From a virus, in the IMG/VR virus record IMGVR_UViG_3300025764_000008, positions 1-42,475 of that record: a stretch of DNA of 42,475 nucleotides, one strand, 5' to 3'. The position numbers and the translations under genes are program-made. This document shows positions 1-42,475 of this stretch, in pieces (within the stretch, counting starts at the first letter, position 1; each line of letters opens with the position of its first letter). The notes below the pieces were generated by a model, which saw nothing but the letters and a program-made list of their open reading frames with translations, did no database searches and was not told where the DNA came from.

Positions 1-28
1 CTACGATACGGCGAGGGAAGCGGCATGA
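1..28 (+). CDS. 3' end of an upstream early gene (partial)
   Basis: Only the last eight codons are present, ending ...REAA-stop at 26-28. The Ala-Ala ending is shared by many genes in this window (for example those ending at 1393, 3340, 4128 and 40960), which suggests it is real coding sequence. The stop overlaps the start of the next gene. Nothing can be said about function. Confidence 0.5.
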
Positions 29-195
29 GGGCGCAAGGCAAGGGGAACGCTGCGTGCTGGGATTGTAAGTTTTACAAAGTCATTGGTGTGAGACCCGACC
101 ATTCCTTTGTCGAATGGTTATGCCTTGCGTCGGGAACGCCAGAACGTATGGCGTGGATGAGAATGAAGTGCAAGATGCGTGAGGTAAAAAAATGA
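25..195 (+). CDS. small Cys-rich protein, possible zinc binder
   Basis: This 56-residue protein has a C-x2-C pair near residues 11-14 and further Cys at about 33 and 51, so it could hold one metal ion. It is basic and Trp-containing with no membrane segment. It starts at ATG 25, overlapping the previous stop, and ends in an ATGA overlap with the next gene, so it sits inside a translationally coupled operon. Family not recognised. Confidence 0.6.
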   Translation: MRAQGKGNAACWDCKFYKVIGVRPDHSFVEWLCLASGTPERMAWMRMKCKMREVKK

Positions 196-734
196 AGTGG
201 GCATCGCGTGGGGCAGAACCCATCAGTTGGTTTGATATCCTCGTAGTCGTGCTGGTCGTTATCTGGGCGATTGCCATTGTCCTGCTCATTGCAGCCGTGA
301 CGGCGTCACCAAAACGGGCAAGTGCAGGCGACATCGCCAATTTCAGAACTGCCCGTCGTTTGGCTCCTGTAATTCTTCATTCAGACATAGCCGTTTCACG
401 CGATTCTAGCCATGTGGTGAAGGTATTGCTCATGGAGGTGAGCGCATATAGTCCCACGGTGTTCGAGTGTGACAATGACCCCATGACTACCGCTAGCGGC
501 AAGCGCGTCTATGTCGGAGGCATCGCAGCCGACTGGCGCGTTCTCCCTTGTGGCAGTATCGTTATTGTCGATGGGTATAACAACGGCAATCCTTGCGTCG
601 TTATCGACCAGGGAGGCGCAATTAAGGGGAATAAACTTGATCTGTTCTTCTGGCACGAGAGCGAAGCAATAAACTATGGGCGAAGGCGCAATGTTAGAGT
701 ACAAGTGCTGTATGTGCCGAAGGCGACGCCATGA
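192..734 (+). CDS. membrane-anchored 3D-domain protein
   Basis: The 180-residue protein has one strong N-terminal membrane segment (about residues 15-37, Val/Ile/Leu-rich, preceded by WFDI). The C-terminal ~75 residues match the 3D (Asp-Asp-Asp) double-psi beta-barrel family seen in RlpA/YocH/MltA-type wall proteins: TASGKRVYVGG, AADWR, then VVIDQGGAIKG, LDLFFW and YGRRRNVRVQVL. The three conserved Asp are visible. In that family the domain binds or cleaves peptidoglycan. With an N-out anchor it would act at the cell surface. Its place among replication genes rather than lysis genes is odd, so a role in entry, exclusion or envelope change is as likely as lysis. Confidence 0.75.
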   Translation: MKWASRGAEPISWFDILVVVLVVIWAIAIVLLIAAVTASPKRASAGDIANFRTARRLAPVILHSDIAVSRDSSHVVKVLLMEVSAYSPTVFECDNDPMTTASGKRVYVGGIAADWRVLPCGSIVIVDGYNNGNPCVVIDQGGAIKGNKLDLFFWHESEAINYGRRRNVRVQVLYVPKATP

Positions 735-1393
735 ACGAAATCATTTGTGCTGATTGCCTAGACATTCTGAAATCCATGCCCGACAAGTCAGTTGACCTTG
801 TGCTGACCGACCCGCCGTATAATGCGAAAAATATAGGCCCAAACGCTAGAGAATATGTGGGAACGATAATGCAACTTCCTTTAGAGGAATACAAGAAGTT
901 TTGTGCGGATTGGTTTAGGGAAGCCTTTAGGGTATCGAAGCGGCTTGTATTTACGCCTGGGATAGCCAATGTTTGTTATTACCCACAACCCGACTGGATA
1001 GCTTGTTGGCATAAACCAGCTTCTGTGAGTTTCAATAGATTCGGCGGGTTCAACGCGTGGGAACCCATCATGCTGTATGGGAGAATTCCCAAAGGACATC
1101 GGTTATCGCAGGATTACATCCTCGAAAATACTATGAACTTTACAAAGGGAATAGAAAAACAACATCCATGTCCTAAACCAAAAGAATTGATGCGAACACT
1201 TGTTGACATATTTTCATTGGAGAGCGACACCATTCTTGACCCCTTCGTTGGTTCAGGCACGACATGTGTCGCTGCAAAAATCCTTGGCAGAAAGTATATC
1301 GGTATTGAGATAAGTCCCGTCTATGCTGAGATTGCCCGCAAGAGAGTGGAACAGGCACAGTATGAAGAGCGGTTGTTCCAAGAGGCAGCATGA
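731..1393 (+). CDS. DNA methyltransferase, N6-adenine/N4-cytosine type
   Basis: This 220-residue protein has DPPY (residues 27-30, motif IV) followed late by PFVGSGT (171-177, motif I, SAM binding). DPPY before FxGxG is the beta-class order of D12/N4-N6 methyltransferases. The length is short for the family, with little room for a target-recognition domain. It overlaps its neighbours on both sides by four bases (ATGA). No restriction partner is nearby, so it is probably an orphan methylase protecting phage DNA or marking it. Target sequence unknown. Confidence 0.9.
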   Translation: MNEIICADCLDILKSMPDKSVDLVLTDPPYNAKNIGPNAREYVGTIMQLPLEEYKKFCADWFREAFRVSKRLVFTPGIANVCYYPQPDWIACWHKPASVSFNRFGGFNAWEPIMLYGRIPKGHRLSQDYILENTMNFTKGIEKQHPCPKPKELMRTLVDIFSLESDTILDPFVGSGTTCVAAKILGRKYIGIEISPVYAEIARKRVEQAQYEERLFQEAA

Positions 1394-3039
1394 GTAGCCG
1401 TGAGCAGTGGGTATTGGGTCCGCCAGGAACGGGCAAGACGACCTTCCTTTCCAACACCATCCAATCCCTTGTCGAAAGGAGGGGCTCTGATGCTGTGACC
1501 GTTTGTAGCTTCAGCAAGGCCGCAGCGACGGAACTTGTTTCACGCGAACTCCCCATTGACGAATCACACGTAGGCACTCTCCACGCACTTTGCTATCGTG
1601 CACTAAACCGACCAACGATTGCAGAAACGAAGATCGACGATTGGAACGACTTCGCTTCCGAGTATCGCCTTCAATCATCTGGCACGACGCAGGTGGACGA
1701 TCCATTAACTGGCGACGATAGCAGCTCTGGAACTGAGTCTGATAAAATCTTCGGGCAGTATATGCTCCTGCGTGCTCGTTGTGTGGACCGCGCTCTCTGG
1801 CCACCACAGGTTGAGGCGTTTGCTCGAAAGTGGGAGTTCTGGCGGGATAATAGCGGTTTTGTCGATTTTCAAAAATTGATAGAACTTGGACTTCGAGACC
1901 TTGAAACTTGTCCCGGCGACCCGCAGGTGTTGATTGCCGATGAGGTACAGGACAGCTCTGCATCTGAACTCCTTCTTCTCCGAAAGTGGGAAGAACATAC
2001 CGATTACACCATCCTCGCTTTTGACGATGATCAGGCAATTTACAACTTTCGTGGTGCATCCCCCGAAGCACTCCTTGCGGCGAACGTGTCAAAAGATCAA
2101 CAGCGTATTTTGAGTTATTCGTGGCGAGTGCCGATCGCGATACAAAATCTTTCGCAACAGTGGATTAAGCAAGTGACGCTGAGGCTGGACAAACCGTACC
2201 TACCCCGTTGCGAGCCACAGGTAACGGGTACTCCCGTCCAAGGCGAGTGCCGGTTTTTCCCGCAGGGGAATTACAGAAATGCAGAAGCGCTGCTGAACGA
2301 CGCAGAACAGTATTTGGAGCAGGGGAAGTCAGTGATGTTTTTAGGAACGTGCGGGTACATGCTTGACCCCCTCAAGGCCGTTCTGAGAAAAAGAGGAATG
2401 CCTTTCCACAATCCCTATCGCAAGGCTCGGGCCGACTGGAATCCATTAGCGGGGAGAGAGGGGACGGTAGGGGCAAAAGATCGCCTGCTTTCGTACCTAT
2501 CGCCAATGCTCTCCGCGAGGCCGTGGAACCCAGTAGAAGCCGACCAGTGGTTCGATATTATCAAGAGCAAAGAGACGCTGGCACGAGGTGCGAAGCAACT
2601 GTTGCATGACGCTACAGTTGAAGAACGAGGGCTGACGGACGATGAAGTCGTCTCGCTGTTCGAGGGCGAGGCTTTTACTGAGGCGTTCGGTGGCGTCCTT
2701 GATCCGAACCTTCAATGGCTTGAGAACCATCTACTACCGAGTAAAGCTCGGGGGATGCAATTTTCTATGGACGTATACAGACGTGGCGGAATTGAGTTGT
2801 TGCAAAAAAAGCCACAAGTCACGATAGGAACGGTACATTCAGTGAAGGGTGGAGAAAGTGATGTTGTTTACTTGATCCCTGACCTTTCATTGGCTTCGAT
2901 GCAATCATGGTCACAGTACGGACCCGAGAGGGATGCTCTCGTGAGACTTATGTACGTTGGCATGACGCGAGCTAAAGAAAGTCTAATAATGACTGCGCCA
3001 GCCACAAGTTCGTATGTTGAAACTTGGGCCGACGCGTAA
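1390..3039 (+). CDS. UvrD/PcrA-like superfamily 1A helicase
   Basis: The 549-residue protein carries the SF1A helicase motifs in order: Walker A GPPGTGKT (10-17), motif Ia region CSFSKAAATEL (39-49), Walker B DEVQDSS (184-190), motif III DDDQAIYNFRGA (212-223), YSWR, TIGTVHSVKGGE (motif V) and LMYVGMTRAKE (motif VI). It is shorter than host UvrD (~720), which fits phage versions. It should unwind DNA 3'-to-5' using ATP during replication or recombination. Its start overlaps the methyltransferase stop. Confidence 0.93.
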   Translation: MSSREQWVLGPPGTGKTTFLSNTIQSLVERRGSDAVTVCSFSKAAATELVSRELPIDESHVGTLHALCYRALNRPTIAETKIDDWNDFASEYRLQSSGTTQVDDPLTGDDSSSGTESDKIFGQYMLLRARCVDRALWPPQVEAFARKWEFWRDNSGFVDFQKLIELGLRDLETCPGDPQVLIADEVQDSSASELLLLRKWEEHTDYTILAFDDDQAIYNFRGASPEALLAANVSKDQQRILSYSWRVPIAIQNLSQQWIKQVTLRLDKPYLPRCEPQVTGTPVQGECRFFPQGNYRNAEALLNDAEQYLEQGKSVMFLGTCGYMLDPLKAVLRKRGMPFHNPYRKARADWNPLAGREGTVGAKDRLLSYLSPMLSARPWNPVEADQWFDIIKSKETLARGAKQLLHDATVEERGLTDDEVVSLFEGEAFTEAFGGVLDPNLQWLENHLLPSKARGMQFSMDVYRRGGIELLQKKPQVTIGTVHSVKGGESDVVYLIPDLSLASMQSWSQYGPERDALVRLMYVGMTRAKESLIMTAPATSSYVETWADA

Positions 3040-3055
3040 TTAAAGGAGGCGTGGT

Positions 3056-3340
3056 ATGTGGACATTGGGCAAGTGGGCAATCTTGACGTACGACGAACTG
3101 GAGCAGAGGAACAACGACGCACGTGCTTTGGGCTATCGGGCAGGACTGAGGTCGAAGTGGAAGGCGAAACGGAAGGGAAACGAGACGGAGCAGCTGCTTG
3201 CTGCGGTTGCGCCTGGTGTGGTGATTCCAAGCAGGAACGCAGAGACGTATGAAAAGCCGCAGCCTGTTGTATCGTTCGTCGACGATGGGACGCCTTTCGG
3301 GTTCAACGTGAAAGAATCCGAGATGGATGACGCCGCATGA
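3056..3340 (+). CDS. conserved-looking early protein of unknown function
   Basis: The 94-residue protein starts after a strong site (aaaggaggcgtggt then ATG). It has a very basic patch (SKWKAKRKG, about residues 33-41) and an acidic tail ending DDAA. No family was recognised. The site before it is one of the extended GGAGGCRYGG Shine-Dalgarno sequences discussed in the findings. An alternative frame starting at 3058 has no better support. Confidence 0.7.
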   Translation: MWTLGKWAILTYDELEQRNNDARALGYRAGLRSKWKAKRKGNETEQLLAAVAPGVVIPSRNAETYEKPQPVVSFVDDGTPFGFNVKESEMDDAA

Positions 3341-3444
3341 CCGCTCTTTGGGCGAACTTTGTCTCTGGCGTATTCACCGGTTTCGCCCTTGCCATACTCG
3401 TTGGCGTCGTCATGCAGTACGTGGCGTTGAAGAAGGGAAGATGA
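3337..3444 (+). CDS. 35-residue single-pass membrane peptide
   Basis: ATG at 3337 overlaps the previous stop (ATGA) and its own TGA overlaps the next ATG at 3441. It encodes a short peptide with one central hydrophobic helix (VFTGFALAILVGVVMQYVAL) and a basic end (KKGR). Exact overlaps on both sides make it very likely to be translated. Similar tiny membrane peptides occur at 31059, 32526, 33012 and 11883. Role unknown. Confidence 0.7.
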   Translation: MTALWANFVSGVFTGFALAILVGVVMQYVALKKGR

Positions 3445-3818
3445 AGATCACGATGGACGGCAAGTATCAAACGAGGAAAGACGGCCTTCCTGTCGAGATT
3501 CTGCGGAACAACGTCAGGAACGCAGACTTCCCCGTTGTAGGCGTCATTACCTTTGCGGATGGTTCGCAGCAGCAAGATCGATGGATGTCGGATGGAAGTT
3601 ACTGCGGCGAGAAAGGGTACGCTCTTGACCTCATTCCCGTTCGCAAAGAATATAATGTGTGGGTCGCTATCGGGAGAACGATGGAGGGGCATATTTATGC
3701 TCGGTCATCAACCGACATAAGGGATGTATGGACGTTAGACCGGAACGATGTATTGCTCGCTCGAAAGATGGTCACGATTGAAGAGGGGGAGTTCGACGAT
3801 GAAAACCATTTCTCTTGA
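3441..3818 (+). CDS. early phage protein, paralogue of the product at 40957
   Basis: The start MKITMDGKYQTRKDG at 3441 is chosen because it overlaps the membrane-peptide stop; longer readings run into the upstream gene. The 125-residue protein shares with the one at 40957-41358 the order YQTR(D/K)G, P(V/I)VG-x-(I/V)T(Y/F)-x-DG, a W-x2-(D/N)G-x-Y stretch and LIPV. The fold looks all-beta. The family is common in phage early regions as far as I recall, but no biochemical role is known to me. Confidence 0.75.
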   Translation: MKITMDGKYQTRKDGLPVEILRNNVRNADFPVVGVITFADGSQQQDRWMSDGSYCGEKGYALDLIPVRKEYNVWVAIGRTMEGHIYARSSTDIRDVWTLDRNDVLLARKMVTIEEGEFDDENHFS

Positions 3819-4128
3819 ATCCACGATCGTCTCCAACGCCGTGAAGTGGACGAACATGCAGCCCCGCTGCTGGGCGATGAAAACCCACGGCGGGATGTAC
3901 GGCAAGGCGGGTATCCCCGACGTTCTTGCGTGCATCAACGGTTCTTTTCTTGCAGGAGAGTTCAAGCGTCCAAAGCCAGCAGGATCACCCGTAACGGTTT
4001 TGCAAATGAAGACGCTGGACGACTTAGCAAAAGCCGGCGCAGCAACGGGGATCTTCAGAAGTCAGGGCGAATGGCGGATGGCCGTGTTGGGGCTGATTGT
4101 TGCAAACGGAATGAAGGTGGCGGCATGA
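3799..4128 (+). CDS. VRR-NUC domain nuclease
   Basis: The start at ATG 3799 (MKTISLEST...) follows agaggggga; the longer reading from 3748 lacks a site. The 110-residue protein has the PD-(D/E)XK-type core of stand-alone VRR-NUC phage proteins: MYGKAGIPD (GxPD at 38-41) and LAGEFKRP (E54-x-K56). Such proteins are predicted structure-specific or Holliday-junction-type nucleases acting in replication or recombination next to helicases. It overlaps the previous gene by 20 bases and the next by ATGA. Confidence 0.85.
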   Translation: MKTISLESTIVSNAVKWTNMQPRCWAMKTHGGMYGKAGIPDVLACINGSFLAGEFKRPKPAGSPVTVLQMKTLDDLAKAGAATGIFRSQGEWRMAVLGLIVANGMKVAA

Positions 4129-4403
4129 TAGATAAGTGGCATATTCCCGTTACGTATTACCCTGGAGGGGAATGCCGTATCTTTCACAACGGCGACGAAT
4201 GGTTCTACGAAGCAACGTGGATGCCTCTCGGCACAACACACATTATCTACGTTACGCAAATGGGCTTGGAAATGATGTGTAACGAGAAAGATGAGGGACA
4301 GGCACCGCCACACGAACAAGCGTACGACAATGCTCGTCGTTTTTATCGTGACGTTGTGGAGGAAGAATTGCGCGACGGAACGGGAGTGGGGGTGATACCT
4401 TGA
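4125..4403 (+). CDS. hypothetical early protein
   Basis: Start at ATG 4125 (MIDKWHIPV) within ATGA of the previous gene. The 92-residue acidic protein is rich in aromatic residues (WHIPVTYYPGGE, DEWFYEATW) and ends with a charged helix (RRFYRDVVEEELRDG). No known family was recognised. Its stop overlaps the TTG start of the nuclease gene, so it belongs to the same operon. Confidence 0.65.
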   Translation: MIDKWHIPVTYYPGGECRIFHNGDEWFYEATWMPLGTTHIIYVTQMGLEMMCNEKDEGQAPPHEQAYDNARRFYRDVVEEELRDGTGVGVIP

Positions 4404-5098
4404 ACCACAGCTTCAGCAGCCTTAACCTCTACTCTCAGTGTCCTCAAGCCTGGTACGTCAAGCAGGTTCTTCGTGTGAAAGAGAAGCCCAATAATGCTTC
4501 CAGTTTTGGCATGGCAGTACACAGTGCCATCGAAGGCGTGTTCAAGGGTGCCCCGATTCGCCAGAGCGTGGACCACGCTGTCGAGACGGCGGTCCTGCCC
4601 GTAGACGAAATGCAGGTGTTCCTTTCAACGAACGCAGTACCCTCGATCTGTAACGGCGAAGACCGTCACGCAGAAGAGTGGCTGGGGATGGACTTGCCAA
4701 ACTGCAACTGGCTATTCAAGGCAAAGATTGATCTGTGGTACAAGGAGGGCGACGTGGGTTACGTCTGGGACTGGAAAACGGGCAAGCCTACCCGACCCGA
4801 CAAGCAAGTAGCGCTATATGCCTGGGCCGTGATGGAAGCGGCAGGTGTGGATGTTGTTTCTGGACATCTGTACTTCACAAAATACCAGCAGGACGAGGCA
4901 CGACAGTTCACGAGAAAGGACGTGAAGAAGGCTGTTGAGTGGGCGTCGACGGTGGGGCAGGAGATAGAACAACAATACAGTTTGGTCCAGGTGGGGGGGA
5001 TAAACGTCGTGCAAGCCTTTCCACACCGTTACGGCCACGAGTGTCAGTGGTGCACGGAGCAGCAGACGTGTTATCAGAATATGGAGAAGGCAGCGTGA
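4400..5098 (+). CDS. PD-(D/E)XK nuclease, RecB/Cas4-like with Fe-S cysteines
   Basis: TTG start at 4400 overlaps the previous stop. The 232-residue protein begins FSSLNLYSQCPQAWY, typical of Cas4/AddB-like nucleases, and has H41, D111 and D124-W-K126 (YVWDWKTGK) of the RecB motif. Cys 14 plus the C-terminal CQWCTEQQTC (215, 218, 224) form the four-Cys iron-sulphur arrangement of Cas4/AddB. It probably acts as a single-strand-directed exonuclease in phage recombination or end processing. Confidence 0.88.
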   Translation: MNHSFSSLNLYSQCPQAWYVKQVLRVKEKPNNASSFGMAVHSAIEGVFKGAPIRQSVDHAVETAVLPVDEMQVFLSTNAVPSICNGEDRHAEEWLGMDLPNCNWLFKAKIDLWYKEGDVGYVWDWKTGKPTRPDKQVALYAWAVMEAAGVDVVSGHLYFTKYQQDEARQFTRKDVKKAVEWASTVGQEIEQQYSLVQVGGINVVQAFPHRYGHECQWCTEQQTCYQNMEKAA

Positions 5099-5664
5099 AA
5101 GTTCTTGTCGCCTGTGAGTTTTCTGGCATTGTCCGCGATGCCTTTCTTCGCTGTGGTCACGAGGCCATGAGCTGCGACCTTCTACCTTCTGAGCGTCTTG
5201 GCCCGCACTATCAAGGCGACGTGCGAGACTTGCTTTCTCGTCCTTCGCATTGGGGCTTGGTTATCGCGCACCCGCCTTGTACGGACCTGGCGGTAAGTGG
5301 TGCAAGGTGGTTTAAGGAAAAGATTGCAGATGGGCGGCAGCAGCAAGCGATCGCGTTTTTCAATCTCTTTCGTTTTCTGAGTGCCGATACGAAAAGAGTG
5401 GCCATTGAAAACCCTATAGGCATTATGTCGCATGTCTGGCGAAAGCCCGATCAGATTGTCCAGCCGTGGCAGTTTGGACATGGCGAAACCAAGGCAACTT
5501 GTTTGTGGTTATGCCACCTTCGACTACTCGTTTCAACAAACATTGTGAGGGGCAGAGAACAGAGGGTTCACCTTATGCCGCCAAGCCCCGACCGTTGGCG
5601 GGAACGCAGCAGAACTTATGAAGGGATTGCAGAAGCAATGGCAAGCCAGTGGGGAATAGCGTGA
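5095..5664 (+). CDS. C5-cytosine methyltransferase-like phage protein
   Basis: GTG start at 5095 overlaps the preceding TGA. The 189-residue protein has a Rossmann-like start (KVLVACEFSGIVRDAF), a PPC motif (HPPCTD, 60-62) and ENPIG, followed by FGHGETKATCLWL and the RSRTYEGIAEAMASQWG ending. These are features of a widespread short phage family related to Dcm-type enzymes. The PPC Cys would be the catalytic nucleophile, but the protein is much shorter than true DNA C5-methylases and has no clear recognition domain. Last gene of this early block; the candidate sRNA promoter lies just after it. Confidence 0.8.
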   Translation: MKVLVACEFSGIVRDAFLRCGHEAMSCDLLPSERLGPHYQGDVRDLLSRPSHWGLVIAHPPCTDLAVSGARWFKEKIADGRQQQAIAFFNLFRFLSADTKRVAIENPIGIMSHVWRKPDQIVQPWQFGHGETKATCLWLCHLRLLVSTNIVRGREQRVHLMPPSPDRWRERSRTYEGIAEAMASQWGIA

Positions 5665-5675
5665 ATTTGCTCCTC

Positions 5676-5701
5676 TTGACTTTTTCCGTTCATGCTATAA
5701 T
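5676..5701 (+). promoter_or_regulatory. promoter for candidate sRNA
   Basis: Extended -10 sequence TGC-TATAAT (TATAAT at 5696-5701) with TTGACT at 5676-5681. The spacing is only 14 bases, so the extended -10 is probably the main element. Transcription would start near 5708. No protein gene follows before the terminator, so it probably drives a short RNA. Confidence 0.6.
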
Positions 5702-5707
5702 ATCAGA

Positions 5708-5787
5708 ACTGCCCAGTGGAGTGCGGACTATCCGCACACACTACCATGCTTCCGCCAGCACTTGCCCAAGTGCTGGCTTTGTTTTTC
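5708..5787 (+). ncRNA. candidate ~80-nt sRNA with anti-Shine-Dalgarno linker
   Basis: From the promoter the RNA would contain a perfect 7-bp hairpin (GTGCGGA 5721-5727 with TCCGCAC 5731-5737), a 17-nt single-stranded linker (5738-5754) and a terminator hairpin (5755-5776) with a U-rich tail. Linker bases 5742-5753 (TACCATGCTTCC) pair with GGAGGCATGGTA at 33183-33194, the ribosome-binding site and first start-codon base of the methyltransferase gene at 33194: 12 pairs, one of them G-U. Similar matches exist for the genes at 3056 and 32839. The layout is that of a trans-acting translational repressor; this is inference. Confidence 0.5.
5755..5787 (+). terminator. intrinsic terminator of the candidate sRNA
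   Basis: Stem CCAGCACTTG (5755-5764) with CAAGTGCTGG (5767-5776); the innermost pairs cannot all form, leaving about 9 bp and a 4-nt loop. It is followed by the U-rich run ctttgttttt. A 30-codon reading frame crosses it (ATG 5746) but has no ribosome-binding site. Confidence 0.7.
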
Positions 5788-5811
5788 ATCGGGCGTAGAG
5801 ACAAAACAATA

Positions 5812-5849
5812 GCCCCTCATTTGCCAACAGGCAAGTGAGGGGCTTTTTT
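5812..5849. terminator. bidirectional intrinsic terminator between early block and par genes
   Basis: 14-bp stem (5812-5825 with 5830-5843, one G-T pair) around the loop AACA, then six T on the plus side. On the minus strand the stem is followed by ATTGTTTTG, so it can also end the par transcript. It sits exactly between convergent operons. Confidence 0.9.
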
Positions 5850-5862
5850 GCATTTCAAGCCG

Positions 5863-6072
5863 TCACACGTCAAACGGGTCTTTCTTCTTCTCCGCAGGCG
5901 GTGCGTTCAACGCCGCGAGCACGACATCCTCTGTCCACTTGCTCTCTGATACTCGTGCTTCAAGTGCGGCGTACTTGACCCTGAGCAGCGTTTCTTCACG
6001 CCACAGGAATCCCGCCTTGATCTTTCTCACTCCCAGTTTTGTGACATACGTCGACTTGCGTTCTAGGTCCAC
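5863..6072 (-). CDS. small partition partner, ribbon-helix-helix-like
   Basis: The 69-residue basic protein overlaps the end of parA by ten bases. A central stretch (KIKAGFLWREETLLRVKYAALEARVSESKWTEDVVLAAL) of one strand plus two helices fits a ribbon-helix-helix DNA-binding protein, as found as the small ParB/ParG-type partner of class Ib ParA systems. It would bind the centromere and the par promoter. The assignment rests on position and predicted fold; it is not a classical ParB. Confidence 0.6.
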   Translation of the reverse strand: MDLERKSTYVTKLGVRKIKAGFLWREETLLRVKYAALEARVSESKWTEDVVLAALNAPPAEKKKDPFDV

Positions 6073-6821
6073 AGTAACCTCCCCGCGATTTCTGAGTACA
6101 GATCACGAAAGGCTTTTGCTGCTTTCCCTTTCGGCTCGATCTCCCACACCGCCTTCTTATGGTTCATCGCCATCTCGACACTTGCGGCTTGAGGGATCAC
6201 CGTCTTCAACATCAGTCCAGAATAGCCTTGCCACAGCAGGTCTCTTGCTTCGCGCGCTCTCAGTTGCCCTTCGGCCATACCGTTCAGAACGATGCCGAGA
6301 GGTTCAACCTGCACACCTTTTCCCATATCCCGAAGGTCCTTGGCCGTGGCGAAGAGATCTTTCAGTCCTTTGACTGAACCTCTTCCCATCGTCACCGGCA
6401 CCAGGAGCCTTGTTGCGCAGAACAGAGCGGAGCTTGTCATTAATCCCAGGTTCGGCGGGCAGTCAACGATGACGACCTTCTCGGGCCTATCGCTGAGGTA
6501 CAAGCGGAGTAATCCTATGTCGTGCCAGCTTGCCCTTTTTTCATAAGCGCCAAGGGCAATGTCACTTCCTATTAATCTGATTCCATCGGTCACAACCATG
6601 GGCACGGGGTTCTTCTCGTCAAAAATCAAACGTGTATGGTTTGCATCGAGGATTTCGCCGTCCGTGAACAGTTCGGTCATGTTCCCCTGCGGGTCGACGT
6701 CCACGACCAGCACGCTTCGCCCTGCTTGTGCCGCGAGCCGGGCAAGGTGATACGCGAGAGTTGTCTTGCCTGTTCCGCCCTTCTGATTCGCCACGCACAA
6801 GATCGTTCTCTCTTCTTCCAT
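6063..6821 (-). CDS. parA: ParA-type partition ATPase
   Basis: The 252-residue protein has the deviant Walker A KGGTGKTT (14-21) with the signature Lys, a VVDVDPQGN motif (Walker A') and VVIVDCPPNLG (Walker B). It lacks the N-terminal HTH of long type Ia ParA, so it resembles the short type. It would move plasmid copies on the nucleoid using ATP. It starts after gga-ggtga with a good promoter upstream. Its presence without an integrase suggests low-copy plasmid maintenance of the lysogen. Confidence 0.92.
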   Translation of the reverse strand: MEEERTILCVANQKGGTGKTTLAYHLARLAAQAGRSVLVVDVDPQGNMTELFTDGEILDANHTRLIFDEKNPVPMVVTDGIRLIGSDIALGAYEKRASWHDIGLLRLYLSDRPEKVVIVDCPPNLGLMTSSALFCATRLLVPVTMGRGSVKGLKDLFATAKDLRDMGKGVQVEPLGIVLNGMAEGQLRAREARDLLWQGYSGLMLKTVIPQAASVEMAMNHKKAVWEIEPKGKAAKAFRDLYSEIAGRLLWT

Positions 6822-6832
6822 TCGTCACCTCC

Positions 6833-6884
6833 AGAAATGACAAATTCCGACAATGAAGAATAGATCATCGCCAGAACTTGTCAA
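6833..6884 (-). promoter_or_regulatory. parA promoter with repeated TTGTC boxes
   Basis: On the minus strand, TTGACA (6879-6884) and TATTCT (6857-6862) are 16 bases apart. Just downstream two TTGTC boxes about ten bases apart lie between the -10 and the parA site, a plausible autoregulatory operator. The rest of the gap to 7013 shows nothing convincing. Confidence 0.7.
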
Positions 6885-7013
6885 GAGGGTGCGCTGCAAT
6901 GTGCTGCGTCAATGGAGAAAGAGGAAAGAAGGGAAGGTGTGCCCCAGTTGGTCTTTTCAATCGAAATCATTGCTACGGGGCTAGAATCGAACCATTTCCA
7001 AAATGGGAACAAC

Positions 7014-7478
7014 TCATGGGCCACTTGGGCCTTTTTCATGGGCCTCGCGATTCAAATACGCGGCTAGTTTTAACAGAAGTTCAGGGTTGTCGTGGACGTG
7101 TCCAAGCGCGGAATTGCAATTGTTGCACAAGAGGCCCCGAACTTTGCCCGTTGTATGGTCATGATCTACGAACATACGCACATATTCTCCATTTCTCATC
7201 TGGCCAGAATTTTCTTTCCCGCATGCGGCACATTTTCCGCCCTGAAAGATGGACATCTGGTCGTACTCTTCTTCGCTAATCCCGTAGTAATGTTCGACCA
7301 TAGAGCGATGATGGTCTACCCCTTTTTCTCCACGGTGTTCAACATAGTAGCGATGATGGTCTTCCACTATGTATTCATGGTGCTCGATCTTGTATAGACG
7401 CTCACGCTCCAACAGTTTTTCATGATGTTTTTCCCTGTAACTATGATTGTATTCCTTGGTCTCTTCTTTTGTCGGCAT
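7014..7478 (-). CDS. endonuclease VII-like HNH nuclease
   Basis: The 154-residue protein has a long basic, His/Glu-rich helical N-terminus (about 1-60), then YGISEEEYDQM, CAACG, VDHDHTTGKVRGLLC and NNCNSALGH. This is the endonuclease VII (T4 gp49-like) form of the His-Me finger fold: two CxxC pairs bind zinc, and Asp-His-Asp-His holds the active site. Many free-standing copies act as homing endonucleases. Its 5' leader is the covarying RNA at 7479-7576, shared with two NUMOD3-HNH genes, supporting a mobile role. Confidence 0.88.
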   Translation of the reverse strand: MPTKEETKEYNHSYREKHHEKLLERERLYKIEHHEYIVEDHHRYYVEHRGEKGVDHHRSMVEHYYGISEEEYDQMSIFQGGKCAACGKENSGQMRNGEYVRMFVDHDHTTGKVRGLLCNNCNSALGHVHDNPELLLKLAAYLNREAHEKGPSGP

Positions 7479-7576
7479 CGTCTCTCACCTAATCCTTTCC
7501 TAATCCCTTTTGATTTGTTGGCAGCACCGGGGATTAGGTCCGGGGTCATGCGGGTAATTAAACCGCATCAGCTGCC
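7479..7576 (-). ncRNA. structured RNA leader, copy C (nuclease-associated pseudoknot RNA)
   Basis: Reading the minus strand: P1 GGCAGC (7571-7576) with GCTGCC (7520-7525); P2 ATGCGG (7563-7568) with CCGCAT (7548-7553); P3 CCGG (7540-7543) with CCGG (7527-7530). The P3 loop ACCTAATCC (7531-7539) pairs with either of two tandem repeats, 7499-7507 and 7487-7495. The second covers the ribosome-binding region and lies 8 nt before the start at 7478. Copies A (31670) and B (35616) have the same plan with different bases, so the pairing is supported by compensatory change. Confidence 0.8.
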
Positions 7577-7582
7577 ACACTC

Positions 7583-7600
7583 AGTATATCACAAATGAAG
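7583..7600 (-). promoter_or_regulatory. promoter of copy C, CTTCAT-N6-TATACT
   Basis: CTTCAT (7595-7600), six bases, then TATACT (7583-7588), on the minus strand. P1 of the RNA begins 6 bases after the -10, so the transcript should start at or next to P1. The same arrangement occurs before copies A and B and before the late operon. Confidence 0.7.
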
Positions 7601-7720
7601 AGCAGCAGTACCGGAATGTGGAGGCGTCCGTTACCATTTATATACAATAATGGTAACCATCTGAAACGGACTTGTCCCCAAATGAATACCTTTTCGGGGA
7701 CGACCACACTTTTGCGGGGT

Positions 7721-7748
7721 ACCATTTTGTTGAGGTCAACAATATGGT
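7721..7748. repeat. 28-bp near-perfect palindrome
   Basis: Half-sites of 13 bases (ACCATTTTGTTGA and its partner) around a GG centre, with one mismatch. Symmetry of this length suggests a dimeric DNA-binding protein; the par partner at 5863 or a repressor are candidates. The core TTGTTGA-GG-TCAACAA is perfect. Confidence 0.75.
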
Positions 7749-7954
7749 CGGGATATCGATTGGTTGGCGTCGACAAGACGATCGGGGCAACCCTTCGGAG
7801 ATACCGAACCCTTCAGAAAATCTTAAGGGTTGGCAACTGGTAAGGATTACTTGTGAGTTCGGTGCATTAACGTAGGTACTGCATACGTTCCCGCAGATAA
7901 TGTGCAATGAGCAGATGCAATGTGTATTAAACGCACAAAGGTATAATTTGCCGT

Positions 7955-7982
7955 TTGACTTTTATACCATAGTGCGTATCTA
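7955..7982 (+). promoter_or_regulatory. candidate promoter inside an operator-like inverted repeat
   Basis: TTGACT (7955-7960) and TATCTA (7977-7982), 16 bases apart. The pair lies within the CCGTTTG/CAAACGG inverted repeat, which overlaps the -35 and follows the -10. It would make a plus-strand RNA running into the structured region below. Confidence 0.4.
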
Positions 7983-7992
7983 TCCCAAACGG

Positions 7993-8697
7993 TAATAGCG
8001 GGCCATCAAGTACCCGTCAAGTACCCCGCAACCTTAACTCAATTCAGGTATCTACCCCCATAACACGCCATAACCCCCATAAACCCCCATAACGCCAAAC
8101 GTGTGCCACGAATCGTGTTACGTTTTGTGCTCTTGTAGCATTATTCCAGTAGAATAATTCTGCAAGATAGCGCCGTTCTGCTCCATGAATACTAAGGTTT
8201 ATGCCTAAAGGTGGAACAGAACTACTCCACCCAGGGCCATCTGGAGTAGTATTGATGCAACGACTTGACACGGGGGCAGGCTACTGGGATATTATATCCG
8301 CTCTGGCTACGCTTTTGTCAACTATCCGCACAGAGGGATATGCGAGAGCCGGCCTATCGTAGCATCGGCTCCTGATCTCTTTGTGCTCGTGGCACATGAG
8401 TCTCAAACAAACATCGCGCATAGCAGGGAACTTGAACCCCAGCATTTCGGGCCGTTCGCCCCGCCTGGCTTGGTGCGCCCGATCCTTGCTTTGGAAGATA
8501 TGCGCGAGAGGTCAGTCCTGGCGGGGGCCGTTGCCTTAACCTGGCTGGCAAGTTATCGCTTCAGGCCGCTTGCCACTTGCGTCATGTCGATCATAGAACC
8601 ATGAACCAGGGTACTATTGTTGCTGGCTCGCTGGCCTGCCACGGAGGTCCCGTAGGTTGCGACCGTGGACTAAGTTGTAAAGAATTCGCTTATAACT
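7993..8697 (+). ncRNA. candidate large structured non-coding RNA
   Basis: No reading frame with a ribosome-binding site, yet helices follow one another: GCGGG/CCCGC about 7998-8029; AAACGT 8097-8102/ACGTTT 8120-8125 with inner CACG/CGTG; a 16-pair hairpin 8131-8146/8152-8167 (one mismatch, one G-U); GTTCTG 8175/CAGAAC 8217; ACTACTCCA 8221/TGGAGTAGT 8242; GAGCCG 8346/CGGCTC 8366; GCGCATA 8416/TATGCGC 8499 closing a branched domain; GGCAAG 8547/CTTGCC 8569; CCACGG 8639/CCGTGG 8663; and AGTTGTAA 8673/TTATAACT 8690 with one G-U. The G-U pairs fit a plus-strand RNA. Size and setting recall GOLLD/ROOL-type phage RNAs, but I could not identify the family. Confidence 0.45.
8265..8293 (+). promoter_or_regulatory. 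candidate promoter within the structured region
   Basis: Consensus TTGACA (8265-8270), 17 bases, GATATT (8288-8293), overlapping the palindrome GGATATTATATCC. It could make the second half (about 8300-8697) of the structured region as its own RNA. Confidence 0.45.
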
Positions 8698-8700
8698 GCG

Positions 8701-9006
8701 TCACTTGCTGTCGCGCGTGGACGTAACGATCGCCCCACAATGTTTCGTATCTTCAAGACATGCCTGTGACTTATCTCCATTCAATAAGCCAATGGCGCCC
8801 TGCCCCATCTCACCCCACATTGCCGCGAGTCCACAGTTGCCAAACTCCTTGCCTTTATCGTCAAACTCCGCATATGCCGGACAACCGCCACACTTGATTC
8901 CCTTTGGCACGTGCAACGTAGTTCCTGGTCTCACGACGCCATCGGCAATCTCATTCAGCAATACCTTGGCCTTGAAAATGTTGTCCAGAATCTTATCTGC
9001 ATTCAT
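8701..9006 (-). CDS. Cys-containing late protein of unknown function
   Basis: 101 residues with four Cys in its middle and end (KCGGCPAYAEF, GNCGLA, ACLEDTKHC), possibly a metal site. It is the last gene of the late operon, just after the phosphoesterase. No family was recognised. The ribosome-binding site is weak (gtgagtgag), so coupling to the previous gene is likely. Structured RNA sequence begins directly after its stop. Confidence 0.65.
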   Translation of the reverse strand: MNADKILDNIFKAKVLLNEIADGVVRPGTTLHVPKGIKCGGCPAYAEFDDKGKEFGNCGLAAMWGEMGQGAIGLLNGDKSQACLEDTKHCGAIVTSTRDSK

Positions 9007-9009
9007 AAG

Positions 9010-9801
9010 TCACTCACTCACGTGGACATCATGCCGAAGCCCATCCAGCCGTATGCGGGGTGCGCCCGTGTGTCCCGGGGGAAGCCCCATTTGCTCAGCA
9101 TAGCTTCCATCCCAGTTCAGGAATGAGCCGGAGTCAATCAGGAATACTTTGTCGGCTTTCAGAACAGACTTCCCATTGCTTGTTGGATGAAGGCGGTAGC
9201 GGTCGATGGGGGCTGCAGCTTCGAGGTGGTTGTGCGCCCCGACGAGGAAGTCTGCACCCTCAAAAATGTCAGTCAGTTTGTAGACCCTGTTTAGCTTACC
9301 GCCAGGGGTAGAACCGCCCCCCGTGGTGTGATGGAAGTATCCGGTGTACCCGATACGGGAACGGGTCGTAACCCCGCCTGCCTGGTGGCGCGCGTTATGC
9401 CCGACACCCATTCTAACAACAGCGCTGAACCCACAGTACGGCACACCTAGGTCGTCACATAGGTCCTCAATCAGGTCGCAGTCGGCATACTTGACCAATC
9501 GGGCCTCATGGTTTCCGAGGATCATACCGAGAATCAGGTCCTTGACGGGCCTCAATCTATCTCTTAGGTAATGCTTGGCGTCTCTGAGGCCCATTGTTGC
9601 CCCGAAGGGAGAACTCACGCCACCAATGACGACCGTGTCGAACAGGTCCCCCATGCCGAAGATGTACGCTCGCTCTTCTTTTGCCCACCGCAGATACCCC
9701 TCAAACTTTGTAAGGTCAGACTGCGGGCTGCCCGTGTGGAGATCCCCAATCGGCAGCAGGTAAACGAAGTTCCGATTATCTGAAGCCTCAATGAGTCTCA
9801 T
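9010..9801 (-). CDS. calcineurin-like metallophosphoesterase
   Basis: 263 residues with the full family signature: GDLH (residues 19-22), MGDLFD, GNHE, HH (YTGYFHHTT) and GAHNH. These bind two metals and hydrolyse phosphomonoesters or diesters. The natural substrate in phages is usually unknown; candidates are nucleotides, RNA ends or wall phosphates. It overlaps the proteasome-like gene (ATGA) and lies just downstream of the lysis genes in the late operon. Confidence 0.9.
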   Translation of the reverse strand: MRLIEASDNRNFVYLLPIGDLHTGSPQSDLTKFEGYLRWAKEERAYIFGMGDLFDTVVIGGVSSPFGATMGLRDAKHYLRDRLRPVKDLILGMILGNHEARLVKYADCDLIEDLCDDLGVPYCGFSAVVRMGVGHNARHQAGGVTTRSRIGYTGYFHHTTGGGSTPGGKLNRVYKLTDIFEGADFLVGAHNHLEAAAPIDRYRLHPTSNGKSVLKADKVFLIDSGSFLNWDGSYAEQMGLPPGHTGAPRIRLDGLRHDVHVSE

Positions 9802-10343
9802 ATGATAATCACCTGAATCTCGCCACCAACGGCAACGTTGTAACTTGCAGCGGAATCCACCGCAAATCGGACCATCTCTTCAGGCGGCATGGTCGGATTG
9901 TGTTTGAATAGTGCGCGCAGCGCACCTTCTGCGTGGGCGCTGCCACACCCGATGGCCGCGATCTGTACGTCCTGCATATAGAACTCCAGGACTTGGAACA
10001 GATGCCCATTCAGCGCCAACAGGAAATCGTTTCCCATGACGCCGTTCCCCTCGGTAACGCCGCGACGCTCAATTTGGTCTCGCAACCCGTCAAGATAGCA
10101 CCGGGCAACTTTCTGCGGGGTTGCTCTTCTTCTTTCCCGCCAGCCCAGCATCGGCAAATCCATCTCATCAGCGATCTCTGCGTTGCGCATATGCCCTACG
10201 CTTCCTATTGCCCATCGCCCCCACTGCGGGTGTGTGGAAACGTAGAGTTTCTGAACGGGCAGTGGTTTGTAGTCAACCAGCCCCCGCGTGTCCGCCGCCA
10301 TGTACACCCTTCCGTCTTTCACTAATCCTACAACAACACTCAT
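9798..10343 (-). CDS. proteasome/HslV-like Ntn-hydrolase
   Basis: 181 residues. The start SVVVGLVKDGRVYMAADTRG matches the beginning of proteasome beta/HslV subunits, including the Asp of AADTR, with QKLYV supplying the conserved Lys (residue 32) and GCGSAHAEGAL the Gly-rich helix start. If Met is removed, Ser2 would be the nucleophile instead of the usual Thr. No HslU-type ATPase is nearby. Possible jobs are capsid or tail protein processing or late host proteolysis. Good site aaagggg before ATG. Confidence 0.8.
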   Translation of the reverse strand: MSVVVGLVKDGRVYMAADTRGLVDYKPLPVQKLYVSTHPQWGRWAIGSVGHMRNAEIADEMDLPMLGWRERRRATPQKVARCYLDGLRDQIERRGVTEGNGVMGNDFLLALNGHLFQVLEFYMQDVQIAAIGCGSAHAEGALRALFKHNPTMPPEEMVRFAVDSAASYNVAVGGEIQVIII

Positions 10344-10389
10344 TTGCCCCTTTCGCCCATAACCATGCCTCCTTGCACCGGTGGCGCAG

Positions 10390-10767
10390 TTAAGCGGTCG
10401 GCGGTATTACTGGAGTTTCTGGCGGTATCACCTCGGTCGTGGTTGTCGTAAACGACGTCGATGAGACGGGAGTAGTTGTCGTGGTTTGAGTGACGTTGCC
10501 ACCCTTGATGCGAGTCAATAGATCAGACAGGAAGTTACTGCCCCTGCTGATAATGATACCCGTGGCTATGTAATCGACGATCGGTATTCCACCTTCAACG
10601 CCAAGCAGGGCAATGAGTCCTACTTTGTACACGATGCAGACGCCCACACCGAGGACGATGGATGCGACTTTCTTGACCCAGCCGGGAACGGGCGCATCGC
10701 CGATGGTCATGCTGACAAGCGCTTCAACCAGAATTGCAAAGATGAACAGAATCAGAAACTGTGTCAT
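10390..10767 (-). CDS. holin-like membrane protein with Thr-rich tail
   Basis: 125 residues: an N-terminal membrane segment (about 4-24), a second at about 34-56 and a weaker one near 62-72, a short basic stretch (LLTRIKGG), then a Thr/Pro/Ser-rich tail (TTTTTPVSST, TTTTTEVIPPE). It follows the endolysin gene and starts after ggaggcactt. The topology and position fit a holin; the Thr-rich tail is unusual and may be a spacer. Not matched to a specific holin family. Confidence 0.65.
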   Translation of the reverse strand: MTQFLILFIFAILVEALVSMTIGDAPVPGWVKKVASIVLGVGVCIVYKVGLIALLGVEGGIPIVDYIATGIIISRGSNFLSDLLTRIKGGNVTQTTTTTPVSSTSFTTTTTEVIPPETPVIPPTA

Positions 10768-10776
10768 AAGTGCCTC

Positions 10777-11484
10777 CTATTTCTTGACGAGTGCGTTCTT
10801 GACCATTGCCAAAAGCTCGGCCACGGTCATCAGATGAAATACCGGTTTTGCTACAACTGGCTTGACCACTACTGGCGGCTTTGGCGGGATTATGGCGGGT
10901 TTGACAATCGGCTCCCAGGCCCCAAAGTCGAATTGCCGTGACTCGTTCAGATCCACCGTTGCACCCGCTACGACCTGCCCATTGTTGTATTGCAGGAAGT
11001 GGGTATGAGCGGATACCTTGCCCCCACTCCATCCGTAGGTCTGCCAGAACCACTGAGCGGTCTTGCTGGCATAGCAGCGTTCCACGACGTAATACGAGCC
11101 ATACACGCCGGTGCGACTGAGGCCGATGACACTTGCCACGCCTTTCAGGTATGCATCTACGGCTGGCTGCTGCCCTGCTGTGGCTGGAAAGTCCACGGCA
11201 AAGTAGATAGGACGTGTGTCTGGAAATCCGATAGCCCGAGCAAAGGCAAGCGCGATATGGCCGTCTGCAACGCCCGAACCCCAGCCCTCTCTTGCCCTTC
11301 CCGCATATTCCTCATAAACGACAACGAGCCCCAAACCCGCTTGGCGAATGGCAGTGGCTTCAGCTTTCGAAACGCCCTTTCCCCCCGGAGCTGGGGCAAA
11401 CAGGTAGCGAACCATGAACCCATAGCCCTCTTCCTTGACCTTGCGAGGGTCGGGACGCGAACCAGAATAATCGAGACCTTTCAT
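10777..11484 (-). CDS. endolysin, DUF1906 glycoside-hydrolase-like
   Basis: 235 residues. The first ~185 (MKGLDYSGSRPD, YGFMVRYLF, RPIYFAVDF, GVYGSYYVVERC, WFWQTYGWSGG, VDLNESRQFDFG) fit the DUF1906/Rv2525c TIM-barrel family related to GH25 muramidases, with Asp residues on strand ends. A Pro/Val-rich linker (KPAIIPPKPPVVVKPVV) leads to a short helical C-terminus instead of a known wall-binding domain. It should cut peptidoglycan. No signal peptide, so export needs a holin. ATGA overlap with the XhlA-like gene. Confidence 0.85.
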   Translation of the reverse strand: MKGLDYSGSRPDPRKVKEEGYGFMVRYLFAPAPGGKGVSKAEATAIRQAGLGLVVVYEEYAGRAREGWGSGVADGHIALAFARAIGFPDTRPIYFAVDFPATAGQQPAVDAYLKGVASVIGLSRTGVYGSYYVVERCYASKTAQWFWQTYGWSGGKVSAHTHFLQYNNGQVVAGATVDLNESRQFDFGAWEPIVKPAIIPPKPPVVVKPVVAKPVFHLMTVAELLAMVKNALVKK

Positions 11485-11873
11485 CTGCCCACCGTCAGTA
11501 GCCAGGTAACAAGGCCGACAATCGCAGCAAGAACGAGAGAACCGATGACGCCGATAACTTCACCGACAATGGGCTTACGCGACTCCAATGCCTTCCTTTC
11601 TTTGTCCAACCTCAAGTCCTTTTCCTCATTGACAATGTGTTTTACCTCTTTCAGTGCGCCGTCAAGGTCGTCCATCCGCTTATCAACCTTTTTGTCGAGG
11701 GAGTCCACCTCGTCAACGAGTTTCTTGACTGTTCCCGAGAGCTCCGTTATCATTGCAAATACACCCCCCCGACCATTGACGTCGTGATCCAGTTCGAGGA
11801 TCCTTTCCTCGTTTGATTTGCCACGTTGTCGAAAGGACTCATCCAATACGTTCCGCTCATTACCATCGCCCAT
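11481..11873 (-). CDS. XhlA-like coiled-coil membrane protein (holin partner)
   Basis: 130 residues: a long coiled coil (about 42-95, TELSGTVKKLVDEVDSLDKK...) followed by one C-terminal membrane helix (VIGVIGSLVLAAIVGLVTWLL). This is the layout of haemolysin XhlA of PBSX and related holin-associated proteins. It is followed directly by the endolysin. It is longer than typical XhlA (~90) because of the N-terminal charged extension. Confidence 0.8.
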   Translation of the reverse strand: MGDGNERNVLDESFRQRGKSNEERILELDHDVNGRGGVFAMITELSGTVKKLVDEVDSLDKKVDKRMDDLDGALKEVKHIVNEEKDLRLDKERKALESRKPIVGEVIGVIGSLVLAAIVGLVTWLLTVGR

Positions 11874-11882
11874 TTCGCCCTC

Positions 11883-11972
11883 CTATCGCTCACAGAGAAG
11901 CATTACGTCCATCAGCGCTACGGCAATCAGTACGGCCAGCGCCACAGCCCTCAACCACATGGGAATTTTCAT
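11883..11972 (-). CDS. 29-residue membrane peptide in the lysis cassette
   Basis: ATG at 11972 overlaps the stop of the fibre gene (ATGA). The peptide has one hydrophobic helix (WLRAVALAVLIAVALMDVML) and ends in CER. Its stop sits in taggagggcgaa, the ribosome-binding site of the XhlA-like gene. It could be a small holin component or regulator. Confidence 0.6.
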   Translation of the reverse strand: MKIPMWLRAVALAVLIAVALMDVMLLCER

Positions 11973-12853
11973 ACGCTCAGGTCATAACAGACAACGGAGT
12001 CGAGAAGGAATGATTCGCCAGCAACGACCGCATCAAAAACGAACGAGGGGTAGGCGTTGGTATTGTCGCTTAACCAAAACATACTTATCGTTTGGGCGGA
12101 CGCAGAGCAGTCCACCGCGATTCCGTTGACGTAGCCCGTATCCTTGCTCCCCTGTGCAAGCACCTTCCGGCCAGCCGCTGCCGTGGATTTTACCAACCCC
12201 CCAAAGTAGTAGACATGTCCCGCAATGATTGTTGTGGCGATATTTGCCGCATATGGCGTAGCGGTCGTTACCATTTTCAGCGACCCCGTACCAACAAGGG
12301 GCACACCCGTTTCCCTTGTAATGGTTCCACCAACCCATCCCGTCACGTCTGTCTCAAACTCTCCGTTCGTGATGAGGTTGGTAAGGGCTCCATGGCGGGC
12401 AAGAGCGGCTAGGAATAGCCCGTAATAATCTATCCCAAGCGTTGCTCTCTGTGCCGCTGCGTTGGCATCATTGATAAGTTCACGTCCAGCAGCAGTACAG
12501 TCTATCTCTTCAATCGCTCCCGCGCCCGCACTAGAGCGCCCTAACACCTTATCTGTGACAGAGACATTATCGGTTTTCTTTGCAGCGATACTGTCCGCTT
12601 CTGCCGCGCTGATGTCGTGAAAGATCACCGCACCATTCAGATGGGTAGCGGCAGTAGAACCCTCGTACCCTCTCGTCACCGTCCATGTAGTTGTGCTGAC
12701 TGTCGTGACCAGCATGGCCTCCGTATCAATGGAAATAATGAAGGGAGCGGTAGGAAAAGATGCCTCTGACGTAACGGTGATACTCGTACCGCCAGTATCG
12801 GTGATAGCTGCGGCTAAAGTTGTCTGTGAAAAGTTGCGATGATTTATTGCCAT
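11969..12853 (-). CDS. tail fibre or appendage with carbohydrate-binding-like C-terminus
   Basis: The start MAINHRNF at 12853 is chosen; the longer frame begins inside the upstream HNH gene. 294 residues: N-terminal beta-rich segment (SITVTSEASFPTAPF, TRGYEGSTAATH) common in phage tail appendages, a middle part with ADSIAAKKTDNV and NDANAAAQRATLG typical of fibre shafts, then NLITNGEFETDVTGW with TGSLKM, resembling CBM4/9-type jelly rolls. Likely binds host surface sugars. Start overlaps the HNH stop (TAATG). Confidence 0.75.
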   Translation of the reverse strand: MAINHRNFSQTTLAAAITDTGGTSITVTSEASFPTAPFIISIDTEAMLVTTVSTTTWTVTRGYEGSTAATHLNGAVIFHDISAAEADSIAAKKTDNVSVTDKVLGRSSAGAGAIEEIDCTAAGRELINDANAAAQRATLGIDYYGLFLAALARHGALTNLITNGEFETDVTGWVGGTITRETGVPLVGTGSLKMVTTATPYAANIATTIIAGHVYYFGGLVKSTAAAGRKVLAQGSKDTGYVNGIAVDCSASAQTISMFWLSDNTNAYPSFVFDAVVAGESFLLDSVVCYDLSV

Positions 12854-13347
12854 TATTCCACCCCCATATAAGCAAACGCGGCGGCATTTATAGCATCCAT
12901 ATTCTTGCCAGTCCAAACGTTATGACGGATACTTTGGTGTATATCCTTCGGGATATAAATGACTCGTTCTTTGTCAACGTGATGCCCCTCGCAACCCTCA
13001 AACGATTGGTTTAGGGCAACGTATCCCAAAACTCTGCGTTTAGCTTGGTGTTTTCTGAATATCTCACTTTTTCTGGCGGGATGTTTAATCCCCCACGCCA
13101 ACTCGTCTTGGAAATATGCACCTTCTCTGCATTTCGGACAATACTTATTGCATCTTCCTGTTGGGACAAACGCCTCCCCGCACATAAGGCACGCCTTTGG
13201 TTTATATCCCACCAACCGTGCCGTCCACCATTTCTTTATTTGCTGGCGATGTACTCCGGGAGCACAATCAACACAATATTTCTGGCATCTGCCAGTTGGC
13301 ACAAATGTCTCACCGCATATAGAACAATGTTTGGGAGTAAAAATCAC
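12853..13347 (-). CDS. HNH homing-type endonuclease with two zinc-finger-like repeats
   Basis: GTG start at 13347. The 164-residue protein has two N-terminal Cys repeats of the form CxxCGExFVPTGRCxKYCxxC (about 7-28 and 54-75), then a C-terminal HNH domain EGCEGHHVDKERVIYIPKDIH. That domain is clearly homologous to the C-termini of the NUMOD3 proteins at 31764 and 35710, so DNA-binding modules have been swapped around one nuclease core. It sits exactly between two tail genes with short overlaps and has no RNA leader of the A/B/C type. Confidence 0.9.
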   Translation of the reverse strand: MIFTPKHCSICGETFVPTGRCQKYCVDCAPGVHRQQIKKWWTARLVGYKPKACLMCGEAFVPTGRCNKYCPKCREGAYFQDELAWGIKHPARKSEIFRKHQAKRRVLGYVALNQSFEGCEGHHVDKERVIYIPKDIHQSIRHNVWTGKNMDAINAAAFAYMGVE

Positions 13348-13348
13348 G

Positions 13349-13699
13349 CTATATCCTCGTTGGTTCTACAATCCTAATCGTCCACACCGGCCACGTGTAG
13401 CTGAGCGTCCCGTTAGTCGCCCTGACTTCCAGTGAGTAAAATCCCTCTGTAAGCAGAGTGCTGTTACAGATCGTGACCGTGCAACCTGTCGTGGTGTTCT
13501 GAACGGTGAGGGTGCATCTGCCCGCAGGCGCAGCACCGGGAACTTCTGCTTCTGTGATTGCCTCAGCAGTATCTCCCTGAGCCAACGTCGCTACGGTTGT
13601 CCACGGCCCGCCGGCGGTCAAGTCGAACACCACGCCATCCTTGGTTAAAGGACACGCCAGGGCATATCTGTCACCCCGTACAAATTTGAACTCAGCCAT
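13349..13699 (-). CDS. tail/appendage beta-domain protein
   Basis: 116 residues, all-beta pattern: KFVRGDRYALACPLTKDGVVFDLTAG at the start, then VTICNSTLLTEGFYSLEVRAT and a C-terminal strand WTIRIVEP. This resembles N-terminal domains of phage baseplate or upper-tail proteins (BppU-like or Ig-like), but only in general shape. Good site ggaggtatcca. It overlaps the repeat-protein gene by 8 bases and is followed by the inserted HNH gene. Confidence 0.65.
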   Translation of the reverse strand: MAEFKFVRGDRYALACPLTKDGVVFDLTAGGPWTTVATLAQGDTAEAITEAEVPGAAPAGRCTLTVQNTTTGCTVTICNSTLLTEGFYSLEVRATNGTLSYTWPVWTIRIVEPTRI

Positions 13700-14813
13700 T
13701 GGATACCTCCAAAACGGTTATCAAGTCGCGCGCCGACAGGCTGGTACTCAGATTGGCGGTTGGCAGAACGGTCACAATGTCATGTGCTTTCAGCGTCTTA
13801 TAGAAACTCCAGAACAGGGTACGGTAGACGGAAATCAGTTGTGCGGCAATCTGTTGTACGGACTTCCACGCGCTTGTTAGATACGCGGCAACGAAGGTCC
13901 GAGACCGATATGCACTGGTAAGCGCAGCCATGACCTGTCCAACCCATGCAACGGCTTTGTACGCCGACTGGACTGCGGCAGAAATAAACGCCCGAGTTTT
14001 GTATGCGGATATGGCGGTGGCCGAAGCAAGTTGCCGCGCTTTGTATGCCGTGATAATCTGCGCAGAGACAATCGCGTGAGCGGCATAAGCAGAAATCATC
14101 TGAACTGCCACGATGAACCGCGAGCGATAAGCGCTCACAACCTGCGCGACGATTTGCTGTTCAGACCGATAAGCACTGACGAGCGAGGCGATAACCTGCC
14201 CAAGCGGAGCAAGGACCTGATAGGCACTGATAAGGATTGTCGAGATGAACTCCTTTGCCTTGTATGCGCTCTCTAGTGTGGCATCGATGATATTGCGTAC
14301 CCTGAATGCAGAGATCGTCTGAGCGGCTATCGCCACACGGCTCTTAAACGCGCTAATCAGTTCAGCGCCCACATGTTGCACAGACCTGTACGCCGAAACG
14401 AGCGCGGCACTCACCTGTTGCGCGGATTTGTACGCAGAAATCAAGGTTGTGGCAATGACCGTATGAGCGGTGTAAGCAGAGATAGCCTGAGCTGTTGCTA
14501 TTGCCCGCGCCTTGTACGCTGAGATCAGTTCGGAGCTAATTGTGCCAACCATGCGGAAGGCCGAGATGATCTGTGAACTGATTTGCTGAATGCTTTGATA
14601 TGCCGAGATGATCTGAGCAGATGTGATAATCCTACTCTTGAACGCAGAGATCACCTGTGCCGCAATAACCACGCGGCTCTTGAACGCTGAAATGACTTGT
14701 GCGGCAATCACCGCCCGCGACTTGAACGCGGATATGACCTGAGCGGCGACTGCGGTAAGGGAAGCAGCCGCCGATTTCAGGAAACTATGTTTGCCGAACG
14801 AGTGTCCAAGCAT
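13692..14813 (-). CDS. 14-residue-repeat structural protein (SAY repeats)
   Basis: 373 residues, nearly all made of about 22 copies of a 14-residue unit with consensus xAQxISAYKSRxxI; two copies are extended by about three residues (APLGQVI, AWVGQVM). It is Ala/Ser/Ile-rich, almost without acidic residues, and basic. Fourteen residues equal two heptads or two solenoid strands, so a long coiled or solenoid rod is possible. The last ~50 residues (KTLKAHDIVTVLP onward) are not repeated. It lies among fibre genes, so a tail appendage is likely. No ribosome-binding site; coupled to the gene at 14819. Confidence 0.7.
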   Translation of the reverse strand: MLGHSFGKHSFLKSAAASLTAVAAQVISAFKSRAVIAAQVISAFKSRVVIAAQVISAFKSRIITSAQIISAYQSIQQISSQIISAFRMVGTISSELISAYKARAIATAQAISAYTAHTVIATTLISAYKSAQQVSAALVSAYRSVQHVGAELISAFKSRVAIAAQTISAFRVRNIIDATLESAYKAKEFISTILISAYQVLAPLGQVIASLVSAYRSEQQIVAQVVSAYRSRFIVAVQMISAYAAHAIVSAQIITAYKARQLASATAISAYKTRAFISAAVQSAYKAVAWVGQVMAALTSAYRSRTFVAAYLTSAWKSVQQIAAQLISVYRTLFWSFYKTLKAHDIVTVLPTANLSTSLSARDLITVLEVSNG

Positions 14814-14818
14814 TTAAC

Positions 14819-15349
14819 TCATGAAGCGGTGTCGCCCTGAATTTTCAACGTGAACGCTTCGTCGTCGTCTGCTGTCATGCCCGCCGTGATCGTTCTGCGA
14901 ATCCAGATACCAGCCCTGCCCGCTGCCGCAAGAGTTCCGCTGAGTGCGAGACCTGTAGCGTAGGAAGTGCAAGCGTGGCCGAAGGTGACGGTGGGGGAAG
15001 GAGCTGTAGATTCGTCAGCAACATCATCTGCCGTAGCCCCCACACCCGCGAGGTCCAGCCCGATGTCAATCATGTCATTGGCGTTGCCTACGTTCGTCTC
15101 AATCCACACCTTCGGAGTTGTGAGTCCAAGAGTTCCGTGGACGTTCGTGATGTAGATGCAACGATATTCCACATCGCCCGATGCGGCTTCCGCGCCGCTG
15201 ATGTCGTCGAAGATTGAGTTAAAGGTCTTCGTCTTCGTGATGATTGCTCCCGCATCAGCGGACATGATGCCGCCCAACGATGCTGCGGGCGATGTATTCG
15301 CTGCTCCGCCAGATAATCTCCAAACCAGATCTGTTTCTGCGATTGCCAT
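14819..15349 (-). CDS. tail-associated beta-rich structural protein
   Basis: 176 residues, good site (aggaggtatcaacc). Begins MAIAETDLVWRLSGGAANTSP, includes GDVEYRCIYITNVHG, and ends WIRRTITAGMTADDDEAF. This type of small protein, following the tail tip and preceding fibres, is common in siphophages and probably forms a tail appendage; function not proven. It directly precedes the SAY-repeat gene with a 5-base gap. Confidence 0.65.
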   Translation of the reverse strand: MAIAETDLVWRLSGGAANTSPAASLGGIMSADAGAIITKTKTFNSIFDDISGAEAASGDVEYRCIYITNVHGTLGLTTPKVWIETNVGNANDMIDIGLDLAGVGATADDVADESTAPSPTVTFGHACTSYATGLALSGTLAAAGRAGIWIRRTITAGMTADDDEAFTLKIQGDTAS

Positions 15350-15402
15350 GGTTGATACCTCCTAGAGGTTGAACTTACGTTGTACGGGCGTCATACGGCC
15401 CC

Positions 15403-16344
15403 TTAACCTACGTGTGTGAGTTGAAACCGACCGACCCAAGGAAAAGAGCGGACGACACTAATGGACGGGATTGTGATCCACTCTGCGGTGGCTGCCGCCG
15501 CGCTGCCATAGGCCACCGCTACAAATACTCCATTACCATGGGTGGCTGAAGACCAATATTTAATTGATGGCATGGTTTGAACTGCCCACGTACTGCCATC
15601 CAAAGATGACGCAGAATCTGTGCTGCTCCAAGATGTTGCCACAAACATTCCATCACTATAGGTAACTGAATACCAAGCCGCAGTTGACGGCATAGTTTGA
15701 GCCGTCCACGTAATTCCATCTGGAGAAGTTGCAGCGGTCATGTAGTGAGAGTAGGCCACCACCACAAACATGCCGCCACCATAGGTAACTGAGTACCATG
15801 CGGCACTTGACGGCATAGTTTGAGCCGTCCATGTGACACCATCTGGTGATGTTGCAGAAGTTGTGTTTCCATAGGCCACCGCGACAAATACTCCATTGCC
15901 ATAGGCGACCGAAGTCCAGTTTGCACTTACTGGTAACGTTTGAAGCGTCCACGTAGCGCCATCTGAAGATGTTGCAGCCATTGCGCTGCCCCACGCCACT
16001 GCTATAAACATGCCATTGCCATAGGAGACTGCTTGCCAGCCAGCACTTGCTGGTAGTGTTTGAGCCGTCCACGTAATTCCATCTGGAGATGTTGCAGCAA
16101 TCGCTCCATAGTAAGACACCGCCACAAACATTCCGTTACCATAAGTAACTGAAATCCAATTTGCACTTACCGGCAATGTCTGTGCAGTCCATACAATACC
16201 ATCCGGTGATGTTGCAGCTTTGTTGCTGCCGTAGGCTACCGTTACAAATACCCCATTGCCATAAGTAACAGAATACCAGTTTGCACTTGACGGTAGGGTC
16301 CGAGCCGTCCATATTAGACTCATGCCGCTACCTATTAAACTCAT
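15403..16344 (-). CDS. seven-repeat beta-propeller receptor-binding-like protein
   Basis: 313 residues with seven tandem repeats of about 40 residues, consensus WTAQTLPxSAxWxSVTYGN then GxFVAVAYGS and AATSPDGIT. Seven copies fit a seven-bladed beta-propeller (BNR/Asp-box-like, with SxDG). Such propellers bind sugars or surface proteins, and the position in the fibre cluster suggests host recognition. The start MSLIGSG is followed by a second MSLIW. The ~25 residues after the seventh repeat (ISVVRSFPWVGRF) lie outside the propeller. Confidence 0.8.
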   Translation of the reverse strand: MSLIGSGMSLIWTARTLPSSANWYSVTYGNGVFVTVAYGSNKAATSPDGIVWTAQTLPVSANWISVTYGNGMFVAVSYYGAIAATSPDGITWTAQTLPASAGWQAVSYGNGMFIAVAWGSAMAATSSDGATWTLQTLPVSANWTSVAYGNGVFVAVAYGNTTSATSPDGVTWTAQTMPSSAAWYSVTYGGGMFVVVAYSHYMTAATSPDGITWTAQTMPSTAAWYSVTYSDGMFVATSWSSTDSASSLDGSTWAVQTMPSIKYWSSATHGNGVFVAVAYGSAAAATAEWITIPSISVVRSFPWVGRFQLTHVG

Positions 16345-16622
16345 GCAGCTATCCCCGTCCCTATCGCAATCCAGTCCACAGAAGTTGCATCCGTCATCAC
16401 AATCGTGGCCCCAGTGTAAAAACCCCCAGTCTTGTCCTTGCTCACGACTGTTGCAATCGGAGAACCGGTTGCGGCAAGAGGAGTTAGCAGAACGGTCGGG
16501 GCAGAAACAAACCTATACCCGAAGGTGATTGTTGCGCCTGTCACCGTGCCATAGACAAACTGAACGGGGTTGCAATGGAGGGCGGTACCAATAAGCCGCT
16601 CCATCTCTCCACGCATACTCAT
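16341..16622 (-). CDS. small tail appendage protein
   Basis: 93 residues, beta-rich: VQFVYGTVTGATITFGYRF, APTVLLTPLA, then SKDKTGGFYTGATIVMTDA and VDWIAIGTG at the end. The last part resembles C-terminal receptor or knob domains of phage fibres (H-type lectin-like: pVlLtp..., VdWiAiG). Overlaps by ATGA both with the hub gene before it and the propeller after it, suggesting that the products are made together. Confidence 0.6.
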   Translation of the reverse strand: MSMRGEMERLIGTALHCNPVQFVYGTVTGATITFGYRFVSAPTVLLTPLAATGSPIATVVSKDKTGGFYTGATIVMTDATSVDWIAIGTGIAA

Positions 16623-17701
16623 GCTACGTATGCCTCAATGGTTGTATAGACGCTGGTGGCCGTCAGGTTCGCAGTGAACCCGCTGACGTAGTACAGGCCA
16701 TATCTGCCCTCGTTGTCCTGCCAACTGAATCTCTTACCAAGGATGGCTTTATCCGGCTCCAGCCCTGCGTAGATGAACGTCAAGACCTGCGAGGCATGGC
16801 GCGATACGTCATACACGTCGTGCGCCATATCCACAAGCTTTGCGTCATCTACGCCGATGGTGGAGAGGTAGGCAAGGTTATTCCGCCCCGTCATCTGAAA
16901 GTTCAACGTGTCTGACGTCCCGCCATACTTGCCGTAGGCCGCCGCAACGTGCGTCACGTCGTCAAGGACCATCACCGTGGCGGGGATGGTCGAAGCATCC
17001 ACATCAAAGCTGGCTTCCTTCAATCTCTCTTTCTCATACGTAAAATCCCCAAGACCGGGGGCAAGCGCATCCGCGCACGTGATAGCCCTCTCTGCAGGAT
17101 TCTGATACAGCGTCACGCCCATGAGCTGCGCCAGCTTCTGAATCTCCGCCAGATACGTGCTGTTCGGGATAACCAGCACCTTGTCGCTGTACTGATCGCG
17201 TACGAGCAGCGACGTCGTGGGCATGGTGCCGGTGAAGGGAATGTTTCCCATCGTCGGGTCCGACACCGTTGTCATCATATAAGAAAGAGCATCGGACAGC
17301 GTATATGTAGTAGATGGAGATTCTGTCGTGCAACCGTGCGGCAGGATATCGTTCAACGTCAAGTCCCATGCCGTCAGAAGATCGACAAGCTGAAACGTCC
17401 GCATGTACCCGCCGCCTACGCGGTCGGAGTGCGACGTGTTGAAAAAGCCGTAGAAGCAGTCCACATCGTTCACGCGAATACGCCACACGCCACCGCCCGA
17501 TTGCGGAAAGACAGAGATGCCCCCCGGCTCCCAAACGGTGAGGCTTGCCGAACCACCACCGAAGAACGAGCCGCCATAGGACAGGTTCACGACCACGCGC
17601 CGCGGCGCACCGGCATCTCCCGTACCGAGGACTACTTCCCCGGCGTTGCCAGCCCAGATGCTGACCTTTGTTGGAAGGGCGACGACTTTTACGTAGTCCA
17701 T
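16619..17701 (-). CDS. tail-tip hub / baseplate-like protein
   Basis: 360 residues. The order after tape measure and distal tail candidate, the size and segments such as GGGVWRIRVNDVDCFYGFF, RTFQLVDLLTAWD, AEIQKLAQLMGV and the C-terminal FIYAGLEPDKAILGKRFSW ... YYVSGFTANL fit gp27/XkdQ-like hub proteins. It probably closes the tail tube and carries the fibres. Overlaps the previous stop by TGATG. Confidence 0.65.
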   Translation of the reverse strand: MDYVKVVALPTKVSIWAGNAGEVVLGTGDAGAPRRVVVNLSYGGSFFGGGSASLTVWEPGGISVFPQSGGGVWRIRVNDVDCFYGFFNTSHSDRVGGGYMRTFQLVDLLTAWDLTLNDILPHGCTTESPSTTYTLSDALSYMMTTVSDPTMGNIPFTGTMPTTSLLVRDQYSDKVLVIPNSTYLAEIQKLAQLMGVTLYQNPAERAITCADALAPGLGDFTYEKERLKEASFDVDASTIPATVMVLDDVTHVAAAYGKYGGTSDTLNFQMTGRNNLAYLSTIGVDDAKLVDMAHDVYDVSRHASQVLTFIYAGLEPDKAILGKRFSWQDNEGRYGLYYVSGFTANLTATSVYTTIEAYVA

Positions 17702-18087
17702 CAGACCAACATCTGCCCGGTGCTGCCGCCGGACGAAGCAACAGTGCCAGGACGCTTCAGGCTCACGTCATATTCCCAGACCGTGTTCGTGTCCGATGAG
17801 CCGAACCCGCCGAACGTGGAGGAACAAGAAAAGGAATCAACGTAGTACGTCTTGCTGTCGTAGTCCACAAGCAGGCCATCCGGCTTGCCGAGAGCAGTGA
17901 GGAATGACTGCAAGATCGTCTTGCTGCGAAACTCTACCGTGAGATCGCGGTGCCAGGAAAAGCGGGCAAAGCGGATGGTTCCGTTGATTCCATCGGATGT
18001 ATCACCATCTTGCGAGGGGTATTCAAGCGTGTCCTTCAGAATCGCCATGCCCGACGCGGTGAAGGTAGGATTAAGAGTTGCGGACAT
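17701..18087 (-). CDS. distal-tail-like minor tail protein
   Basis: 128 residues, beta-rich (GTIRFARFSWHRDLTVEFRS, TYYVDSFSCSSTFGGFG, VWEYDVSLKRPG). It lies between tape measure and hub, the usual place of the Dit or an analogous tail-tip ring protein, but is short for Dit. TAAATG overlap with the tape-measure stop. Confidence 0.6.
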   Translation of the reverse strand: MSATLNPTFTASGMAILKDTLEYPSQDGDTSDGINGTIRFARFSWHRDLTVEFRSKTILQSFLTALGKPDGLLVDYDSKTYYVDSFSCSSTFGGFGSSDTNTVWEYDVSLKRPGTVASSGGSTGQMLV

Positions 18088-19533
18088 TTACCACCCCCCG
18101 CTGCCAGACGTAGGCAGTCCAGTGTACTTCGAAGCAAAGCCATCGAAGATGTGCGTTCCGTGCGAAGCCGGTTGAGAGACAACGCCGCGCGTTGCTGTTC
18201 GCAGAGATGTCTTTACCGCAGCATGCACCGCGCCTGCAACGGAAGGAGACAATGGCGCAGATGGGCCCTTGGGCGCCGTATCGTCATGGATGGTGATATT
18301 CAGTTCTGACCGCAAGACAAACGAGGAACTGAGGTTGCCGACATATTTTGCAAGGTTCGGGATAGAACCAGACAGAAGCTTCAGCGGAGCGAACGCCGCT
18401 TCCCATGCTGCGGCAGTCTTGGCTCCCGCTGCCGTGGCGCCATCTGCCCCCGTCTGAACGCCCGCAAGCAGTCGTTGCAATTCTTTCATCTGCTTGTTGA
18501 CTTCATCCTCTGGTGTGCCGTTCTTCAAGTCGCGGATGTAGTTTTCATAAGCAATGTCTGCGTCAATCCATTGCCCCGTCAACGCATCGGTTGCTTTGTT
18601 CGTGAAATTCATCGTCATCGGGTCAAATGTGTAATTCTTTGGATTAAGGGCAGCAAAGAACTCTCTGACGACGTACGTAGAATCCATGAACACTTTGCCT
18701 ATTCGAGCGCCGGCCACGGCAAGAGAGACAAGCGGGGGCACCGCAACGGTACTGACGCTCGCCATCGCCGTGATTGCTCCAGCGAAGCCCGTCACCATCT
18801 GCGCAGCGGGCGCAAACGCCTGTGTCAGAACGCCGCCGATAGTCTCCTTCATCTCTTGCAGACTGACCTTCATACGGTCGATCATGCCAAGCGGGGATGC
18901 CATATAAGTTGACAGGCCGCCTTTTGTGCGATCGGCCATTTCTTTCAGCAGTTCGTTTGCCGTCTTCAGGTTGCCGTTCACGTCCTTGTTCGTCGTAATA
19001 CCGAACTGACGCAAGGATTTGAGAGAACCTAAGGCCGCGATGGATACTGACTGAATGGACGTTGCCAGTGTAATCCCTTTAATCCGTGCGTTGTCCATGG
19101 CTATCTGCATACCGAGCGTCGCATCCCTGCCCGAGTTCATCTTGACAATCATGTTGGACATGGCTTGCTGGATAGCCTCTGGCTCAAAGCCAGACGCCAC
19201 GGCAGCTCCGCCAATGGCGTTCGACGCAGCCAAAGCGTTGGCTTGCGTCAGCCCGCGCTCCGTCAGGGTGTTGATAAACTGACGGGCAGCAGAGTCGGCC
19301 TTCGTAAATGCGTCGACGGCGCTCTTGCCAAAATTGATAATGGCCTTGACAGTGAAAGCAATACCGACAACCTTAGCGACCTTTCCTAGGACTGAAAAAA
19401 GTCCTTGAATGGGAGAAATGGCGGCGGCCCCCACAGTGCCCACGCCCTTAACTTGATCTTGGACGGCCTTAAGCTGCGCCAGCGCATCGCCAATCTGCGC
19501 TTGAACTTGTATGATTAGCTGTTGGTCCGCCAT
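18088..19533 (-). CDS. tape measure protein
   Basis: 481 residues, Ala/Met-rich and mostly helical, with an N-terminal coiled coil (IQVQAQIGDALAQLKAVQDQV) and hydrophobic segments (LFSVLGKVAKVVGIAFTVKAI; AITAMASVSTVAVPPLVSLAV), directly after the frameshifted tail chaperone pair. It would set tail length; at ~0.15 nm per residue this suggests a short tail near 70 nm (inference from family scaling). The last 30 residues are Gly/Ser-rich. Confidence 0.85.
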   Translation of the reverse strand: MADQQLIIQVQAQIGDALAQLKAVQDQVKGVGTVGAAAISPIQGLFSVLGKVAKVVGIAFTVKAIINFGKSAVDAFTKADSAARQFINTLTERGLTQANALAASNAIGGAAVASGFEPEAIQQAMSNMIVKMNSGRDATLGMQIAMDNARIKGITLATSIQSVSIAALGSLKSLRQFGITTNKDVNGNLKTANELLKEMADRTKGGLSTYMASPLGMIDRMKVSLQEMKETIGGVLTQAFAPAAQMVTGFAGAITAMASVSTVAVPPLVSLAVAGARIGKVFMDSTYVVREFFAALNPKNYTFDPMTMNFTNKATDALTGQWIDADIAYENYIRDLKNGTPEDEVNKQMKELQRLLAGVQTGADGATAAGAKTAAAWEAAFAPLKLLSGSIPNLAKYVGNLSSSFVLRSELNITIHDDTAPKGPSAPLSPSVAGAVHAAVKTSLRTATRGVVSQPASHGTHIFDGFASKYTGLPTSGSGGW

Positions 19534-19748
19534 TGGCCCGCCTCTATCATCTCTTTCTTTATTGCGTCGAAGTCAGTGTTCTCAACGTTCAATTCGTCAA
19601 GGGGTACTGAACCTTTCTCTTTTCCGGACTCCATAATGTCTACGAGTTCCCAGAAGTCGGAGTTGTCGATCTCGGTCTTCGACCAACCCATCTGACCGAA
19701 GACACGGTATACATTTGCTAGGAGGGGGTCGAGGGTGTTGCTACGCCG
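19515..19748 (-). CDS. tail assembly chaperone, -1 frameshift extension (gpGT-type)
   Basis: This frame has no start of its own. It is reached by a -1 slip on T TTT TTC at 19754-19748, giving GDFF followed by RRSNTLDPLLANVYRVFGQMGW... and about 77 extra residues; fusion length about 146. The order gpG, gpGT, tape measure is conserved in siphophages. The extension is thought to recruit tail tube subunits. It overlaps the tape-measure start by 19 bases. Confidence 0.85.
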   Translation of the reverse strand, partial: RRSNTLDPLLANVYRVFGQMGWSKTEIDNSDFWELVDIMESGKEKGSVPLDELNVENTDFDAIKKEMIEAGQWRTNS

Positions 19749-19954
19749 AAAAAATCCCCGACAGCTTCTCCCATCTCCTTGCTGGTCCACTCTTCGACTG
19801 CCGTTGGCAGAAGAAGGCTGGGATCAGTCTTCACGCGATAGCACCAGATGAACCAACGCTGTTCGTCGGCGGTCATGGAAATCATGTCCTCAACGGCCTT
19901 AAATGCCGTGCGATGGAACAGTTTCTCGAATTGCGAAAGTAATGAGTACCTCAT
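19718..19954 (-). CDS. tail assembly chaperone (gpG-type)
   Basis: 78 residues, helical, starting after aggaggcaact. It contains TADEQRWFIWCYRVKTDP and ends EMGEAVGDFFGVATPSTPS. The slippery heptamer T TTT TTC encodes the FF near its end, so a fraction of ribosomes continue in the -1 frame. It binds and organises the tape measure during tail assembly and is not found in mature virions of known phages. Confidence 0.85.
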   Translation of the reverse strand: MRYSLLSQFEKLFHRTAFKAVEDMISMTADEQRWFIWCYRVKTDPSLLLPTAVEEWTSKEMGEAVGDFFGVATPSTPS

Positions 19955-19963
19955 AGTTGCCTC

Positions 19964-20356
19964 CTATGTGCCTTTCTTCTCCACGGAAATCGAAGCCACA
20001 GCCCAGTCGTCTTTTGACACCTTCACGCTCCATTCCGTACACGTTCCCGTAAGCGTGATAGTGTCGGAAGGATTGGTGCCGCCCATGCCGTCGTTGGTCG
20101 TGTCGGACCCGACAGTCAGCGTGACGGTCGTGCCGAGCAAAGACTGCGTGAGCGTGTGCGACTCATATGCCCCCGTGAGTGACATCTTGCGAACCATCGG
20201 CGTCATCATCCGGGTTTCCACGATGGTAGTGAACGGGTTGCCAGTGAGTTTCTTTACTTCTCCAATGTCGCCCGTGATCGTTGCATCGCCGACGATGATG
20301 CCGGTGATGGGAGAGCAGGTCACAGATCCAATGCCAAATACTCTGTCGGTAGCCAT
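19964..20356 (-). CDS. tail tube-like protein 2
   Basis: 130 residues, beta-rich, good site. It contains SPITGIIVGDATITGDIGEV then GNPFTTIVETR and ends WSVKVSKDDWAVASISVEKKG. It is clearly paralogous to the protein encoded at 20358 (ITGI(I/V)VGDAT, K(K/E)L(T/A)GNP, (V/E)(E/D)TR, KDDW). One copy probably forms the tube and the other a cap, decoration or alternative tube. Confidence 0.7.
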   Translation of the reverse strand: MATDRVFGIGSVTCSPITGIIVGDATITGDIGEVKKLTGNPFTTIVETRMMTPMVRKMSLTGAYESHTLTQSLLGTTVTLTVGSDTTNDGMGGTNPSDTITLTGTCTEWSVKVSKDDWAVASISVEKKGT

Positions 20357-20357
20357 G

Positions 20358-20720
20358 TTATGCTCCTTCTTTTACAACTGTGCAGGACCCGACCCACCAA
20401 TCGTCTTTGGTCGCTTTGACCTCGAAGTGGGTCAAATACCCCGCAAGCGTCAGCGTTCCGGCAGTTACTGTTACCGCCGTTGTTCCGTCAAACGTCAATG
20501 CTTGGATGTCCGTTGCGTCACCCGCAGCAAATGCAAAGTTGCAGGAAAGCGTCTGCGTGGTCGCCTCGCCGATACGGGTATCCTCAATCGCAGTTCCAGG
20601 ATTGCCCGCCAACTCTTTCAGCGTTCCAGCCTTGCCGTCCAGCGTCGCATCGCCAACGACGATGCCGGTGATGGCGCCTACGGCGCTACCCGTCGTGATT
20701 GAAAAAATCTTCGCTGCCAT
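20358..20720 (-). CDS. tail tube-like protein 1
   Basis: 120 residues: AITGIVVGDATLDGKAG, LKELAGNPGTAIEDTR, then FEVKATKDDWWVGSCTVVKEG. Immediately upstream of its paralogue with one base between stop and ATG. Position just before the chaperones is that of the major tail protein in siphophages; which of the two is the tube cannot be told from sequence. Confidence 0.7.
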   Translation of the reverse strand: MAAKIFSITTGSAVGAITGIVVGDATLDGKAGTLKELAGNPGTAIEDTRIGEATTQTLSCNFAFAAGDATDIQALTFDGTTAVTVTAGTLTLAGYLTHFEVKATKDDWWVGSCTVVKEGA

Positions 20721-20730
20721 AGTGCCCTCC

Positions 20731-21081
20731 CTACCTCAGCTTCATTGCTTTGATTTTGCAATCTGTCAACGTACCGGTCGTTGTGATCTCCACGGTCTTC
20801 GCTGTCTCGTCCTGAAACCGCTGTGGAGAAAGCGGGGGGAATATCCACGTTTCACCGTGGGGGATAGACTGCACAAGGTCGTGCGTGGAGCCGAATTCGC
20901 AGACGCCTTCGCCCACGAGTGTTACGACGATGGGGTCTGTTGCGTGTGCGTTGTACACCTGGAGAATGATGTCTGATGAATTCGACATCGTAAATTCCAT
21001 GTCAGCCACCAAAGCCTCACCTGTGTACTTTTGTGGAGTGCTTGTCACAAATGCTTGAACGGTCAAACTTGTGGCTGCCAA
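20731..21081 (-). CDS. structural protein, tail module
   Basis: TTG start at 21081 after ggaggtataaa. 116 residues, all-beta: LVADMEFTMSNSSDIILQVYNAHATDPIVV, then GETWIFPPLSPQRFQDE. It sits between the terminator-like and tube-like genes. It may be a tail completion or a minor tail protein; family not recognised. Confidence 0.6.
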   Translation of the reverse strand: MAATSLTVQAFVTSTPQKYTGEALVADMEFTMSNSSDIILQVYNAHATDPIVVTLVGEGVCEFGSTHDLVQSIPHGETWIFPPLSPQRFQDETAKTVEITTTGTLTDCKIKAMKLR

Positions 21082-21082
21082 T

Positions 21083-21433
21083 TTATACCTCCATGTCTTG
21101 AGAAACTACTTTGAGGGTCGACCTGCGGCCCCATGAATCGTCAAGCATCAACGTACTTTTCCCGTGGTCCCAAGTGATAAGCGGCAGGACCGTTGCATCC
21201 GATGCCGTTACCTTTGTGCCGATTGCCGCATAAATGTCGTCGTACAAAGACTCCATCTTCTCTTTCGTCCTGTCCCCAACTGCCAGTTGAAGCGTCGTCT
21301 CGTAGCCATACTTCTTCGCCGTGGAGCCGAGAACAAACAGGTATGCCACAGGCATGTCTGGAGAGATCGAGGTCGCGTCTTTGGGAACGATAACATCTGC
21401 CATTGCTTCTACGATGATTTCGAGAACGGTCAT
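21083..21433 (-). CDS. tail terminator-like protein
   Basis: 116 residues, alpha/beta: VLEIIVEAMADVIVPKDA, PVAYLFVLGSTAKKYGYETTLQLAVGDR, LYDDIYAAIGTK. The size, position after the gp10-like gene and this fold pattern fit tail terminator or completion proteins (gpU/gp17-like). Good site ggaggtggtgaa. Confidence 0.6.
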   Translation of the reverse strand: MTVLEIIVEAMADVIVPKDATSISPDMPVAYLFVLGSTAKKYGYETTLQLAVGDRTKEKMESLYDDIYAAIGTKVTASDATVLPLITWDHGKSTLMLDDSWGRRSTLKVVSQDMEV

Positions 21434-21434
21434 T

Positions 21435-21950
21435 TCACCACCTCCGCGAGACAGCCTGTTTTACAAGGTCCACAACACTGGATGCCATCGCGTCTTTCGC
21501 GGGAACGAGGAAGGGGTGCGCAGCATTGCCGGTCCAACCGGGGTGAAAGCCTGCCCACTTCTCTGTCACACCGCTCCATGACCAAGGACCGCCAGGACCA
21601 GTGCCAAACTCAAGGTACGAACCGATTTGGTTAAATGTTTTTGTCGGATTGAACCTTGCCGGATGCATGTCGGTCAGCGAAGGGCCAACCGTTACCGTCA
21701 CCTGTGACTGGTCCGCCTGCTTGCTCAATGTACCGATAGATGCGCTCAGTGCGCCAGTATCCACGTTGCCCCCAGCCGCCATGTTTGCGCGTGCCGCGTT
21801 GGCAATCATCCCCGCCCCAGCAACCAACGCCGATTCAATGTCGGACGGCAAGAGCGCCATGTACTGCGCCATTGCGTAGTGAAAAGCGTTATTGGGGTCG
21901 ACCGTGACTGTGAAGTTCAAGTTGTCAGGCTCACCACGCCCAGAAGCCAC
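21435..21950 (-). CDS. HK97 gp10-like head-tail/tail component
   Basis: 171 residues, GTG start. It has the helix (IESALVAGAGMIANAARANM), NVDTGALSASI, then YLEFGTGP and HPFLVPAKDAM typical of the HK97 gp10 family. It acts between connector and tail. It overlaps the preceding connector gene by 34 bases. Confidence 0.8.
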   Translation of the reverse strand: MASGRGEPDNLNFTVTVDPNNAFHYAMAQYMALLPSDIESALVAGAGMIANAARANMAAGGNVDTGALSASIGTLSKQADQSQVTVTVGPSLTDMHPARFNPTKTFNQIGSYLEFGTGPGGPWSWSGVTEKWAGFHPGWTGNAAHPFLVPAKDAMASSVVDLVKQAVSRRW

Positions 21951-22396
21951 GGGCGAAGAAGCTCACGTGCCTGCGGGCTGATAAGCCCGCGTCGAGGAGC
22001 GTAGGTTTCATGAAGATCCCCGCGAGACGCACTTGTCACGCCTTGCTCCTGCAAGCGGATTCGCTCACTGTCTCCATGCTTCAACAGGGCTAGTGCTTCC
22101 TCACATACGGCATCCTTGACGCACTGGGGCGTGACGGTTCCCGTGATGGCGTCCATCTCGAGGGCGCTGCCCTCCCAGCCACCGTAGCGGTCCCCGCGAA
22201 TATAGTACGCACGAGGAAAAGCAGCAGTCTGTGTGGTCGTCGCACGGACACCGAGGAGCGGTAATGCATCGATGTCCGCCTGAGCCATCGTGAGCGCAGC
22301 GGTCTTTTCGGCTGGCGTCGCTGCCGTCCACTTCTCGGTATAGAGACGTGTCGAGAAATAAGCAGTAGCCTCCACAAGCGTTACGTACGCGCTCAT
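21917..22396 (-). CDS. head-tail connector (gp6/DnaT-like adaptor)
   Basis: 159 residues: VTLVEATAYFSTRLYTEKW, AALTMAQADIDALPLLG, AFPRAY, VTPQCVKDAVCEEALALL. The helical adaptor with FPR and a following helix matches the DnaT-like/gp6-type connector proteins that dock on the portal. It comes right after the head proteins. Confidence 0.75.
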   Translation of the reverse strand: MSAYVTLVEATAYFSTRLYTEKWTAATPAEKTAALTMAQADIDALPLLGVRATTTQTAAFPRAYYIRGDRYGGWEGSALEMDAITGTVTPQCVKDAVCEEALALLKHGDSERIRLQEQGVTSASRGDLHETYAPRRGLISPQARELLRPWLLGVVSLTT

Positions 22397-22626
22397 TTAC
22401 ACTTCTTCTTCCCTTTCGGAACGGCGGGCTTCTTCACTTCTGGAACAGGAGAAGTCGTCAGTTCTTCTGTCACTTCATTCTTGACTTCTTCAGGTTCCGA
22501 AATGGCGAACTGAGCGATTTTATTATCCAGCCACCGCCCAGCCGTCGCCTCGTCCACATCAACAACGTCGCCAACGTGAGCGTACCCGTTCAGAATTGCT
22601 GTATCCAAGAGCATTTTTACAAACAT
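22393..22626 (-). CDS. small head-module protein
   Basis: Start chosen at ATG 22626 (MFVKMLLDTA) after aGGGGGtggcc; an upstream GTG at 22632 is possible. 77 residues: a small beta-domain (MLLDTAILNGYAHVGDVVDVDEATAGRWLDNKIAQ) and an acidic then Lys-rich tail ending KGKKKCK. Such proteins are common between capsid and connector genes; function unknown. Confidence 0.65.
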   Translation of the reverse strand: MFVKMLLDTAILNGYAHVGDVVDVDEATAGRWLDNKIAQFAISEPEEVKNEVTEELTTSPVPEVKKPAVPKGKKKCK

Positions 22627-22643
22627 GGCCACCCCCTGAAAGA

Positions 22644-22671
22644 GACGCTGGTCTTGTTAGGTTCCAGCGTC
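22644..22671 (-). terminator. hairpin between decoration-like and connector genes
   Basis: Perfect 8-bp stem GACGCTGG/CCAGCGTC with a 12-nt loop, followed on the minus strand by TCTTT. The U run is too short for a strong terminator, so it may be an attenuator or processing/stability hairpin that raises capsid gene expression relative to the genes after it. Confidence 0.45.
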
Positions 22672-22750
22672 AAGCCGAGCATTCTGCAGATCGAACAGAA
22701 CGGAGCGGTACTGACCGGCAGGGCGTCCCTCTGTCCCGGCCACTTCTCAA

Positions 22751-23326
22751 TTAGACGACGTACCAGAGATCGATGGCCTTTGAACCGTCGAGCGTGCCAG
22801 ACGGTGCGTAGGTGTTTGATTCGAGCGCGGTGCCAGAGTACGCAAGCGTTCCCGTCTCAGCAGTAACCTTGTTGAACTTCTTGACGAGGAGCGTGTCAGA
22901 CGCCAGCTTATTGATGAGGCCGAGCACATTGCCGCAGACGATCGCGGCAGTATGCGTACCGATTGGCGTGTGGATTTTCGTCACGGTCTTGAACGCCTTG
23001 GCGCCCACGATCGGCGTGGTACCCGAGAGAGTGAAAGCTTCGGTAATAACGGCTCCAGCCAGATTTGCACCAGTCATCGTAATAATTTCATCCGCGCCGG
23101 CATTGCCGGTGAGAACGAGATTCCGTGCCACGTCGGGTTGCGTAAGAGCGGTTACAATGTCTGCTGCCGCCTCAGCACAGGTCACTGTCGCGTGAACGGT
23201 CTTCGTGGAACCGAGCACCGCCATGATGGTTTCATGCGCGGTGAATGCCTCATCGCAGGGCGTAGTACCTGTCGCGCCCCGAATTCTCTGACCAGCGGCA
23301 GGATTATGAGGATACCAAATTCCCAT
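22751..23326 (-). CDS. head decoration-like structural protein
   Basis: 191 residues, beta-rich and low in charge: VHATVTCAEAAADIVTALTQP, ITMTGANLAGAVITEAFTLSG, KFNKVTAETGTLAYSGTALESN. Excellent site (aaggaggggtat). Its position directly after the major capsid gene and its composition fit a capsid decoration or stabilising protein, by position rather than by family match. Confidence 0.6.
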   Translation of the reverse strand: MGIWYPHNPAAGQRIRGATGTTPCDEAFTAHETIMAVLGSTKTVHATVTCAEAAADIVTALTQPDVARNLVLTGNAGADEIITMTGANLAGAVITEAFTLSGTTPIVGAKAFKTVTKIHTPIGTHTAAIVCGNVLGLINKLASDTLLVKKFNKVTAETGTLAYSGTALESNTYAPSGTLDGSKAIDLWYVV

Positions 23327-23336
23327 ATACCCCTCC

Positions 23337-24335
23337 TTATGCAGACTTCATAACTGCAAACGGATAGCGAGTGGTTGAGGGGTCGGTCCCTTCTGAGTTA
23401 ACCCTGTTGATGGGGTTAGGGAGCTGCCAGCCAAGGCGCATCGTAATACGGAGGGCAACCATGTCTTGCTGACCAAGGTTGTAAAGGATTGAACCGTCTG
23501 CGGCCTGGATAACGCCCTCAGTCAGAAGCTTATAGGTCATGTCCTGACGAATGGAGTACACGGCCTGTTTCCAATCACCGGCGATAAGGAGCGCAGTGCC
23601 AACCGTCGCGCCATTGCGGACGTACTCAAGAGGCTGTCCGTAGAGTGATGCAGGAGTCCCTACCGTCATGGAAGGCTGGAAGATGAACGCGCCATCCGCA
23701 GAGCGGACGCCACGCAGAGAAGCCTTCATTGCGAGCGCAGCAACAAAACCGTTCACATCGTAACCGTCGGCTTCAACCAAGCTCATCAGCCCAGACTCAC
23801 CGCCGATGTCGTCAGCAAGGTCGCCGAGAGCACCCTTGACGATGTTATTCCCGACAGTCGTGGCAGCAGCCACGATACCATGCGGCCATGAAGTCGGATG
23901 GGCAACATCAAACATTGTGGCATTGTCGATCACGACGCCAAAAGCTTCCGCAGCCTTGTCCTTCATCTGGCTCCAAATGTCATATTTGGAATCAGCAAGG
24001 ACGTTTTCCGCGATGGGGATGATAACGGCGATTTCCTCTGCGGTGATCATCTTGTTCAGCCATGCCATGCTGGTTGACTGCTTGAGACCACTGTTAGTCC
24101 CGTCTCCGATTTCACCGGTTACAAAGTAAGCGGTGGGGAGAGCGGAGATGACGGGCATCGTCATGGTTGCTGAGGACATGTTCGGCAACTTTGTCGCAAG
24201 CGACATGAATGCCGACGCCTGTGACACAGCGCCGATAATGTCATTACGCGCTTCTACGGGAATGAGTACCGTAGCGTTCGGGCGCGAGATTAGAGCATCG
24301 TAAGTTGTCGTATTAGAGGTAACGGGAATTGCCAT
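23337..24335 (-). CDS. major capsid protein, HK97 fold
   Basis: 332 residues. The N-arm is short; the core starts IIGAVSQASAFMSLATKLPNM, with a TMPVISALPTAYFVTGE strand, AWLNKMITAEEIAVIIPI and a C-terminal VALRITMRLGWQLPNP typical of HK97-like capsids. It follows the scaffold gene with a strong site. It assembles the icosahedral shell. Confidence 0.9.
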   Translation of the reverse strand: MAIPVTSNTTTYDALISRPNATVLIPVEARNDIIGAVSQASAFMSLATKLPNMSSATMTMPVISALPTAYFVTGEIGDGTNSGLKQSTSMAWLNKMITAEEIAVIIPIAENVLADSKYDIWSQMKDKAAEAFGVVIDNATMFDVAHPTSWPHGIVAAATTVGNNIVKGALGDLADDIGGESGLMSLVEADGYDVNGFVAALAMKASLRGVRSADGAFIFQPSMTVGTPASLYGQPLEYVRNGATVGTALLIAGDWKQAVYSIRQDMTYKLLTEGVIQAADGSILYNLGQQDMVALRITMRLGWQLPNPINRVNSEGTDPSTTRYPFAVMKSA

Positions 24336-24356
24336 ATTGACCCTCCTTGAGGGTTC

Positions 24357-24860
24357 CTAGAATCCGAGTCCTCCTCGGATCAGGGTGTTCATATCCGGCG
24401 GTCCGCCGCTTTCGGCTGGAGCTGCTGGGCTTCCAACCGGAGGCTTCTTCACACCGATGAGTTTCTTGAGTTCAGCGACATCGGCCTTGATGTCTTCCAG
24501 CGTCATTCCACGCACGCGCTCTGCCCACGAAGTCGGCAAGCCTTCCTCTTCCAGCATCTGTACACGAAGCACTTTGGCTTCGCGGTCAGTCAGTTGGGAT
24601 TTCAGGTCTGTATTCTCCGCTTCCAGTTCCTTGAGCCGTACGTCTTTCTTCTCTGCCTCGGTCATCGCGGCCTGTTTCTGCTTCTCGTATTCAGCAGCAG
24701 TTTTCTTAAGTGTGTCATAGTCAGCAAACTTCTTACGCTCACGGTCAAGCCTGCCCTGAACCACCGCATCAAGCTCTTCCTGCGTTCTAGGAAGGCGATT
24801 ACCGTTGTCTGGTTGCTCTGTCCCCGTCGTTTCGGACGTCTTTGCTGCTTCGTCTGTCAT
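24357..24860 (-). CDS. scaffolding protein
   Basis: 167 residues, highly charged with a long coiled coil (about 27-105: RTQEELDAVVQGRLDRERKK..., LKELEAENTDLKSQL) and a disordered Gly/Pro C-terminus (KKPPVGSPAAPAESGGPP) ending in a short hydrophobic tail. This is the usual make-up of the DUF4355-like scaffolds placed before HK97 capsid genes. It directs procapsid assembly and is then lost or cut; the Ntn-hydrolase at 9798 could be involved (inference). Confidence 0.85.
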   Translation of the reverse strand: MTDEAAKTSETTGTEQPDNGNRLPRTQEELDAVVQGRLDRERKKFADYDTLKKTAAEYEKQKQAAMTEAEKKDVRLKELEAENTDLKSQLTDREAKVLRVQMLEEEGLPTSWAERVRGMTLEDIKADVAELKKLIGVKKPPVGSPAAPAESGGPPDMNTLIRGGLGF

Positions 24861-24861
24861 A

Positions 24862-25713
24862 TCAAGCCTCCTTGGCTTCCGGGTTGGAGTTCCCGTTGTC
24901 TTCTACTTCCTGCGCCGCTTCTTCTTCGGTCAGCGGCTCTAACGTATGAACACAGTGACAGTGAAACACGCCATCTGCCTCTGCATCGTCAACTGTTGGA
25001 AAACCGGGCGTTGCGCCCGTGATGGAAAGAATCTGACCAGCCCACTGCGCACACGCTTCGCACGTGTTTTCACCGATCTCATCGCTCAGTTGGGCGAGAT
25101 CAAGGCCATCCGCCTGCATCTCTGACTTGATGCCGGTGTTATACGCCTTCATCACGCTCGACTGCGCCACCACGTCAACATACGTGTCCACCTTCCAAAC
25201 GTGCCCTGCCTTGTCGATGAATCCCGTCACACCGTTCTGCATCACGTCCTGCCGCAACTTCTCGGCAAGAGCCTGCCAGTCAGTAGCGTTCTTGAACGAC
25301 GCACCAGCAACGCCGACCTGTGCGGATGAGAGCAGCGTTGCCACGTTTCGGTCGACTGCCGCGCCGACGCTTGACAGCTTCTCCATGACGCCTACCGTAA
25401 GCGCCGCGATAATGGCGAGGTGCATGGGCGAAGACTCGGGGTGCGGACGGTTGAGTCGTTCACTCGCGTCCATCATTCCACGTGCGTAGAGCGTCGTCAG
25501 TGAATCATCAGACCAAGCTTGCGCCTGCTTTCCAGCATCGTCCATCAATTTTTGGATGGACTTTTTCGCTTTCAGCAGCGCCACAGCAGGCTGGGGGGCA
25601 AGAAGAGCCGCTGCCAGCAGGACAATCGCCGCATTCTCGGCGTCCTTGTAAATCTGTGTCAACCGCTTCCGGCGGCTTTCAGCGTCGTTAAGCAGTCTTG
25701 TCCGTCTGTCCAT
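24862..25713 (-). CDS. minor head protein, SPP1 gp7/MuF-like
   Basis: 283 residues, helical, with the C-terminal motif of this family: GENTCEACAQWAGQIL ... FHCHCVHTLEPL, i.e. CxxC and CHC metal-binding residues. Found next to portal genes, it is packaged and helps in DNA exit or assembly. It overlaps the portal gene by 26 bases. Confidence 0.85.
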   Translation of the reverse strand: MDRRTRLLNDAESRRKRLTQIYKDAENAAIVLLAAALLAPQPAVALLKAKKSIQKLMDDAGKQAQAWSDDSLTTLYARGMMDASERLNRPHPESSPMHLAIIAALTVGVMEKLSSVGAAVDRNVATLLSSAQVGVAGASFKNATDWQALAEKLRQDVMQNGVTGFIDKAGHVWKVDTYVDVVAQSSVMKAYNTGIKSEMQADGLDLAQLSDEIGENTCEACAQWAGQILSITGATPGFPTVDDAEADGVFHCHCVHTLEPLTEEEAAQEVEDNGNSNPEAKEA

Positions 25714-27124
25714 TCTTCAGAGCCGCACTCAGGCGGTCCGTAAGCGGCGCACTCTGGTCGGGAACGGCAGGAGCAGCGGCCTTCGCTGCGTCGGCTGCCT
25801 TCTGTTCATCCTCTCCAATGTTCTTCAATTCATCTTCGAGTGCTGTTCCACCCTTTTCAAGGGCCATGGATACGGCAGTCTTGATACTGATCAGTCCGGC
25901 GCCCTTCAGTGTGGAATAAACTGAAGCGTTTTCTGTCATGTCAACAGGGATGCCGTCTTGGAAGAAAATATGGACATCTTGTATCCCGAGTTCAACGGCA
26001 CCGTCAACCTTATTTGCCACAGCAAGGCGAGACGCCACACTGAGCGCCTGCCGAATTGCCGGCTCAAACTGCATCTTGAGACGGTTTACCTTGCGGAGAG
26101 TGGACATCAGGAGCCTCTTCATCATGCTCCCCGATTCCGCCCTGCCGAAGTCTCCGCCAAAAAGTGCGGGAGAGATACCCGTCAACTGGAACTTCTTCTC
26201 CTGCAAATCTGCCAGCTCCTTGAATGCTGCGTCCAACTGACCGCTCCACTCGACGTAAGCCACGTCCTCCCCAGGGTTCAGCGGCATGAACTTCCCAGAG
26301 GTAGGAACATGCGCGCGCCCCGAGGGGTCGACCGTCACCATCGACGCAGGCCCTTTGAGGTTTGGGCTGGAGTTCAAGTCAAGAACGTATTTGATCTGAG
26401 AAAGGCGGGACTCTTCTTCCTGACAGATGGAATCGATAATTGGATAATCAGAAAGGCCGAAGTAGCGGTCGGATGTCTGGACGTTGTGCACGGGGAAGAC
26501 AAGAAGCGCGTCGACGCCCGTTTCCTGCGTATCGTCTGCATGGACGATCTTGCGGATTTTTCCATCATCAGAAATCTCGTACAGCACGTGTTGAACGAAC
26601 CCCGGAGTGTGGGTTCTCGTGTCCAGATACCAGTGGTCGTCTTTCTTGTACTTATAACCGAGGACGCATCCCTGGATGTCTTTTATATCGGCAGGCGCAG
26701 CCCACGGCAGCCAGATTTCAGGAGAAGCCGTGTTGATGTGGACTTGCGTCCCGTCGAACCAGATATTAAACAGCCCATCGCCATACCTACTGACGTCGAT
26801 ACCGATCTCATACAGAACGTTGACGAGGCTCGTCTCCGCCACAAGACGGTCGAGAAACACCTGTTTTGCTGGATCAGCGGCAGTAAACTGGGGCGCCTCG
26901 CCAACCAGCAAATCCGGCCAGAGAGTAGAAATGAGTTGGTGAAAACCAAAGACCATCCAAATCTGTGCCCTCATCTCTGGACGAAGCGATTCGATGAACT
27001 CAGGGAAGACAAGGGCGTGCTCCCCGTCGAAGAGAGCGCGATTCCGGACATACTCGCCAAGGCGAGGCTTCTCTGAATCAGGCCAGAACTTGCTTCCAAT
27101 CTGCAATGGGTTTTGCGTTAACAC
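25688..27124 (-). CDS. portal protein
   Basis: 478 residues, GTG start after gaggtgaattt. It contains FIESLRPEMRAQIWMVFGFHQLISTLWPDLLVGE, a beta wing (YKKDDHWYLDTRTHTPGFVQHVLYE), SGSMMKRLLMSTLRKVNRLKM near the crown and an Ala-rich acidic C-terminus. Length and position between terminase and MuF-like gene fit an SPP1-type portal. Forms the 12-mer vertex for packaging. Confidence 0.85.
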   Translation of the reverse strand: MLTQNPLQIGSKFWPDSEKPRLGEYVRNRALFDGEHALVFPEFIESLRPEMRAQIWMVFGFHQLISTLWPDLLVGEAPQFTAADPAKQVFLDRLVAETSLVNVLYEIGIDVSRYGDGLFNIWFDGTQVHINTASPEIWLPWAAPADIKDIQGCVLGYKYKKDDHWYLDTRTHTPGFVQHVLYEISDDGKIRKIVHADDTQETGVDALLVFPVHNVQTSDRYFGLSDYPIIDSICQEEESRLSQIKYVLDLNSSPNLKGPASMVTVDPSGRAHVPTSGKFMPLNPGEDVAYVEWSGQLDAAFKELADLQEKKFQLTGISPALFGGDFGRAESGSMMKRLLMSTLRKVNRLKMQFEPAIRQALSVASRLAVANKVDGAVELGIQDVHIFFQDGIPVDMTENASVYSTLKGAGLISIKTAVSMALEKGGTALEDELKNIGEDEQKAADAAKAAAPAVPDQSAPLTDRLSAALKNGQTDKTA

Positions 27125-27138
27125 AAATTCACCTCAAA

Positions 27139-28611
27139 TTACCAACCCGAAGGTTTGTCCGGGAGATTGGTCCATCTTCCGCCTGTCGCCACCGTTTCGG
27201 CAAAACCGGTCACAAAATCTGCCGCATCATCATGCCTGTTGCGCCCCATTTTTAAGTGATGCGTCAGTTCAGCCATAAACCGTGAGTAATCAGAACCCTT
27301 GTCATAGTCGGTTCTGAACCACATGTGACGCATAACCCACTCAGACCAACTCAGGATTCGAGTTTCCTTGTTCGATGTCGTCTGACGATCTGCCACGGAA
27401 CAAGGAAACCCTATCCTGCCAAGCATCTCTCGCAAATTTGAGGCATAGAGCCGCCCACCGTTATTACTCTCCACGGTTAAGAGCACACAATGCTCCGCGA
27501 CCGCCTTATTCACAACCTGCGGCTTAGTCACGTCCATGTCGTCCGTCGTAAACACCACATCCGTCAGATACCAATCCTCGCCGATGTTCTTCCCATATCC
27601 TCCGGCGAGAGAGTCAGAACCTTTGTCTGCCGTATCTACGTACCCCCGGCAAGTCGACCGTGCCAATTCTTCTTTTTTCTGCTTCAAAGCAAACGTGTGC
27701 ATTTCCTCAAACGGGTAGAGCAGCCCTTCCTTCTCAATCGGCTCCTGCTGGTACTCTGCTTGAAAGATGAAGTCGGGCATGTTCAATTGCATATCAATGA
27801 TTGTCGGCGTGGAGAGTATCTCTTCGCAGGTGCTCGCTTCATCGCGCATAGCGGGGAGGCGATATCGTTCGTAGTCCTCAGGGGCAGACTCGATGATCTT
27901 TCTTCCGATGATGTCTCTGTTCGACCAACGGGTGCCAAGGAACAACTCCGGGCATCGAACGCCATCTCTTTCCTCTTCTCGGGTATAAAATGTGGAATTA
28001 TACCATAACCAATCGCGGTCCAGTTTCAGTTCAGACAGAGCATCGTCGATCCCCTTAATCTGGTCGTCGATCATCGCCAGTCCGCTTGCACCCTTGCCTG
28101 TGAACACGCCGCCCACGCCGGAACAGAAATACGAAGAAGTAACCGCCCCAACAACTGCCCAATCTGCCACGGCTTGATGGTCCAGTTGAAGGTGAATATC
28201 GGGGAAGACAAGCAGATACTTGTCGGATTTGACGAACCCCATCACCTGCTTCGATAATGTCTCTGCAAGGTCGGCGCCGTACGACGCCCGCATGACCGAA
28301 TCCGTAGACCGTAAACCGATGTTCCACGCCGAAAGAAGCGACGCGGAGAGCGACTTCTTAAACCTCGGAGGCATTGTTATAATTGCCCCTTTTCTCCCCG
28401 ATCTCCGCTCCACACACCGCTGCATCAGACCGCAGACGTCCCGCAAATATGTCCACCGATCCAGATACGCCCCAGGCACCATGTACTGACAGAAATTGTA
28501 AAAAGAAGAAGTAACTGCTTCTCGAAGTTCCGCACGACGGTCTATTTCCCGCTTTGCCTGTTCAGCCAGCGCATCTTCGAGGGTGAGGGTTAGCGCCACT
28601 CTATGCCTCAA
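27139..28611 (-). CDS. terminase large subunit
   Basis: About 490 residues. ATPase: [17 protein letters not shown] (Walker A), [10 protein letters not shown] (Walker B), LFLGTRW (coupling). Nuclease: [23 protein letters not shown] and [13 protein letters not shown] acidic residues of the RNase H-like fold. It packages and cuts DNA. Start uncertain: TTG 28611 overlaps the HNH gene, while GTG 28599, seven bases after gagg, gives [11 protein letters not shown] and is equally likely. The HNH gene lies between small and large subunits. Confidence 0.92.
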
Positions 28612-29131
28612 CCGATAGCAGAAAGCGCCATTCTTCTAATGTCTTGACGCCCTTGCTATCGTTGCAGTGGATACACGCGGGAACAACGTTGTCTTTTGAG
28701 TGTCTGCCTCCCCGCGATAGGGGATAGACATGATCTAACGTCAGTTTGGCTTTCTTTCCACAGTAGTGACAGCGACCATTATGCTCGGCCAATATCGCAA
28801 GCCATTCTGTTGATATCAGCATTTCGCTGATTGGCGTATTGTCATATTTGAGAGCGCGACGCTTGCTTTTCTTGACAGCATCTTTCTCTGGATGTGTCTT
28901 ATACCATTTAGCACTGCTCGCCCTCGAAGATGCCTCGTGCTTTTCGGGATTTTCTTTAATCCATTTGGCTGTTCGCGCAGCATGTCTTCCGGGATTAGCC
29001 CTTTCCCACCCGGCAATGCGGATTGCATTCGCTACTGGACCGCATTCGGAGCAATGCTTCTGCGTTCCGCTCGTTGGTTGATATTCCCGACCGCATCTCT
29101 GGCAAACTTTTGTCGAATAGCAGGAGGTCAT
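28601..29131 (-). CDS. HNH endonuclease between the terminase genes
   Basis: 176 residues: an N-terminal [21 protein letters not shown] zinc module, repeated basic helices ([35 protein letters not shown]), then [32 protein letters not shown] (classical HNH with two CxxC). HNH genes beside terminase are common: in some phages they are required with TerL for cos cutting, otherwise they are homing genes. ATGA overlap with the small subunit. It has no pseudoknot leader. Confidence 0.9.
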
Positions 29132-29673
29132 GCCGCCTCGGGTCCCTCATCGTTCTTTGACGAAAGCGATGCGCGAACACGGCCCTCCGCAACATAGCGA
29201 GCCAGTTCTTCGTCTGTCAAATCCGACACGGGTTTGTCCGACTTAATGATGAACGTCTCTACCGCACCGCCATCAAGGACGGAACTCGTGTGGACCAATT
29301 TATCAAGAGCTGTGGCAAGCTGAGACAGCGCCTTTCCATCGTCGATCTTGATATTGGCGAAGGTCTCATCCTTGTCCAGGAGATCAGAGATGCGGTTGAC
29401 CAGCGCGTCTACCTTTTCTCGGAGTTTTTCTTTTCGCGTCCGTGCATCCAGCCCCTTCTGCACAGTCTGCGCGTCCTGCGCCAGCCGTTCCTCCCAATGG
29501 AAGAAGTTTGACCAAGATTGCACATCGGAAATATCAACGTCTGCGCCAATACGAGAGGCAACAAGAGCTTCACGTTCCACAATTGAAAGCTCCGGATCGA
29601 GCGTGGAATAAAGCAGGAAAGCACGCTTGTGCTGCGCCGTCTCTTCGATGTTGAGATCGATGGTTTTGGACAT
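29128..29673 (-). CDS. terminase small subunit (by position)
   Basis: 181 residues, mainly helical and charged: a long central helix ([35 protein letters not shown]) and an acidic C-terminus ending EGPEAA. It is the first large gene of the late operon, next to HNH and TerL, so it is assigned as small terminase; no clear HTH was seen. There is no own ribosome-binding site; ATG lies 2 bases after the stop of the 22-codon leader frame, which suggests coupling. Confidence 0.7.
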
Positions 29674-29675
29674 GA

Positions 29676-29744
29676 CTATCGGGCCTCGCCCGAAGGTCCG
29701 GCCCGAAGAGCCACGCGCAGTTGCCTAAGCTGCCTTTCGCCCAT
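29676..29744 (-). CDS. 22-codon leader peptide before the terminase
   Basis: ATG at 29744 after ggggtgaaagc encodes MGERQLRQLRVALRAGPSGEAR and stops 2 bases before the terminase ATG. The last codons form a CGGGCC/GGCCCG hairpin that would hide the terminase start unless ribosomes translate the leader. A role in translational coupling is inferred. The longer overlapping frame up to 30128 looks non-coding. Confidence 0.5.
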   Translation of the reverse strand: MGERQLRQLRVALRAGPSGEAR

Positions 29745-29899
29745 GCTTTCACCCCTATATTTATGCGGGCTGCCCGCCCCTATGCCCGCATTGCCCCTGT
29801 ACGAACGGAGGATTCTGCCCAGAACCCCTTTCGGGCCGCCGTACAGCCACCTTCTCATAAAGGACCCCGGTGCACGCGGCAACTCACGGGGTACGATTG
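29745..29899 (-). promoter_or_regulatory. structured 5' leader of the late operon
   Basis: Transcripts from the promoter at 29905-29922 would begin near 29898 and fold at once: ACCCCG/CGGGGT (29864-29869 with 29887-29892 on the plus map), then TGTACG/CGTACA (29798-29803 with 29840-29845) enclosing a GGCCCG-rich arm, then a perfect 8-bp stem ATGCGGGC/GCCCGCAT (29763-29770 with 29784-29791). A motif CCCCTRT (plus strand) recurs several times. It could serve antitermination, mRNA stability or packaging-site functions. Confidence 0.5.
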
Positions 29900-29904
29900 A
29901 TATA

Positions 29905-29922
29905 AGAATACGCAATATGAAG
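29905..29922 (-). promoter_or_regulatory. late operon promoter, CTTCAT-N6-TATTCT
   Basis: On the minus strand, CTTCAT (29917-29922) precedes TATTCT (29905-29910) by exactly six bases, as in the promoters of nuclease copies A, B and C. It is the only match found upstream of the ~21-kb late operon. The missing -35 and fixed box at about -24 suggest a phage-encoded activator or sigma factor. Confidence 0.6.
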
Positions 29923-30560
29923 ACCAGTGGTGTAATTCGGAAGGTGAAGAAAATAAGAAGAGAAGATTTGAAGAACAGAAAATTGTAGGATTTTTTCCGC
30001 TTGCCCCTGTCGACCGGGTGCCCCTGGGGCTTACACCCCCCCCCTGGCGTGCCTGGATCACCCCCGTTTACCCCTATCGCCGCTCCCCGACTACCCTTGC
30101 ATTTATATCGATACGCGTTGATGTGCATAAATGATGGTTATCGGAAGTCGAACAACCCACGCCAAGACGCTCGGACCTATTACAGTAATCAAGATTACCG
30201 TAGCACACGACACGGGCAACACAGAGCACAGAACACAGTCCACAACACATGATATAGGGAAAGTACACAGAAGAGATACCACAGGGGCAACGAAGGCGAA
30301 GCGTTGCATGTTTGCTGTACATCGCCCTATATAGTGTTGTCTACCGCCAGTTTAAGAAACTTTTTTCGCACCGTTTTACATTGTCCTATACATAGGTATG
30401 AAAAGCCCCTCAATCCCGCATCAATGCTGCATTCTTCTCTTTACCCATGCGACACGTGACGACATATGCCACTAGTCCTTGTTGTAGACTTGTTCTTCAG
30501 TCTTTTATGCCCTCTTTATACGGTAATAGTGATGATTTTTGACCCCTTTCTTCACATTGT
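29923..30560. other. gene-free divergent control region
   Basis: No convincing gene on either strand. 29990-30100 is C/G-rich with repeated CCCCTRT-like blocks. A palindrome CCTATACATAGG lies at 30385-30396. A weak minus-strand promoter could be GTTTAA (30350-30355) with TATATA (30328-30333), 16 bases apart. Short frames here have no ribosome-binding sites. Confidence 0.5.
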
Positions 30561-30611
30561 CGCTTGACATACTTTCATCACTTGCTATTCTACAGTCAGT
30601 AATACATCACT
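30527..30611. promoter_or_regulatory. three operator-like ATCACT/AGTGAT repeats around the early promoter
   Basis: AGTGATGA (30527-30534), TCATCACT (30575-30582) and ACATCACT (30604-30611). The second lies between the -35 and -10 of the early promoter and the third just after the start point; the first is inverted upstream. This is a typical arrangement for a phage repressor; the Cro-like gene at 37949 is one candidate binder. Confidence 0.5.
30564..30591 (+). promoter_or_regulatory. early promoter before the hammerhead leader
   Basis: Consensus TTGACA (30564-30569), 16 bases, extended -10 TGC-TATTCT (TATTCT 30586-30591). Transcription would start near 30598 and give a ~250-nt leader before the gene at 30850. 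Best promoter of the second early block. Confidence 0.75.
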
Positions 30612-30757
30612 ACCGCGCTTTCAAATAGCATCGATAGCCTGAGGCTACCAGAAGATGCGCCAAAGCAGCACCCAGGAGCGAGTATAGGTGGATGTCCGGC
30701 GCTCCTGACTGTTCTAAAACAAACCGCCATAGATTGAAGCTGTGGCGCTGTGGTTAT
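30598..30757 (+). ncRNA. structured leader released by the hammerhead
   Basis: Three hairpins lie between promoter and ribozyme: GCATC/GATGC (30628-30632 with 30654-30658) with inner TAGCC/GGCTA (30635-30647); CAGGAGCG/CGCTCCTG, 8 bp (30673-30680 with 30700-30707); CGCCATAG/CTGTGGCG with one U-G pair (30725-30732 with 30740-30747). Cleavage at 30808 would free this ~210-nt segment from the mRNA, so it may be a functional RNA. Confidence 0.45.
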
Positions 30758-30813
30758 ACTGCCTGATGAGGCTCTGAAGAGCCGAAACAAGGCACCTGGT
30801 GCCTTGTAGCAGT
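30758..30813 (+). ncRNA. type I hammerhead ribozyme
   Basis: All conserved core bases are present. Stem I ACTGC (30758-30762) with GCAGT (30809-30813); CTGATGA core 30763-30769; stem II GGCTC/GAGCC (30770-30774 with 30779-30783), loop TGAA; GAA core 30784-30786; stem III nine pairs from A30787-T30807, loop CTG; cleavage base A30808 (GUA). It opens at stem I, hence type I. Self-cleavage after 30808 would set the 5' end of the early mRNA 41 nt before the start codon at 30850. Confidence 0.93.
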
Positions 30814-30820
30814 GAGAACG

Positions 30821-30834
30821 TCCCTAGATAGGGA
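30821..30834 (+). promoter_or_regulatory. 5' stability-type hairpin before the ribosome-binding site
   Basis: TCCCTA (30821-30826) with TAGGGA (30829-30834), immediately followed by gaggagg. After ribozyme cleavage it would lie close to the new 5'-hydroxyl end and could protect the mRNA. Confidence 0.55.
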
Positions 30835-30849
30835 GAGGAGGCACGGGCA

Positions 30850-31062
30850 ATGGGCAGCACGATGGAATTGCTGAATGGGCAGTGGATCAAGGCTGTTTTG
30901 AACTACGATGGTGCCGGCGTGGAAAGAATCGAAGCAACGATGGAGAAGATCAAGATTCTTCCGTCCAAGCCTTGCAAATGGGAGAATACCAATACTTGCA
31001 GAGGCTGCATGGCCCCTGAAGCGGGCAAGTGCCCATCTATCGCTGTGGACGTGGCAGCGTGA
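30850..31062 (+). CDS. small Cys-containing early protein
   Basis: 70 residues; strong site gaggaggcacgggca. It has one Cys-rich patch (PCKWENTNTCRGCMAP with a later CPSI), a possible small zinc site, and ends VDVAA. First gene behind the hammerhead leader; its stop overlaps the GTG of the next membrane peptide. Family not recognised. First-gene position suggests an early host-takeover role (inference). Confidence 0.7.
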   Translation: MGSTMELLNGQWIKAVLNYDGAGVERIEATMEKIKILPSKPCKWENTNTCRGCMAPEAGKCPSIAVDVAA

Positions 31063-31172
31063 AAGCCCTGAGAAGCGTGGTCGTTGTTCTCATTTCTATC
31101 ATTGGCTTCGTTGTTTTATACTTCATCATCGGTGTTTCAATTCTCATGGGAGACGGGAAGATCGGCTCTTGA
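31059..31172 (+). CDS. 37-residue membrane peptide
   Basis: GTG start 31059 overlaps the previous TGA. One long hydrophobic helix (VVVVLISIIGFVVLYFIIG) followed by a short polar end (MGDGKIGS). Same style as the peptides at 3337, 32526 and 33012. Role unknown. Confidence 0.6.
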   Translation: MKALRSVVVVLISIIGFVVLYFIIGVSILMGDGKIGS

Positions 31173-31202
31173 AAATCACGAGAGAATGAGTATTCTGCAT
31201 AT

Positions 31203-31238
31203 GGGTCGCCATCCAACTCTCCTGAGCCTTGGCGACCC
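31203..31238 (+). terminator. hairpin, probable weak terminator
   Basis: Perfect 8-bp stem GGGTCGCC (31203-31210)/GGCGACCC (31231-31238), followed by ttcccttc. The poor U run makes termination partial at best. It separates the first two-gene unit from the promoter at 31276. Confidence 0.5.
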
Positions 31239-31254
31239 TTCCCTTCACAATATT

Positions 31255-31281
31255 TTGTGATTGTGCAGAATCCCGTATAAT
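31255..31281 (+). promoter_or_regulatory. promoter for the gene at 31318
   Basis: TATAAT (31276-31281) with a weak TTGTGA (31255-31260), 15 bases apart. It lies between the hairpin above and the ribosome-binding site at 31307. Confidence 0.5.
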
Positions 31282-31317
31282 GTGGGCAGCAATAAATTAT
31301 GGCTCAGGAGGCCACCG

Positions 31318-31626
31318 ATGTCAGGCTACGGAGTACGTCTATCCTCGCTCGTCAACATCGCCTGTCAAATCCAATCTTCGGGCCTTTGTACTCCTGATTT
31401 CATTCTCGAACACCCAGACACCCCCGCCATTCGCTCCTTGTTGAGATCGGTCAGTTTCGACCGCGCCTTCTCAACGTGTGAGCATATGCGGCGTTGGTTA
31501 TTCGATGATTTGCCTTTTAATAAGGAAATTGGGGCGCGTTATTCGTCGGCGGAAGCGGGGCTGTTGGAATATTTGGGGCGCGTTCATGCTCAATCCTGGT
31601 ACTCGTCTATTGTCAATAAATGGTGA
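31318..31626 (+). CDS. hypothetical early protein
   Basis: Start MSGYGVRL at 31318 follows caggaggccaccg; the longer frame from 31261 would contain the promoter. 102 residues, mixed alpha: SLVNIACQIQSSGLC, FDRAFSTCEHMRRWLFDDL, AEAGLLEYLGRVHAQSWY. No family recognised. The nuclease element A follows after ~20 bases. Confidence 0.65.
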   Translation: MSGYGVRLSSLVNIACQIQSSGLCTPDFILEHPDTPAIRSLLRSVSFDRAFSTCEHMRRWLFDDLPFNKEIGARYSSAEAGLLEYLGRVHAQSWYSSIVNKW

Positions 31627-31646
31627 ATGTCGCCACAACCATTGGC

Positions 31647-31664
31647 CTTCATATCGTTTATAAT
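31647..31664 (+). promoter_or_regulatory. promoter of copy A, CTTCAT-N6-TATAAT
   Basis: CTTCAT (31647-31652), six bases, TATAAT (31659-31664). P1 of the RNA begins five bases later, at the expected start point. Same as copies B and C and the late operon promoter. Confidence 0.7.
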
Positions 31665-31669
31665 TGATA

Positions 31670-31763
31670 GGTGGCTAAGACAGCCTTATAAACTGTCTGA
31701 ATTCCAGACTCCCTTCTGGTGCCACCACAGTCAAAACAAGGGAGATAAAGGGAGTGTGAGACA
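31670..31763 (+). ncRNA. structured RNA leader, copy A (nuclease-associated pseudoknot RNA)
   Basis: P1 GGTGGC (31670-31675) with GCCACC (31721-31726); P2 AGACAG (31678-31683) with CTGTCT (31693-31698); P3 CCAG (31704-31707) with CTGG (31716-31719). The P3 loop ACTCCCTT (31708-31715) matches AAGGGAG at 31738-31744 and, with one more pair, AAGGGAGT at 31748-31755. The second repeat is the ribosome-binding site of the gene at 31764. Base changes against copies B and C keep every helix. Confidence 0.85.
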
Positions 31764-32282
31764 ATGAGACTTGGACAGCACTGTTCAGACGAAACAAAAG
31801 CAAAGATGTCTGCGGCGGCCAGGGGAAATAAGAGATCGCTGGGACATCATAATTCAGAAGAAACCCGAGCAAAGATGTCGGTGGCACAAAAGGGTAAGCC
31901 AAAACCGCATAAAGGAGTTCCGCACTCAGACGCAACGAAGGCAAAGCTATCTGCGATAAACATGGGCCTTAAGGCGTCTCCTGAAATGCGGGCTAACAAT
32001 TCCGTGGCGCATTGGAAGGGAGGCCCTGCGGTGTATCGCCGCAAGGCCAACGCTAAGCGTCGGGTTTTCGGTTATGTATGTCTCAACGCCACCTTTGCGG
32101 GCTGCCAAGGGCATCACGTAGACAACGAGCAGGTTATTTTTATGCCGAAAGAACTTCATCGTAGCATCTTCCATCGTCAGTCAGACGGTCGAGGCATGGC
32201 GCAGATGAACGCTCTCGCTTATGCTTTTATGCTTGAACAAAATGCAGACGTTGCAATTGCCGGAAGAGCACTCATTCTATGA
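31764..32282 (+). CDS. NUMOD3-HNH homing endonuclease A
   Basis: 172 residues. About four N-terminal NUMOD3 DNA-binding repeats (SDETKAKMSAAARG, SEETRAKMSVAQKG, SDATKAKLSAINMG and one degenerate, ending WKGG), then the HNH core RRVFGYVCLNATFAGCQGHHVDNEQVIFMPKELHRSIFHRQ. It would cut a target lacking the insertion so that the gene is copied by repair. Its translation is probably gated by the leader RNA. It shares its nuclease core with the genes at 12853 and 35710. Confidence 0.9.
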   Translation: MRLGQHCSDETKAKMSAAARGNKRSLGHHNSEETRAKMSVAQKGKPKPHKGVPHSDATKAKLSAINMGLKASPEMRANNSVAHWKGGPAVYRRKANAKRRVFGYVCLNATFAGCQGHHVDNEQVIFMPKELHRSIFHRQSDGRGMAQMNALAYAFMLEQNADVAIAGRALIL

Positions 32283-32331
32283 ATGAGGCGCTCGTCCGGA
32301 GTTTTTATTTTGAGCCACAAGGAGGCGCGGA

Positions 32332-32529
32332 ATGACAAAAGAGGAATTGATTGAGGCATTGAGGCAGATTGACAGCGGAACGTATGTGTATCATCGGCAA
32401 GATGGGCGCGTCGAAGACTATACGGATGCGGAGGACTGGCATATCAAGGCAGACGAACTGCTCTGCGAATATATCAACGATTCAGAGGTAACGGCTGCGT
32501 TTGACGCGATCGAGAAGTGGTACGCATGA
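32332..32529 (+). CDS. small acidic early protein
   Basis: 65 residues, strongly acidic, helical: MTKEELIEALRQIDSG, HIKADELLCEYINDSEV, AAFDAIEKWYA. Site aaggaggcgcgga. Its stop overlaps the ATG of the next membrane peptide. An acidic DNA-mimic or inhibitor role is conceivable but unsupported. Confidence 0.7.
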   Translation: MTKEELIEALRQIDSGTYVYHRQDGRVEDYTDAEDWHIKADELLCEYINDSEVTAAFDAIEKWYA

Positions 32530-32666
32530 AGAACTTCATCACTAATCTTTTTCACGTCGTTGGAATTATCTTCTTCGTCATCGTTCTGTGGCTGCTCCTC
32601 GAACTCACCGGCGTTGCCGGAGGGTTCAGGGGCGCGTGGAACGCGATGCAGAATGCGGGGCACTGA
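32526..32666 (+). CDS. 46-residue membrane peptide
   Basis: ATG 32526 overlaps the previous stop. Hydrophobic helix VVGIIFFVIVLWLLLELTGV, then a polar Gly/Asn-rich tail (GGFRGAWNAMQNAGH). Stop overlaps the next ATG (TGATG). Too short for ordinary gene callers but tightly coupled, so probably real. Confidence 0.65.
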   Translation: MKNFITNLFHVVGIIFFVIVLWLLLELTGVAGGFRGAWNAMQNAGH

Positions 32667-32785
32667 TGAAAGTTGATACGGTGTGGAGTTTGGACTGCGA
32701 TGTGGTACTGACCGATGAGGAACGACAACAGATTTCAACGTTAATCCTGTTGGGCGTCAACTTCGGCGATATTCACCGCGAGTAG
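32666..32785 (+). CDS. 39-residue peptide
   Basis: ATG 32666 overlaps the preceding stop. Sequence MKVDTVWSLDCDVVLTDEER followed by QQISTLILLGVNFGDIHRE; mildly amphipathic, no known family. Kept because of the exact overlap. Confidence 0.5.
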   Translation: MKVDTVWSLDCDVVLTDEERQQISTLILLGVNFGDIHRE

Positions 32786-32791
32786 AACTAG

Positions 32792-32820
32792 CAGCCGGAG
32801 AGTCCCGACGGACTAGGCTG
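32792..32820 (+). promoter_or_regulatory. intergenic hairpin
   Basis: CAGCC (32792-32796)/GGCTG (32816-32820) enclosing AGTCC/GGACT (32801-32805 with 32810-32814), loop CGAC. It is followed by ttcttggagg rather than a U run, so it is more likely a processing or stability hairpin before the next gene than a terminator. Confidence 0.5.
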
Positions 32821-32838
32821 TTCTTGGAGGCATGGGCT

Positions 32839-33015
32839 ATGGGCGTTTATGTAAAAGGCACAATCATTCGGCACGTCAGCACGTCTCGTTCTTCAATCTC
32901 CTATAAATCCCCGACCGCAGCACTGAAGATTGCGAGAGCAGTCAAACGCGGAGCGCGTCACGCCGCCATCGTCGAGGCGTGGGCTATGGTCAATGATTTC
33001 AGGCGGGCGGCATGA
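32839..33015 (+). CDS. small basic early protein
   Basis: 58 residues, basic: MGVYVKGTIIRHVSTSRSSI, ARAVKRGARHAAIVEAWAM. Start at ATG 32839, eight bases after ggagg; an in-frame ATG at 32824 lies before the site. No family recognised. ATGA overlap with the next peptide. The ribosome-binding region (ggaggcatgg) can pair ten bases with the candidate sRNA. Confidence 0.65.
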   Translation: MGVYVKGTIIRHVSTSRSSISYKSPTAALKIARAVKRGARHAAIVEAWAMVNDFRRAA

Positions 33016-33125
33016 GAATTACGTTCACGCCGGAGTTCCTTGATACCGCGGCAATGCTCTTTGTGGCGGTTTGTTATTTTGTCGCGGGCTTTTTCACTGG
33101 ACGCGATTCGGGAAAGAAGAAATGA
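33012..33125 (+). CDS. 37-residue membrane peptide
   Basis: ATG 33012 overlaps the previous stop. One helix (AAMLFVAVCYFVAGFFTG) and a basic end (RDSGKKK). Fits the same peptide class as 3337 (helix, then a Lys-rich tail). Confidence 0.6.
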   Translation: MRITFTPEFLDTAAMLFVAVCYFVAGFFTGRDSGKKK

Positions 33126-33146
33126 GAGTTCCTTCACCCCGTTCCT

Positions 33147-33165
33147 CTTCATCTTGTGTTAAACT
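33147..33165 (+). promoter_or_regulatory. possible CTTCAT-type promoter before the methyltransferase
   Basis: tCCTCTTCAT with CTTCAT at 33147-33152, then TAAACT at 33160-33165 seven bases later. The upstream bases resemble those of copies B and C (TGCTCTTCAT). The -10 is weak, so this is a tentative member of the class. Confidence 0.4.
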
Positions 33166-33193
33166 GTAAAGTCCTAAGTACAGGAGGCATGGT

Positions 33194-33919
33194 ATGGGCA
33201 TTGATTTGGGCATGAGTAGCGTTATTTGTGGCGATAGTCTTGATTTGATGTATCGGCTCAAACAGATTCCCCCTGAATCGGTTGACCTTCTCTTGACTGA
33301 CCCTCCGTATTGGACGTTGAACAAGTGGCGCGACGTTGGCACAACAACGCGACTTGGTGGCAATCACGACAAGAGCAAGCAGACCGGCTGGTTCACAACG
33401 ATTGATGAACAAGAGCTGTTCGAGTTCATGTGTTCTGCCTGCAAAGTCCTGAAACCCGACCGTCATGCCGTCATCTTCTGTGATGGTCAGACGTTGAAGT
33501 GGGTACTGGGCTACGCAGAAGAGGCTGGATTCAGCTACTATAAGCCTCTGGTATGGGATAAGCTGGCTCCAGGGATGGGGTACCACTTCAGAAACCAGTG
33601 TGAGTTCATGGTGCTGTTGGACAAGGGCAGGAATCGTCATCCGCACAACCTTGGAATGCCGGACGTGTTTCGTTTCAGCCCCGTGCGCGGCGGGTATCCG
33701 ACTGAAAAGCCAGTGCTGCTCATGGAGATGCTGATTGAACAACTAACCGAGCCAGGGGAACTCGTACTTGACCCGTTCTGTGGTTCAGGTGCCGTCTGCG
33801 TGGCGGCAAGAGATTGTGGACGCGAGTATATGGGAATTGACATCAGTGAGGAAGCCATAGCTTTGACGAACAAGCGACTGGCCGCGCCCATTGAAGGCAA
33901 TTTGTTCGAAGCAGCCTGA
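33194..33919 (+). CDS. DNA methyltransferase 2, N6-adenine/N4-cytosine type
   Basis: 241 residues with LLLTDPPYW (motif IV, DPPY near 34-37) and later LVLDPFCGSGAVCVAA (motif I), again in the beta order. It is only distantly similar to the enzyme at 731, and has IFCDGQTLKWVLGY between. Start follows aggaggcatggt, the best predicted target of the candidate sRNA. It ends one base into the helicase start. Likely protects phage DNA or works with the SNF2-like helicase. Confidence 0.9.
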   Translation: MGIDLGMSSVICGDSLDLMYRLKQIPPESVDLLLTDPPYWTLNKWRDVGTTTRLGGNHDKSKQTGWFTTIDEQELFEFMCSACKVLKPDRHAVIFCDGQTLKWVLGYAEEAGFSYYKPLVWDKLAPGMGYHFRNQCEFMVLLDKGRNRHPHNLGMPDVFRFSPVRGGYPTEKPVLLMEMLIEQLTEPGELVLDPFCGSGAVCVAARDCGREYMGIDISEEAIALTNKRLAAPIEGNLFEAA

Positions 33920-35634
33920 TGGATAACGTCATCGCTCGTTTTTCTTCTTCTCAAATAATCATACAAGCCCCTTTCAGCGACTTGGACACCTTGCGTTCTG
34001 TCCCCGGCTTGTCCTGGTCGAAGCCGAACAGGGCGTGGTGTGGAGATCTTTCGCCTTCTCTTGCTCAATCTCTCCTCCAGACTTTCAAGGGGCGCCTGTT
34101 GTGCAACGACGTTCCCCGCCTCAAAGCTTTAGCGGAACAGTCCGGCGAGACCGCCCGCCTCAAAGCTATGGGCGCGGATCTTCCCGATGTTCCGAACGCC
34201 CGCCTTGCTCCGTGGCCTCACCAGAAACTGGAATATTGGGCGATGGTTAAACAGCCGGCGCTCCTTGCATACCTCGGCCTTGGCACAGGTAAGACTGCGC
34301 CCGTAGTGTGGTATGTGCAGAATATGCACGTACTTCGTACGCTCGTTGTCTGTCCTCTTTCTGTCATCAATGTCTGGCTGTCGGAGTTTCAGAAACACGC
34401 AACGACGCCGGTAACGATTTGGCATCAGCATAAACTGTTTCCCGCTCCTAGTGGAATTATTGTCGTACCACTGGATAAAGGAAGCGTTACGCAGAAGAAT
34501 CAGACGATGATGGACGCTCTTACTTATGACGGCCTCGTTGTCATTGTTGTGAACTACGAGAGCGCGTGGAGACCGCCGCTTTCATCGTCTCTTTCTAAAT
34601 GGGGCTTTGACCTCTTGGTTATGGACGAGGGCCACAAGTTGCAGTCTCCCGGTTCCCGCGTTTCCAAGTATTTCCATTCGCTGGGCAAGACTGTCGCCAA
34701 GAGAGTTGCTCTGACCGGCACACCTTGTCCAAATGGTCCCTTGACAATTTATGGCCTCTACCGGGCACTGGACAGCGGCGTCTTTGGTACGTCGTTCGCT
34801 GTGTTCCGTGAGAAATACGCAATCATGGGCGGGTATATGCAGCATGAGATCATAGGATATAAGAACGTCGAGGAGTACAATCGGCGGTTCTATTCCATCG
34901 CCATCCACGCCGATCGCTCTGTCCTGACCCTCCCGGAAGCAACAACGATTCCGCGCACCTCTATTCTTTCTCCATCTGCGATGAAGACGTACCGCTCTTT
35001 GGAGAAAGATCTGGTAGCGCAGATTCAAAATGGTACGGTGACTGCGGCCAACGGGCTTGTGAAGCTTTTGCGCCTTTCTCAACTGACGGGAGGCTGGCTT
35101 TCTCCTGACGAGGATATTTACAACCCCGACAGAAAACCGCAGCGCGTGGACAGTGCGAAGCAAGAACTGCTTGCAGATGTACTGGATGATCTGCCGAAAG
35201 AAGAGCCTGTCGTTGTGTTCTACAAATATGTCCAGGACGCGGTTTCTATCCGTGAGGTCTGTAAAGAGCAAGGGCGGACGTATTCTGAATTGTCTGGCCG
35301 CGTGAACGAGCTGGCGGAGTGGCAGAAGAGTGGACAAGTGCTCGCCGCACAGATCGCGTCTGGCAGCGTTGGTGTAGACATGACGCGAAGTTGTTACGCG
35401 ATCTATTACAGTGCGACCTTTTCTCTGAGCGATTATGAGCAATCCCTTGCTCGTATTCATCGTCCGGGGCAAGATCGTGCGGTTACGTATATCGATTTGG
35501 TGATGTCCGGAACCGTCGATGATAAAATATATGCAGCACTTGCAAACAAGAAGAACGTTGTTGAAGCAATCTTGAAGGAACTCACGCCTGCTCTTCATTC
35601 AGAGTATAATGAAATGGCAGCTAGGGCGGCTTAA
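33919..35634 (+). CDS. SNF2/SF2-type helicase
   Basis: 571 residues: an N-terminal ~100-residue HARP/SMARCAL-like part (IIIQAPFSDLDTLRSVPGLSW), then GLGTGKT (120-126, Walker A), LVMDEGHKLQS (motif II), ALTGTPCPNG (III), and the second RecA domain with PVVVFYKYVQDA, SVGVDMTRSCYAIYYSATFS and QSLARIHRPGQ (VI). Typical of phage SNF2-like annealing or remodelling helicases. Its last codons (MAARAA) contain P1 and part of P2 of the RNA of copy B, so the element has fused with the gene end. Confidence 0.9.
   Translation: MDNVIARFSSSQIIIQAPFSDLDTLRSVPGLSWSKPNRAWCGDLSPSLAQSLLQTFKGRLLCNDVPRLKALAEQSGETARLKAMGADLPDVPNARLAPWPHQKLEYWAMVKQPALLAYLGLGTGKTAPVVWYVQNMHVLRTLVVCPLSVINVWLSEFQKHATTPVTIWHQHKLFPAPSGIIVVPLDKGSVTQKNQTMMDALTYDGLVVIVVNYESAWRPPLSSSLSKWGFDLLVMDEGHKLQSPGSRVSKYFHSLGKTVAKRVALTGTPCPNGPLTIYGLYRALDSGVFGTSFAVFREKYAIMGGYMQHEIIGYKNVEEYNRRFYSIAIHADRSVLTLPEATTIPRTSILSPSAMKTYRSLEKDLVAQIQNGTVTAANGLVKLLRLSQLTGGWLSPDEDIYNPDRKPQRVDSAKQELLADVLDDLPKEEPVVVFYKYVQDAVSIREVCKEQGRTYSELSGRVNELAEWQKSGQVLAAQIASGSVGVDMTRSCYAIYYSATFSLSDYEQSLARIHRPGQDRAVTYIDLVMSGTVDDKIYAALANKKNVVEAILKELTPALHSEYNEMAARAA
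35593..35610 (+). promoter_or_regulatory. promoter of copy B, CTTCAT-N6-TATAAT, inside the helicase gene
   Basis: CTTCAT (35593-35598), six bases, TATAAT (35605-35610), then P1 after five bases. The promoter also encodes LHSEYNE of the helicase, so it is under double constraint yet keeps the motif. Confidence 0.7.
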
Positions 35635-35709
35635 TTACCCGTCTGAAATCCAGACTCGCCTCTGGTGCTGCCACAATCAGAACAGGCGAGAAAGGCGAGT
35701 GTGAGACAA
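35616..35709 (+). ncRNA. structured RNA leader, copy B (nuclease-associated pseudoknot RNA)
   Basis: P1 GGCAGC (35616-35621) with GCTGCC (35667-35672); P2 GGGCGG (35624-35629) with CCGTCT (35639-35644, two G-U); P3 CCAG (35650-35653) with CTGG (35662-35665). The P3 loop ACTCGCCT (35654-35661) matches AGGCGAG at 35684-35690 and, with one more pair, AGGCGAGT at 35693-35700. The helicase stop codon lies in the P2 loop. ATG follows at 35710. Confidence 0.85.
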
Positions 35710-36393
35710 ATGGGTTATGGACATCCGCAGTCAGAAGAAACCAGAGCAAAAATATCTTTAGCGTGTACAGGGAAACCTGCATGGAATATGGGCATCTCGC
35801 CAACAATTGAGGTACGAGTGAAACTTTCTGCTGCATTAAGGGGAAGGCCTGCCCCAAATAAGGGCATTCCCATGACAGACGAACAAAAGGCGAGAATGTC
35901 TGCTGCGCATCAGAACCAGTCTTCTGAAACCAGAGCAAGGAACTCTGCGGGGCACCTTGGGAAGAAACATTCGCCCGAGACATGTGCAAAAATCTCCGCG
36001 GCAAAGATGGGGCACGAAGTTTCTCTTGAAACGCGGGCGGGTGTATCTGCGGCGCATAAAGGGAAACGCCTTTCTCTTGAGACAAGGGCGAAGATGTCTG
36101 CTGCGAATTGGAAGGGCGGTCCCAAAATATCTAGTGCCAAGAAGAATTCCAAGCGTCGCACTTTTGGATTTGTTGCCCTGAACTCGTGGTTTTCTGGTTG
36201 CGAAGGACATCACGTAGACAAAGAACGAGTTATATATCTTCCAAAAGCATTGCACCGAAGTGTTTATCATCGTCAGACTGATGCCCGTGGAATGGCTAAA
36301 ATGAATGCAATCGCATACAACTGGCTATTCAAGCAGGAAGTCGAAACAGTAATGATGGCAAAGGAGGCTACAAATGTTCAAGAGGTTGCTTGA
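35710..36393 (+). CDS. NUMOD3-HNH homing endonuclease B
   Basis: Start MGYGHPQSEETRAK at 35710, at the same place relative to the RNA as in copy A; the frame open from 35665 runs through the RNA. 227 residues with about seven NUMOD3 repeats (SEETRAKISLACTGK, TIEVRVKLSAALRG, TDEQKARMSAAHQ, SSETRARNSAGHLGK, SPETCAKISAAKMG, SLETRAGVSAAHKGK, SLETRAKMSAANWKGG), then RRTFGFVALNSWFSGCEGHHVDKERVIYLPKALHRSVYHRQ. More repeats than copy A, so probably a longer recognition site. Confidence 0.9.
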   Translation: MGYGHPQSEETRAKISLACTGKPAWNMGISPTIEVRVKLSAALRGRPAPNKGIPMTDEQKARMSAAHQNQSSETRARNSAGHLGKKHSPETCAKISAAKMGHEVSLETRAGVSAAHKGKRLSLETRAKMSAANWKGGPKISSAKKNSKRRTFGFVALNSWFSGCEGHHVDKERVIYLPKALHRSVYHRQTDARGMAKMNAIAYNWLFKQEVETVMMAKEATNVQEVA

Positions 36394-36556
36394 CGCATTA
36401 GAGCAGATTGCTTATGAATTGACCGTTGCCAACGTCCTGAGGGTTATTGAAATCCGCTCTAAGGACGGGTTGGAGATCGATAAGGCAGAGGATAATTTTA
36501 TGGAAGGTGAGGTTGGCTGGATTTACGAATTGGAGGCCGACAATGACCAAAGTTGA
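36374..36556 (+). CDS. small early protein
   Basis: 60 residues, helical N-terminus (MFKRLLDALEQIAYELTVAN) and acidic end. The site aaggaggctacaa lies inside the end of the HNH gene, giving a 20-base overlap. The next gene starts 14 bases before its stop. No family recognised. Confidence 0.6.
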   Translation: MFKRLLDALEQIAYELTVANVLRVIEIRSKDGLEIDKAEDNFMEGEVGWIYELEADNDQS

Positions 36557-36881
36557 AGACTACGCGAACTGGTCAGTCAATGACATGTTCCATGAACTTA
36601 TCTGCTATTGTGGCGGAAGAGATTTTCAAGATGACGCCTCCAAAGCACTGAAAGCGGCCATTCTTGCCAAAGCTCATGCCGAAGGCGTGGCAGAGGGGGC
36701 AGAGCAGGAAGCCGCTAAGATTGTCCATTGTAGGGACTGTAAGCGGGCAAGACCGATGCCCAGCATCTTTACTCGTAGATGCAGCGTATGGTTTTGTGTG
36801 GTACTTGCGGATGGATTCTGTTATGGCGGTGACAGGAAACCCGCTTCCGTCCTCGCGCCCACAAAGGAGGGGGAGAAATGA
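36543..36881 (+). CDS. Cys-rich early protein
   Basis: 112 residues: helical first half (DYANWSVNDMFHELICYCGG, ASKALKAAILAKAHAEG) and a second half with HCRDCKRARPMPSIF, RRCSVWFC and ADGFCYGG, which could bind one or two zinc ions. Site ggaggccgaca. Overlaps the next ATG. Family not recognised. Confidence 0.6.
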   Translation: MTKVEDYANWSVNDMFHELICYCGGRDFQDDASKALKAAILAKAHAEGVAEGAEQEAAKIVHCRDCKRARPMPSIFTRRCSVWFCVVLADGFCYGGDRKPASVLAPTKEGEK

Positions 36882-36988
36882 AGTATCGTGGACACTATCG
36901 TCGAACGAGTATCTACTGGTATTCTTGTCACGGCTGGTTCTGGAAGCGGAATGGCATGCGGGCAATGGGATTGGATGTGGCGGGATGA
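36878..36988 (+). CDS. 36-residue basic aromatic peptide
   Basis: ATG 36878 after aaggagggggaga, ATGA overlaps on both sides. Sequence rich in Arg/Tyr/Trp (MKYRGHYRRTSIYWYSCHGW). No known family; kept because of the strong site and overlaps. Confidence 0.55.
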   Translation: MKYRGHYRRTSIYWYSCHGWFWKRNGMRAMGLDVAG

Positions 36989-37224
36989 CCCAAGTTTCTG
37001 GTGGTATCTACGAAGATGCTGAGCATAACCTTGTCAACATCAATGGGGAAATCCTAGTCGAAGCCGCCAAACGTAGTCGCACAGAGGTTTACAGCCGTGT
37101 GGTTGGCTATCTGAGGCCTGTTGCCCAGTGGAACAAGGGGAAAAAGGCGGAATGGGCCGATCGTGTGGACTTCGTTCTGCCGAAGATTGAGACTGGTAAG
37201 GTTGGGGAAGGGGGCGATGTGTGA
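36985..37224 (+). CDS. stand-alone glycyl-radical domain, NrdD C-terminus-like
   Basis: 79 residues. EVYSRVVGYLRPVAQWNKGK followed by KAEWADRVDF matches the C-terminal end of class III (anaerobic) ribonucleotide reductase, where the Gly of RVVGY (here Gly41) carries the radical. The ~600-residue catalytic barrel and the four-Cys zinc site are missing. The N-terminal half (GGIYEDAEHNLVNINGEILVEAAKR) is unlike NrdD. By analogy with GrcA/YfiD, which repairs pyruvate formate-lyase, it could replace a damaged radical domain of host NrdD. No activase gene is in the window. Confidence 0.75.
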   Translation: MTQVSGGIYEDAEHNLVNINGEILVEAAKRSRTEVYSRVVGYLRPVAQWNKGKKAEWADRVDFVLPKIETGKVGEGGDV

Positions 37225-37532
37225 GTGATGAGATTGACAAGAAGTTTTTTGAGAGATGGAACAAAATGAAGGCGTGGACTGATGCGGGAAAGGATTTATT
37301 TGATATGAATGCTGAAACAAGGATGAACGACCGAATTGGCGATTTCACCGTTGATACAAATGACACTTGTGACGCGGGTTGGGAAACCGGGATTGTCAAC
37401 GAGAAAGATGGTGGCATTTCTGTTGTGGAAAACTATGAGACACAAGGAGAGGCGGCTATTGGACATCAAAAATGGATGGAGAAAGTAAAGAAGGGATTGA
37501 CGGCAGAAGATCTCGCAGGAGGTGACGCATGA
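37221..37532 (+). CDS. acidic early protein
   Basis: 103 residues, GTG start overlapping the previous stop. Acidic and helical at both ends (DEIDKKFFERWNKMKAWTDAGK; QKWMEKVKKGLTAEDLAGG). No family recognised. Directly behind the glycyl-radical gene, so it may work with it (inference from position only). Confidence 0.6.
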   Translation: MSDEIDKKFFERWNKMKAWTDAGKDLFDMNAETRMNDRIGDFTVDTNDTCDAGWETGIVNEKDGGISVVENYETQGEAAIGHQKWMEKVKKGLTAEDLAGGDA

Positions 37533-37891
37533 TTGATTTCAGGACTTCAACGGATTGTAAAACGGTCATCACGTGGCAAGGCGAGCACTGTGAAGCGGTT
37601 GTGGACATCGGCACCGTCGATGCGACGTCTGCCGTTCAGCTGAAACTTCTTATTCAAAAACTCGGCCTTTATCCAAAAATCAATTTGGAGTTCAACGAGT
37701 ACAAGAATGCGATCGTTCAGTGGCGGAGTTCTGTTGTAGGAGAACATGCCCCCTTGGGCCGAGCGCCCGTAGTCCGTGATCTTTTCATCGAAAGGGCCCT
37801 GGAATACGTGGCTTGGCTTCAGGACGACATCGCCGCCTACAATCACCATTGTGCCATCATGGAGACGTCGGAAGAAGCGAAGGCGGCGTAA
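37529..37891 (+). CDS. hypothetical early protein
   Basis: 120 residues, ATGA overlap with the previous gene, site ggaggtgacgc. It begins with beta strands (FRTSTDCKTVITWQGEHCEAVVDIG) and ends in helices (VRDLFIERALEYVAWLQDDI) and KAA. Family not recognised. A promoter for the next operon follows at once. Confidence 0.6.
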   Translation: MIDFRTSTDCKTVITWQGEHCEAVVDIGTVDATSAVQLKLLIQKLGLYPKINLEFNEYKNAIVQWRSSVVGEHAPLGRAPVVRDLFIERALEYVAWLQDDIAAYNHHCAIMETSEEAKAA

Positions 37892-37925
37892 TTGACACTT
37901 GACAATCGACGAAAGTGAGTATACT
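37892..37925 (+). promoter_or_regulatory. promoter with tandem TTGACA before the HTH gene
   Basis: TTGACA at 37892-37897 and again at 37899-37904; TATACT at 37920-37925. Spacing from the second box is 15 bases. The doubled -35 may act as an operator. It drives the HTH gene and probably the replication genes after it. Confidence 0.65.
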
Positions 37926-37948
37926 TGCAAATGTAGAAAGGGAGGTGA

Positions 37949-38203
37949 ATGGTGAACAGCAATTTGCTGGCAGATGTAACAAAGTGGCGCGAGCAACACC
38001 CGCTGGTTGTCTATCTCCGCGAGAGCGGAATGACGCAGACGGATTTGGCAGTGCTGCTTGGCGTGACACGCAGCGCCGTCGGCCAATGGCTGACGGGCGG
38101 GAGAATGAGGGAAGAATACGCCGCGCAGATGGAGAAGCTGGACAAAGGATTTTCCGATAAACTGACAGTGTGGCGAGCGGAATCGCCACTAAAACGTAAG
38201 TAA
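37949..38203 (+). CDS. Cro/XRE-type helix-turn-helix regulator
   Basis: 84 residues; site gggaggtga. A clear HTH: SGMTQTDLAVLLGVTRSAVG then QWLTGG (about residues 27-50). The short basic tail (SPLKRK) could add DNA contacts. It heads the primase operon with its own promoter, like Cro or a replication-control protein. It may bind the ATCACT repeats at 30527-30611; this is a guess. Confidence 0.85.
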   Translation: MVNSNLLADVTKWREQHPLVVYLRESGMTQTDLAVLLGVTRSAVGQWLTGGRMREEYAAQMEKLDKGFSDKLTVWRAESPLKRK

Positions 38204-38223
38204 TTATTTCAAGGAGGCTGGAT

Positions 38224-38961
38224 ATGGGCAAGGGCACAGAGATTGTTGCATTGACGGATTACGCCATTTCTAAGGTAGGAAATCAGAGTATCAAAGACCT
38301 CATCGAGGGGAATCTTGGCGGCGAACTGCTCCAAGTGAAGGACATCCCCAAAGTCAAAATCCCCACAGGCGGCAGCACCACGTGGCTGGTCCCGCCGGAC
38401 GACGCGCCGGTCAAGGAGATCGAAGGCATTGTGATCTACCAGCACCCAACTCGCGCCCTCTTCAAGCAGGGAGAGAATGGTGAAATCTCCAACGACCCGC
38501 CTCTTTGCGTTGCTGAAATGGGCAAGGTTGGCGTTCCTGCGTCCGAGAGCGGCTGCGCCGGCGGCGTGTGCGACGACTGCCCGAGCAGCAAATATGGTTC
38601 AGCGGGTGCTGGCAAGAAGGGTCAGGCGTGCAAGGCGGGGCAGCGCGTGTATATGCTGACGCAAGGGTCTATCCTTCCCTTCCTTCTTCAACTCTCGCCC
38701 TCCAGCATTGCTCCGTGGCACAAGTACATGATCTCCCTGATCAACACGCAGCAGCTCGTCAGCGCCGTGGTGACGCGCATTGTTTTAGAAAAGGTGGTTG
38801 GTGGACCAGCGCCGTACGCACGCATTATCCCGTCGGTGGTGCGCACTTTGACCAAAGATGAACAAACGTTCGTGGCAGACTACGCAGCAAACATCGTGCC
38901 AGTCCTGCGTTCTGCATCTTACGCTCCAATTGATGATGAAACGCTAGAGCAAGCCGCCTAG
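38224..38961 (+). CDS. conserved phage Cys-motif protein, replication module
   Basis: 245 residues. Central metal-binding-like block CAGGVCDDCPSSKYGS and GKKGQACKAGQRVYML, then LPFLLQLSPSSIAPWHKYMI and VVTRIVLEKVVG. I know this block from phage proteins next to primases and polymerases, probably single-strand DNA handling, but no activity is established. Site aaggaggctggat. Confidence 0.7.
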   Translation: MGKGTEIVALTDYAISKVGNQSIKDLIEGNLGGELLQVKDIPKVKIPTGGSTTWLVPPDDAPVKEIEGIVIYQHPTRALFKQGENGEISNDPPLCVAEMGKVGVPASESGCAGGVCDDCPSSKYGSAGAGKKGQACKAGQRVYMLTQGSILPFLLQLSPSSIAPWHKYMISLINTQQLVSAVVTRIVLEKVVGGPAPYARIIPSVVRTLTKDEQTFVADYAANIVPVLRSASYAPIDDETLEQAA

Positions 38962-39022
38962 TATCGTCTGACAAGACGGTGCCGTGGCGGGGGATCGTGT
39001 CTCGCCATGGAAAGGAGGCGAG

Positions 39023-40714
39023 ATGGCAGTTGACTTGACACAGGCGCGTCCATATCTGGACGCGCTGTTCGGCAACATGGGAGCTGGGGAGAGCTTTTTG
39101 ATCTGGACGCTCCCCGACCGCCGTTCCGCATGGTTTCCCGATGTGGATAGCGCGTGTCTTGCCCTCGGAGCTTCGTCCTACGAGGGCAAGGATATTTACG
39201 CCGGCATGTGCACGTCGCCTGCAGATATGGGGAGCGCTCGCCGCTGTGACGCGGCAAATGTTGCCTCGATGGGGGGCCTGTGGGCCGATATTGATATTGG
39301 AACAAAAGGGCACAAGAAAGAGAACTATCCGGGGAGCATCGAGGAAGCGCTTGCGGCTCTTTCGTCCTATCCCAAGCCCTCGATGGTCGTCAACACCGGT
39401 CACGGTATTCACGTTTACTGGTTGTTCCGTGAGCGATTTCTTACTGCTCGCCCCGTCGACAACACTGCCGCAGCGGAATTTGCTGAACGCTGGCAGCGGT
39501 GGCTCCTGAGCGGGATGCAATCTCATAACTGGACATTGGACATGACGTGGGACTTGGCACGCATTCTCCGCATCCCTGGAACGGTGAACTGTAAGGATAA
39601 AGAGAATATTTTGCCGGTGGTGTTTACTGAGAATAATAAGAAGCAGTACGACTGGATGGAGCTATCAAAGATGATCCCTGCGGACGTTCACGCCGAGACG
39701 CGCACGACGGCGACGAAGGCAAGCGGAATCGGAGCATTGAAGTTGACGGAAAATCAGGTGCTGAGTGGCGATACGTTCAACGCCCTCCAACTTCGGTTCA
39801 AGGCAAAGTTCACCGATTCATTTCAGCGGACGAAGCCGTTGTCCGGCGGCGACCAGTCGCCTTCCGCCTACGACGCCAGTCTTGCGATGTATGGCGTGAT
39901 AGGGAATTTGGACGACCAGCAGATTGCCGACCTTATCATCATGTCGCGCCGTTCAGCGGGGCAAGAGCTGAAGCTGAGGCAGGACTATTATGCAAATACG
40001 ATAAGTTCCGCAAGAAGGGAGACAAAAAAAGCGGACTCGATTGAAGAATTGATAAATCAGAGCAGAAGCACGCCGGAGTCGCAAGAAGCCCTTGGTATTT
40101 CCCCTGAAGAAGCGAGGGCGAGAGTGCTTGATAGTCTCGGTACAGTTCTTGGCGTCCACGTGGACCGCATTGTGAAGTACGACCTTGATCCCGATCCTAT
40201 TTTCTGGATGGAGGTCAGCGGCTCGCGCCGTGTGAAGATCGGTACCGTGGATATTATTATGGAGGAAAGGAAGTTCAAAAATAAGATCATGGCGACCGTC
40301 GGAAAGTTACTGCCCGACTTCAAACGACCAGACTGGGAGAAGATTGCCCAGCTCATCGTGACCTCGGCTGAGGTGCTTGATAATCTCGTTGACGGATTAT
40401 TCGAGGACAGCACAAAAGCCCTGATTAGCGAGTATCTGCTCGCCACGAAGATCGGCGACGACGCCAACGACGCGATAGCGCTCGGAATGCCATTTGTCGA
40501 CAGGGAGGGGCACATTTTCATCGTTCTCCAATCACTGAAACAGTGGATGTACTACACGCGCCACAAGGACATCCGGGAGCAGGATTTGGCGCAGTTTCTT
40601 ACGAACATCGGGTGTGTGAACCGCAGGATGCACTTCACCATGAAATCGTCCGGAAAGTCCATCACACCGCACGTATGGATGGTCCCCCCCGACCTTGTGC
40701 CGGGGAGCGGATAA
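39023..40714 (+). CDS. PrimPol/RepB-type DNA primase
   Basis: Start MAVDLTQARPY at 39023 after aaaggaggcgag; the frame open from 38984 lacks a site. 563 residues with archaeo-eukaryotic-type primase motifs: WADIDIG (D89, D91), TGHGIHVYW (His) and LARILRIPGTVNCK. The C-terminal half (VLDSLGTVLGVHVDRIVKYD and onward) is helical without a Walker A, so no fused helicase is seen; the helicases at 1390 and 33919 could serve. It primes phage DNA replication. Confidence 0.85.
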   Translation: MAVDLTQARPYLDALFGNMGAGESFLIWTLPDRRSAWFPDVDSACLALGASSYEGKDIYAGMCTSPADMGSARRCDAANVASMGGLWADIDIGTKGHKKENYPGSIEEALAALSSYPKPSMVVNTGHGIHVYWLFRERFLTARPVDNTAAAEFAERWQRWLLSGMQSHNWTLDMTWDLARILRIPGTVNCKDKENILPVVFTENNKKQYDWMELSKMIPADVHAETRTTATKASGIGALKLTENQVLSGDTFNALQLRFKAKFTDSFQRTKPLSGGDQSPSAYDASLAMYGVIGNLDDQQIADLIIMSRRSAGQELKLRQDYYANTISSARRETKKADSIEELINQSRSTPESQEALGISPEEARARVLDSLGTVLGVHVDRIVKYDLDPDPIFWMEVSGSRRVKIGTVDIIMEERKFKNKIMATVGKLLPDFKRPDWEKIAQLIVTSAEVLDNLVDGLFEDSTKALISEYLLATKIGDDANDAIALGMPFVDREGHIFIVLQSLKQWMYYTRHKDIREQDLAQFLTNIGCVNRRMHFTMKSSGKSITPHVWMVPPDLVPGSG

Positions 40715-40726
40715 GGAGGCGTGGAT

Positions 40727-40960
40727 ATGGGTGCAATAACTAAGAAGGAACAGAAGGTTGTTTTTGGGCCAGAAACGGCGCAGCAGTTGAAAACCGGATA
40801 TATACCGATTTTGCGTGGTGATGATTTTGGTTCACGCACTCTTGACGAGGATAATACCCCCTCACTGTTTGAGACAGAGGATGAGTGTAAGGACGCATTC
40901 ACTGTTGGCGAAGACCGTTGTGTTGCTATCGCCAAAGTAACGTGGAGAGAGGCGGCATGA
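40727..40960 (+). CDS. small early protein
   Basis: 77 residues, start ATG 40727 after aaggaggcgtggat; a GTG at 40721 is possible but falls in the spacing region. Contains PETAQQLKTGYIPILRGDDFG and an acidic middle; ends WREAA. No family recognised. Overlaps the next gene by ATGA. Confidence 0.6.
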   Translation: MGAITKKEQKVVFGPETAQQLKTGYIPILRGDDFGSRTLDEDNTPSLFETEDECKDAFTVGEDRCVAIAKVTWREAA

Positions 40961-41358
40961 TGGCCAGCCTAGACACTGATTTTACCGTACATGTTACCGT
41001 TACTTCCAACCTGATTGACATGGGCAAGAAGTACCAGACCCGCGACGGGCGGGCGGTGAGGCTTCTGTGTATGGATGCCAAACTGAGTAAGCCGATTGTA
41101 GGGCTGGTAACGTATGGCGATGGAACAGAAGGTGTATGCAGTTGGACGACGAACGGTTACTATTATCCGGCAGACCAAGGGCAGCATTTACAGAATAGTG
41201 ACCTCGACCTCATTCCCGTCCCCACGAAGCATGAGGGGTGGGTGGTTTTTTTCGCTGGTATTGGCAATGACGTGTTTGGAACAGAACAGGCCGCGCTGAA
41301 TTGGCTGCGCAACGATACGCGAGTGGGCCGCGTTGCTCACGTCACCTGGGAGGACTAG
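40957..41358 (+). CDS. early phage protein, paralogue of the product at 3441
   Basis: 133 residues, beginning MMASLDTDFTVHVTV. From residue ~28 it follows the 3441 protein: YQTRDGRAVRLLC, PIVGLVTYGDGTEG, SWTTNGYYYP, LDLIPVP, WVVFFAGI. A C-terminal extension (EQAALNWLRNDTRVGRVAHVTWED) is only loosely matched in the other copy. Function unknown; two copies in two early operons suggest a regular phage role. Confidence 0.75.
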   Translation: MMASLDTDFTVHVTVTSNLIDMGKKYQTRDGRAVRLLCMDAKLSKPIVGLVTYGDGTEGVCSWTTNGYYYPADQGQHLQNSDLDLIPVPTKHEGWVVFFAGIGNDVFGTEQAALNWLRNDTRVGRVAHVTWED

Positions 41359-41359
41359 C

Positions 41360-41719
41360 ATGGATCCCATTGAACTTCGATGCGTCGACGGCACGACCAT
41401 TGTCATCACGGGAGCGAGAAGAGTCCACACAAAGACGACCTCCGATCATGGAACATGGACCGGTACTGACAACTACTTTGCCACGTTCGACGGCGTGGAG
41501 TTGGAAATTGACGGAATGTATGACATTCTTCACTTTGAAGAGTGGCAGGATGAGGTTGCAGCCAAAGCATTCCTCGTTCTCGACGAGCCGTTGAAATACA
41601 GATGGCTGGAAATTGTAGCGAAATTGTTGGCGATGCTGAAGGCATCTCCTCTCGAAGAAGTTGTAAAAGACGAACGGGAAAAGAAAGACGAACAGGAGGA
41701 ACTGAAGAAGGCGGCATAG
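41360..41719 (+). CDS. hypothetical early protein
   Basis: Start MDPIELRCVDG at 41360 after gggaggactagc. 119 residues: beta-rich first half (TTIVITGARRVHTKTTSDHG, YFATFDGVELEIDGM), helical and charged second half ending in EREKKDEQEELKKAA, likely a coiled coil. Family not recognised. Confidence 0.6.
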   Translation: MDPIELRCVDGTTIVITGARRVHTKTTSDHGTWTGTDNYFATFDGVELEIDGMYDILHFEEWQDEVAAKAFLVLDEPLKYRWLEIVAKLLAMLKASPLEEVVKDEREKKDEQEELKKAA

Positions 41720-41779
41720 TTCCGTCTTGTCCAAACCGAAAGTTCAACTGTAGTCGTCAGAGAAGCATGGGGGTGAGAT

Positions 41780-42475
41780 ATGATGGACTGGGCAGTCCGT
41801 ATTGATTTTCAAGGTAACGCCATCTTGCCCCCGTTCCGGGGTTCTCCCGGAGGAGGCAGGGTGCTCAATGAATACATCGTACAGGGAGACACCGCTTATG
41901 TGGTGCTTCTGAACAGATATTCTGATTCTTCTGATCCCGTTGTCGTGGCAGTTGGTATTTCTGACCTTCCAACAATGGACGCAGCAACAGATAAATACTG
42001 GCAGTATGCCGCGCCCGGCGATCTTCCGCGCGGGGTTTATCTTTCATGCTCAGCAGAACACGGCGTGCTTAGCTTGGCACACTTGCTTCTGAACGCGCCG
42101 GCAAAGACGTGGCGGTTATTCAAGGATGGAGACCCGCTGAATTGCCGAAGGACAAATTTGTCTCTTCTCCATCGCCCGCCGTTCCAGGTTGACTGGCTGT
42201 GGAATTCTCCCCTCCCTTTGGGCTTCACTCTGATAAAGAAGTTGGAGAACAGTATCGTCGTCCAGGCGGGCGTGAGAGCCGACCCGCGATTCATGTGGCA
42301 GTATCTCCTCGAGCGCTGGCAGTTCTGCCGAAGCAAGGGGATTCATATCAACGTGCCGAGGATCCATGAACAGCGTACGTCGTGGACGCAGCGCCTTTCT
42401 GCCATCATCTGTTGTGGCGTTCAGACGTATTCGTTCGACATCGGCGATGACGGGGCGCGGGAGTGGCAGGAGTAT
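41780..42475 (+). CDS. partial protein with degenerate HNH/AP2-like core, runs off the window
   Basis: ATG 41780 after gggggtgagat; open to the last base (232 codons, no stop). The middle (SLAHLLLNAPAKTWRLFKDG then DPLNCRRTNLSLL) is laid out like HNH/AP2-type nucleases (HR-x-IM-NAP...DHiNGnplDNRreNL), but the catalytic His positions are replaced by Leu-Phe. The last ~80 residues (DPRFMWQYLLERWQFCRSKG, QRTSWTQRLSAI) are unlike that family. A former homing nuclease turned regulator is possible; identity is uncertain. Confidence 0.6.
   Translation, partial: MMDWAVRIDFQGNAILPPFRGSPGGGRVLNEYIVQGDTAYVVLLNRYSDSSDPVVVAVGISDLPTMDAATDKYWQYAAPGDLPRGVYLSCSAEHGVLSLAHLLLNAPAKTWRLFKDGDPLNCRRTNLSLLHRPPFQVDWLWNSPLPLGFTLIKKLENSIVVQAGVRADPRFMWQYLLERWQFCRSKGIHINVPRIHEQRTSWTQRLSAIICCGVQTYSFDIGDDGAREWQEY

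Follow-up and report, generated by a model that had tools for sequence, protein, structure and literature searches.

A candidate post-early promoter class at the late operon and nuclease units of an uncultured tailed phage lineage

T4-type late promoters consist of an 8-bp TATAAATA as their sole element, with no -35. The middle promoters of T4 combine a sigma70 -10 with a phage-specific box in place of the -35 and serve a post-early set of genes, and this MotA box, (a/t)(a/t)(a/t)TGCTTtA, is centred at -30 and lies 12 +/- 1 bp from the -10 (PMC2988021). Mor of phage Mu is described as binding inverted repeats centred at -43.5 (PMC4390567). Nuclease genes are also drawn into such programmes, and in T4 they are found behind middle and late promoters together with leader structures (PMC2988022). 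Here we describe a promoter class, marked by CTTCAT and a normal -10, that may represent a further arrangement of this kind.

The DNA analysed here (the window), a virus record, is 42,475 bases long and 11.6% noncoding. Genes for structure and packaging are read leftward between about 29.7 and 9 kb and include those for the terminase (27139-28611), portal (25688-27124), major head protein (23337-24335) and endolysin (10777-11484). Those for replication and modification point rightward and extend from 30.8 kb to the window end, with more at 0.2-5.7 kb; minus-strand open reading frames at 42.0-42.4 kb were judged spurious. Terminase searches gathered about ten related contigs, two of which (G004 and G006) do not differ from the window anywhere along their own length and so carry no independent information. 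Among the others are G005, a 9.2 kb contig with a terminase at 92%, and G007, a 45 kb contig with a terminase 71% identical, and together with the window these make three independent phages with the exact box, a small number. No relative was found among the bacterial genomes scanned with the terminase, and named phages gave no DNA-level match to the window and terminases of less than 40% identity. Several features of the window stand apart from its promoters. Seven tandem copies of a ~120-nt repeat occupy 15506-16319, within a minus-strand open reading frame of the structural region (15403-16344), and probably code for a domain that recurs within a tail or surface protein. A noncoding stretch at 8142-8545 shows ~84-91% conservation in G002 and G007 and, for part of its length, in G012, much more than the flanking DNA does; it perhaps has a replication or partition role, and a ParA gene is close by (6063-6821). 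At 30755-30820 (plus strand), in the leader of the early operon, there is a hammerhead ribozyme (Rfam Hammerhead_3, 26.5 bits, under the gathering score), whose core CTGATGAG...CGAAAC is kept in related contigs and whose stem III varies in sequence with its pairing preserved.

The earlier note on this DNA had proposed that CTTCAT, exactly six bases and a -10 box define a promoter class, and all four exact sites that it listed are present, at 31647-31664 and 35593-35610 on the plus strand and 7583-7600 and 29905-29922 on the minus strand, as is a looser one at 33147-33165 (CTTCAT-N7-TAAACT). Three of them precede nuclease units: promoter A (31636-31664, plus; box CAACCATTGGCCTTCAT, N6, TATAAT), promoter B (35582-35610, plus; box TCACGCCTGCTCTTCAT, N6, TATAAT) and promoter C (7583-7611, minus; box GTACTGCTGCTCTTCAT, N6, TATACT). 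Promoter D heads the late operon (29905-29933, minus; box ACACCACTGGTCTTCAT at 29917-29933, N6, TATTCT at 29905-29910), and promoter E (33136-33165, plus; box ACCCCGTTCCTCTTCAT, N7, TAAACT), with a second CTTCA at about -40, lies ahead of genes for a DNA methyltransferase (33194-33919, plus) and an SNF2-type helicase (33919-35634, plus). The stretch TGCTCTTCAT is common to B and C, while D reads TGGTCTTCAT. CTTCAT does sit near -24, where a box had been placed, but the element is not limited to it: the full box is 17 nt long (consensus NCMCCRYTGSTCTTCAT), spans about -35 to -19, includes TGSTCTTCAT as its -28 to -19 part, and is followed by 6-7 nt and the -10. The ordinary -35 is indeed missing, with a best match of 1-3 of six positions at 15-18 nt for all five sites and likewise for a nuclease promoter in G005, so that a TTGACA-like -35 at 16-18 bp is found at none of them. 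The early genes of the window, by comparison, have TTGACA-N16-TATTCT at 30564 (plus) and 6884 (minus), and a normal -10 without such a -35 suggests a host polymerase working with a factor that reads the region from -35 to -19.

Dinucleotide shuffles predict 0.2 occurrences of the fixed pattern, and five were found. This count is not decisive, because the pattern was chosen after looking and, when hexamer and spacer (3-19) are left free, the best count is at least 4 in 19 of 60 random windows. What places the motif beyond chance is its location at gene or unit starts and the larger shared box, together with its recurrence in relatives. There are 39 copies of CTTCAT in the window, and of the five that have a TA...T box (at least 4 of 6 matches) at 6-7 nt, four are intergenic and the fifth marks the boundary of an inserted nuclease unit, in a window of which only 11.6% is noncoding (Fisher p about 0.001-0.004); the motif is thus not as common in coding sequence as upstream of genes, the outcome that would have spoken against the proposal. 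A scan of the whole window recovered the promoter-position sites and also one intragenic match that the earlier note had not listed (21998-22015, minus), which has a low weight-matrix score. With a matrix covering -35 to -19 and the -10, the five sites score 26-32 bits, the next site in the window 15.8 and the best of five random windows 18.4, a gap that is only indicative as the matrix was trained on the same five sites and two from G005, which inflates their scores; in G007 only D and E exceed background. Among the papers of the library searched, none contains CTTCAT as a separate word alongside both promoter and phage.

The poor -35, usable -10 and extra upstream sites of this class are shared with the activator-dependent late or middle promoters of Mu Mor/C, P2 Ogr and phi29 p4. 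The T4-type late element TATAAATA is absent, the -10 boxes being TATAAT, TATACT, TATTCT and TAAACT. Unlike the Mor sites (PMC4390567), the box here lies at -35 to -19 and has no dyad. The likeness to T4 MotA/AsiA promoters is greater, since there too a normal -10 is kept, a box replaces the -35 and post-early genes are served (PMC2988021), and sigma appropriation by MotA/AsiA may be the nearest mechanistic analogue. The two nevertheless differ in the sequence and position of the box, which here ends in CTTCAT 6-7 bp from the -10 rather than lying 12 +/- 1 bp away, with no TGCTT near -30, and for this reason we do not file the class as a member of the MotA/AsiA group.

Comparison of relatives shows where the class is kept and where it changes. 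Promoter D reads CTTCAT-N6-TATTCT in G005 and CTTCAT-N6-TATCCT in G007. The late promoter position is still recognisable in G003, in G008/G009/G012 and in G010/G013, where the -24 part has diverged to CTCACG, CTGCAA and CTTCAC, respectively; the left part of the box, ACACCRYTGSTCT, is kept in G003 and in G008/G009/G012. CTTCAT is therefore not essential across the family, given the CTCACG and CTGCAA readings. Promoter E is conserved in G005 and G007 (CTTCAC) and diverged in G012. Late control of the nucleases had been suggested, but "late" is too narrow a term: because E heads the methyltransferase and helicase operon and is conserved there, "post-early" is safer. The nuclease genes would then be expressed together with both operons, the late one and that of the methyltransferase and helicase, after the early phase.

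In the reading that we consider the most probable, with moderate confidence, these promoters form a lineage-specific, activator-dependent, post-early class that nuclease genes have captured. A host-type RNA polymerase would use the normal -10, and the 17-nt box would stand in for the -35 and be read by a putative factor, most likely a phage-encoded activator made early. Some 50 open reading frames, part of the small ones among them, were scanned against Pfam and/or PHROGs and gave no MotA, AsiA or sigma-factor hit, and the candidate regulator frames had no sigma or known activator domain. A small XRE-type helix-turn-helix protein (37949-38203, plus; HTH_3 2.2e-6; XRE-type fold in an AlphaFold model) is a weak candidate with weak Sigma70_r4 matches below cut-off. 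As the reader of the box it is not supported, since its similarity across relatives does not follow the box: the window and G013 share the recognition helix but not the box, and G007 has the box of the window with another helix. The AlphaFold model of the product of 37529-37891 had no significant fold match and nothing sigma-like, its best matches being secretion-chaperone and YbjN-like entries. The lack of a phage regulator among the scanned frames would fit a promoter type that the host itself uses, through a host activator or an alternative sigma factor, and that the phage has borrowed, and the normal -10 indicates that the host holoenzyme reads the promoter. We regard this as unlikely, if the most credible of the alternatives, in that the -24 part has changed in relatives with similar late regions, which a co-evolving phage factor explains more easily; hosts that differ among the relatives could weaken that argument.

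Further copies of CTTCA lie upstream of promoter D (29945-29973, minus), at about -51 (29945-29949) and about -75 (29969-29973), and a copy at about -62 reads CTTCT in the window. CTTCA is found at -51, -62 and -75 in G007, G010 and G013, at -51 and -62 in G005 and G003, and at -63 and -77 in G008 and G012. The expected number is ~0.2 per 130 nt genome-wide and 0.2-0.6 from local composition (p 0.0007-0.10), and such clusters are rare elsewhere in the genomes of the relatives. The letters between the copies differ from relative to relative while the positions stay fixed, and such constant spacing of repeats speaks more for an activator that binds DNA than for a sigma factor by itself. The copies also adjoin the terminase genes and lie in a C/T-rich tract, where the local-composition p reaches 0.10, and they could be packaging sites bound by the terminase small subunit or simply a pyrimidine-rich tract. 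We find this slightly more doubtful than a host promoter type, as the spacers vary around copies that hold their places, and as it leaves sites E, A, B, C and the nuclease site of G005 unexplained. Downstream of D, the 5' leader of the late operon (29674-29898, minus) contains strongly conserved, hairpin-forming stretches in an alignment of eight relatives (GGTGGCTGTACGGCGGC ... TTCTGGGCAGAATCC ... GTACAGGGGCA); it gave no convincing Rfam match and could be a regulatory or antitermination RNA.

The three nuclease units each consist of promoter, RNA leader and gene. Nuclease A (31764-32282, plus; PF07460 1.3e-17, phrog_314) has NUMOD3 repeats and an HNH-like C-terminal region and, judged by these domains, would be of the homing-endonuclease type. 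Nuclease B (35710-36393, plus; PF07460 5.9e-20) is NUMOD3/HNH-like and ~48% identical to A, and nuclease C (7014-7478, minus; PF02945 2.8e-24) belongs to the endonuclease VII family, so that one leader is common to unrelated nucleases. The box and insert of unit B are absent from the helicase 3' ends of relatives. An inverted repeat at 7628-7663 (GTTACCATT...AATGGTAAC), immediately upstream of unit C and present in G002 too, resembles an operator or origin element. The late operon contains another HNH-type nuclease gene (12853-13347, minus), which is related in its C-terminal part to A and B; neither leader nor box was detected there. G005 has three sites, at the late operon, at the E orthologue on the contig end and at a non-orthologous nuclease site (CTTCATTTCCACTATAAT; CTTCAT-N6-TATAAT) directly before an HNH nuclease gene. 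The gene lacks the RNA leader, and the window has no equivalent of it at this position. It (L092 1889-2437) adjoins the late promoter on the upstream side and has a box-type promoter to itself, along with a copy of the G/C-rich tract found ahead of the late promoter.

The leaders of A (31670-31763, plus; P1 GGTGGC/GCCACC, P2 and P3), B (35616-35709, plus) and C (7479-7576, minus) are ~100 nt long and fold into three stems, P1 and two hairpins. Two repeats follow downstream in succession, both complementary to the loop of P3, and the second occupies the Shine-Dalgarno position; loop and both repeats vary in concert between units, as judged by eye and with an exact-match detector requiring two repeats. 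A search of Rfam 15 gave no match to the nuclease leaders at E up to 5, and no gathering-level match anywhere in the window. It is possible that the leader is an alternative-pairing switch common to unrelated nuclease genes. Eight further leader units were found in other viral contigs, and such units occur in L170, L171, L172, L177, L089 and L090. A start at P1 had been predicted, and in all 11 leader units compared the -10 sits 5-6 nt before P1, which places the predicted transcript start at the first G of P1 (position 7576 in unit C). As with I-TevI, segB and mobE of T4/Aeh1, the nuclease would be tied to a late or middle phage programme and RNA structure lies at the ribosome-binding site (PMC2988022). 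T4 late transcripts contain too little sequence to form the inhibitory structure (PMC2988022), unlike the transcripts predicted here, which would include the whole structure.

Elsewhere these units have a different promoter. In 8 of 8 leader units from other contigs, TTG lies exactly 16 nt from the -10 (TTGACT, TTGCAT, TTGTAT, TTGATT or TTGCAC), mostly with TG before the -10, and none has CTTCAT, so that CTTCAT as a property of the nuclease units was rejected. The nuclease promoters of this lineage (A, B, C and that of G005) have CTTCAT-N6 in four of four and TTG at 16 nt in none, an exclusivity (4/4 vs 0/8) with a Fisher p of 0.002 among units that are not fully independent and with a G005 nuclease that has no leader. 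Leader C is 95% identical to a leader in G001, and leader B 87% identical to that of L177a; the 60 nt upstream are unrelated in both cases, at background levels (55% and 53%), and BLAST similarity of unit C stops at 7579, just short of the -10. Leaders that match ordinary-promoter units next to unrelated upstream DNA indicate that the promoters were replaced. B and C are only 64-65% identical, each being closer to some ordinary-promoter unit in another phage, from which it appears that replacement probably happened more than once and the class was acquired at least twice. The leader unit of G012, a member of the same family with a diverged late box, keeps the ordinary promoter, and three ordinary units already read CATCAT or TCTCAT at the place of the box, part of which could thus arise by few mutations.

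Searches of viral contigs did not bear out CTTCAT-N6-TATAAT as a widespread phage promoter: 81 viral stretches match it together with GGNNGC, and the downstream sequence holds the leader only in the near-identical contig L030, while 21 other nuclease-bearing viral contigs yield three matches of a looser pattern, none with TATAAT. With box and -10 in common at D, A, B and C, the proposed sharing of one class by the late operon and the nuclease units is supported, and the class is specific to the phage lineage rather than to units that elsewhere have ordinary -35/-10 promoters. The units would be candidates for homing genes under phage control, with their nuclease domains, with B lacking at the helicase 3' end of relatives, and with a promoter class that D and E share. 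That the box is instead an operator through which the nucleases repress themselves, or a preferred insertion site, has a precedent in I-TevI, which binds to an operator that overlaps the late promoter of its own gene (PMC2988022), and a nuclease gene adjoins the late promoter in G005; we consider it very improbable, as the box precedes unrelated nucleases of the NUMOD3/HNH and endonuclease VII types and is kept at D and E in G007, with no nuclease there. Least probable of all is a motif picked post hoc plus one promoter inherited by three units, for despite the frequency of comparable counts in random windows, the five sites stand clear of background, G005 has a new non-orthologous site, and the nearest relatives of B and of C are different units, both with ordinary promoters.

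Under the activator-dependent reading, nuclease units would arrive as a leader RNA and nuclease gene with an ordinary promoter, which in this lineage would be swapped for the phage class so that the units join the phage expression programme, their transcripts still starting at the first G of the leader. The unit would probably benefit by having its expression synchronised with that of the phage, as in T4, and, unlike the T4/Aeh1 cases, the switch is visible here by comparison between phages. More tentatively, and as something we would not expect to hold in full, a new phage factor may replace the sigma region 4 contacts at the -35 to -19 box and also bind the CTTCA repeats of the late promoter (about -51, -62 and -75), with mobile nuclease cassettes that carry a new pseudoknotted leader repeatedly swapping their promoter for the class of the phage they invade.

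For this uncultured tailed phage family, the sites provide a concrete, testable promoter code, and they draw attention to a regulator that merits a search and to an RNA leader of no known class, common to unrelated nucleases. They also offer a comparative case in which selfish nuclease genes appear to have been rewired to the regulatory programme of a new phage, where nearly the same RNA leader follows an ordinary promoter in one phage and a phage-class promoter in another.

Follow-up and report, generated by a model that had tools for sequence, protein, structure and literature searches.

What does a hammerhead ribozyme do directly in front of the first gene of a phage early operon? This question is raised by positions 30757-30814 of IMG/VR virus record IMGVR_UViG_3300025764_000008, of which the whole stretch of 42,475 nucleotides (hereafter the window) was analysed. 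The window makes up a separate virus record, from an uncultured virus of bacteria, and a circular genome fits, since the record ends join in frame. Relatives in IMG/VR (given L numbers here) comprise an identical contig (L001/L002) and diverged ones, with terminases at 68-92% identity, most of them fragments. No relative was found by blastn against cultured phages, and no host genome by a terminase profile search.

The segment 30757-30814 (+) forms a type I hammerhead ribozyme that is complete in sequence; it is predicted to cut between A30808 and G30809. The catalytic core strands are CUGAUGA (C3 to A9, 30763-30769, +) and GAA (G12 to A14, 30784-30786, +), and the consensus CUGANGA...GAA...NUH with its A15.1-U16.1 pair is found as CUGAUGA, GAAA and GUA, where H17 is A30808. 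Around this core are three helices of 6, 5 and 9 pairs, with stem I open, as in type I. Stem I (30758-30762/30809-30813) joins ACUGC to GCAGU by 5 Watson-Crick pairs, with the U30757.G30814 wobble as the sixth. Stem II (30770-30774/30779-30783) is GGCUC-UGAA-GAGCC, with 5 bp, and stem III (30787-30795/30799-30807) is ACAAGGCAC-CUG-GUGCCUUGU, with 9 bp and A15.1-U16.1 as the closing pair. Beyond a small internal loop of stem I, GUU 30753-30755 is able to pair with AAC 30817-30819 in the predicted fold. Both the stem I internal loop and a UGAA/AGAA loop II, candidate elements of a possible tertiary contact between stem I and loop II, are present in these hammerheads. In the predicted fold of the presumed precursor (30598-30848), mean pair probabilities are 0.95, 0.99 and 0.99 for stems I, II and III. 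This is the single hammerhead motif in the whole window, its early operon included.

In terms of chance, the core alone is expected 0.01 times per shuffled window, and the full motif, with at least 5 pairs in every stem, appeared in none of 300 shuffled windows on either strand. At the gathering score, Rfam returns no match to the window hammerhead; the best match is sub-threshold, to Hammerhead_3, with 26.5 bits against a gathering score of 48.5 (E = 0.0077). Canonical copies from the relatives likewise fall below the gathering score, so the silence of Rfam reflects the sensitivity of the model and not a missing defining feature. Across nine related copies 97.7% of cells are paired and 11 of 19 pairs changed on both sides, which 0 of 500 shuffles reach, and sliding the partners in this alignment lowers pairing to 23-50%. 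These counts exclude a MAFFT alignment of all 18 hammerheads, where stems II and III are misaligned. The compensatory changes are found in stems II and III; in L003, stem III goes from ACAAGGCAC/GUGCCUUGU to ACAGUCCCA/UGGGGCUGU with all nine pairs retained. The core is invariant in the nine copies except at the free position 7. A covariance model (R2) gives the window hammerhead 80.9 bits (E 2e-19), this copy being part of the model; E-values of R2, and of model R1 below, are rough, and sequences used for building match by construction. The comparative pattern indicates that the hammerhead, with its conserved stems, is not a chance occurrence.

Upstream, a promoter-like site TTGACA-N16-TATTCT (30564-30591, +) matches the consensus at 10 of 12 positions and would place a start near 30598. 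The form TTGnnn-N16-TAnnnT lies 35-47 nt before helix A of the leader RNA described below in 6 of 8 phages (the window, L010, L011, L018, L019 and L020); L003 and L008 have weaker forms of it with N17. The similar place of the site in six of the eight makes a start near 30598 likely. No operator palindrome overlaps 30564-30591. Farther upstream, GTGATGATTTT and TTCACATTGTC (window 30530-30565) are candidate regulator sites, and about half of the relatives have them too, ahead of the promoter-like site. A further combination, TTGAAG-N15-TATACT (30734-30760), coincides in part with helix C and with stem I (5' strand). It is unlikely to be a promoter: the spacer is 15, the promoter scan does not report it, its -10 is not kept in L008 and L010, and helix C accounts for part of its -35. 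The site may serve as a sigma-dependent pause site or as a weak promoter bypassing the ribozyme; RNA from such a promoter, if used, would start inside the ribozyme and so be unable to self-cut.

Downstream, the predicted cleavage leaves an mRNA leader of 41 nt (30809-30849, +) before the ATG at 30850, containing a hairpin UCCCU-AGAU-AGGGA (30821-30834, +) and the Shine-Dalgarno sequence (SD) GGAGG (30837-30841, +). The CCC/GGG of the hairpin is kept in the window, L003, L008 and L010. For the orthologous hammerhead, HHR1, the predicted cut is 40-41 nt from the start codon in L003, L008, L010 and L019, and 60 nt in L018. A second copy of the hairpin with its SD (ACGTCCCTAAATAGGGAGAGGAGG), without hammerhead, is found in L008 at about 1486-1452(-) before another early gene.

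The gene that follows, X (30850-31062, +), encodes a 70-aa small protein with four cysteines in the pattern CxxxxxxxCxxCxxxxxxC. It has no Pfam match and a marginal match to phrog_1254 (E 0.0096). Homologs are present in L003 and L008 (53-54% identity) and, by sequence, in L018 and L019, with a hammerhead just upstream in each. The + strand early/replication operon extends from 30850 across the record ends to about 5664 (~17 kb), and strong terminator-like hairpins at 5754-5844 mark its end. A NUMOD3 motif protein is encoded at 31764-32282, with similar repeats and a similar ORF at 35665-36393; both are probably homing-endonuclease-type genes inside the early operon. Among the structural genes, a 373-aa ORF at 13692-14813 (-) is made up largely of short degenerate repeats (AAQVISAFKSR-like).

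These results agree with an earlier note on this DNA, which had described a type I hammerhead with all core bases, a cut at 30808/30809 and a 41-nt leader with a hairpin and ribosome-binding site; the core, the three stems and the coordinates of cut site, leader, hairpin and SD are as it gave them. The place it assigned to the ribozyme, ahead of the first gene of the early operon, also stands, and this position is conserved in six relatives. Its "operator-controlled" promoter is not supported: the promoter-like TTGACA-16-TATTCT exists, yet no operator palindrome overlaps it.

The note had also overlooked a structured RNA directly upstream of the hammerhead. This leader RNA of ~150 nt (30604-30753, +) has a helix P1 (30613-30616/30750-30753) that closes three hairpins, A (30628-30658), B (30673-30707) and C (30725-30747). 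For the leader RNA alone, in eight phages, 93.3% of cells are paired and 11 pairs changed on both sides (0 of 500 shuffles; slid controls 27-44%). Leader and hammerhead together, in five phages, give 16 covarying pairs and 96.1% pairing, compared with 30-47% in slid controls. Covariance model R1 scores 132-166 bits in the eight phages from which it was built. The arms vary in sequence; conservation is seen in the loops and in the internal loop of B. A reading of the upstream inverted repeats as DNA operators was rejected, the arms changing together and the loops staying, as in RNA. There is no match to any Rfam family, and pattern scans matched this phage group alone, with none in genome contigs. 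The leader RNA is a new, undescribed RNA family in this phage group.

The leader RNA adjoins the hammerhead in seven phages and stands alone in one. In most relatives it ends a few nucleotides before the ribozyme, with extra linking bases in L008 and L010. The exception is L020, where the promoter-like site and the leader RNA are kept and there is no hammerhead; leader RNA and hammerhead are thus separable modules, and the predicted cleavage is not essential in L020. At the hammerhead site of L020 (7900-8030, -), a long hairpin is followed by GCCGAAACAGCGC, perhaps a remnant. Another ribozyme class at this site was considered and rejected: only the long hairpin was seen, with chance miRNA matches.

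HHR1 is present in L003, L008, L010, L011, L018, L019 and the near-identical contig of L021, with the core intact in all copies. Within the first 1.5-2 kb of the early operon, L019 has four hammerheads, L003, L008 and L018 three each, and L010 two. The hammerheads of the relatives are encoded on the sense strand, each downstream of a stop codon and ahead of the following SD; many start right at that stop codon. All 31 tabulated hammerheads share the orientation of the genes beside them, and in 28 the cut is followed within 17-114 nt by an SD and start codon, mostly at 24-70 nt; an automatic stop-to-hammerhead distance of 11 was not used, as it often picks the UGA within the core. Most other hammerheads in these phages come after protein genes, not after leader RNA. 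As for gene X, in L003, L008, L018 and L019 it is preceded by a hammerhead other than HHR1. The HHR1 leader stands directly before X in the window; in L003 and L008 other genes and a second hammerhead intervene, which points to rearranged cassettes.

Some intergenic hammerheads carry the core CCGANGA (U4C): L003 3817-3875(-), L008 975-1038(-), L010 805-866(+) and L018 606-676(-). All their stems are kept, or nearly so, by compensatory change. According to PMC3088659, U4C slows cleavage in vitro yet suffices in a viroid; these copies are possibly slow, tuned ribozymes. Hammerheads occur in the same kind of place in unrelated phages, L007 (seven copies) and L050-L056. In L007 (542-4552(-), contig IMGVR_UViG_3300031366_000001) the seven are on one strand within ~4 kb, with a start codon mostly 24-50 nt downstream of the predicted cut (94 nt in one case). 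In L050 (around 10833) and in the core matches of L051 (-), the UGA inside the CUGAUGA core appears to be the stop codon of the preceding gene.

The reading we prefer, with a probability of about 0.72, is that the window hammerhead serves as a constitutive mRNA-processing site whose cut would detach the early mRNA from the leader RNA. It builds on what the sequences show, namely the architecture, its compensatory conservation, the position and sense orientation, and the conserved leader RNA. RNA processing is favoured by the common position of the hammerheads, in sense, after one gene and before the next ribosome-binding site, and the many between-gene copies in the relatives indicate that it is constitutive. 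The earlier note had suggested control of phage gene expression; for a switch we see no evidence, and those same between-gene copies point to constitutive processing.

We infer the cellular side of this reading, that is, the start site, cleavage in the cell, the effects on stability and translation and the role of the leader RNA. RNA polymerase would start near 30598 and transcribe first the structured leader RNA of ~150 nt and next the hammerhead; the latter would fold and cut itself after A30808 before or during transcription of gene X. The upstream product would be ~211 nt long, with the leader RNA, the ribozyme core and a 2',3'-cyclic phosphate end. The early mRNA would then begin with 5'-OH-GCAGU, followed by the short hairpin and a strong ribosome-binding site, and the cut would take the bulky leader off the translated RNA. 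RppH does not act on a 5'-OH end, and neither does RNase E in its 5'-phosphate-dependent mode. With its uniform and structured 5'-OH end, the mRNA should be protected from decay enzymes for which a 5' phosphate is required. In the relatives, the extra hammerheads would cut between cistrons and turn one early transcript into gene-sized mRNAs; this does not apply to the rest of the window's early operon, since it has a single hammerhead. The inner part of stem I (CUGC/GCAG, four pairs) does not vary in the orthologous hammerheads or in several paralogous ones (copies of the window, L018 and L019) while stems II and III vary freely, and simple processing does not explain this invariance.

Other readings place the purpose elsewhere. 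One takes the upstream product as the point of the cut: the hammerhead would mature a stable non-coding RNA of ~211 nt with a defined 3' end, and the mRNA end would be a by-product. The upstream RNA is indeed strongly structured and covarying, and in most relatives only a few nucleotides lie between it and the ribozyme. However, in L020 it persists without a hammerhead, and most other hammerheads here follow protein genes, so we regard this as unlikely. L020 bears equally on the idea of a natural aptazyme, in which the leader RNA would sense a ligand or protein and switch the hammerhead, and with it the early operon. Adjacency in seven phages and the highly conserved internal loop of hairpin B, as expected of an aptamer, are consistent with this. 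Nevertheless, the modules occur apart (the leader alone in L020, hammerheads without leader elsewhere), the length of the link varies, with extra bases in L008 and L010, and the hammerhead is predicted to fold by itself. Since each module occurs without the other, such a ligand-controlled switch, although possible, is without support, and we hold it very unlikely. Least credible, and hardly to be expected at all, is a relic or chance motif without cleavage: PMC3088659 describes inactive hammerhead-like sequences in phages, but covariation, a core intact in all HHR1 copies and 0 of 300 shuffles speak against it here.

A further proposal, compatible with the processing reading, concerns the leader RNA itself. 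By analogy it might be a put-like element for processive antitermination, with the hammerhead freeing the mRNA from polymerase-bound RNA. Its location, immediately after the promoter-like site that opens a ~17-kb early operon, is that of putL in HK022, and the cut would be harmless to such action, as put activity needs no RNA tether (PMC9378689). On the other hand, the fold differs, with three hairpins in a closed junction of ~150 nt instead of two stem-loops of ~70 nt, and no early terminator that would need bypass is seen in the operon; we consider the proposal tentative and on the improbable side. More speculatively still, the leader could belong to a novel phage RNA class whose target is the early operon's transcription complex, by put-like antitermination or something similar, with a built-in hammerhead that cuts the translated mRNA loose. 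If true, "act on polymerase, then release message" would be a two-part leader.

For the role of phage hammerheads, a question that dates back to 2011, these phages offer natural comparisons: one kind of early leader that has a hammerhead in seven phages and lacks it in one, canonical or U4C cores at conserved intergenic sites, and a gene X that keeps a preceding hammerhead while ribozyme and neighbouring genes change. Furthermore, the covarying leader RNA is found at the very start of the early operon, where transcription-reprogramming RNAs are known.

Among known systems, glmS is a ribozyme that cleaves itself within a bacterial mRNA's 5' leader; it uses a metabolite cofactor and lowers expression. 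The window hammerhead shares the 5'-leader position and, by prediction only, the self-cleavage; its fold differs, and no sign of ligand dependence is seen here. HK022 putRNA (PMC9378689) and the leader RNA are both structured RNAs directly behind an early phage promoter (a promoter-like site here). The parallel concerns the leader RNA alone, for which putRNA is a possible analogue. The two are set apart by architecture, putRNA having two stem-loops in ~70 nt and the leader RNA three hairpins in ~150 nt.

The closest precedents are those of Perreault et al. 2011 (PMC3088659), who describe hammerhead clusters flanking prophage genes in Clostridium scindens, Azorhizobium caulinodans and Agrobacterium tumefaciens (ardA). 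These were proposed to cut long transcripts into gene-sized mRNAs, and they were shown to cleave in vitro, one set also in E. coli. The earlier note was right that hammerheads are known in prophages. Like the clusters, the hammerheads here are in sense, intergenic and flanked by phage genes, with several copies in the relatives. The genes are different, and the window has one copy and the relatives two to four. A conserved structured RNA stands beside the ribozyme here, and in the text consulted none is described for the clusters. The same source reports that the hammerhead of haloviruses HF1/HF2 (HHphage) precedes the first gene of an early polycistronic transcript, whose mapped 5' end is within 3 nt of the predicted cut. 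The placement before the first early gene is common to both and was already known from HF1/HF2; with the prophage clusters and HF1/HF2, the central idea of the earlier note had already been published in kind (PMC3088659). The halovirus ribozyme differs in its inserted, salt-dependent core and in lying 13 nt before the start codon, whereas here the core is canonical and the predicted cut is 41 nt before it. For a hammerhead coupled to a conserved structured leader RNA, no description was found in the open-access literature, and later work in closed journals may exist. In comparison with these systems, then, the window ribozyme itself belongs to a known kind, and its coupling to a structured leader RNA is what seems to be new.

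What the first reader, a model, noticed from the sequence alone, without database searches (positions are those of the whole stretch)
31670..31763. A covarying pseudoknot RNA sits in front of three nuclease genes
Three leaders (7479-7576 minus, 31670-31763 plus, 35616-35709 plus) share one architecture: P1 six pairs, P2 six pairs with a 9-nt loop, P3 four pairs, then a downstream pseudoknot. P1 is GGTGGC/GCCACC in A and GGCAGC/GCTGCC in B and C. P2 is AGACAG/CTGTCT, GGGCGG/CCGTCT and ATGCGG/CCGCAT. P3 is CCAG/CTGG, CCAG/CTGG and CCGG/CCGG. The distance from P1 to P3 is 28, 28 and 27 nt. Primary sequence has diverged while all pairings hold, which is strong evidence of a selected RNA. I do not recognise it as a known riboswitch, ribozyme or group I intron part.
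Basis: seen in the sequence. Interest (0 to 1): 0.93.

Follow-up and report, generated by a model that had tools for sequence, protein, structure and literature searches.

The report
Switch-like RNA leader on phage nucleases
In a group of uncultured phages, small selfish DNA-cutting genes carry their own promoter followed by a conserved folded RNA whose loop can pair with either of two near-identical strands, one of which overlaps the ribosome-binding site, so it probably controls how much nuclease is made.

Summary
P1, P2 and P3 are at the stated coordinates, and the RNA is far above chance. I found about 29 distinct copies in about 20 IMG/VR phage records. In 25 aligned sequences 96% of helix cells pair, 15 of 16 pairs show compensatory changes, and sliding the partner strand drops pairing to 32-55%. 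Rfam 15 has no match.

(1) The P3 loop (d) is complementary to two tandem downstream strands, d'1 and d'2. All three covary across 17 loop sequences (0 of 5000 permutations), and d'2 ends 6-10 nt before the start codon. (2) A sigma70-like -10 box lies 5-7 nt upstream of P1 in 22 of 24 copies, so the RNA probably starts at P1. (3) Leader-bearing nuclease genes stand alone, whereas many leaderless relatives are coupled to an upstream gene.

Best explanation: a cis-acting translational control element in which d pairs with d'1 (ribosome site free) or d'2 (site masked). It works like the RBS-masking structures of T4-type homing endonuclease genes, with a different fold. That it switches, and what would trigger it, is inferred.

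The parts
31659..31664 (+). -10 box TATAAT of copy A, 5 nt before P1
   Evidence: no convincing -35 in this copy
31670..31763 (+). Copy A leader RNA: P1 31670-31675/31721-31726, P2 31678-31683/31693-31698, P3 31704-31707/31716-31719
   Evidence: covariation
31708..31715 (+). Copy A loop d (ACTCCCTT) inside P3
31738..31744 (+). Copy A d'1 (AAGGGAG), first partner of loop d
   Evidence: 7 Watson-Crick pairs
31748..31754 (+). Copy A d'2 (AAGGGAG), second partner of loop d, in the ribosome-binding region 9 nt before the ATG
31764..32282 (+). Copy A gene: NUMOD3 + HNH-like homing endonuclease, 172 aa
   Evidence: PF07460, 1.3e-17
35605..35610 (+). -10 box TATAAT of copy B, 5 nt before P1
35616..35709 (+). 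Copy B leader RNA: P1 35616-35621/35667-35672, P2 35624-35629/35639-35644, P3 35650-35653/35662-35665; the stop codon of the upstream helicase gene (ends 35634) lies in the P2 loop
35654..35661 (+). Copy B loop d (ACTCGCCT)
35684..35690 (+). Copy B d'1 (AGGCGAG)
35693..35699 (+). Copy B d'2 (AGGCGAG), 10 nt before the ATG
35710..36393 (+). Copy B gene: NUMOD3 + HNH-like homing endonuclease, 227 aa
   Evidence: PF07460, 4.3e-20
7583..7588 (-). -10 box TATACT of copy C, 6 nt before P1
7479..7576 (-). Copy C leader RNA: P1 7576-7571/7525-7520, P2 7568-7563/7553-7548, P3 7543-7540/7530-7527
7531..7539 (-). Copy C loop d (ACCTAATCC)
7499..7505 (-). Copy C d'1 (GATTAGG)
7488..7494 (-). Copy C d'2 (GATTAGG), 9 nt before the ATG
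7014..7478 (-). Copy C gene: Endonuclease VII family nuclease, 154 aa
   Evidence: PF02945, 2.8e-24

Best explanation
This is the 5' untranslated leader of free-standing phage homing-endonuclease genes, transcribed from the gene's own sigma70-like promoter with the transcript probably starting at P1. P1 closes a junction that presents the P3 hairpin. The seven-base core of the P3 loop (pattern CYYNNYY) pairs in cis with one of two tandem strands (pattern RRNNRRG). Pairing with d'1 makes an H-type pseudoknot and leaves d'2, which lies in the ribosome-binding region, free: translation on. Pairing with d'2 masks that region: translation off. The two pairings are nearly equal in predicted energy and d'1 is transcribed first, so the leader is likely a bistable translational switch or limiter that keeps nuclease synthesis low or timed. 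Shown: the helices, the three-strand covariation, the position of d'2, the promoter-like sequence and the gene association. Inferred: actual masking, the ON/OFF assignment, and any trigger.
For: Helix covariation: 96.2% of cells paired, 15 of 16 pairs with double changes, slid controls 32-55%. d pairs with d'1 without mismatch in 24 of 24 aligned copies and with d'2 without mismatch in 22 of 24, over 17 loop sequences; permutation 0 of 5000 for each. Where d'1 and d'2 differ, most differences are A-to-G changes that keep a G-U pair; G018a has wobbles at different positions in the two strands. d'2 ends 6-10 nt before the start codon in 23 of 23 scored copies; the base after d'1 is A in 23 of 24 and after d'2 is T in 23 of 24. 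Predicted duplex energies average -10.3 and -10.2 kcal/mol. -10 hexamers with at most one mismatch lie 5-7 nt before P1 in 22 of 24 copies. Leader-bearing genes are uncoupled (0 of 8), whereas 17 of 28 leaderless relatives start within 20 nt of an upstream gene's end (P about 0.0025). Precedent: RBS-masking RNA structures at I-TevI, Aeh1 mobE and T4 segB (PMC3014915).
Against: No expression, probing or translation data exist. d'2 carries a mismatch with d in two copies (G005b, G035). With a standard pseudoknot penalty the proposed fold is below the knot-free minimum in only 4 of 24 copies, and the knot-free minimum for copies A, B and C is a different fold. In many copies the Shine-Dalgarno match is weak or best at the d'1/d'2 boundary. 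A -35 box is not evident in all copies, copy A among them. A few copies precede genes that are not recognisable nucleases.
Confidence: 0.62

Rival explanations
1. The leader is a true riboswitch or protein-responsive operator: a ligand or protein bound at the junction and the conserved TCAAA linker stabilises one of the two pseudoknots.
For: Conserved unpaired positions (J1/2 TA or TG, J2/3 starting GA in 22 of 24, TCA in the linker in 20 of 24) and one RNA shared by several unrelated nuclease families and a few other ORFs, as expected if the input is common and not the gene product.
Against: No Rfam riboswitch match; P2 and its loop are replaceable or absent; small conserved core; no metabolic genes downstream.
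Confidence: 0.2
2. Only d:d'1 is functional, a structural or mRNA-stabilising pseudoknot at the 5' end; d'2 resembles d'1 because of tandem-repeat homogenisation and serves only as a ribosome site.
For: d:d'1 never has a mismatch while d:d'2 has one in two copies; P1 would pair the extreme 5' end of the transcript.
Against: d'2 follows d across 17 different loop sequences; where it departs from d'1 it mostly keeps pairing by G-U; many d'2 sequences are poor Shine-Dalgarno matches, so ribosome binding alone would not choose them.
Confidence: 0.2
3. The pairing elements act as DNA, for example as an operator or recognition site of the nuclease with direct and inverted repeats.
For: I-TevI is a known transcriptional autorepressor (reference title listed in PMC3014915); d, d'1 and d'2 are repeats in DNA as well.
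Against: One-sided changes to G-U are tolerated in P2 and in d:d', which points to RNA; the same architecture precedes unrelated nucleases; all of it lies downstream of the predicted transcript start.
Confidence: 0.05
4. The RNA acts in trans, as part of an RNA-guided nuclease or of mobility, with the variable loop or d' strands as guide.
For: A nuclease gene next to a structured RNA with a variable 7-nt segment.
Against: Variation in d is matched inside the same RNA; the nucleases are ordinary NUMOD3/HNH/EndoVII proteins with no RuvC-like or TnpB-like domain found; no HEARO match; a few copies precede non-nuclease ORFs.
Confidence: 0.03

Closest known systems
RBS-masking RNA structures of T4-type homing endonuclease genes (I-TevI, Aeh1 mobE, T4 segB; PMC3014915)
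   Same: Phage homing endonuclease gene; RNA at the translation start that limits, or is predicted to limit, initiation.
   Different: Those structures sequester the start region in an RNA helix; here a P1/P2/P3 junction carries a pseudoknot with two alternative partners, and the RNA is one family shared by unrelated nucleases and carried with its own promoter-like sequence.
T4/T2/RB69 gene 32 leader pseudoknot (PMC3014915)
   Same: Phage mRNA leader pseudoknot upstream of a ribosome-binding site, linked to translational control.
   Different: Gene 32 has one pseudoknot bound by its own product gp32; here the loop has two partners, the second in the ribosome-binding region, and unrelated proteins share the leader.
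Pseudoknot riboswitches that use the Shine-Dalgarno strand (preQ1, SAM-II type; own knowledge)
   Same: Hairpin loop paired with a downstream strand near the start codon.
   Different: No ligand known, no Rfam match, and a tandem duplicate of the pairing strand.
HEARO / IsrB RNA (Rfam RF02033; own knowledge)
   Same: Structured RNA beside an HNH nuclease gene.
   Different: No Rfam match; no RuvC-like domain found; about 95 nt and serves as the 5' UTR.

Membership tests
RBS-masking leaders of phage homing endonuclease genes | Located at the translation start of a phage homing endonuclease gene | tested here: met
   Nuclease families; d'2 ends 6-10 nt before the start codon
RBS-masking leaders of phage homing endonuclease genes | RNA structure that can pair with the ribosome-binding region | tested here: met
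   d:d'2 pairing covaries, 0 of 5000 permutations
RBS-masking leaders of phage homing endonuclease genes | Reduces translation initiation | not testable with these tools
   needs reporter or toeprint assays
Known Rfam riboswitches and ribozymes | Score at or above a family's gathering threshold | tested here: not met
   (only a tRNA in one locus); weak unrelated hits at E up to 10
Riboswitch (general) | Ligand-dependent structural change | not testable with these tools
   no ligand known
HEARO / IsrB RNA-guided systems | HEARO RNA match | tested here: not met
HEARO / IsrB RNA-guided systems | Adjacent protein with RuvC-like plus HNH domains | tested here: not met
   Pfam shows NUMOD3, HNH, HNH_5 and Endonuclease_7 and no RuvC-like family
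Group I intron part | Rfam group I match in the window | tested here: not met
Gene 32-type autoregulatory pseudoknot | Binding and repression by the protein of the downstream gene | not testable with these tools
   unlikely because unrelated proteins share the leader

The most novel reading that the evidence does not exclude
A new regulatory RNA class in phages: a ligand- or protein-sensing two-state pseudoknot that swaps one loop between two tandem strands and travels as a portable promoter-plus-switch cassette among unrelated selfish nuclease genes.
Probability: 0.25. Interest if true: 0.85.

Novelty: new variant of a known kind. Interest (0 to 1): 0.63.

Why it matters
It adds an RNA family absent from Rfam with unusually clean three-strand covariation, which makes the two-state model directly testable by mutation and rescue. 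It suggests that selfish nuclease genes in these phages either couple to an upstream gene or carry their own expression cassette, shared between unrelated nuclease families.

Tried and rejected
Leaderless or short upstream ORF starting at P1: not conserved, since several copies lack a start codon there (sequences). Within-phage diversification of d for orthogonality: zero shared loops within a phage, but 0.53 expected and P = 0.57, so no evidence. Bacterial hosts: the one genome-contig scan gave two hits that show no P3 or nuclease start when read, taken as chance. Cultured phages: no match to the leader or to two of the nucleases. EndoVII genes in about 75 other phage loci: no leader near them. 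Clean empty insertion site: G015 against G032 and G033 against copy C were too divergent to give a boundary. Pattern hits L172, L174, L175, L176 and L178: inspected, chance. MFE folding as evidence: uninformative. HDV-like or group I ribozyme: topology does not fit (own knowledge) and no Rfam match.

Full report
WHAT THE WINDOW IS. The window is one whole IMG/VR virus record of 42,475 bases, a tailed phage with terminase, portal and head genes. Its helicase and terminase resemble those of cultured phages only distantly. The host is unknown.

THE OBSERVATION. The three leaders exist at the stated coordinates with the stated helices. Downstream genes are a NUMOD3/HNH-like nuclease (A), another (B) and an Endonuclease VII family nuclease (C). 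Rfam 15 gave no match in the window at gathering thresholds, and only two unrelated weak hits around copy A at E up to 10.

MORE COPIES. DNA patterns, a nuclease-protein scan, a covariance model (R1) and a pairing-based scan found about 29 distinct copies in about 20 records. The counts below refer to the 24 I aligned by hand. The remaining copies were found later: L047 and L082/L083, L127:4999 and L133:3629, and L171. L171 came from a pattern scan that did not use nuclease sequence, and it too precedes an Endonuclease VII gene.

COVARIATION. On the model-fitted alignment of 25 distinct sequences, 96.2% of cells form standard pairs. 15 of 16 pairs have at least one compensatory change, and the covariation score is 0.63 against 0.24 in shuffles. 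Sliding the 3' partner by one to three columns drops pairing to 32-55%. The alignment was fitted to the structure, which favours it, and the copies come from related phages, but the size of the effect leaves little room for doubt.

THE THREE-STRAND PAIRING. The P3 loop is complementary to two tandem strands 9-11 nt apart. d:d'1 has no mismatch in 24 of 24 copies and d:d'2 none in 22 of 24. Across the 17 distinct loops the mean pairing score with the own strand is 6.9 and 6.6, against 2.7 and 2.9 for permuted strands, with 0 of 5000 permutations reaching the observed values. The loop core follows CYYNNYY, so d' is purine-rich at both ends, as a ribosome site would be. d'2 ends 6-10 nt before the start codon. 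The triad survives where P2 is lost (L047) or the spacing is longer (L082), which makes it the core of the element.

PROMOTER AND GENE CONTEXT. In 22 of 24 copies a -10 hexamer with at most one mismatch lies 5-7 nt upstream of P1; many have TTGACN-like -35 boxes at spacing 16. Copy B overlaps the end of a helicase gene. The related helicase in G033 ends differently, and the last codons of the window's helicase are encoded by the promoter and P1/P2 of the leader. This suggests the unit arrived with its promoter. Among nuclease relatives, 17 of 28 without the leader start within 20 nt of the end of an upstream gene, against 0 of 8 with it (P about 0.0025). The fourth nuclease of the window (12853-13347, minus) is one of the coupled, leaderless kind.

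MECHANISM. The arrangement fits a leader that controls ribosome access. d:d'1 leaves the site free and d:d'2 masks it. Predicted duplex energies are nearly equal, averaging -10.3 and -10.2 kcal/mol. d'1 is made first, and most copies could gain one closing A-U pair only with d'2. I infer a bistable or limiting device. Whether it responds to anything is unknown. Knot-free folding neither supports nor excludes it: z-scores are weak, and a simple penalty estimate puts the pseudoknotted fold below the knot-free minimum in only 4 of 24 copies.

COMPARISON. The nearest functional relatives are the RNA structures that mask ribosome sites of I-TevI, Aeh1 mobE and, by implication, T4 segB; the nearest structural analogue in phages is the gene 32 pseudoknot (PMC3014915). 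Five literature searches and a term check of the 2010 list of 104 candidate structured RNAs showed no description of this RNA. That library is partial, and the 2017 list of further candidates was not held, so prior description elsewhere is not excluded.

LIMITS. All copies come from uncultured phages, many of which share flanking sequence, so the sampling is narrow. Two nucleases had no relatives in 50,697 phage records, the leader had none there by blastn, and about 75 EndoVII loci of other phages lack the leader. The switch, its direction and its trigger are inferred.

Noticed in passing
window 12853-13347 (minus): A fourth HNH-like nuclease without leader; its GTG start follows the stop of the preceding gene almost directly and it ends next to the following ATG, so it looks translationally coupled inside the structural operon.
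   Followed up: partly
window 15506-16319: About seven tandem copies of a roughly 120-nt repeat inside the ORF 15403-16344 (minus), copies 64-76% identical to the reference.
   Followed up: no
window 7610-7790: Intergenic stretch upstream of copy C with the inverted repeat GGTTACCAT...ATGGTAAC and GGTATCTCCGAAGGGTTGC, which recurs downstream of the nuclease in L007 (about 2240-2350).
   Followed up: no
L127:4999 (G008): A copy of the leader, apparently without P2, precedes a 98-aa ORF with an HEMFH motif (weak metallopeptidase similarity), not a nuclease.
   Followed up: partly
L140:9432 (G023): A full leader precedes a 70-aa ORF without Pfam match; possibly a decayed or replaced nuclease gene.
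   Followed up: partly
L133:3629 (G018): Leader-like triad (ACCATAC with two GTATGGT strands) after a TATACT box, but the ORF behind it has only 12 codons.
   Followed up: no
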